IMG/VR virus record: IMGVR_UViG_3300017989_005240 | Coordinates: 1 to 28,075 of that record | DNA length: 28,075 nucleotides | DNA from: a virus | Reading direction: 5' to 3' (one strand) | Shown: one piece after another, positions 1 to 28,075 of the stretch | How positions within the stretch are numbered: the stretch's first letter is position 1 | Layout of the letters: each line of letters begins with the position of its first letter | Translations under genes and position numbers: made by a program | The notes under the pieces: model-generated | Told to the model about the DNA's origin: nothing | Database searches by the model: none | The model's input: only the letters and a program-made list of their open reading frames with translations

Positions 1-189
1 GCTGGCGTCCTTGAGCGTGCCGATCGTGGCCCGCCAGCCGTTGTTGCCGCGGGTCGTAACGTCGGCCTCACCCTTCTCAAGGTTCAGCGTCAGGTCCTTG
101 ACGTTCGTGATCTCCGTCCAGGACGGTGTTCCGCCGGCGCCAGCGACGCAGAAATACAGGTAAGCGTCCATCCCAAGTACGTTCGACAT
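1..189 (-). CDS. Phage tail tube protein, N-terminal part (cut by window edge)
   Basis: The first 63 residues of a protein whose remainder lies left of the window. The start is the ATG at 189, with AAGGAG eight bases upstream. The N-terminus (MSNVLGMDAYLYF) followed by TEITNVKDLTLNLEKGEAD and TTRGNNGW is the pattern of siphovirus major tail tube proteins, which stack as hexameric rings around the DNA channel. The phrase in which a strand is followed by 'D.TTR..NGW' is typical of the first beta-sandwich strands. It is last in the visible head-to-tail order, after gp10-like and terminator-like genes, which is where a tube gene belongs. The call rests on family resemblance plus position; the C-terminal part cannot be checked. 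Confidence 0.7.
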   Translation of the reverse strand, partial: MSNVLGMDAYLYFCVAGAGGTPSWTEITNVKDLTLNLEKGEADVTTRGNNGWRATIGTLKDAS

Positions 190-207
190 TGCGTGTTCTC
201 CTTCCGC

Positions 208-642
208 TCAGGCCACGGAGTCTTTCCACATGGCCGGGAGCTTCGGTTTGTTGATCTCGAATGCCGGGCCCATGAACGGCCGCGGCCGGTAGGTCATAGT
301 CCGCCGGCGGCGCTTGCCGACCTTGCGATGCACGCGCCCGCCGTGTTCCAGGAGTTCGGGGGCCTCGGGCTTGCTCCGCAGTGGGACCGGGCCGATGACG
401 ACCGTCCGGTCCGCCCGGTCATAGCCGAAGAAGATGAACTTCCTCAGCAGGCCCGTATGGCTGGAGGGCGGCTTGCCGGGCTCGGAGACTCTCTTGCGCT
501 TGCGGATGCTGCTGCGAGCCGACCGGCGGACGTAGGCCCCGAACTTCGACAGCACCCGCCGCGTGGTGCGGTCCACCGCACCCAACACTGTGGGCGACGT
601 GAAGAACATGCCCTTGGCCAGCTTGAAGTTCATGCCCACCAT
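208..642 (-). CDS. HK97 gp10-like head-tail/tail completion protein
   Basis: A 144-residue, strongly basic protein. The opening FKLAKGMFF, a central RRSARSSIRKRKR and the segment SEPGKPPSSHTGLLRK followed by RPRPFMGPAF near the end are the hallmarks of the HK97 gp10 family. These proteins sit at the neck or tail-completion interface of siphoviruses. In gp10 proteins the 'GxPPxxxTGxLr' turn and the 'RPFMxPA' C-terminal motif are the most conserved parts, and both are present. Its start at 642 has GAGGTG upstream and lies four bases after the stop of the previous gene, so the two are probably translationally coupled. Length is normal for the family. Confidence 0.75.
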   Translation of the reverse strand: MVGMNFKLAKGMFFTSPTVLGAVDRTTRRVLSKFGAYVRRSARSSIRKRKRVSEPGKPPSSHTGLLRKFIFFGYDRADRTVVIGPVPLRSKPEAPELLEHGGRVHRKVGKRRRRTMTYRPRPFMGPAFEINKPKLPAMWKDSVA

Positions 643-646
643 CGCG

Positions 647-1072
647 TCACCTCATCACCCGGAACGTCAGCGTCACGAGGCTCGTGAACTGCCGTAGTTC
701 GGCCATGTGCTCGGCGGCGTAGACCGGCGCGTTGGCCACACCCATGCACGTCGCGCCGGTGTTGCCGAGCTTCCGCAGCCGGAAGAAGTCCATCACCTCT
801 TCCACCAGGTCCATCAGCGGGTCCAGTTCGGCCGGGCTGTCTTCTGTGAACTTCTTCTGCACCGCCACATGGACCTGGACGTCGTACTGCTGCATGGATC
901 GCGACAGTGAGGTGACCTCCACCGCGTGTGGCACGACCGTCACGTGCAGGTCGGTCATGTCCTTCAGCTCGAAGGCCGGGCGATACTGCCGCGTGGCCGT
1001 GAACGGCTGGCTGAAGCTGTGGCCGTTCAGGGCTTCCTTGACAGCCTCGGCAATGTCCACGACTACCGACAC
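647..1072 (-). CDS. Probable tail terminator-like protein
   Basis: A 141-residue protein. I start it at the GTG at 1072, not at the upstream ATG at 1180, because GAGGAG lies seven bases before this GTG and the longer form begins with low-complexity arginine/serine residues read out of frame through the preceding gene. After DIAEAVKEALN come alternating beta strands (LHVTVVPHAVEVT, YDVQVHVAVQKKF), then a helix rich in acidic and hydrophobic residues (LMDLVEEVMDFFR) and a final strand TSLVTLTFRV. That alpha-beta layout and its place between the head connector and the tube gene fit tail terminators of siphoviruses. No sequence motif proves this; an unassigned connector is the alternative. Confidence 0.55.
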   Translation of the reverse strand: MSVVVDIAEAVKEALNGHSFSQPFTATRQYRPAFELKDMTDLHVTVVPHAVEVTSLSRSMQQYDVQVHVAVQKKFTEDSPAELDPLMDLVEEVMDFFRLRKLGNTGATCMGVANAPVYAAEHMAELRQFTSLVTLTFRVMR

Positions 1073-1076
1073 GACG

Positions 1077-1358
1077 CTACTCCTCGATCTCGATGTCCAG
1101 CTTGGCCGCGATCTTGACCACGTTCTTGTCGATCCGACTCGTCGTCTCGCACGTCTCGCGCAGCCACAGCTCCCGGCCATGGCAGGCCGAGCGGATCTCG
1201 GCGATCTCGGCCTTCAGGTGCACGATCTCGCCTTCGACCAGGGCCATGCGCGCCCGCAGGCCGAACATGCCCGAGACGACCCACCATCCGGCGCCGGTCA
1301 GCACGCCGCCGCCCAGGAGAACCGCCGCGATTGCCAGGAGGATCTGTCCGGTTGTCAT
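1077..1358 (-). CDS. Small membrane protein with one N-terminal helix
   Basis: A 93-residue protein of unknown function. Residues about 5-33 (ILLAIAAVLLGGGVLTGAGWWVV) form one clear transmembrane segment, followed by a charged, probably helical or coiled tail (MALVEGEIVHLKAEIAEIRS). The topology, a short N-terminus then a long soluble C-terminal helix, resembles small phage membrane proteins of the holin/spanin-accessory sort. It sits in the middle of the connector genes, however, which is unusual for lysis genes. Start ATG overlaps the previous stop as ATGA (1355-1358), and its own stop lies inside the ribosome binding region of the next gene. The assignment stops at 'membrane protein'. Confidence 0.65.
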   Translation of the reverse strand: MTTGQILLAIAAVLLGGGVLTGAGWWVVSGMFGLRARMALVEGEIVHLKAEIAEIRSACHGRELWLRETCETTSRIDKNVVKIAAKLDIEIEE

Positions 1359-1741
1359 GATGCCGCCTCCGTATCTACCAGCTTGGTGTGAATCCGCAGC
1401 GTGTGACCGTAGGGATCGCTCGGCCGCCAGTGGCCCGCCCCGCCGAGGTCCATCACCTCGAAAACGTGGACTTCGTCTCCGAATGTCACGCGAATGCGGT
1501 CGCCCGGTTGCGGCTGGGCTTTCTGGCCGGCGAGCACCAGATCGGCTGCACCGACCAGGAAGTCCGTCGCCTTGGCCTCGACGACCGTGCCGAACTCGTC
1601 GGCGACCTCGTAGCTCGTTGCGCCCAGCGTGGCCGACAGCTCGATGGACTCAGCGCCCCGAACGTACGTCACGCTGCGCGAGGCGTGCTGCTTGAGCATG
1701 CCTGCCAGCCATGCGGCGCCTTGTTCGAGCATGTCGGCCAC
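1355..1741 (-). CDS. Head-tail connector-like protein
   Basis: A 128-residue protein starting at the GTG at 1741 with GGGAG nine bases upstream. The N-terminus (LEQGAAWLAGMLKQHASR) is helical; the rest is beta-rich, with PQPGDRIRV, EVHVFEVMDL and the closing segment WRPSDPYGHTLRIHTK. The run 'W...D.....RIHT' resembles the C-terminal beta barrel of phage head completion/stopper proteins, in which 'GxxWrw.D.....iRIht' is common. Its place between the capsid decoration protein and the tail genes supports a connector role. The fold is inferred, not shown by a catalytic motif. Confidence 0.6.
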   Translation of the reverse strand: MADMLEQGAAWLAGMLKQHASRSVTYVRGAESIELSATLGATSYEVADEFGTVVEAKATDFLVGAADLVLAGQKAQPQPGDRIRVTFGDEVHVFEVMDLGGAGHWRPSDPYGHTLRIHTKLVDTEAAS

Positions 1742-1759
1742 GCTGTTACGCTCCCGTCG

Positions 1760-2167
1760 TTACGAGCCCGACTCGCTCTCGTAACCGCTCTCGTCGGAGT
1801 CGTCGTTGAGGTTGCCGACGTAGCCCTGGCTCAGCCGGACGCGGACCGTCGCCTCGTCGCGATCGGCGTGCGCCACCGCCTGGCCGATCAGACCGTTGGC
1901 CCCGGACTCGTCGTCCAGCTTGGCGACCTCCTCGGCCTCGTCCCAGAACAGGCTCTCGCCTGCTTGGATGGCCGTGCCGGCGCCCGTGGCCTTGGGGAAA
2001 TCGAAGACGCCGACCACCGCCAGCGCGCCGAGCGTCCCGGCCGCGATCGGCCGCTTGGCCACGCCCAGCAGGTCGTTACGGACGACCACCTGCCCGGCGA
2101 CGACGTCCGCCTCGGGCGTGTAGTCGATTGCGTCACCGTCGTGAATAAAGTTGACCTTGTGTGCCAT
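1760..2167 (-). CDS. DUF2190 family capsid protein
   Basis: A 135-residue protein with the standard DUF2190 opening: IHDGDAIDYTP, then VVAGQVVV, LGVAKRPIAAGTLGALAV and GVFDFPKA. Members are small beta-rich proteins encoded next to the major capsid gene and are thought to decorate or stabilise the head. Here the gene follows the capsid gene by one insertion (the HNH gene). The acidic serine-rich tail (DDSDESGYESESGS) looks disordered. The start ATG at 2167 has GAGGAG nine bases upstream. Family assignment is firm; the exact role in the particle is inferred from the family. Confidence 0.85.
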   Translation of the reverse strand: MAHKVNFIHDGDAIDYTPEADVVAGQVVVRNDLLGVAKRPIAAGTLGALAVVGVFDFPKATGAGTAIQAGESLFWDEAEEVAKLDDESGANGLIGQAVAHADRDEATVRVRLSQGYVGNLNDDSDESGYESESGS

Positions 2168-2180
2168 GTTTGGAATCTCC

Positions 2181-2726
2181 TCAAATCGAAGCCAACAGAA
2201 GCGCGTAACGCTTCCTGTTGTGGATTAGGCTGACTGTTGCGCGACTCACCCCGAATTGCTGGGCAATATCCTTCTGGGCAACCGTGCCCCTAAGGGATGC
2301 GATCCGCCGAACTTGACCATCGGTCAGCTTCCTGCCAACCGGCTCGCGGAGGCCCGTCCGATAGGCATGCCGATGATTGTCGCCACGGCTCAGATATTCC
2401 AAGTTCTTGATGCTATTGTCGTGCTTGTCACCGTTGGTGTGGTTCACGTCCTGGCCATTCGCCTTTCCCAGAAAGGCTGCGGCAATCAACCGATGCACAC
2501 TCCTCGCAAAGTACTTCCCGTCTCGGCGGAGGCTCACCACAAGGTACCCTGTCTTGGAGTGTGGCGTCTGCCGCAGTACCTTCCACTCGCCCGACTTGAA
2601 GCTCCGAATCCGTCCGAGATTGCTGGCTTGATAGTCCGGGAATCCGGGGATGTTCCGCCAGATTTCATTGGACGCGATTCGTGAATCCGGACGCGAATCA
2701 CTCACGATGGGAACTGGATTGCTCAC
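2181..2726 (-). CDS. NUMOD4/HNH homing-type endonuclease
   Basis: A 181-residue free-standing endonuclease. Residues about 22-55 (IWRNIPGFPDYQASNLGRIRS) are a NUMOD4 DNA-binding motif. Residues about 78-118 are an HNH nuclease core with the conserved H in VHRLIAAAF, then VNHTNGDKHDNSIKNLEYLS and the N/H of RGDNHRHA. Residues about 135-175 form a helix-turn-helix (VAQKDIAQQFGVSRATVS). The start is the GTG at 2726, whose GTGA overlaps the capsid stop. An upstream open frame reaching to 3698 is only the capsid gene read out of frame. The gene interrupts the usual capsid/DUF2190 neighbourhood and is visibly less GC-rich than its neighbours, as expected for a selfish homing gene. Confidence 0.88.
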   Translation of the reverse strand: MSNPVPIVSDSRPDSRIASNEIWRNIPGFPDYQASNLGRIRSFKSGEWKVLRQTPHSKTGYLVVSLRRDGKYFARSVHRLIAAAFLGKANGQDVNHTNGDKHDNSIKNLEYLSRGDNHRHAYRTGLREPVGRKLTDGQVRRIASLRGTVAQKDIAQQFGVSRATVSLIHNRKRYALLLASI

Positions 2727-4729
2727 GCTTCCCCCTTTGCCTTGCAGCCGCCTTTGGGGTCCTGCAGAGCACAACCGAAATCGTGGTAGCCGCGCATCTG
2801 CACGCCGAGGACGTTGAAGTCCGCCTCGGCCGTTTCGATGGTCGGGCTCTCCTGGCCGTTGAGGAACGCGACCTCGATCACCGGCAGGTCCACCGGATCG
2901 GCCAGCAGGTACCACGCCTTGTCGCTGTTGCCGGTGTAGCTGCTGTTGGACAGGTACCGGCTGACCTCGGCTCGGTACTTGCCCTGATGCGGGTTGGCCA
3001 CGGGGTACTTCGTGCTGGCGGTCGTGTCCCGCAGTTCCAGCGACTTGTAGAGCTGGGTTCCGACCGCGCTCAGCGCCGTGGGCAGCAGCATGATCGTCGG
3101 CATGATCCCGAGGGGCTTGCCGTCCGGATCGACCTGGTCCATGAACTTGACCTCGGCCTTGGTCAGCCCGTCGATGCTCAGGGCCGAATCCGCCCCGGTG
3201 ACGTAGTTCTTGTTGCCGGCCTTGAAGAACGACCCGTTGTTCAGGAACACCGTCCAGAACACGTCGTTGATCTTCAGGCCGCTGCCCCGACCGAGCTTGC
3301 GGGGCACCGCCGTGATAGCGCCCAGGTCGTCGTTGATGATGTCCCGCCTGTCGATGCTGAGCAGCAGCCCGTACGTATCGGCCTTGTTGGTGTAGGACTC
3401 CTCGCCCAGCGTCCCGTGCTTCAGCTCGCCGCCCGGGGCGACCTTCTGGTACTGGTCCTTGCCGATCAGCCGATACGAGGTGACCGTCTTGAAGTCCGAG
3501 ACGTTGCGGACGGCCGTGATGTTCCGCCAGGTCCGCTCGACGCTGAAGAAGCCCTCGAGCAGGAACTTGTTCGCCACGTTGGACAGGATGCCGCTGATGT
3601 CCACCGTGCTGAACGCCGCCTGGATGTTCCGCCCGAAGGCGAACCGCAGCACGGCCCGGCTGTCCCGGAAGTTGCGGCCGGTGTACCCGTTGGCCCACGC
3701 CGCCTCGAGCAGCAGCTCCTGCAGGCCGATCCCGCCGCGGAACCGCTTGTCGGCCAGCTCGAGCGCCTGCTCCCCGTGGGAGGCGACCAGGTCGTCACCC
3801 TTGATCCCGCCGGTCATCAGGCACGCGGCCTCGAGCACCTGGCCGGTAACCCCCTCGTCATCGCGGCTGTGGATCGCCGGGGCCTTGGGCCGCGAGGCGC
3901 GAAGCACCTCCAGCTCGGCGCGCGTCTCGTCCCAGCCCTCTTCGATGGCCTTGGCCTCGATGTCCGGGTATTGGCCGGCGCAGACCTTGCGGATCGCGGC
4001 GATTCGCTTGGTCTCGGCGGCCGCCTCGGCGCGCATCTGCGCCACGGGATCGGCCTGGCCGCCATCGTCGCCGGCCGCCTCGATCTTCGGCTGGGCCTCG
4101 GGCTCGGGCTGAGCCTCGACCTTGGGCTGCTGTTCGACCTCGGGCTCGGCCGCGGTCTTGACGTCATCTTTGCCGTTCGTCTTCATGGTGTTCTCCTGGC
4201 TGTTCTCTGCGGCGACGCTGGCCGATGCGCCCTTGTCGGCGCCGCTGTCGACGAAGCTGATTTCCTTGAGGACGGCCTTGCGCACCACGTGCACAGGGCC
4301 GGTGAACGTCTTGCCATTGACCTGGACGCGCCCCCCGGCGGGTACGAACTCGGCCTCCACGACCGCCGCGCCGATGCTCGCCTGCCACGGGAAGCCCTTG
4401 GCGCCGCTACGGGCCACGTCCCGGGCCCAGGACGTGTCGCGCGAGATCAGGCCCTCGGCGACGAGCCGGCCCTGGTCGATAGCGATCCGCCGGGTGTGTC
4501 CCACCCCCTGGCGGCGCTCGTGGTCCAGGCGGATCGGCAGGTTCTGGCTGGGGATCTCCAGCCCGGCAAGGTCCACCACCACCGGGTGCGGGAATCCCCT
4601 GATCCGCATCCTCCCGCCGCTGTAGGCGACCATGCTGAATCGCGGCAGATCGCCGGCATCGCCGCCGCCGGCCTCGATGGTGGGTGTGGCGGTCATCGTT
4701 ACGTGCGTAAGCGTCTCTTCATCCGACAT
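2723..4729 (-). CDS. Fused prohead protease / scaffold / major capsid protein
   Basis: A 668-residue polyprotein. Residues about 30-175 are an HK97/U9-type prohead protease: LDHERRQGVGH gives the catalytic His70, WQASIGA gives Ser118, and LKEISFVDSGAD is the conserved strand after it. Residues about 176-260 are charged and repetitive in E, Q, A and P (EPEVEQQPKVEAQPEPEAQP), as in scaffolding delta domains. Residues about 330-668 are the capsid fold, with ANKFLLEGFFSVERTWRNI, FKTVTSYRL and the terminal YHDFGCALQDPKGG. The start at 4729 has AAGGAG eight bases upstream and overlaps the portal gene by 11 bases. A strong internal start at codon 182 (see separate entry) could release scaffold-capsid without protease. 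The protease presumably cuts out the delta region during head maturation. Confidence 0.88.
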   Translation of the reverse strand: MSDEETLTHVTMTATPTIEAGGGDAGDLPRFSMVAYSGGRMRIRGFPHPVVVDLAGLEIPSQNLPIRLDHERRQGVGHTRRIAIDQGRLVAEGLISRDTSWARDVARSGAKGFPWQASIGAAVVEAEFVPAGGRVQVNGKTFTGPVHVVRKAVLKEISFVDSGADKGASASVAAENSQENTMKTNGKDDVKTAAEPEVEQQPKVEAQPEPEAQPKIEAAGDDGGQADPVAQMRAEAAAETKRIAAIRKVCAGQYPDIEAKAIEEGWDETRAELEVLRASRPKAPAIHSRDDEGVTGQVLEAACLMTGGIKGDDLVASHGEQALELADKRFRGGIGLQELLLEAAWANGYTGRNFRDSRAVLRFAFGRNIQAAFSTVDISGILSNVANKFLLEGFFSVERTWRNITAVRNVSDFKTVTSYRLIGKDQYQKVAPGGELKHGTLGEESYTNKADTYGLLLSIDRRDIINDDLGAITAVPRKLGRGSGLKINDVFWTVFLNNGSFFKAGNKNYVTGADSALSIDGLTKAEVKFMDQVDPDGKPLGIMPTIMLLPTALSAVGTQLYKSLELRDTTASTKYPVANPHQGKYRAEVSRYLSNSSYTGNSDKAWYLLADPVDLPVIEVAFLNGQESPTIETAEADFNVLGVQMRGYHDFGCALQDPKGGCKAKGEA
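4184..4197 (-). promoter_or_regulatory. Internal ribosome binding site and ATG inside the capsid polyprotein
   Basis: On the minus strand AGGAGA is followed by five bases and ATG, in frame at codon 182 of the protease-capsid gene, exactly where the protease domain ends and the acidic scaffold segment begins. Phages with fused protease and scaffold (for example lambda C/Nu3) use nested starts like this to make excess scaffold or capsid. The position makes chance less likely, but expression is inferred. Confidence 0.6.
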
Positions 4730-6146
4730 CGCTGTTGCTCCTTGGTGTTTGGGTCTGCCCGGTCTGGCTGGGCGCCGCCTCGGGCTCTGCCAGCCCCAGT
4801 TCGCCCATGAGCTGCTTCTCCTTGGCCCGTTGGCGAAGTTGCGTCTCCCAGTCCTTGCCCTGCTTGGCGTACTCGTCCGCCAGCGTGGTCGTGTTGTTCT
4901 TCAGACGCCGCTCCTGGGCGGTCGCCTCCTTGGCCGGGTCCACGTGCTCGGTGCCGTCCCAGAACCACTGGTGCGGCAGGCTCCCCGTGCCACGGAGGAA
5001 CGAGAACTCCGTCAGCAGCTCGGCCTCGCGCACCCAGGCCGCCAGGATGCGGTCGCACACCACCTCGTTCAGGTGGGCCTGCTCGACCCGGACCGACTTG
5101 AAGTACGTCTGGTGGTCCAGCCGCCCCGAGGCGTAGTTGTGCTGGCTGGAATCGCCCGTGACGACGTTGATCGGCACCAGCAGGCAGCGGGCGATCTCCC
5201 CGAGGATTTCGCGCTTGAACTCGGCATACGCGGTGCCCGGCTGCTCGGCCTTGATCTGCCCCAGCTTCCAGCCGTCCGGCAGGACCGTGGCCATGCGCTT
5301 CTCGAGTTCGATCACGTCCATCGGCTCGACGGCCGCCGCCTCCCCGCTGGCCGGGGCGTCCGTGAACAGCACGGCCGCGAAGTCGGCAGCCGTCTCGGCC
5401 GCCCCGAGCACTGCCAGCGTGTACCGGCGGAGCTGGGCGAACAGCGGGATCGCCGGCGTGATCTCGGGGACGCCCCGGTGCTGGCCCGGCCGGTCGGCGC
5501 GGTACCAGTGGATCATCGCTTCGGCCGGGACGCGGTCGTAGGCATGGATCGCCGGGGGCGTGATCTGCGAGCCGGGATGCTCCCGCAGGACCAGGTATGC
5601 CATCGGGTTGCCGTACGAATCGAATTCGATCCCGTCCACTGCGCCGCCCGTCGGCAGCCGCAGGTCCGGGTTCGTCACGCGGTCGGCCTCGACAAGCTTC
5701 AGGTCCACCTTCACTGCCGAGGCCAGCGCCGGGTTGGCCGTCAGCAGGGCGAACGCTTCACCGTCACCGGCCTTGGCCATTCGCATCGTCCGCAGCTTCT
5801 CGGCCAGGCCGACGGCCGTCGCCCACGCACAGAAGGCCTTCTCCACGATGCGGTTGGTCTCCTCATCCGGACTGAGCACCTGGAGGCGTGGCCCCGTGCC
5901 GACCACGTCGTTCGCGAGAGTCAGGACGACGCCTTTGGCGTAGGAGTTGTTGGCGACCTCGTAACGGCTGCGGTTACGGAGTATCCTCCGCACCGCGGCG
6001 CTGGCGGCCGCGTCGGCCGACAGCCCGTCGGCATTGGCCCAGTGCCGGGCGTTCTCGACATTGGTGATCGCCGCATCGAACCGGGCGCGGATCATTCGGG
6101 CGACGGCCCTTGCCTTGCGGGATTTACGCCTGCCGAAGGGCCACAT
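4719..6146 (-). CDS. Portal protein, lambda gpB family
   Basis: A 475-residue protein of normal length for lambda-family portals. The basic N-terminus (MWPFGRRKSRKARAVARM) and RFDAAITNVENARHWANAD, followed by VRRILRNRSRYEVANNSYAKG and VVGTGPRLQV, are the signature of Phage_portal_2. That family forms the dodecameric ring at one capsid vertex, through which DNA passes and to which the terminase docks. A later IHWYRADRPGQHRGVPEITP is the strongly conserved central motif of the family ('R.gQ.RG.p...pa'). The C-terminal 80 residues are polar and rich in A, E and Q, as usual. The start ATG overlaps the upstream stop by one base (TGATG). Confidence 0.92.
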   Translation of the reverse strand: MWPFGRRKSRKARAVARMIRARFDAAITNVENARHWANADGLSADAAASAAVRRILRNRSRYEVANNSYAKGVVLTLANDVVGTGPRLQVLSPDEETNRIVEKAFCAWATAVGLAEKLRTMRMAKAGDGEAFALLTANPALASAVKVDLKLVEADRVTNPDLRLPTGGAVDGIEFDSYGNPMAYLVLREHPGSQITPPAIHAYDRVPAEAMIHWYRADRPGQHRGVPEITPAIPLFAQLRRYTLAVLGAAETAADFAAVLFTDAPASGEAAAVEPMDVIELEKRMATVLPDGWKLGQIKAEQPGTAYAEFKREILGEIARCLLVPINVVTGDSSQHNYASGRLDHQTYFKSVRVEQAHLNEVVCDRILAAWVREAELLTEFSFLRGTGSLPHQWFWDGTEHVDPAKEATAQERRLKNNTTTLADEYAKQGKDWETQLRQRAKEKQLMGELGLAEPEAAPSQTGQTQTPRSNSDVG

Positions 6147-6343
6147 CAGGCGGTCCCTCCCGGTGAGATTTTCGCCAGCTTGATCCCCAGCCCCTTGCCG
6201 GCTGTTGCCTTCTTGCCGGCCAGGTGCTTATCGGCGGCGATCTGGTCCTTCAGCGAGTGCTGCTCCATCTCGCCCGCATCGCCCCGGGCCCGCTTGGGCC
6301 CGGCGGCGTTGTCACGAATCGTGTTGTCGAGGTCTTCAGCCAT
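6146..6343 (-). CDS. Small protein in the gpW head-tail joining position
   Basis: A 65-residue charged protein between terminase and portal, the place held by gpW (68 residues) in lambda. The C-terminal half (LKDQIAADKHLAGKKATAGKG followed by ISPGGTA) is a helix plus basic tail that recurs in small proteins next to gpB-type portals. Actual similarity to gpW is not evident in the residues, so the call is positional. The ATG at 6343 has AGGAG five bases upstream and the stop overlaps the portal start (TGATG), consistent with coupling to portal translation. Confidence 0.6.
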   Translation of the reverse strand: MAEDLDNTIRDNAAGPKRARGDAGEMEQHSLKDQIAADKHLAGKKATAGKGLGIKLAKISPGGTA

Positions 6344-6577
6344 GAAGTCTCCTGATGGCGGCCGAATCTTGGCTGCTATGGGTTACTTACCCGGCCGATG
6401 GGCGATCTGTCGGAGCAAGAAGGGCGAAAGCAGAAATCGTTACGTATCTAGAACCCAACTGCCATCTGGAACCGGAGTTTTCGAATGGTGGGGGCATTGA
6501 CTTGAAAGCCGAGCAAGGACAATGCAGAATAGGAATTGGCACTGTGGGTATACAGACAAGCCCCGAAAGGAGACTCT
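6344..6577. other. Intergenic stretch in front of the plus-strand gene at 6578
   Basis: A 234-base gap separating a minus-strand gene from a plus-strand gene, visibly richer in A and T than the flanks. A TTGACT at 6497-6502 could be a -35 box for the 6578 gene, but no convincing -10 lies at the right distance. An 82-codon plus-strand frame across it (6355-6603) has no ribosome site and no recognisable protein character, so I leave it out. Confidence 0.35.
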
Positions 6578-6970
6578 ATGGCTACTATCTTCACAACCGT
6601 TGAATGGGAAGACCTGCAAACGATCTGGACAGACTACTGGAACGAATTCGCGGTGGCTGTCTCGGAGGCCGGAGGGTTAGGCGACAGCCCCCCCGCACTG
6701 ACTGGCCTGCAGAACACGTTGCAGAATAGGGTATATCCCAAGATCGATGGGATGCTCCGGAGAATCAATCCTTTGGCGTTTTCGCCTGAGAACCTCCCAG
6801 AGCCAGAGTACCTGGTGCTGCTCGACGTCCTGGATCAATGTGAGAAGTTGCATCAAATGATCGGTTCGGCAACCACGTATGAACCGCATCAAGTGATCCG
6901 GTGTTTCACGCTGGGGGCTAGGCTCATTCAGCAGGCTATCGCACTCGTAGAAGAGGACAAAGCCAAGTAG
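6578..6970 (+). CDS. Uncharacterised 130-residue protein on the opposite strand
   Basis: The start is the ATG at 6578 because AAGGAG lies five bases upstream; the open frame extends further back, but without such a site. The protein opens MATIFTTVEWEDLQTIWTD and is largely helical, with LPEPEYLVLLDVLDQCEKL and a helical end LIQQAIALVEEDKAK. No signal peptide, membrane segment or catalytic motif is visible. The gene runs against the packaging and head genes around it and its base composition is lower in GC than theirs. That is the usual picture of an added accessory ('moron') gene. Function unknown. Confidence 0.6.
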   Translation: MATIFTTVEWEDLQTIWTDYWNEFAVAVSEAGGLGDSPPALTGLQNTLQNRVYPKIDGMLRRINPLAFSPENLPEPEYLVLLDVLDQCEKLHQMIGSATTYEPHQVIRCFTLGARLIQQAIALVEEDKAK

Positions 6971-7060
6971 GATTGCTTTGGTTCTTCGCCGCGTTGCGAC
7001 TCCCTCACAGACCTTTAAGAGCGTCAAAGGTTCGCCGGAAATCAACTACTCCCGAGTCGG

Positions 7061-7243
7061 TCAGTTGCTTGCCGTCTCATACGTCGTCATCCGCCGCCCG
7101 CAATGGCGGCACTCCCTGCGGCGAAGCAGACGCCCCCCCCAGGCCCGGCGCGTGTAGAGCACGCGGAAGTGAGCGCAGCCGCAGCGTGGACACTCCAGTC
7201 CGCGCTTCCCCATGGCTTTCTGGTTTTGGTTCGGCTGGGCCAT
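7061..7243 (-). CDS. Small zinc-ribbon protein, NrdR-like
   Basis: A 60-residue protein with two CxxC knuckles (CPRCG at residues 18-22 and CRHCG at 45-49) separated by a basic stretch, ending RRMTTYE. The arrangement 'CPxCG ... RRRxCxxCGxRxTTYE' is that of the zinc ribbon of NrdR, the repressor of ribonucleotide reductase genes. The ATP-cone domain that completes NrdR is absent. The gene begins immediately after the terminase stop (7244), with AGAGGAG ten bases before its ATG. It may bind DNA or RNA; a role in packaging or regulation is possible but unproven. Confidence 0.7.
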   Translation of the reverse strand: MAQPNQNQKAMGKRGLECPRCGCAHFRVLYTRRAWGGRLLRRRECRHCGRRMTTYETASN

Positions 7244-9508
7244 CTATCGCCTGCTCCTCTGGAGTTCTGACAGCCTGATGCGCCGCCGCGCCGGTGCGGA
7301 CCTGACGTCCGTACCCGGCAAGATCGCGCCCTGCACGGAGGCCGCGACCGCACAGCCGACCAGGCAGTCCAGCCAGTGGTTGTCGGGCCCGCTGGCGCGC
7401 AGTTTCCATTCGTCCACAGTGCGGTTGCGGGCCTCGGTCCGCACGCGGTACTCGGCGGTGATGTGCTCGGCCAGGAGTTGATGGTCGGCGGGCTTGCGGC
7501 CGAAGAGGGACAGGCAGCCTTTGTCGCCGATCGCCACGGCCAGGCGGGCGTGGACGAACGACTTCCAGTAGTTCGTGTCGATCAGGACGTGGCGGACCTG
7601 CCGGCGACCCTGGACGTTCGGGATGCGCCAGTGGTGGCCGATCCGTTCGCCGCGCTTGCGCTTGTACTCGCTAAACGGGACGCTGGAAGCCCCGACGTAC
7701 CGCCCGTGGCTGGGCATGACGACGGCCGAGTGGGCGCTCTGCCGGCAGAACTGGTAGACCACGTCCGTGCTCTGGCCCCAGTTGGCGTCGATCAAACAGC
7801 GCTGGATTCGCAGCATGGCCCCATCATCGCGCCGCCATTCGCGGGACAGGTAGTCATCTGTCAGTTTCGTCAGGCCGGCATAGATCGACCCTTCCAGCCC
7901 GGCCCCGGGTGTGGCTCGGCCGAGGGTCTTGCGGATGTCCCGAAGCGTGAAGTACGCCCGGGCCTGATCGGGATACGTGCCGTAGTCGATCAGGCAGCCG
8001 GTGAAGTCGTCCTCCCACGCCACGACGGTGTGGAACAGGGCCTTGCCCTGCACGTCGATGAACATCGTCAGGTGGCCACAGCCGATGGGCACCTCCCCGC
8101 GCCGATGGCCGTTGACTTTGCTGGCCACCTGCTCGGCAGTGAGCATGTCGGTGTCGCCCTCGTCCTCGGGCAGGGGCTCGTTCTGGTACTCGGCCCAGAA
8201 GGCACGCTCGTCCTGGTGTTTCAGGTTCATCGCGTGCTGCAGGGCGGACAGCTCGTCGGTGTTGTGCCTTTCCGGCCACGCGACGACGGCGCCGGCGTCC
8301 ATCTCGTGACGATGCTCGCGATAGAATTCGGTGGCCTCGTGGCCGTCGCCGTCGTTGCGAAAACTGTCAGCGCGGATCTGGGCGTACTTGTCCCAGAGCT
8401 TCTCGTTTGCCGGGAAGGAGTAGACCAGCTTCGTCCGTTCGCCCTGCCAGGCGGGGTGCGTATCGCGGTCGAGGATCTGGTCGGCCATGTCGCCGGGGCG
8501 GATCACGGTGCATGGCATGATGCCGGAGATCTTCTGGCCGGGCCCGGCGAGGTTCAGGATCGCGCCGTTGAGCGTGTCCATCCTGGCCCGCGTCTGCGGG
8601 ACGCTGCGCGCCGACTCGTCGGTCTGCGGGTCGTCGAGCACCACCAGCGACGGGCGGGCGGCCCGGCCGTCGGCACGCTTGAACTTCATGCCGCGTATGC
8701 GGCTCTCGATACCCGCCACGCGAATAATCGCGCCGGACGCCTTCGAGTCGGGAATGGTCGGCAGGACGATCTCGTCGGCCGTCCAGACGATCCGCGTGTG
8801 CCTGCCGTTGCACAATTGGCCCTTGGCGCGGTTGTGAATCCGCTCGAGGGCGTGGATGGGGAACACCGCCTCCGGATAGTCCTCCAGCAGACGCTCGTTG
8901 GTCTCGAACTCGACCTTGATGCTCTCGAGCATGCTGCGGGCGTGTCCGGCGTCTGAGCCGATCAGGCACACAAAATCCCGCGCGCCGGTGAGCATCGCCC
9001 AGATACAGGCCGTTTCAGCCAGCGTGGTCTTTCCGCTGCCGCGCGGCATGGCCATGGCGAACAGCCCGCCGCGAAGGACGGCCTGCTCGATCTTGGCGAT
9101 CACCTTCAAGTGATCGTCCGACCACGGCAGGCAGAACGCCTCGGGGAAGTAGGCCTCGCAGAAGAACCGAAAGTCCGTCCGGCCCCTGGCCTTTCGTTGC
9201 GGGTCGATCACCTCGGGAATGGGCCCGATGTCCCTGCCGATGGCCGATAGCGCCGCGTTGCGGGCACGGGCGGCCTCCTTCATGGCCTCGTAGTCGGCCG
9301 GCTGCTTGGCGGGCGCGGGGTTGTGTCGAAGCCACGCCAGCCAGGCGGCGTAGCGGAACAGGTCGACGTGCTTCTGGTCGCCGATCCGGTAGCCGGCCCG
9401 GTTGCGGTGGCGGCGCAAAGTGCGCTCACTAATCACCTCGCCCAGCGGCGTGGAGTTCAGCATCCGCGTCAGCATCGACGGGCGCAGCTTGCGAGGATCA
9501 GTCGCCAC
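7244..9508 (-). CDS. Large terminase subunit (ATPase and nuclease)
   Basis: A 754-residue DNA-packaging motor. The ATPase has a Walker A at residues 155-161 (PRGSGKT) and a Walker B at about 288-293 (LVVLDD) followed by PQTDE. The nuclease half has the RNase H-like acidic residues at Asp485 (MFIDVQG), Asp574 (CLIDANWG) and Asp709/Asp714 (PDNHWLDC), which cut concatemers at genome ends. The 'DNHWLDC' end is characteristic of GpA-type terminases. Residues 1-60 add a helix-turn-helix-like domain related to the adjacent 66-residue protein. The GTG start at 9508 has AAGGAG seven bases upstream and lies inside the end of that small gene, an 11-base overlap. Confidence 0.92.
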   Translation of the reverse strand: MATDPRKLRPSMLTRMLNSTPLGEVISERTLRRHRNRAGYRIGDQKHVDLFRYAAWLAWLRHNPAPAKQPADYEAMKEAARARNAALSAIGRDIGPIPEVIDPQRKARGRTDFRFFCEAYFPEAFCLPWSDDHLKVIAKIEQAVLRGGLFAMAMPRGSGKTTLAETACIWAMLTGARDFVCLIGSDAGHARSMLESIKVEFETNERLLEDYPEAVFPIHALERIHNRAKGQLCNGRHTRIVWTADEIVLPTIPDSKASGAIIRVAGIESRIRGMKFKRADGRAARPSLVVLDDPQTDESARSVPQTRARMDTLNGAILNLAGPGQKISGIMPCTVIRPGDMADQILDRDTHPAWQGERTKLVYSFPANEKLWDKYAQIRADSFRNDGDGHEATEFYREHRHEMDAGAVVAWPERHNTDELSALQHAMNLKHQDERAFWAEYQNEPLPEDEGDTDMLTAEQVASKVNGHRRGEVPIGCGHLTMFIDVQGKALFHTVVAWEDDFTGCLIDYGTYPDQARAYFTLRDIRKTLGRATPGAGLEGSIYAGLTKLTDDYLSREWRRDDGAMLRIQRCLIDANWGQSTDVVYQFCRQSAHSAVVMPSHGRYVGASSVPFSEYKRKRGERIGHHWRIPNVQGRRQVRHVLIDTNYWKSFVHARLAVAIGDKGCLSLFGRKPADHQLLAEHITAEYRVRTEARNRTVDEWKLRASGPDNHWLDCLVGCAVAASVQGAILPGTDVRSAPARRRIRLSELQRSRR

Positions 9509-9698
9509 CGGCCATCTCCTTGGCCAGCCAAGCCGTGTAGTGCACCAGATTGAGCGTGCCGCCCGGATTGACCGGCGCGCCCGCGTCGATGTCGGCGCGG
9601 ATCATCTCCTCGGTGATCCGCCGGCCACCGGCGGCGGAGAGGACCTTGGCCAGCTGGGCGGTGGTGAGGGCCGTCAGGCTTGGGGTTGTCTCGCTCAT
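9498..9698 (-). CDS. Small DNA-binding-like protein, possible small terminase partner
   Basis: A 66-residue protein opening the packaging operon. After LTTAQLAKVLSAAGGRRITE it continues EEMIRADIDAGAPVN and ends YTAWLAKEMAGGD, a compact helical domain with a helix-turn-helix look. The same pattern (helix, 'ISE/ITE' turn, basic helix, glycine, then 'Y.AWLA') occurs in residues 10-60 of the large terminase. I infer that it recognises DNA for packaging, as small terminase subunits do, but it is much shorter than most of those. The start ATG at 9698 has GGGAGG seven bases upstream; the stop falls within the terminase start. Confidence 0.65.
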   Translation of the reverse strand: MSETTPSLTALTTAQLAKVLSAAGGRRITEEMIRADIDAGAPVNPGGTLNLVHYTAWLAKEMAGGD

Positions 9699-9895
9699 GT
9701 GCCTGTCCTCCCGGCAGGAATCTGCGGATTCTCGGCCGGGATCTTTCGCCCATGCCGCAAATGGCGACGTGTGCCATGCTTACGGGCGCAAGTTCTTTTG
9801 CAAAAATGTGTTAATTGCCTTGCCCCGGGCGGACCACAGAGCAAACATGAACACGTGAAAACGAAGCGCAAGCCATTGAGAGAAAGGATGTTGCG
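9699..9895. promoter_or_regulatory. Divergent intergenic region between packaging operon and plus-strand island
   Basis: The only place where the minus-strand packaging operon and the plus-strand island start back to back, so promoters for both should be here. It contains an AT-rich patch with a perfect 10-base palindrome, TTTTGCAAAA (9796-9805), whose TTGCAA half could serve as a -35 in either direction. No good -10 is found at 16-18 bases, so the promoters cannot be placed. AAAGGA precedes the ATG at 9896. Confidence 0.4.
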
Positions 9896-10183
9896 ATGAG
9901 AATCACGAGCATCGAACTGGTAGGCACCAGCGACACGAAACTGCATGACGGCAGCCCGGGCCTGGCCCGGGCCTTTGCCAAGATCAGCCGCAAGCCGGGC
10001 GACAAGCACATCACCGTCGAGCTGCTGGCGCCCGGCTGCGAACGCACCCACCAGGTTCAGGCCGACGACGCCGATGACCAGTGGTCGATGGCCCAGATCC
10101 TCCAGCACGCCCTGGACGGATACCAAGGGACCAACAGCGACGTCGACGGATACTTCCGAACCATCCAGATGCTGGCCGACTGA
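9896..10183 (+). CDS. Uncharacterised 95-residue protein
   Basis: First gene of the plus-strand island, starting at the ATG with AAAGGA seven bases upstream. It opens MRITSIELVGTSDTKL, has a beta-type centre (KHITVELLAPGC) and ends with an acidic helix (WSMAQILQHALDGYQG, then VDGYFRTIQMLAD). No membrane segment or catalytic motif is visible. The gene lies 12 bases ahead of the next one. Real coding is supported by the ribosome site and tight spacing of the island; function is unknown. Confidence 0.6.
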   Translation: MRITSIELVGTSDTKLHDGSPGLARAFAKISRKPGDKHITVELLAPGCERTHQVQADDADDQWSMAQILQHALDGYQGTNSDVDGYFRTIQMLAD

Positions 10184-10195
10184 CCCGAGGGGACC

Positions 10196-10561
10196 ATGCA
10201 CCGACTCAACCACAGCGGCGAAACGATGATTCCCGGCACACCACGGACGGCGCGCCGGGCCATGCGGAAGGTCCGCGAACTGGCGCGGCTGCGGCACAAG
10301 GTGTACCTCCGTCGCTTCCGGCAGACCTACGGATACGAGTCGCAGCTCGGCCCGGAATGGATCGCCATCTCGCACCGCCACCCGATGGCGATGGTGACCG
10401 TCACCGGGCCCCTCGACGAGAGCCTGGCGGCGGACCGGGAGATCATGGCCACCGCACACGACGTGCTGGCGTTCGGCACGGACAGGTATGCCATCAGTTG
10501 GCTGGGATTCGAAAGGCTGCCCGGGGCCGGGAATCATCCTCGTACGCAGAGCGACTACTAA
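10196..10561 (+). CDS. Uncharacterised basic 121-residue protein
   Basis: Second gene of the island. GAGGGG before the ATG at 10196 supports that start; the ATG at 10226 is an alternative. The N-terminal half is strongly basic and helical (RTARRAMRKVRELARLRHKV followed by RRFRQTYG), as in nucleic-acid binding proteins. The second half (WIAISHRHPMAMVTVTGP, YAISWLGFERL) looks like a small alpha-beta domain. No motif identifies it. It is followed by a 27-base gap that carries the next ribosome site (AAGGAG). Confidence 0.55.
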   Translation: MHRLNHSGETMIPGTPRTARRAMRKVRELARLRHKVYLRRFRQTYGYESQLGPEWIAISHRHPMAMVTVTGPLDESLAADREIMATAHDVLAFGTDRYAISWLGFERLPGAGNHPRTQSDY

Positions 10562-10588
10562 CCGCCCCATGCGGGCAAGGAGAACGGC

Positions 10589-10810
10589 ATGAACGAGCAA
10601 GAATTCCAGGACGCATTGAAGACGGCCCTCCAGGCGCTGGCCTGGATGGCGGAAGACCACGACTACCCCGACACGCTGCCGGTGGACCTGGCGGAGGTCC
10701 GCGAGGTCCGGACCTTCGACGAGGCCGGGGTGCTCACACGAAACAAGGGCCTGGTGGTGACGCTCGCCGACCGCAGCCAGATGCAGGTCACCATCATCGC
10801 AAGCCGCTGA
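10589..10810 (+). CDS. Uncharacterised acidic 73-residue protein
   Basis: Third gene of the island, with AAGGAG seven bases before the ATG. A helical acidic N-terminus (NEQEFQDALKTALQALAWMA) leads to a beta C-terminus (GLVVTLADRSQMQVTIIA). The size and acidity would suit a small regulatory or inhibitor protein, but nothing in the residues proves that. It is expressed, by inference, with its neighbours: 15 bases separate it from the next start, which has the same AAGGAG spacing. Confidence 0.6.
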   Translation: MNEQEFQDALKTALQALAWMAEDHDYPDTLPVDLAEVREVRTFDEAGVLTRNKGLVVTLADRSQMQVTIIASR

Positions 10811-10825
10811 GCAAGGAGAACCGCC

Positions 10826-11113
10826 ATGAAACGAGCACGCACCGCAACCGGCAAGGTCTACGGCGCGGAGGTCCACGGCAAGAAGCGCCGCGTGACCGTG
10901 CCGGAAGACCCAAAGCCCGAGGACGTGCTGAACGACGCCCTCCGGGAGAACCTCAGCCCGCACGCCGTCGCGGCCATCGCCGCGTTCTGCCAGACGGCGA
11001 CGACACAGCGGGAAGACGTGGACCGGCAGATTCGATGGTTCGCCGACCGGCTGATCGAGCTGGTCGGCGGTGGCGACGAGCACAACCGCCTCTGCGAAGA
11101 GGTCGGACTCTAG
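10826..11113 (+). CDS. Uncharacterised 95-residue protein
   Basis: Fourth gene of the island; AAGGAG lies eight bases before the ATG. The basic N-terminus (MKRARTATGKVYGAEVHGKK) is followed by helices (PEDVLNDALRENLSPHAVAA, then DVDRQIRWFADRLIELVGGG). Just after the stop a short GGCCC-GCAT-GGGCC hairpin (11119-11132) lies in front of the next gene. I do not recognise a family. The helical, charged character is compatible with a DNA-associated protein. Confidence 0.6.
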   Translation: MKRARTATGKVYGAEVHGKKRRVTVPEDPKPEDVLNDALRENLSPHAVAAIAAFCQTATTQREDVDRQIRWFADRLIELVGGGDEHNRLCEEVGL

Positions 11114-11152
11114 AAACCGGCCCGCATGGGCCACAACATGAGGAGCAAGATC

Positions 11153-11806
11153 ATGAAGAAGAACGAAGTCAAGGTCGGACAGACGTACCGCTGCAAGGTC
11201 AGCGGGTCGCTGGCGGACGTCCGGATCACCGCTGAGAATCCCCACGGCGGGTGGGACGCGATCAACGTCTCCACGAACCGGAAGGTCCGGATCAAGAGCC
11301 CGCAGCGCCTGCGGAGCGTGGTCAAGCGGCCGGCCAAGCGGAAGAAGACCGTGACGCTGGCCGAGCACGAGGCCCAGGCCAAGCGCGAGCAGGCCAGCGC
11401 CGAGCGCGCCGCCGGGCAGGTCCGCAAGGACATCGCCAAGACGGTCAAGGCCGTTCAGAACGGCGACCTGACCAAGGGCGTCACCGTGCCCACGGGGGCG
11501 AAGAAGGCCAAGAAGGCGACCGGCAAGGCCAAGGCGGCGACGAAACGCCACACGGGCCAACGTGACGCGAAGGGGGCCAAACGTCCGAGCGGCCTGGACG
11601 CCGCCGCCCAAGTCCTGGGCGAGACCAAGGAACCCCTCGGTGCTAAGGAGATGGTCGAACGGATGCTGGCCAAGGGCCTGTGGCAGACCAAGGGCAAGAC
11701 CCCGGCCGCAACGATTTACGCCGCCATCATCCGGGAGATCGCCGCAAAGGGCAACGACAGCCGATTCCGCAAGGTCGACCGCGGCAAGTTCGAGCTGGCC
11801 AAGTAG
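11153..11806 (+). CDS. HARE-HTH domain protein
   Basis: A 217-residue protein. I start it at the ATG at 11153 (AGGAG seven bases upstream), not the ATG at 11126. Residues about 1-45 (VKVGQTYRCKVSGSLADVRI) are a small beta domain. Residues about 55-140 are a lysine/alanine-rich helical linker. The last 70 residues (DAAAQVLGETKEPLGAKEMV, then ATIYAAIIREIA and DSRFRKVDRGKFELA) are a HARE-HTH winged helix. That domain is found in RpoE-delta, chromatin proteins and restriction enzymes, and is proposed to link DNA modification or transcription to other activities. It ends the island, just before a terminator. A transcription or nucleoid role is inferred. Confidence 0.75.
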   Translation: MKKNEVKVGQTYRCKVSGSLADVRITAENPHGGWDAINVSTNRKVRIKSPQRLRSVVKRPAKRKKTVTLAEHEAQAKREQASAERAAGQVRKDIAKTVKAVQNGDLTKGVTVPTGAKKAKKATGKAKAATKRHTGQRDAKGAKRPSGLDAAAQVLGETKEPLGAKEMVERMLAKGLWQTKGKTPAATIYAAIIREIAAKGNDSRFRKVDRGKFELAK

Positions 11807-11832
11807 CGTAGAGTTCACGCCTCCACCTCCTC

Positions 11833-11857
11833 CACCCCGGCGACGCTTGCCGGGGTG
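11833..11857 (+). terminator. Hairpin terminator of the plus-strand island
   Basis: A perfect 9-base stem, CACCCCGGC paired with GCCGGGGTG around a 7-base loop, begins 26 bases after the HARE-HTH stop and is followed by CTCTTC. The short pyrimidine tail is weaker than a classical T run, but the position at the end of the five-gene group supports the call. Confidence 0.65.
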
Positions 11858-11871
11858 CTCTTCGGCCAAGC

Positions 11872-11902
11872 TTGTTCCATCCCCCGTTTCTGATAGAATC
11901 AG
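11872..11902 (+). promoter_or_regulatory. Promoter with overlapping dyad for the 11906 gene
   Basis: TTGTTC (11872-11877), 16 bases, then TAGAAT (11894-11899) resembles a sigma-70 promoter. The predicted transcription start falls at about the A of the ATG at 11906, so the mRNA would be leaderless; no ribosome site is present. The -10 lies inside a dyad, CTGAT-AGA-ATCAG (11890-11902), which could be an operator. Confidence 0.5.
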
Positions 11903-11905
11903 CCT

Positions 11906-12361
11906 ATGGCTACTGAAGCACTCGAGATTCCGGAGAGATGCTGCCTGAACTGTGTGTTTCTGTACGATCCGAGTCAGGATGGAAAGCCCAAGCCCTCCTT
12001 GGACCGACAAACCAGAGATCGGCTTCGGGTAAGCGATCCCATTGGCAACAGAACGTTGCAGTGCTATCAGGAAGTCTGGGATGCCAAGGCGGTCAAGGAC
12101 GAGCCCGAAAGCAAACTCGACCGATTGCTCAGAGAAGACCGGGGAGAATTCTGTCTCTTCTACCCCTACAAGCCCAATGTATTTCCTGCTGCCGCGAAGC
12201 ACCTTGAACGACGAGCCGCCGACCGCCAGGAGGCGGAAAGGGACCGTGCTCTGACTAGGAGAGCCTTCTGGGTCGCTTTTGCAGCCCTTATGGTCTCGAT
12301 CTTCGCGATTCTGGCACAGCTCACGTGGGACATCTGTAAGCATATTCATTCCTGTCCGTAG
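11906..12361 (+). CDS. Cysteine-containing protein with C-terminal membrane anchor
   Basis: A 151-residue protein with its own promoter, separated from the island by a terminator. The N-terminus has clustered cysteines (RCCLNCVFLYDP, later LQCYQEVW and EFCLFYPYKP), which could bind metal or form disulfides. A charged helix (ERRAADRQEAERDR) precedes one transmembrane segment near the C-terminus (AFWVAFAALMVSIFAILA), giving a tail-anchored topology with the bulk in the cytoplasm. Its codon use is visibly less GC-rich than the phage core, which suggests an added accessory gene. The last 16 bases overlap the end of the convergent methyltransferase gene. Function unknown; membrane-level phage exclusion is one speculative option. 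Confidence 0.6.
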   Translation: MATEALEIPERCCLNCVFLYDPSQDGKPKPSLDRQTRDRLRVSDPIGNRTLQCYQEVWDAKAVKDEPESKLDRLLREDRGEFCLFYPYKPNVFPAAAKHLERRAADRQEAERDRALTRRAFWVAFAALMVSIFAILAQLTWDICKHIHSCP

Positions 12362-13665
12362 GCTGAAATTCGTTTCGCCTTCTGGCCGGTAAACTGCTCC
12401 CAGCGCTGCACGATCACGTCGCAGTACAGGGGGTCGAGTTCCATGAGGTAGGCTCGGCGCCCGGTCTGTTGGCAGCCGATGAGGGTCGAGCCCGAGCCGC
12501 CGAACAGGTCCATGACGTTCTCACCGGGCAGGGAGCTGTACTGAATGGACCGGACGGCCAACTCGACGGGCTTCTCGGTCAGGTGCACCATCGCTTGGGG
12601 ACTGACCTTCTTGACATGCCACAGATCCGTGGCGTTGTTGGGGCCGTAGAAGTTGTGGCCGGCGCCTTCCTTCCAGCCGTAAAACGCCAGCTCGAACGCC
12701 CCCATCATGTCTTTCCTGGTGAGCACCGGATGCTGCTTGTCCCAGACGATGCCCTGGCTGAAGTACAGCCCAGCCGCCTTCAACGGCGCGGGGTAGTTGC
12801 CGAGGTTGGCGTACCCACCCCAGATGTAGAACGACCCGCCCGGCTTGAGCACGCGCGAGGCGTTTGCGAACCACGCCATGAGCATCTTGTCGAATGCCTC
12901 GTCGCTGACGAAGTCGTTTTCGAGCGGCCGGTCCTTGGCCCGCATCTTCTTGCGGGCCTTGGTCGGGTCAATTGTGCCCCGGGCAACATCGAAGCGCTGG
13001 TGGTGCATCTTCTGCGACAGGTCGGGGTGGGAGCTGTTGCCGGCGGCGATGGCGGTGCTACTGCGCGGCTCGACCTTCACGTTGTACGGCGGGTCCATGT
13101 TGACCAGGTCGATGGTCGCCCCGTCCAACAGCCGGTCGAGATCGGCCTCGCTGCCGCTGTCACCGCACATCAGACGGTGCTCGCCCAGCACCCAGATGTC
13201 GCCCGGCTGGGTGATCGCCTCGTCCGGTGGCTCGGGAACCTGGTCCGGATCGGTCAGGCCCTCGGTGGCCTCGCCGTCGAGCAGCTTGGCCAGTTCTTCG
13301 CTGCCGAAGCCCAGCAGGCTCAGGTCGTAGTCGGCGCCCTGGAGATCCTTCAGTTCGATGGGCAGCAGGTCGAAGTCCCACTCGGCCAGCGTGGCCGTCT
13401 GGTTGTCGGCGATCCTGTAGGCCTTGATCTGCTCGGGCGACAAGTCGGTGGCCACGTGGACAGGCACCTTGGCCAGGCCGAGCTTCTTGGCGGCCTTCCA
13501 GCGGGTGTGCCCGACGATGATCACGCCATCGCCGTCCACAACGATGGGCTGGCGGAAGCCGAACTCGGCCAGGGAGGCCGCCACGGCGTCCACGGCCTGG
13601 TCGTTGACGCGAGGATTAGACTCGTAAGGCGTGATGTCATCAATGTTTCGGATAGCGACTTTCAT
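12346..13665 (-). CDS. ParB-like domain fused to DNA methyltransferase
   Basis: A 439-residue protein starting at the ATG at 13665 (AAGGAG seven bases upstream); the frame continues to 13740 without such a site. Residues about 1-90 are a ParB/Srx-type domain with IVGHTRWKAAKKLG and ADNQTA. Residues about 155-439 are an N6-adenine/N4-cytosine methyltransferase of the beta order: catalytic DPPY at 191-194 comes first and the SAM-binding FGGSGST (388-394) second. Such fusions are common in phages and probably protect phage DNA from host restriction. No cognate restriction enzyme is next to it, so it looks like an orphan enzyme. Its target site cannot be read from the sequence. Confidence 0.88.
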   Translation of the reverse strand: MKVAIRNIDDITPYESNPRVNDQAVDAVAASLAEFGFRQPIVVDGDGVIIVGHTRWKAAKKLGLAKVPVHVATDLSPEQIKAYRIADNQTATLAEWDFDLLPIELKDLQGADYDLSLLGFGSEELAKLLDGEATEGLTDPDQVPEPPDEAITQPGDIWVLGEHRLMCGDSGSEADLDRLLDGATIDLVNMDPPYNVKVEPRSSTAIAAGNSSHPDLSQKMHHQRFDVARGTIDPTKARKKMRAKDRPLENDFVSDEAFDKMLMAWFANASRVLKPGGSFYIWGGYANLGNYPAPLKAAGLYFSQGIVWDKQHPVLTRKDMMGAFELAFYGWKEGAGHNFYGPNNATDLWHVKKVSPQAMVHLTEKPVELAVRSIQYSSLPGENVMDLFGGSGSTLIGCQQTGRRAYLMELDPLYCDVIVQRWEQFTGQKAKRISAYGQE

Positions 13666-13776
13666 GTGCGATCTCCTTCGCGAAAAAACCGGCGGCGCAA
13701 AACAAACTCTGCCCATGGGTGCGACTGTTCCCGCGGCCATTTTCTCGATTCGATGCCGCGGAAGTACCTATACGTT

Positions 13777-14136
13777 TTATTTCTTCTCGACATTGGCTTT
13801 GCGACTGGCGCCTGTCTGGCCTGCTCCCGACGGCTGCGATGCTCGGGCGTCCACGTTGCCCGCCTCGCAGTCCCCGGGCTTCGTCTGCGCTATCCTGGCG
13901 ACGATGGTGTGGATCGCCTCGGCGTGCCGAGGGTATTCCTGGGCCAGCCATGAGGCCGGTGCATAGATATGCCCATCGTGTTGGATCACCGGCGCGACGT
14001 CATACCCGAGGCACAGCATCGCCTTGAGTTCGTTGTCGAACGCTCCGCAGGGCAGGAAGACCACGCCACAGTCATCCTCGAATGCGGTCCGCAGCCACTT
14101 GGCCAGTCGCTTGCCTTCGATCACGATCTGTCTCAT
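13777..14136 (-). CDS. Uncharacterised 119-residue protein
   Basis: A small protein starting at the ATG at 14136 with AGGAG six bases upstream. It opens MRQIVIEGKRLAKWLRTAF, then DDCGVVFLPCGAF and YPRHAEAIHTIVARIAQ, an alpha-beta half followed by a polar, glycine- and serine-rich tail likely to be disordered. No known motif is recognised. It lies between the replication gene's 3' repeat region and the methyltransferase, so it is probably transcribed with the replication genes. Real coding is likely from the ribosome site and the lack of any better frame; function unknown. Confidence 0.6.
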   Translation of the reverse strand: MRQIVIEGKRLAKWLRTAFEDDCGVVFLPCGAFDNELKAMLCLGYDVAPVIQHDGHIYAPASWLAQEYPRHAEAIHTIVARIAQTKPGDCEAGNVDARASQPSGAGQTGASRKANVEKK

Positions 14137-14401
14137 TTCGTTCTCCTGTCCTTGACGCCATGTCGTCGCGATAGCCCTACGTCCCGGGGAGTATCGCGGG
14201 GCGTTTGGGACGCCCGCGTACTCCCCCGTAGGGGGAGGGTGTGCTGAGTTCCGCCCTCAGTTCCGCGACCAATCGTTGTAAGTTGCTCATTTGAATCATC
14301 TTGAATCAGCAAGTGTCGCGGAACTGGGACGCCAACTGAGACGCGTCCCAGTTCCTGTCCAGTTCCGCCGCAGTTCCGGTCTGTAAATGGATCGTATTCC
14401 A
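14137..14401. other. Non-coding gap behind the primase gene: repeats and hairpins
   Basis: A 265-base gap with no convincing gene. Two short minus-strand frames (14133-14480 and 14296-14634) cross it without ribosome sites or protein-like residues. It holds most of the CAGTTCCG repeat cluster and a strong pair of competing hairpins, described separately. Together these make it a plausible replication origin or control region. Confidence 0.5.
14186..14237. repeat. Two mutually exclusive hairpins
   Basis: A 17-base-pair stem with two one-base bulges joins 14186-14204 to 14210-14226: GGGGAGTA, CGC and GGGCGT on the left arm, a 5-base loop, and their complements on the right. Its right end (14221-14227, CTCCCCC) can instead pair with GGGGGAG at 14231-14237 around a 3-base loop. 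The two folds cannot coexist. In transcription order on the minus strand the small hairpin is made first. Confidence 0.65.
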
Positions 14402-14514
14402 TTAGTTGTAGCTCTCGCGTCCGGAACTGGCTCCGGAACTCGGTTTTGCCAGTTCCGCGTCCAGTTCCGCAGTAACACATTTATTTGTGTTGACGAATTC
14501 CGTGTCAGTTCCGG
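14247..14514. repeat. Iteron-like cluster of CAGTTCCG boxes
   Basis: Eleven copies of AGTTCC(G), mostly CAGTTCCG, in 268 bases. Direct copies begin at about 14247, 14258, 14348, 14360, 14371, 14450, 14462 and 14506; inverted copies (CGGAACTG-type) lie at about 14317, 14421 and 14433. Several neighbours are 11-12 bases apart, about one helical turn. The cluster spans the last codons of the primase gene and the gap behind it. Iterons beside a replication initiator are typical of theta-type origins; binding is inferred. Confidence 0.6.
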
Positions 14515-16531
14515 CCATCGCGTTGCGAATCTGGCGAACGTATCGCTCTGAGATTCCCACCTGCTGGGCGACCTCCTGAACGCTGACCTCGGGGTCGTGG
14601 TCCAGCAGCGCCGCGGTCCACAGCGCCTTGTCACCGTTCATGCCGGGACGGTTCTTGACGTATCGCATGTACGCGCCGACGCGAATCTTGGCGACCAGGC
14701 CGCGCTCGATGGCCAGTTCCAGCATCTCGTCGGCCTTGCGTTCGGACAGGCCGAACCGCTGGCCGGCCTCGTACCGCACTGAGTTCTTGGAGCTCGGGTC
14801 ATTGACGGCGACGGATTGGGCGACGAAGTCTTCCAGTGCGACGTCCCTACGCCTGGCCTTCGGCTTGGCTGCGCCCAGCAGGGCCGAGGTATCCACCTCG
14901 TCGACGGGCGTGAACAGCGGCCAGTTCCAGACCAGGGCCTGCGGGCCCATGGGCGGCCAGCTCCGGACGGCGGATTCCAGCACGACGATGCCCTCGGCCT
15001 GGTGCGGACGGAGGATCAGGTGGGTATCGGCCGCGCGGGACTGGCTGCCGGCGCCCGCCCCGACGTCGGTGACGGCTTTACTGGCCTGGTTGCCCTTGCT
15101 GGCGTGGTGGATCAGGACGAAGGCGCACTGCATCTGCGCGGCGTAGTGATCGATCTGGTTGTACAGATTGGCCATCGCCCCGTTGTCGTTCTCGTCGGTG
15201 CCCAGAGGCAACGTGCGGTAGAAGGCGTCGACGATGACGATCTTGTACTGGCCGGCATCGACACGACGGAACATGCTGCCCATCGAGTACAGGTCGCGGA
15301 GCTTCCCGCGAAGGCTGATCAGGTCGATGTTCCTGCTGTACAGATGGTGCGGCATGCCCATGGCCTTGCTGACCACCCCGTAGCGATAGGTGATGTTGCA
15401 TGCGTGCAGTTCGTTGTCGATGTGGAGCACCCGGCCCTGTTCGACGGCCAGGCCCAGCCAGTCGAGGCCCGATGCCACGGAGATCCCCAGCGAGGAGGCC
15501 AGCCATGACTTGCCCATCTTCGGGCTGGCGATGATGTTCATCGTCTCGCCTTCGCGAAGCAGGCCATGGACCACCGGCCGGTTCAGGCCGGTGAAGCTGT
15601 CCATGAGCTCGTGGAGCCGCTGGATCGGAGGGCCGTCGTCCGGGTCCTCCGGCGGCTCCGTGCCACAGGCCTGCACAATGGCCGAGATGTCGACGTCCGT
15701 ACCACCGTCGGGGCCGAACATCTGGTCGTAGTGGTTCTCGACAAGCGCGACGGAGACCGAATCGGGCTCGTACCTCGCCACGCTGGCGGCGATGGCCTCG
15801 ACTTCGCGATCGGCCAGGGGCGGGTTGCACCGGGCGAGGTTGGTGGCCTGCAGCGCCGCGTGGATTTCGTCCTGGGACATGCCCATTCGGCGCATCCCGC
15901 CGGCCAGGGAGGCCAGAGTGCTATTGCGCTGGCCCGAGGGGATCAGGTTGGCGTCCGTGGGCCGCGACGTTCGCCCGTGTGGCGTTTTCTCGCCGGGGGC
16001 GCGTATCAGGGCCAGTAGCCACTCGGGGCACGCAGCGGGGCGAACGTCGGCGATATCGCTGGATATCTCCCAGGTGTAGGCCTTGCCGTTGGGATGGATG
16101 CTGGGCGGCAGGACGACATATCCACCGTCGCCCTTGATGTCGATGCCCGGGGCGACCTCGCCCTGGCTGCACGGAACATGTCCGCCGGGGTGGGCGATGA
16201 AGATGTGCCGCCCGCCACCGCCAGTCAGGACCTCGGCCGTCTCGGGCAGCGGTCCGTGTTTGGCCTCGAGGTCGGTCAGGCTCTCGTCCCCGCCGTGGCA
16301 GGGATCAACGTCGACGACGAACAACCCGCTGGCCTTGCCCGTGGCCATGGCGACGTTCGCCCGCGGGTTCTGGGTCCACCAGGCGCGAATAGTGGCCTTG
16401 TCGGTGGTCGCATCATGGAAACCGTTGGCGCACGCAGGCTTCTTGCGCCCTGGCTCGCATGGAAAGACGGCGATGTCCATGCCCGCGTAGCCGAGGGCGG
16501 CATCAAGGAATATGTTGACGGTGTCAGACAT
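14402..16531 (-). CDS. Bifunctional prim-pol / RepA-like helicase replication protein
   Basis: A 709-residue replication protein. Residues about 5-175 are an archaeo-eukaryotic primase/polymerase domain with VVDVDP (Asp74, Asp76), GGGGRHIFI (Arg-His at 108-109) and GIDIKGDGGYVVLPPS. Residues about 198-255 look like the helical primase C-terminal domain. Residues about 315-540 are a RecA-fold ATPase of the RepA/AAA_25 type with Walker A SPKMGKS (336-342), Walker B IVIVDAF (431-437) and LIHHASKG. The last 150 residues carry helix-turn-helix segments (VQEVAQQVGISERYVRQI) that could bind the adjacent repeats. It probably primes and unwinds phage DNA. The start ATG at 16531 has a weak ribosome site. 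Confidence 0.88.
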   Translation of the reverse strand: MSDTVNIFLDAALGYAGMDIAVFPCEPGRKKPACANGFHDATTDKATIRAWWTQNPRANVAMATGKASGLFVVDVDPCHGGDESLTDLEAKHGPLPETAEVLTGGGGRHIFIAHPGGHVPCSQGEVAPGIDIKGDGGYVVLPPSIHPNGKAYTWEISSDIADVRPAACPEWLLALIRAPGEKTPHGRTSRPTDANLIPSGQRNSTLASLAGGMRRMGMSQDEIHAALQATNLARCNPPLADREVEAIAASVARYEPDSVSVALVENHYDQMFGPDGGTDVDISAIVQACGTEPPEDPDDGPPIQRLHELMDSFTGLNRPVVHGLLREGETMNIIASPKMGKSWLASSLGISVASGLDWLGLAVEQGRVLHIDNELHACNITYRYGVVSKAMGMPHHLYSRNIDLISLRGKLRDLYSMGSMFRRVDAGQYKIVIVDAFYRTLPLGTDENDNGAMANLYNQIDHYAAQMQCAFVLIHHASKGNQASKAVTDVGAGAGSQSRAADTHLILRPHQAEGIVVLESAVRSWPPMGPQALVWNWPLFTPVDEVDTSALLGAAKPKARRRDVALEDFVAQSVAVNDPSSKNSVRYEAGQRFGLSERKADEMLELAIERGLVAKIRVGAYMRYVKNRPGMNGDKALWTAALLDHDPEVSVQEVAQQVGISERYVRQIRNAMAGTDTEFVNTNKCVTAELDAELAKPSSGASSGRESYN

Positions 16532-16546
16532 TGCTGGCCCTGTACG

Positions 16547-18262
16547 TCAAAACGGAATGTTGTCACCGGCCCACGTGTAGTCGCCGGGGCCCGGGTCGTG
16601 TTCGTCCCCACCGTCCAGCAACGGAGCGATCGGACCGATCTGGTAATCGATGATGCGGTCATACTTCTCGCCGGCGATGCTGCGAACGGTGATGGCTCTG
16701 GTTTCGGCCAGGGCGCCGGCCTCGGCGAGGTCCACGGCCTGCTCGGCCGTCTCGGGCAACGCCTCATTCGACCGGGCGCGCCACCAGGCCTCGAACTTCG
16801 CCCGGGCATAGCCGGTGTGCTCAGGGCAGACCCATTCGGAGTGGTACTCGTCAAAGCCGACGCGATACTCGACGCGCATGGTCCGGGGATGATCCTCCGG
16901 TGCGCCCCGCTTATGGTGGACGGAGTAGTAGACGTCGCTTACGTCATGCTCGGTGTCCGTGACCTGGCCGCTGAGGATGCCGGCGCTACTGGCCCGGGCG
17001 TCGTGGGTTTCCTTCTCCGGCGGCGGGAACTCGTATCCACACTCCGGGCACGTGGCATAGGCCGCGTGGATTAGTGCCTGGCACTCGGGGCATTCCTTGG
17101 CCGGGGCCTCGCCGCCGGACGCACCCGGCGTCTTGATTTGCAGATCGTCGACGGGCCCGTGACGGAGGATGTTCCCGCCGTAGTCCAGGACGAGGCAGTC
17201 GGCCTTGCCTGGATGCAGCCGGAAGCCCCGACCGACCATCTGGTAGAAGAGCCCCGGGGAGTTGGTCGGCCGAAGCAGGACCACGCAGTCGATGTTGGGC
17301 GCGTCGAAGCCGGTGGTCAGGACGTTGACGTTGGCCAGGTACTTCAGGTCGCCCGACTTGAAGCGGTGCAGCGTGCCCTCGCGCTCGAGGCCGGGCGTCT
17401 CGCCGCAGACAAAGCCGCACTCCTGGCCTGAGATCCGCCTCATGTTGCCAGCGACGTGTTTGCCGTGCTGGACGCCGCTGGTGAAGACCAGCACACTGCC
17501 GCGGTCCCGTGTCAGCTCGATGATCTCTTCACAAGCCGACTGGACGAGCGTGTACTGGTCCATGGCCGCCTCCACCTCCGACGCGATGAACTCCCCGCCG
17601 CGAACATGCAGGCCGTTCAGATTGGCCTTGCTCTTACCGGCACGGCTCTTGAGCGGGCAGAGGTAGCCCTGGGTGATCAGCTCCTTGACGCCGATCTCGT
17701 AGCAGACGTGGTTGAGCAAGTTCTCGGGTCCGCAGATCATGCCTGTCGCCATGCGGTACGGTGTGGCGGTCAGGCCGATCAGGCGGACGTTCGGATTGAC
17801 AACCTTCGCGTCGGCCAGGAACGTGCGGTACATGCCCTCCCCATCGGGAGGGAGCATATGCGATTCGTCCAGAAGGATCAGGTCGAACGCGTCCAGCTCG
17901 GCGGCTCGCTTGTAGACACTCTGTATCCCAGCCACGGTGATCGGCTTGTTCGTGTCCCGGGTCTTCAGACCTGCCGAGTAGACCCCGATCTGCATCCAGA
18001 GGTCCGGGGCCATGACGTGCAGCTTCTCGACGGCCTGCTCGAGCAGTTCCTTGACGTGGGCCAGGATCAGCACTCGCCCGTCCCACTTGGCCACGGCGTC
18101 GCGACAGATCGTGGCCATCACGGGGGTCTTGCCCCCGGCCGTGGGGATCACCACGCACGGGTTGTCGTCCCGACAGCGCAAGTGGTCGTAGACGGCGTTG
18201 ACCGCCTCGACCTGGTACGGCCGCAGTACGATCGGCTGGGACTCTGCCGTGGCCGTCGTCAC
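16547..18262 (-). CDS. SF2 DEAD/DEAH-type helicase with zinc ribbon
   Basis: A 571-residue superfamily 2 helicase. I start at the GTG at 18262 (GGAGG seven bases upstream, GTGA overlap with the previous stop); the longer frame to 18649 is the phosphoesterase gene read out of frame. Motif I is PTAGGKT (40-46), II is DESH (132-135), III is TAT (165-167) and VI is QMVGRGFR (341-348). A zinc ribbon follows (CPEC at 391-394, CPEC at 405-408). The last 150 residues hold WCPEHTGY-like and acidic segments of unknown fold. Phage helicases of this kind help remodel forks or recombination intermediates. The family call is firm; its exact partner is not visible. Confidence 0.9.
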   Translation of the reverse strand: MTTATAESQPIVLRPYQVEAVNAVYDHLRCRDDNPCVVIPTAGGKTPVMATICRDAVAKWDGRVLILAHVKELLEQAVEKLHVMAPDLWMQIGVYSAGLKTRDTNKPITVAGIQSVYKRAAELDAFDLILLDESHMLPPDGEGMYRTFLADAKVVNPNVRLIGLTATPYRMATGMICGPENLLNHVCYEIGVKELITQGYLCPLKSRAGKSKANLNGLHVRGGEFIASEVEAAMDQYTLVQSACEEIIELTRDRGSVLVFTSGVQHGKHVAGNMRRISGQECGFVCGETPGLEREGTLHRFKSGDLKYLANVNVLTTGFDAPNIDCVVLLRPTNSPGLFYQMVGRGFRLHPGKADCLVLDYGGNILRHGPVDDLQIKTPGASGGEAPAKECPECQALIHAAYATCPECGYEFPPPEKETHDARASSAGILSGQVTDTEHDVSDVYYSVHHKRGAPEDHPRTMRVEYRVGFDEYHSEWVCPEHTGYARAKFEAWWRARSNEALPETAEQAVDLAEAGALAETRAITVRSIAGEKYDRIIDYQIGPIAPLLDGGDEHDPGPGDYTWAGDNIPF

Positions 18263-19032
18263 GCAACCACCTCCGTTCCGTCGGGGAGGATGCAGCGGCC
18301 GTCCATGATCGGGATCGTGTACAAGGTGTCGCTGCGCCGACCGAGGTAGCCCAGGATGAAGGCGTTGACCCACTCGACGGGCCTGCCGGTGCCGTACAGC
18401 GGGATCGGCTTGCACAGACACCCGGCGCTTCGGGCCTGGATGATCCTCGCCGGCGACCAGATGTTCTGGATGATGCTCGTGTCGGCCCTGTGCGTGTGCC
18501 CGTGGATGACGCTCTTGCCCTGGCTGATCTGGAGGTGGTTCTTCGTCGCGTGCTTCGCGTAGGACCAGCCGTGCACGGCGATGATGCGCGAATTGACGGC
18601 GTAATGCGGGTACTTGCCCGACGTCGTGCCGTAGCGGACGTAGGTGCATCGCTTGCGGCCCCGCATCAGTTGAATGCGCGGTGCCAGCATCGAATACGCG
18701 CCCCTGCCCTCAGCCGTCGCCGCTGCCCAGCGGTCCAGCCGGTACTCATGGTTGCCTTCCACCATCACCAGCCGGTCACACGCCTTCTGAAGGCGATCCA
18801 GCAGCGCACCGGCAGTATCCAGATCGGCCTCGTAGTCCGTTTCCGGCATGCCATAGGTCGGCGGGTGCGTCGAGAACTGTCCGCAATCGAGCAGATCACC
18901 CAGGCAGACGATGAGGTCAGGCCGAAGGCGCTCTGCGGCGAGGCAGAACACCTCCAGCGCCGCGACGTTCTGATGGGGCGCGTGCACGTCGCCGAAGGCG
19001 AGCATCGTTTTGCTGCCGGTCCTGGCCATCAT
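18259..19032 (-). CDS. Metallophosphoesterase
   Basis: A 257-residue calcineurin-like phosphoesterase. Metal ligands are seen in order: FGDVHAPH (Asp15, His17), CLGDLLDCG (Asp46), VEGNHEYRLD (Asn94, His95), AVHGW and the final IHGHTHRAD. I start at 19032, whose ATG overlaps the preceding stop (ATGA); a second ATG at 19029 is possible. The open frame upstream to 19206 is the neighbouring gene out of frame. Such enzymes in phages may act on nucleotides or on DNA ends, in the manner of Mre11. With helicase and nuclease neighbours a DNA repair role is plausible, but the substrate is not shown. Confidence 0.88.
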   Translation of the reverse strand: MMARTGSKTMLAFGDVHAPHQNVAALEVFCLAAERLRPDLIVCLGDLLDCGQFSTHPPTYGMPETDYEADLDTAGALLDRLQKACDRLVMVEGNHEYRLDRWAAATAEGRGAYSMLAPRIQLMRGRKRCTYVRYGTTSGKYPHYAVNSRIIAVHGWSYAKHATKNHLQISQGKSVIHGHTHRADTSIIQNIWSPARIIQARSAGCLCKPIPLYGTGRPVEWVNAFILGYLGRRSDTLYTIPIMDGRCILPDGTEVVA

Positions 19033-19679
19033 TCGTCCCCCGCGACCATTCCGGCCGTTCGCGCGTAGCCCGCGATGTCTACCAGGTTGTCCCTCTTGTG
19101 ATGATGCGATTGACGGGCCAATTTGACTGCGATTACGCATAGGGGCACGTCCATCGCCGTGACCACAGCACCATCGCGCAGTTTGCCGGCCAGGATGCCC
19201 GTCCACATCAGTGCCGTTCGGGCGAAGTCATCGGCCGGATGGCCATAGTCCTTCTGCCGGTCCGTGCTGGTAATGCGCTGAGCCTCGGCCAGGATCGATT
19301 CGCTCGGGTCGGCGGTCACCAGCCGCAATCGGTGGAGACCGACTGTCGGTACCGGCGCTTCGGTCACCGGCCCAAGCGTCTCGGCGTCGAGGATCTCCAT
19401 CCCGAACTCACGAGCCAGCAGGTACTCCAGCTTGGCCCCGCACGATTCCTCCCACCCGGGCAGCAGGGCGATGGCGTCGCAGTCGACCAGCAGGGCAACG
19501 TCGGCGCGCAGGTACATTTCGCGGGGCAGGTCTGTGCGTCCGTCAAAGTTCTCGGCCGGATTGGCTACCACCCAACCGGCCGCCCTGAATCGCTCGGCCG
19601 CTGCGTGGAAAGCCGGATAGTTGTGATCGGCGTGGCCGGTCATCGGGCCGGCAATGTAGACTCGTCTAAGTTTGTCCAT
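19029..19679 (-). CDS. DUF4406 (deoxyribosyltransferase-like) fused to DUF6378
   Basis: A 216-residue two-domain protein. Residues 1-100 are DUF4406: VYIAGPMTGHADHNYPAF, then AENFDGRTDLPREMYLRAD and a second segment LLPGWEESCGAKLEYLLA. The domain is related to nucleoside 2-deoxyribosyltransferases. Residues about 128-210 are DUF6378, recognised by ILAEAQRITSTDRQKDYGHP and CVIAVKLARQSHHHKRDNLV. Phages often carry these two domains as separate genes; here they are one polypeptide. A role in nucleotide metabolism is inferred. The start lies three bases after the RusA stop, with CGGAGG upstream. Confidence 0.82.
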   Translation of the reverse strand: MDKLRRVYIAGPMTGHADHNYPAFHAAAERFRAAGWVVANPAENFDGRTDLPREMYLRADVALLVDCDAIALLPGWEESCGAKLEYLLAREFGMEILDAETLGPVTEAPVPTVGLHRLRLVTADPSESILAEAQRITSTDRQKDYGHPADDFARTALMWTGILAGKLRDGAVVTAMDVPLCVIAVKLARQSHHHKRDNLVDIAGYARTAGMVAGDE

Positions 19680-19682
19680 TGG

Positions 19683-20078
19683 TCAGTTGTCCTCCGGGAA
19701 CGGGCCTCCACACAGCGGGCAGCGCCGCAGGGGCAGCTCGTCCACATGGACATCGAGCCTGCCGCCCCGAACGCGCGGGCGCCGCCGCGTGAAGAGGAGA
19801 TCGATCTGGCTGTCGTCGAGATACACGCCGGCGTGCTCGAGCGCATCGAGCACCGGCTTGGCGATGTTGTCCAGGTCGCGCCGGCGCCGGTCCGGCGGGA
19901 AGGCGTCCATGCACAGGGCGATCCTCCCGCCGGCCGGCGGTTTGCGAGCCCCGCTGCCGCCCAGGAGGGCGCAGACGTTCCTGCGAAACGTCCGGCCCTC
20001 CCGGCTGATCAGCGTGCGCGGCCCGACGCGCCGCCAGTAGTGGTTGATGCTCGGAGGCCAGGGCAAGGTGAGGATCAT
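19683..20078 (-). CDS. RusA-like Holliday junction resolvase
   Basis: A 131-residue enzyme, close to the 120-residue RusA norm. It has the family opening LPWPPSINHYWRR and the catalytic segment RRDLDNIAKPVLDAL (acidic residues at about 68 and 70), followed by GVYLDDSQID with further Asp residues. RusA dimers cut four-way DNA junctions, here presumably from phage recombination and before packaging. The C-terminus carries one extra CPLC pair that E. coli RusA lacks. The ATG at 20078 overlaps the previous stop (ATGA) with GGAGG just upstream. Confidence 0.9.
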   Translation of the reverse strand: MILTLPWPPSINHYWRRVGPRTLISREGRTFRRNVCALLGGSGARKPPAGGRIALCMDAFPPDRRRRDLDNIAKPVLDALEHAGVYLDDSQIDLLFTRRRPRVRGGRLDVHVDELPLRRCPLCGGPFPEDN

Positions 20079-20347
20079 GCTGCCTCCGAGAGCGATTCGC
20101 TGCGGGACTGCTTGCGCCAGGCCAAGATGCGCGACATCTCGACCTCGGCATCGTCGCGGATGGCGAACTCAGCCCGCTCGCGACGGTCACGCGTCCAAGC
20201 GTCGTGGTCGTCGAGCGGTTGAGTGCTGCGCCAGTAGTCCAGGTACGCATCGCGGATGGCGTAGAAGACCGTCTCCTTGCCTTCCACGATCTCACTCACC
20301 TTCACGATCCGCTCGTCGTGATTGACGACAGTGGTGTCTGTAGTCAT
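20075..20347 (-). CDS. Uncharacterised acidic 90-residue protein
   Basis: A small protein with AAGGAGG eight bases before its ATG. It begins MTTDTTVVNHDERIVKVSEI, then FYAIRDAYLDYWRSTQPLDD and a charged helical end with WTRDRRERAEFAIRDDAEVE. It is largely helical; no catalytic or metal-binding motif is visible. It overlaps the RusA start by four bases and follows the DUF669 gene by 13, so it is part of the recombination operon and may be a partner of one of those proteins. Function unknown. Confidence 0.65.
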   Translation of the reverse strand: MTTDTTVVNHDERIVKVSEIVEGKETVFYAIRDAYLDYWRSTQPLDDHDAWTRDRRERAEFAIRDDAEVEMSRILAWRKQSRSESLSEAA

Positions 20348-20360
20348 CTCAGCACCTCCT

Positions 20361-20819
20361 TCATCGCTTCCACGGCGGGGTGCTGTCGGCGACGGGGGCT
20401 TGCTGCGGCTGGCCAGCGGCCGTTTCCTTCTTGGCGTACCCCTTGATCTCGTTGGTCAGCTCCCCGGTGTCCTCGCGCTTCTTGAGCTTGACGGTGATCA
20501 CCAGCGGCAGGTTGTGCAGCTCCACGCTGTCCTTGGGCTGCATGACGCCGACCGCGTGGCAGATGGCCGAAAGCTCCGACCGGGCGATCTTGACCGCCGT
20601 GGCGTTGGGGTTGTTGAGGTTCAGGCGCGCCCACAGGATGCGGTTTTTGTACTCGCCCTCCAGGAGCGTGAAGGTCAACTGGAGGTAGCTGCCGTTGCCG
20701 GTCTTGGTCGCCTTCATCTCCGACTCGGTGATGGCCGCGACGTACTTGCCGGCCGGGATCGGGTCGAAGCTGGTGGTGGGTTCGACTTCGTTCGCGTTGA
20801 AGTTTCCGAGGTTAGCCAT
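20361..20819 (-). CDS. DUF669 family protein (ssDNA-binding-like)
   Basis: A 152-residue protein with the DUF669 hallmarks: an N-terminal FDPIPAGKYVAAITESEMK, then NGSYLQLTFTLLEGEYKNR and LWARLNLNNPNATAVKIA, and a late ITVKLKKRED. The C-terminus is a disordered Q- and P-rich stretch ending TPPWKR, a tail reminiscent of single-stranded DNA-binding proteins. DUF669 genes travel with Sak-type ATPases and RecE-like nucleases, as here, and probably supply the ssDNA-coating part of that recombination set. Start ATG has AAGGA nine bases upstream and overlaps the ATPase stop by eight bases. Confidence 0.88.
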   Translation of the reverse strand: MANLGNFNANEVEPTTSFDPIPAGKYVAAITESEMKATKTGNGSYLQLTFTLLEGEYKNRILWARLNLNNPNATAVKIARSELSAICHAVGVMQPKDSVELHNLPLVITVKLKKREDTGELTNEIKGYAKKETAAGQPQQAPVADSTPPWKR

Positions 20820-21555
20820 TGGTGATGTCCTTTCCGTCGTTGGGGGTTTGACTCAATGCGGTCATGAGGGCCGACCAGCTCAGAGGCAGCTCGGCCGGAA
20901 GGCTGTAGCGGTTCTTCGCCAGGATCACGTTCGTGCCCTCGGTTCGGAGCACGCGCCGGTCGCCGTCGCGGGCCGCATACAGCACGGCGTCGGCCCACTC
21001 GATGAACGCCGGGGCGACCCAGTGGGGAAGGTCCGGTGCGGCCAGGCGGAGGTCGAAGCCTTCCGGCGTGGTCATCTTCGTGTTGGCCGCGTGGGCCAGG
21101 AGGATGATGGCCATCCCTTCGCCGGCGACGGCGTTGAGCATCGGCAGCAGGTCGCGGTAGACGATGTTCTGCACGATCTCCCTCGCCTTGAAGTAGCCGC
21201 CATGGGCCGTGCCGAGCGTGTTGGTGATGTCGTTGGGTGACTTGTCGTCCAGGTCCAGGACCACGTGCTCGATGATGCGCTGGACCATCCAGTCGACGGT
21301 ATCGACGGCCACGGCGGGCACACCGTTCGGCGGACTGGAGGCCAGTTCGGCCAGCCACTGTCGCATCTGAGGCCACGTCTGGAGGTAGGGCGTGCGCGTC
21401 AGCCCCGATACCGCCCCGGCCCCGTTCTCGCAATCGATCAGGACCGCGCCGGCCGAGGCGGCGAACGTCGTTTTGCCGACGCCGGGTTGGCCGTAGACGA
21501 TCATCTTGGGAGGTGACGGCGTGGTCGTGGTGATGAGTGTGTCCATGAGTGTCAT
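20812..21555 (-). CDS. Sak4-like RecA-fold ATPase
   Basis: A 247-residue RecA-fold ATPase. Walker A is GQPGVGKTT (22-30) and the Walker B Asp is in AVAVDTVDW (Asp85); AIILLAHAANTKM supplies the following sensor strand. The pattern is that of AAA_24/Sak4 single-strand annealing or recombinase proteins found in phages, usually with DUF669 and an exonuclease. I start at the ATG at 21555 because AAGGA lies seven bases upstream. The longer frame to 21822 runs through the tRNA-like element and gives non-protein-like residues. It probably promotes strand annealing in phage recombination. Confidence 0.85.
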   Translation of the reverse strand: MTLMDTLITTTTPSPPKMIVYGQPGVGKTTFAASAGAVLIDCENGAGAVSGLTRTPYLQTWPQMRQWLAELASSPPNGVPAVAVDTVDWMVQRIIEHVVLDLDDKSPNDITNTLGTAHGGYFKAREIVQNIVYRDLLPMLNAVAGEGMAIILLAHAANTKMTTPEGFDLRLAAPDLPHWVAPAFIEWADAVLYAARDGDRRVLRTEGTNVILAKNRYSLPAELPLSWSALMTALSQTPNDGKDITNG

Positions 21556-21609
21556 GTGCTGTTCCTTGTCGTTAGAGGTTGTTGCTTTCACATCGTGCGG
21601 CCGGCCGAA

Positions 21610-21673
21610 TGGCGGGTGTGGGAGTCGAACCCACGTCCCGAGGCGTATGAGGCCCCGGTAGCCCGGCCCCGCC
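21610..21673 (-). tRNA. tRNA-Met-like element lacking a normal D arm (candidate)
   Basis: On the minus strand a T arm (GTGGG-TTCGACT-CCCAC) is followed by ACCCGCC, which pairs with GGCGGGG at 21667-21673 except for the last base pair. Between them a GGGGC/GCCTC stem with one G-T pair encloses CTCATAC, giving anticodon CAT with T33 in place. Only ten bases separate the acceptor and anticodon stems, so there is no room for a standard D arm. No CCA is encoded. It may be a decayed tRNA, a tRNA mimic or a processing signal; a working tRNA is doubtful. Confidence 0.4.
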
Positions 21674-21678
21674 CAGAA

Positions 21679-21756
21679 GCGCCCGGGCGGCGGCAGGGAG
21701 TCGGGCTTCTCTGTCAGGGGTTGAGTCCACTCCGGCCACATGGCCCGCCCGGGCGC
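21679..21756. repeat. 12-base inverted repeat beside the tRNA-like element
   Basis: GCGCCCGGGCGG at 21679-21690 recurs as its complement CCGCCCGGGCGC at 21745-21756. Each arm contains the self-complementary core CGCCCGGGCG. The repeat encloses the 5' leader of the tRNA-like element, in the gap between the nuclease and Sak4 genes. It may form a long hairpin in the RNA or be a paired protein site. Confidence 0.5.
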
Positions 21757-21763
21757 TGGATGG

Positions 21764-23284
21764 TCACGCCACGTTGAGCATGCGGATCTCCTCGTAGCCG
21801 GTGGGCCAGTCGCCCAGGTCACGGCAGCGGAGCAGCCTGCGGATCGCCGCCTCGTTCTCCTGTTGGGCGATGGCGAGGGTGTCGTCGCCGAGGCGCCACA
21901 CGCCGCAGCGGAACGGCTCTTTCTTCTCGACGCCGATCAGGTGGACGGGCATCAGTGCGCCGATGACCACCGCGAGCACGGCACGATAGAAGGCCATCTG
22001 CCGGTGGTAGCCGAAACGTCGGGCGTCGGACTCGAACCACGTCAAGTCGTCGCAGGTCTTGAGGTCCACGATGCCGCGGTGTGGATGAGCCCAGTCCAGG
22101 CGGATCTGGCACGGCACGCCGCAGTACTCGGCCCGCACGACGCCCTCGGACCGGCCGTACAGCAGCAGGTCGACGGCCTCGGCGTTCATGGACACGCCGG
22201 TGGCCATGTTCTGGACCAGGGCGGCCTGTTCGTGCGTCAGCACCGCCTTGCCCTGCGCGTCGGCCCATTCGCGATAGGCCTTGGTGTTCGGTCCGAAGGG
22301 GCGATTGGTCTTGGGGTTGACCGGGCCGCCGATCGCGTAGGCGGCCTCGTAGGCGTCGTGGCCCTGGAGGATCTTCACGTGGGCTGCGCGCCCGATGGCG
22401 TAGGCGGGCGAGTCCTTGTCCTCAATCAGGCCCAGGGCCTTCTTGCGGTGAAGCCACGGGCACCGCATGAAGTCCAGCAACTGGTGGCTGGAGAGGTACT
22501 GCTTGGCTTTGCCGTGGTACTCGTCCTCGGCCTCGCACGTCAGGACGCTCACGTCGATGAACTGTTCAGTCACGGTCTCGTCTCCCAATTCGCTGCGGTG
22601 GTCCAGTTCTCTACATTTGCGTGAGGGGCGAATCCTTTTCGGCCTATTTTGAAAAATCTCCAAACCGGCCCTCTTGAAGTAGGGGCGAATCCGATGGATC
22701 GCCCGGGTGATCGTTGCCGGAGAGACGCCCATCAGCCGGGCCGCCCCCGACGGCGAGTGGACCGTCAGCAAGCGGCAGACGACCTGAAGCCGTTCGGGCA
22801 TGGCACAGATCACGGCCTCCACGTCCATCCGGAGATCTTCGGCTGCGAACGGTTCGCCGGTCGTCGCCGGGTCGATGATCGTCTCGTCGAAGCCCTCGGC
22901 GATGTCATCGAAGCCGACCGGGCGTGTGGCCGGGTCATTCCCGGGGCGTAGCAGTCTGCGGAGGATATGCCTGTATCGCCGGTCCAAGATGCGGCTGAGG
23001 AAGGTCTTCCACCGGGTACGCTTCTTGTCGTAGCGGGGTACGCCCTGAACGAGGGCCATCAGCAAGTCTTGGGTGAGGTCATCTCGCTCCGACTCGTCGA
23101 GACCGAACTTCTGCAAGATCCGGTCGACCTTGAAGGCAATCCGTTTCTGGACGTACGCCTCGGCCTTGTCCCGATCGAGGCCCGGTACGAACCGAGCCAG
23201 GAGATCGGCAAACCGCTGCGGCGTTTCGCCGGCGTGTTGCTCGGTGCCGGCCGGGGCGGCTGGTTGTGTCGTTCCGGTAATCAT
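21764..23284 (-). CDS. ECF-like sigma factor fused to RecE-like (DUF3799) nuclease
   Basis: One 506-residue open frame with two unrelated halves. I start at the ATG at 23284 (AAAGGA seven bases upstream), not 23329. Residues about 60-112 are sigma-70 region 2 (DDLTQDLLMALVQ, TRWKTFLSRILDRRYRHIL). Residues about 160-208 are region 4 with a helix-turn-helix (SGAARLMGVSPATITRAIHR). Residues about 255-506 are a PD-(D/E)XK nuclease of the RecE/DUF3799 type: YLSSHQLLDFMRCPWL, Asp397 in RLDWAHP, Asp407 and Lys409 in IVDLKT, then a YHRQMAFYRA motif. A second start for the nuclease alone is the GTG at 22573 (codon 238) with GGGAG upstream. The nuclease would prepare DNA ends for recombination; the sigma half would direct phage transcription. 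Whether both stay joined is open. Confidence 0.75.
   Translation of the reverse strand: MITGTTQPAAPAGTEQHAGETPQRFADLLARFVPGLDRDKAEAYVQKRIAFKVDRILQKFGLDESERDDLTQDLLMALVQGVPRYDKKRTRWKTFLSRILDRRYRHILRRLLRPGNDPATRPVGFDDIAEGFDETIIDPATTGEPFAAEDLRMDVEAVICAMPERLQVVCRLLTVHSPSGAARLMGVSPATITRAIHRIRPYFKRAGLEIFQNRPKRIRPSRKCRELDHRSELGDETVTEQFIDVSVLTCEAEDEYHGKAKQYLSSHQLLDFMRCPWLHRKKALGLIEDKDSPAYAIGRAAHVKILQGHDAYEAAYAIGGPVNPKTNRPFGPNTKAYREWADAQGKAVLTHEQAALVQNMATGVSMNAEAVDLLLYGRSEGVVRAEYCGVPCQIRLDWAHPHRGIVDLKTCDDLTWFESDARRFGYHRQMAFYRAVLAVVIGALMPVHLIGVEKKEPFRCGVWRLGDDTLAIAQQENEAAIRRLLRCRDLGDWPTGYEEIRMLNVA
22624..22692. repeat. 12-base direct repeat in the sigma-nuclease linker
   Basis: AGGGGCGAATCC occurs at 22624-22635 and again at 22681-22692, 57 bases apart (19 codons, in frame). 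It encodes the repeated RIRP seen at the end of sigma region 4 and in the linker. The copy in the linker may mark a small duplication or rearrangement that joined the two genes. Confidence 0.55.
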
Positions 23285-23332
23285 CAGTGTTTCCTTTCGG
23301 AGCCGGTCTGGTTCGTCGGTCTCCCCCATTAC

Positions 23333-23983
23333 CTACCGGCGGGTGGTCGAATCTGTCGGGTTGGGCGCAGGCTCGGGCAGGTAGCTTTCCAGGCCGGCTT
23401 CCTCAAAGTGCTTCCTGATCTCTTTGATGGCGTCGTAGATGCTGGAGCGGTGGCGCCCCATGGCCTTAGCCACCTCCCGCGCCGAGCCCAGCTCCTTCAG
23501 TTGCTCGTAGACGTTGCGAAGACGGTTGGGCAGGGCCGCGGCAGCGGCGGTTATGTCGATAATCAGGTCGCCGAGTTCCTGTGGATCGCTGGACGGCGTG
23601 CCACGATGGCGGCGCGCATTCTGCTCGGTAACCAGGTCAGCCCCCGTCACCCACCCGTTATAGAAGGGGTGCGTATCAGCTTCGACGAGCACCCACTGAC
23701 TGAGGCTGGCTTCCTCGCGGCGGTAGTCCCGGCAGTCGGCCTTTCGAGCGGCGATGATGTCTGCGATGGCGTTCCTGACCACCCGGGCGAGGAATGTGTT
23801 CTCTTGGGCCTTCGCCGGATCGAACCTCGGCCGGCGGCGTATGACCTCCAACGCGATCTGCTGCTCCAGGTCTTCCCGATCGAACTCGGTGAAACGATAC
23901 CTGCCTATCGTCCTGTGGACCGTGATCCCGATGAGGGTGGTGACATACTGCGGGAGGGGACTGCGGTTGTTGATGGTACCCAC
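23333..23983 (-). CDS. ECF-like sigma factor (first gene of the phage early operon)
   Basis: A 216-residue sigma-70 family protein with region 2 at about 34-80 (REDLEQQIALEVIRRRPRFD, then NTFLARVVRNAIADIIAAR) and region 4 at about 150-195 (LPNRLRNVYEQLKELGSARE, VAKAMGRHRSSIYDAIKEI). A 70-residue insert lies between. It resembles the sigma half of the next gene (both end '...F..AGLE'), so the phage has two sigma paralogs in tandem. It probably switches RNA polymerase to phage promoters. The start is the GTG at 23983, with AAGGAG eight bases upstream that can be buried in RNA structure (separate entry). Confidence 0.8.
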   Translation of the reverse strand: MGTINNRSPLPQYVTTLIGITVHRTIGRYRFTEFDREDLEQQIALEVIRRRPRFDPAKAQENTFLARVVRNAIADIIAARKADCRDYRREEASLSQWVLVEADTHPFYNGWVTGADLVTEQNARRHRGTPSSDPQELGDLIIDITAAAAALPNRLRNVYEQLKELGSAREVAKAMGRHRSSIYDAIKEIRKHFEEAGLESYLPEPAPNPTDSTTRR

Positions 23984-23989
23984 GGCAAA

Positions 23990-24009
23990 CGCTCCTTGGA
24001 GCGAAGGAG
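23990..24009 (-). promoter_or_regulatory. Ribosome-site hairpins before the first sigma gene
   Basis: In the minus-strand RNA, CTCCTT-CGCTCC-AAGGAG lets a perfect anti-SD pair with the AAGGAG of the sigma gene. An alternative fold, CGCTC-CAAG-GAGCG (23990-24003), also covers the site and cannot form together with the first. Translation of the sigma factor may thus be controlled by RNA structure or by a protein binding it. Confidence 0.55.
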
Positions 24010-24144
24010 GCTCGTGGGTGTCGCCTCAGCCGGAGTCGACTGCTTCACCCCTGTGGGAAGTCACCGTGGGTCGCTCGGCTGAGCGGCACCACAGCGGCCA
24101 CCTGCGTTGCGCAGGACCGATGTCCGGCGTCGCTCCGGAGAGCG
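23990..24144. repeat. Three copies of a CGCTC-N4-GAGCG dyad
   Basis: Identical 5-base arms with different 4-base loops occur at 23990-24003, 24072-24085 and 24131-24144. All three are in the leader of the early operon; the first lies on the ribosome site. They are either DNA operators for a dimeric repressor or RNA stem-loops for an RNA-binding regulator. Confidence 0.6.
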
Positions 24145-24205
24145 TTTCCATGGGGCGTGACATGACGGCCTGGACCGGCAGACGGGGCCGAAATACGCAT
24201 GAAGA

Positions 24206-24234
24206 AGGCCCGGCAAGAGAAGAATGCTGGGCCT
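24206..24234 (-). terminator. Hairpin terminator, second of the two-component operon
   Basis: A 10-base stem with one G-T pair (AGGCCCGGCA with TGCTGGGCCT, 9-base loop) is followed on the minus strand by TCTTC. It lies downstream of the T-run terminator and may catch read-through. Confidence 0.55.
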
Positions 24235-24268
24235 CAACTATTTGGGGAAAAGTCGGTTACCGCAGAAG

Positions 24269-24329
24269 AAAAAAAAACTTGCCTGTTTGCAGGAATCCGG
24301 CGTTACACCGTCACGCGGCCGTGACGGTG
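24269..24329 (-). terminator. Terminator of the response-regulator operon
   Basis: Just after the response-regulator stop comes a perfect 9-base stem (CACCGTCAC with GTGACGGTG, 24306-24329), then a small CCTG-CAGG hairpin (24282-24293) followed four bases on by nine T on the minus strand (24269-24277). The T run is the strongest termination signal in the window and sets this operon apart from the phage genes. Two CGTTACAC copies (24301, 24332) flank the stem. Confidence 0.65.
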
Positions 24330-24342
24330 CCCGTTACACGGG

Positions 24343-25266
24343 TCACAGTTTGCCGGATGTTTGCAGGTGGAAGAGGACGGTCGAGCTCCAGATGCCAGTA
24401 TCGCCGTCCTGATTTGAGACAAGGCCGACGCCGTCCTGGAACTGTACCACGTGTCGCAGCCGGTTCATCGCCTTTCGTCTCGCCCCTGCCTTTCCCTTCA
24501 CATGCTCGGCGAGAGAATCACTCGACCACTCGAGCGTGATCTTGCACTCCTCTGGTAACCTGCTGCCGGGCAGATCCTCTGCTCCCTGCCGCATCTTGTT
24601 CATGGCCGTTGCGATCCCGGCCATCACAATCGTCAGCGGTTGGTCCCGCAGCGGCACCGAGACGAGTTGGGCGGGTCGCCCAGCCCCTGGTTTCTTGAGC
24701 AATATCCGAAGTAGGCCCTCACTGTCCCCCGTCGCAGCCAACTCCGCATAGCACTCTGCAGACGGGGCCGCTATGTCGAACTTCTGCGGTTCCTTGCGGA
24801 GCCGTCGTCGGGGCGCAGGCTGACCGGTCTTGCCGTCCGCCTGAAGATTTCGACTGTGCTCAGCCAGGGCCTGCCGGATGACCTGTGATAGCGACTTGTC
24901 CTCCAGAGGCTTCGGGATGCAACGGGTTGCCCCCATCTGTGTCAGTTTGGTGGCCATCGCGAAGCCCTGGTCCGTGTAGCTGGTCATCATGAAGACCGGC
25001 ATGCGGCCGATGCCGTGTTTACTGCCAATCTCGGCCAGAAACGTCATCCCGGAATCAGCGTCGGGGAACATCCCATCCGGCATCGCCGGTATTCTCAGGT
25101 CGAGCAGAACATAGTCGAATTCCGCGTTGTGCAGCGCTTCGCGGGCATCGTGCAGATTGGTCGCACAAACGCAGTCGTGCCCCAGCACCACCATGGTGTG
25201 GCGGATAAAGTCGACGACGTTGGCGTCGTCCTCGACAACGAGTGCCCTGAGCGATGTCTTGGTCAT
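24343..25266 (-). CDS. Response regulator with unrecognised output domain
   Basis: A 307-residue protein. Residues 1-135 are a complete receiver domain: acidic VEDD (12-14), phosphoacceptor Asp56 (VLLDLRIP), Thr95 (MMTSY) and Lys119 (IPKP), all key residues present. A basic linker (PAPRRRLRKEP) leads to about 150 residues with segments YAELAATGDSEGLLRILLKK, LTIVMAGIATAMNKMRQGAE and GIWSSTVLFHLQ. These are not an HTH, GGDEF, PNP or other output domain I recognise. Its ATG overlaps the kinase stop (ATGA), so kinase and regulator are a pair. The output may bind a protein or act as an enzyme; DNA binding is not indicated. Confidence 0.85.
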   Translation of the reverse strand: MTKTSLRALVVEDDANVVDFIRHTMVVLGHDCVCATNLHDAREALHNAEFDYVLLDLRIPAMPDGMFPDADSGMTFLAEIGSKHGIGRMPVFMMTSYTDQGFAMATKLTQMGATRCIPKPLEDKSLSQVIRQALAEHSRNLQADGKTGQPAPRRRLRKEPQKFDIAAPSAECYAELAATGDSEGLLRILLKKPGAGRPAQLVSVPLRDQPLTIVMAGIATAMNKMRQGAEDLPGSRLPEECKITLEWSSDSLAEHVKGKAGARRKAMNRLRHVVQFQDGVGLVSNQDGDTGIWSSTVLFHLQTSGKL

Positions 25267-26405
25267 TCCTCAACTACTTCGGCTGCCAACGGAAGGGTCA
25301 CGATGACGGTGGTTCCGTGGTTCAGACGGCTGTGAATATCCAGACTGCCCTCATGGGCCTCGATGCCTCGCTTGGCTTTTAGGAGCCCGTAGCCGGTGCT
25401 TCTCTTCTTCGTCATGTTCTTGCGGCCCGGCAGGAAGGTCTTCACTTTTCGCAGGTGTTCATCCGACAACCCAACGCCCGTGTCCTCAATCGAAACACGG
25501 ATGGCGTCAGCGGCATACTCGGCGCGAACGTTGATCTCCCGTCCGCCGGTCTTGGCCTCGCATGCCTCGTAGGCGTTTTTCAGGATGTTCATGAACGCGT
25601 TGATGATCGCATGGCGGCAGGCCGGCAAACGGATGTCCACCGGCACGTCCATCGTCACGGCGACAACGTCCGGGTTTCCCCCGTCTTGTCTCACGTTCTC
25701 CCGGGCCAGCCCGTCAGCCGTGCGGATGAGGTCGTCGAGCCGCTCCATGTGGCGAACGATCGGCACGGGCTCACAGTATGCCTGGATGTCGCGCACGGAA
25801 CGGTGGAGCAGTTCCAGACCTTCGGTGATCCGGGCGGCGAGATCTGCCGCTGCCGGATTCTCGGCCACCTCGGACTGAAGCGACTTGGCATATTCCTTCA
25901 AGGGGGCCAGGAGGTTCAGCAGATCGTGGGCGATCTCCTTGCCGACCATCCCCAGGTGTTCATCGCTCAACTCCATGGCGTCGACCGCCGCGACTTCCCC
26001 GTGGCGCTTAGCGAATGATTCGAAGCGGGACGTGACCAGCGACATGCCGCGGCTGGCTCGTTCGGCCTCCAGTTCCGTCCTCCGCCGGCGTTCCATACTC
26101 CTTTCGGCGGCCGTTCTCACGTAACGGTTATCGTCTAGTGTCAATCTCGCTGCCAGATCAACGAAATGCTCATCGGGCACGAACGGCAGAATGTCCGCCA
26201 GGTCCTGCCTGACCTCCCACTTGGGGTCCTCGGCCAACTGGTAGAGCAACGGCACCAAGGCCTTGTCCTGGTCCCCGCCGTCTCGGAAGGCGTCGGCCAT
26301 CGCCTTCACAAGGCCGCGCCGTTCGGCGACCGGCAACGCATCCGGATTGGCCTGAATGCGGGTCAGCGCGTCTGCGAAACGGGATGTCTCGGTGGGCGAT
26401 GGCAT
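25263..26405 (-). CDS. HEAT-repeat soluble sensor histidine kinase
   Basis: A 380-residue histidine kinase with no membrane segment. Residues about 45-105 are HEAT-like helical repeats (LVPLLYQLAEDPKWEVRQDL, VDLAARLTLDDNRYVRTAAE), likely the protein-sensing part. A coiled helix follows, then the phosphoacceptor His160 in GKEIAHDLLNLLAPLK. The ATPase has the N box FMNILKNAYEA (271-281), G1 EDTGVGL (307-313) and G2 STGYGL (336-341). The start ATG at 26405 shares one base with the ATPase stop (TGATG), so it is translated after it. It signals to the regulator downstream. A cytoplasmic kinase with a protein-binding sensor suits detection of an intracellular event. Confidence 0.87.
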   Translation of the reverse strand: MPSPTETSRFADALTRIQANPDALPVAERRGLVKAMADAFRDGGDQDKALVPLLYQLAEDPKWEVRQDLADILPFVPDEHFVDLAARLTLDDNRYVRTAAERSMERRRRTELEAERASRGMSLVTSRFESFAKRHGEVAAVDAMELSDEHLGMVGKEIAHDLLNLLAPLKEYAKSLQSEVAENPAAADLAARITEGLELLHRSVRDIQAYCEPVPIVRHMERLDDLIRTADGLARENVRQDGGNPDVVAVTMDVPVDIRLPACRHAIINAFMNILKNAYEACEAKTGGREINVRAEYAADAIRVSIEDTGVGLSDEHLRKVKTFLPGRKNMTKKRSTGYGLLKAKRGIEAHEGSLDIHSRLNHGTTVIVTLPLAAEVVEE

Positions 26406-27976
26406 CAGTAGTTGTATCTCCTCTTCCGCTGTAGGAAGGCGTCCTCCCCGCCTTCCAGCAACCTCACAATCTGATGCTTGCACTCGTCTACGGTACCTTC
26501 CTTCTCCGTTGCGGCGCTTGTCCCGGTCGACTTCAGGACAAAGACTTTCTCGGCGTCGCCCAGGACGGGGATGTTCGGGTTGTGCGTCACGAAGATTAGT
26601 TGCCGCCGGTGCTTCATCTCCCGGATGCGTGTCACGACGGTCTCGTAAATGAAGCTATTGTCCAGATTGTCTTCCGGTTGGTCCACGAGCAGCGGGTTCT
26701 CGCTGTCCATCAAGAGGATGGGCAGGATCGTCGTGCATTTCTGGCCGGTCGATAGTGTCAGGGAGTCTTTGTACTCTGTGCCGTCCTGGAGTTCGATGCA
26801 CGGCAGGTCGATCATCTCGACGGTGTCAAGCTCATACATCAACCGCGAACTGCCCAATGTGCCGATGACCTTACTCGCCTGGTCAAGGTTGATTCCGGCT
26901 CGGGTTGCGAGCGCGTCGGCGTCGGTTGCAGCAACGGCGCTGGCCAGATCTCCGGGGGGGACGTTGTTGGCGATCTTCTCAGCGACCTTCAAGTGGCGAA
27001 TGCTGGCGCCCCTGAGAGCGTCCTCCAGAAGCGCCCGGTATGGCGCGGGATTGCCGTACTGCTCGACCCGGACGCGGACCTGTGGTGAGACATCGGCGTT
27101 GATCTTGTTCGCGACGGCCTTGCGGATGGCGAACCGCCTGTCGCGGAGTTCGTTGAGTTGCTGGAGAAGTTCGACGCGCTGGGCTCGGGATCCGGCCAAG
27201 TCGTCTGATCGCTGTTTGTGCTGCTTCTCCTTGAGTAAGAGCTCGTTGTGTTTCCTCTCTAATGCGGCTCTCTCGGCGGACTGGCCCTGGAGTTCCTTGT
27301 GCTTCTCGATCAGCGACTGGAATGCGGCTTCCTGGACGGCGTGGGCCTCCGACAACTGCCGCACGGCAGCAGCGTGGCGGTCGATCTGCTCTCCAACCTT
27401 CCGCGCCGCCGCCTGAAACAGCTCGTCCAGATCGCTGCCCAAGGCCAAGAGACCGTCGAGAGACTGTTGGAGGATAGCCGCGTTGGGGCCCTCAAGCGAA
27501 TCCCGCTCAAACATTGCCTGGGTTCGCTGGTTGAATTGCCCAAGGGCCTCCTGAAAATAATCGGCATGCCGCTGGAGCAGATCATTGGCCCCCTGCATGG
27601 CCTGCTGTTCGCGCTCCCGAAGGGCCTTGCTGTTGTGGGCCTGGTTGATCGCGTCCGAGTCTTCCCCCTTGACCGCAGCCAGGGCCTTCAGCCTGTCACG
27701 GACTTCGGGGAACGTGGCGATTTCATCATCCAGGACCGCCAGGGCCTCCTGGGCCTCGGTGCACGCGTGGGCGTTGGCCCTCAGGGCGGATACGGTCCTG
27801 TAAATCTGTGTTTCGGTCTCACTGACGGCCGCCAGGTCGAAGCTGTCCAGTAGCGCGAGCTGTGACAAGGGGTCGTCGGCGATGCCCTCAATCTGGTTCT
27901 GGCTGTAAATGTCCACGCCGAACAGCTCGGCCGACCGCAGGGATACGTTGGTTGGCTGGCCATCGGGCGTAGACAA
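26405..27976 (-). CDS. SMC/TrlF-like ATPase, N-terminus missing
   Basis: A 523-residue protein that is mostly a long coiled coil (about 90-300) followed by the C-terminal half of an ABC/SMC-type ATPase. It has the signature LSTGQK (408-413), Walker B LLVDQPEDNLD (429-439) and a His switch at 465 (FVTHNPN). No Walker A is present. The first residues (ELFGVDIYSQNQIEGIADDP) look like the inside of such an ATPase domain, just before the coil. The only start is a TTG at 27976 without a ribosome site, and an in-frame stop (TAA) lies at about 28060-28062. The 5' part, which in TrlF-like proteins would also hold the nucleotide-binding P loop, has been lost or is encoded out of frame. It may be a decayed gene or the partner of another subunit. 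Confidence 0.65.
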   Translation of the reverse strand: MSTPDGQPTNVSLRSAELFGVDIYSQNQIEGIADDPLSQLALLDSFDLAAVSETETQIYRTVSALRANAHACTEAQEALAVLDDEIATFPEVRDRLKALAAVKGEDSDAINQAHNSKALREREQQAMQGANDLLQRHADYFQEALGQFNQRTQAMFERDSLEGPNAAILQQSLDGLLALGSDLDELFQAAARKVGEQIDRHAAAVRQLSEAHAVQEAAFQSLIEKHKELQGQSAERAALERKHNELLLKEKQHKQRSDDLAGSRAQRVELLQQLNELRDRRFAIRKAVANKINADVSPQVRVRVEQYGNPAPYRALLEDALRGASIRHLKVAEKIANNVPPGDLASAVAATDADALATRAGINLDQASKVIGTLGSSRLMYELDTVEMIDLPCIELQDGTEYKDSLTLSTGQKCTTILPILLMDSENPLLVDQPEDNLDNSFIYETVVTRIREMKHRRQLIFVTHNPNIPVLGDAEKVFVLKSTGTSAATEKEGTVDECKHQIVRLLEGGEDAFLQRKRRYNY

Positions 27977-28011
27977 TATGGAACGACCGGCCCCGTGGTC
28001 GTAAGTTATGC

Positions 28012-28029
28012 ATAGTAACGCGTAACTAT
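28012..28029. repeat. 18-base near-palindrome at the right end
   Basis: ATAGTAACGCGTAACTAT is self-complementary in eight of its nine base-pair positions. It lies between the truncated ATPase and a plus-strand terminator, in an AT-richer stretch. An operator or recombination site is possible; nothing more can be said. Confidence 0.45.
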
Positions 28030-28030
28030 C

Positions 28031-28053
28031 AGGCGAAACAGGTTCGCCTTTTT
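28031..28053 (+). terminator. Rho-independent terminator, plus strand
   Basis: AGGCGAA and TTCGCCT form a perfect 7-base stem around a 5-base loop, directly followed by four more T. It would stop transcription coming from the left on the plus strand, although no plus-strand gene ends near it in the window. It may be a leftover of an earlier gene arrangement. Confidence 0.55.
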
Positions 28054-28075
28054 CCGCGGGTTAAGGCATGTGGCC

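Follow-up and report, generated by a model that had tools for sequence, protein, structure and literature searches.

Three coupled genes in a phage contig appear, from comparison with their relatives, to be a phage-borne copy, truncated at the 5' end, of a mobile sensing cassette of three genes, the family of which would act as an invasion-sensing relay; a probability of roughly 0.55 is assigned to this reading. The contig, referred to here as the window, is the whole 28,075-nucleotide stretch of the IMG/VR virus record IMGVR_UViG_3300017989_005240, and the three genes (the trio) encode an ABC-type ATPase, a histidine kinase and a response regulator. Comparison of the loci showed co-inheritance in a fixed order, conserved phosphorelay residues and an exchangeable output; the ligand, the direction of signalling and a role in defence are what we infer.

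The trio in the phage window

An earlier note on this DNA had described three coupled genes with TGATG and ATGA junctions lying beside a phage, and both observations were confirmed. The three open reading frames are real and coupled on the minus strand (Table 1), and the rest of this virus record holds genes for a terminase, a portal, a head protease, a primase and a helicase, together with MTase/ParB, Sak4-like, DUF3799 and sigma-like genes. A T-run terminator that had been proposed to close the operon was not convincing: the nine-T run at approximately 24270, downstream of the trio, lies about 28 bases past a strong hairpin, a terminator scan of the window did not call it, and folding gave a z of only -1.5.

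Table 1. Features of the trio and its surroundings in the window
Feature	Position	Strand	Basis
ATPase gene, 5'-truncated	26405..27976	-	523-aa open frame from TTG; homologous part starts near 27970
Soluble HEAT-repeat histidine kinase	25263..26405	-	380 aa, ATG at 26405; HATPase_c C-terminal
Response regulator	24343..25266	-	307 aa; residues 1-140 are the receiver
Regulator C-terminal output domain	24343..24846	-	residues ~141-307; without a sequence relative
Unrelated, lower-G+C sequence in place of the ATPase 5' end	27971..28075		105 bases
Phage genes, same strand, downstream of the trio	2723..23983	-	gene content

The two signalling proteins are as the earlier note had described them, namely a soluble histidine kinase with HEAT repeats and an intact receiver joined to an unrecognised output domain. 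The kinase carries HEAT_2 repeats (3.9e-6) and a HATPase_c domain (7.6e-16), with the phospho-accepting His160 at approximately 25926-25928; no membrane segment was found in it (maximum 19-residue hydropathy of 0.97) or in the regulator. A longer version of the kinase reading frame, from 26483, overlaps the ATPase gene. The receiver (1.3e-13) retains Asp56, at approximately 25099-25101, and Lys119, and Response_reg was the only Pfam family found in the regulator, with no family recognised in residues ~141-307.

The claim of an SMC/TrlF-like ATPase stood only for the C-terminal half of the protein, which has a coiled coil and the motifs LSTGQ, DQPED and THNPNIPV and represents half of a TrlF/Ppl-like ABC/SMC-type ATPase; however, the protein is incomplete. 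Its relatives are 622-680 amino acids long and carry GxRGTGKTT close to the N-terminus, and their homology to the window ends at 27970. The window copy thus appears truncated or mis-assembled, because approximately 105 N-terminal residues, Walker A among them, are missing by comparison with these relatives. ATP binding by an ABC/SMC-type ATPase needs Walker A, the LSxGQ signature and Walker B together; all three are present in the family, and the window copy lacks the complete set. Since Walker A is missing, the window ATPase, as assembled, would be unable to bind ATP and, barring an assembly error at the contig end, this copy of the trio probably does not work. Walker A is present in 60 of the 68 family members, and most of the seven that lack it besides the window are cut by the end of a contig or of the fetched stretch. 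The terminal 105 bases (52% G+C) contain an in-frame stop and leave TTG as the only start for the ATPase; no exact match to them was found in viral contigs or phages, and the only matches, of 26-38 bases, were in three genomes. An element end, a deletion and an assembly chimera are candidate origins of the junction.

Within the window's own type of phage the trio is at most accessory. The ATPase was absent from all 39 sampled virus records with related terminases, many of which are fragments, and the related records that reach past the sigma-like genes have other content there. When viral contigs were searched with the window kinase and regulator singly, no matches were obtained, but an alignment of the ATPases did give matches; among phage GenBank records, kinase and receiver matches were generic only.

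These observations bear on an explanation of the window copy that we rate at even odds, in which the trio has decayed to a remnant or arose as a chimera of the assembly, with host or element DNA joined to phage DNA, the ATPase broken and the regulator tail replaced. The stop of ATPase homology ahead of 105 unrelated bases is consistent with it, as are the lack of the trio ATPase in every related phage record searched, the tetranucleotide profile of the trio (0.92, versus 0.97-0.98 in the phage part), and the end of regulator homology to the closest relative, the locus L002, at 24816. However, neither the kinase nor the regulator frame is broken, all catalytic residues are kept, the window and L002 are 73% identical at the DNA level across 3.2 kb, and G+C by codon position is normal in the orphan tail of the regulator. 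A remnant or chimera in the window would be compatible with the invasion-sensing explanation for the family.

Recurrence of the trio and its regulator outputs

The check proposed at the outset was whether the ATPase, kinase and regulator genes recur together, and they do: the order ATPase-kinase-regulator on one strand was found in 52 of 52 loci in which all three genes were present (the window, 22 loci from Planctomycetota genomes, 27 IMG/VR contigs and two plasmids), and the identical order is annotated on six more plasmids of Proteobacteria and Actinomycetota. Loci without the full trio mostly lie at the ends of contigs or stretches, and two (L101 and L037) are without the regulator. Four Planctomycetota contigs found with the kinase as query all hold the three genes, and a search with the kinase profile was positive in 17 of 392 sampled Planctomycetota genomes, some of which have two or three copies; the ATPase profile found a close relative in 33 IMG/VR contigs. 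The proteins of L002 are 73% identical to those of the window in all three cases, the regulator in its receiver only. The phospho-accepting His is invariant in 58 of 58 aligned kinases and the receiver Asp in 52 of 52, and the distance matrices of ATPase and kinase are correlated (Mantel r = 0.93, 45 loci). Because of the fixed order, the invariant His and Asp and this correlation, the trio is read as a co-inherited, active-looking phosphorelay, and by its distribution it appears to be a mobile unit that travels on phages, plasmids and bacterial chromosomes.

Searches of plasmids with the L002 ATPase found trios in Klebsiella, Rhodococcus, Phaeobacter, Vibrio, Leclercia, Shinella, Pantoea and Caballeronia, annotated as an AAA ATPase, a kinase and a 'response regulator' or 'phosphotransferase'; a Piscirickettsia plasmid has the kinase and regulator, with the ATPase not annotated within the stretch seen. 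The plasmid kinases matched the Planctomycetota kinase profile weakly (1e-4 to 5e-12, with one not recovered), and most plasmid regulators were below the reach of the regulator profile. The domain C-terminal to the receiver in the plasmid regulators is the APH-like kinase domain TCAD9 (Pfam PF19974), with scores of 44-61 bits against a cut-off of 40, and the motifs HGDLHxxN and D(F/Y)xD are readable in their translations. TCAD9 is named for ternary conflict systems; in the trio, by contrast, it is part of a receiver protein that a histidine kinase would control. Searches of E. coli genomes for a relative of the Klebsiella regulator were negative, no solved structure matched the plasmid regulator, and PADLOC gave no family for it at E 1e-10.

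The Planctomycetota regulators gave weak matches to DeoR/HTH models, and the structural model of the L002 regulator (mean pLDDT of 82.9) has two winged helices after the receiver, the first of them OmpR-like. Residues 4-280 of this regulator can be aligned with full-length VanR and RpaA, across the receiver and the first winged helix, with a high rmsd because of domain orientation; the list of structure comparisons was filled by receiver domains, and absence of a family from it is uninformative. The Planctomycetota regulators resemble OmpR/PhoB-type proteins such as VanR and RpaA in joining a receiver to a winged helix; unlike those systems, the trio is a mobile cassette with a soluble HEAT kinase and an ATPase gene that is obligatory, and its regulators often have a second winged helix.

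The tail of the window regulator differs from these. DNA homology to L002 ends inside the regulator gene, and neither the 392 genomes nor a set of 50 regulators compared by HMM or hhalign yielded a relative of the tail. The possibility of a frame-shifted L002-like tail was considered and rejected by comparison with L002, which gave only a 23% stretch (E 0.012). The model of the window C-terminus has a pLDDT of 25-64, and its predicted order of helices and strands is only compatible with a winged helix. Because codon-position G+C is normal throughout, the orphan tail is probably real coding sequence and an output swap.

Taken together, these comparisons indicate that the regulator output is exchangeable, with a winged helix predicted in Planctomycetota and an APH-like kinase on plasmids. 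The earlier proposal that the regulator C-terminus is the effector was not supported for the nearest relatives of the window, which have OmpR-/DeoR-like winged helices, the outcome that had been named in advance as speaking against it; the effector reading survives for the plasmid branch, since the plasmid relatives have the APH-like kinase output.

Defence neighbours and known systems

Several copies of the trio lie in islands or operons of defence genes. At one locus (L089), SspC-like, PglZ and BrxL genes are present and the trio follows BrxL within tens of bases; at others, a type III restriction system and an OLD/Gabija-like ATPase are directly upstream (L102), type I restriction genes overlap the ATPase start (L005), or an HsdM-like fragment lies upstream and a TIR protein downstream (L004). 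At L092, a type II REase and a short Argonaute pair share approximately 11 kb with the trio and a Pycsar TIR effector (PycTIR), and L137 has an integrase and Hachiman-like genes (DUF1837 and a helicase, which we take to be Hachiman). The earlier note had asked whether the trio recurs in defence islands, and these copies do; at most of the host loci, however, no neighbour was recognised as a defence gene.

When 114 neighbour proteins were compared with PADLOC, 153 families were matched at E 1e-10, with at least 10 distinct strong kinds (E under 1e-90), versus 26 families, five of which come from the ATPase added as the first row, and one strong match for 114 control proteins from the same genomes. 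Strong matches at the protein level (10 of 114 neighbours versus 1 of 114 controls) differ with a Fisher p of 0.005; by locus the counts are approximately 5 of 24 versus 1 of 20, which is not significant. The enrichment of defence genes near the trio is therefore only suggestive, because the proteins cluster in few islands and the locus-level difference is not significant.

That lack of significance by locus fits an alternative in which the trio is a two-component system of the ordinary, cytosolic kind, equipped with a DNA-repair ATPase; it would respond to DNA stress in general and have no particular link to defence, and its neighbours would merely reflect genomic islands that collect everything. 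A TrlF/Rad50-like ATPase and OmpR-like outputs would suit such a system, and ordinary regulation fits a DNA-binding output as well as defence does. However, the distribution is very patchy (17 of 392 genomes, with at most three copies per genome), phages and plasmids carry the trio, its outputs are swapped, and it is fused directly into operons with BrxL and HsdM/S genes; all of this argues against the explanation, which is considered improbable.

A second alternative, unlikely yet better placed than ordinary stress signalling, is that the trio is a decision regulator of mobile elements, which would sense DNA damage or the state of the host and, through its winged-helix regulator, control phage or plasmid genes for lysogeny, induction or copy control, as an SOS-like switch without LexA. 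The outputs in Planctomycetota are of the DNA-binding type, the plasmid trios lie near replication, partition or transfer genes, and the trios of viral contigs are neighboured by helicases, integrases/invertases, primases and portal proteins, all of which is consistent with this role. On the other hand, the same trio is also found attached to operons of BREX and restriction genes and in a chromosomal defence island in which no phage genes were recognised, the plasmid versions have a kinase output and not a DNA-binding one, and the absence of the ATPase from 39 of 39 related virus records implies that the window's phage type has no need of the trio. A defence role is the best reading of the trio, if an unproven one.

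The genes of Detocs encode a kinase, a separate receiver protein and an effector-receiver. The trio resembles Detocs in outline: both have three genes, a relay from kinase to receiver with a proposed anti-phage output, and an exchangeable effector, and in both a kinase and a receiver are encoded together with conserved His and Asp. Yet the trio is not Detocs, a three-gene family with a PNP effector (PMC11249213), since its regulators are without PNP and have a winged helix or an APH-like kinase as output, no stand-alone receiver gene is present, the first gene encodes an ABC-type ATPase, and the kinase carries HEAT repeats.

The ATPase is similar, by profile, to the ATPases of Ppl, PARIS and other conflict systems, and no solved structure matched it. 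The match of the L002 ATPase to TrlF spans NF045780 positions 291-944, the second two thirds, at 305 bits against a cut-off of 350; that to Ppl is with the C-terminus, at 127 bits against a cut-off of 1000. The ATPase is thus below both curated cut-offs, and it differs from TrlF and Ppl in the absence of the PHP half and in that its signals apparently pass to a separate kinase. Like PARIS and the OLD/ABC-ATPase guard modules, the trio has an ABC-type ATPase that occurs attached to loci of BREX and restriction systems, with weak similarity to the AriA profile; unlike them, it has a phosphorelay and no TOPRIM or other nuclease partner, TOPRIM (the AriB-type partner) being absent from both partner genes of the ATPase. 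No description of the trio was found in PADLOC 2023 or in a literature search (the NAR 2020 survey of ABC ATPases and the Detocs paper were outside its scope, and a prior mention is possible).

A proposed relay and what it would mean

The trio is probably a switch that senses infection and has an exchangeable output, of a kind not described before. In the mechanism that we propose, the ATPase would recognise invasion from foreign or damaged DNA ends, from a competing element that replicates or from an anti-restriction protein, and would turn the kinase on via its HEAT part; the kinase would then autophosphorylate on His and pass the phosphate to the receiver Asp. In Planctomycetota, the phosphorylated regulator may bind DNA via its winged helices and so alter how its own operon, neighbouring defence genes or the host element are expressed, whereas on plasmids it may turn on the APH-like kinase (TCAD9), probably a growth-arresting effector. 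For restriction systems, the trio could be a layer that backs them up or triggers them; its attachment to BREX and restriction operons is similar to that of the back-up modules carried by BREX loci (PMC12839542). On phages and plasmids, it would protect against competitors.

Somewhat more tentatively than the reading of the window and its family, with chances a little short of even, the trio may define a new class of immune signalling, namely an ATPase-gated two-component relay in bacteria, plasmids and phages with a transcription factor or an APH-like toxin kinase as output. If true, two-component signalling, the commonest sensing device of bacteria, would be wired to the kind of ATPase found in phage-sensing systems, and phages, plasmids and chromosomes would exchange the relay as one unit with swappable outputs. 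The swap between DNA-binding and kinase outputs would make the trigger and the effect experimentally separable, and carriage of the trio by phages would be a further case of viruses turning immune-type relays on their competitors.

Regulator output domains

The regulators of the window and of L002, a Planctomycetota contig with the closest relative of the ATPase-kinase-regulator trio, share the linker DGKxGQP, but the tails behind it are not shared. Judging from this comparison, the output of the window regulator appears to have been swapped precisely after the receiver linker. Five loci (L106-L108, L029 and L037) form a divergent branch of the trio. Their ATPases do not have Walker B in its DQPED form, and the winged-helix-like tail of their regulators is a different one.

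Neighbours of the trio at other loci

Immediately upstream of the L002 trio lie a HATPase protein and, after it, a protein of 603 aa for which Pfam gives no match; the two are possibly a second kinase/partner pair. At L101, where no regulator was recognised, a polymorphic-toxin-like RHS/HINT protein lies close upstream of the trio copy. On the Caballeronia plasmid (L137), the trio is adjoined by a DUF1837 protein and a DEAD/DEAH helicase, which we take to be Hachiman-like, and an integrase flanks its opposite side.

Phage early region and a sister phage

The phage early region has a tandem pair of sigma-70-region-2-like genes, of which the second is fused in a single frame with a DUF3799 PD-(D/E)XK domain. 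The halves of this fusion give matches at adjacent positions in some relatives.

Coordinates of features in the window and at other trio loci
Feature	Locus	Position	Remark
Identity to sister phage	window	1-19622	100%
tRNA-Arg	window	19851-19940	predicted; overlaps coding frames, may be spurious
tRNA-Met (CAT)	window	21610-21683	predicted; early region
Sigma-70-region-2-like genes	window	21764-23983	two, tandem
Regulator output swap	window	24816	apparent
HATPase and 603-aa proteins	L002	244-3064	
RHS/HINT protein	L101	2-6919	2305 aa
DUF1837 protein, DEAD/DEAH helicase	L137	8793-12340	

IMGVR_UViG_3300029258_003713 (L143/L223) is identical to the window across the window's first 19.6 kb, past which identity drops to patches of 80-92%; as judged from sequence identity, these sister phages show a sharp mosaic boundary at this point.
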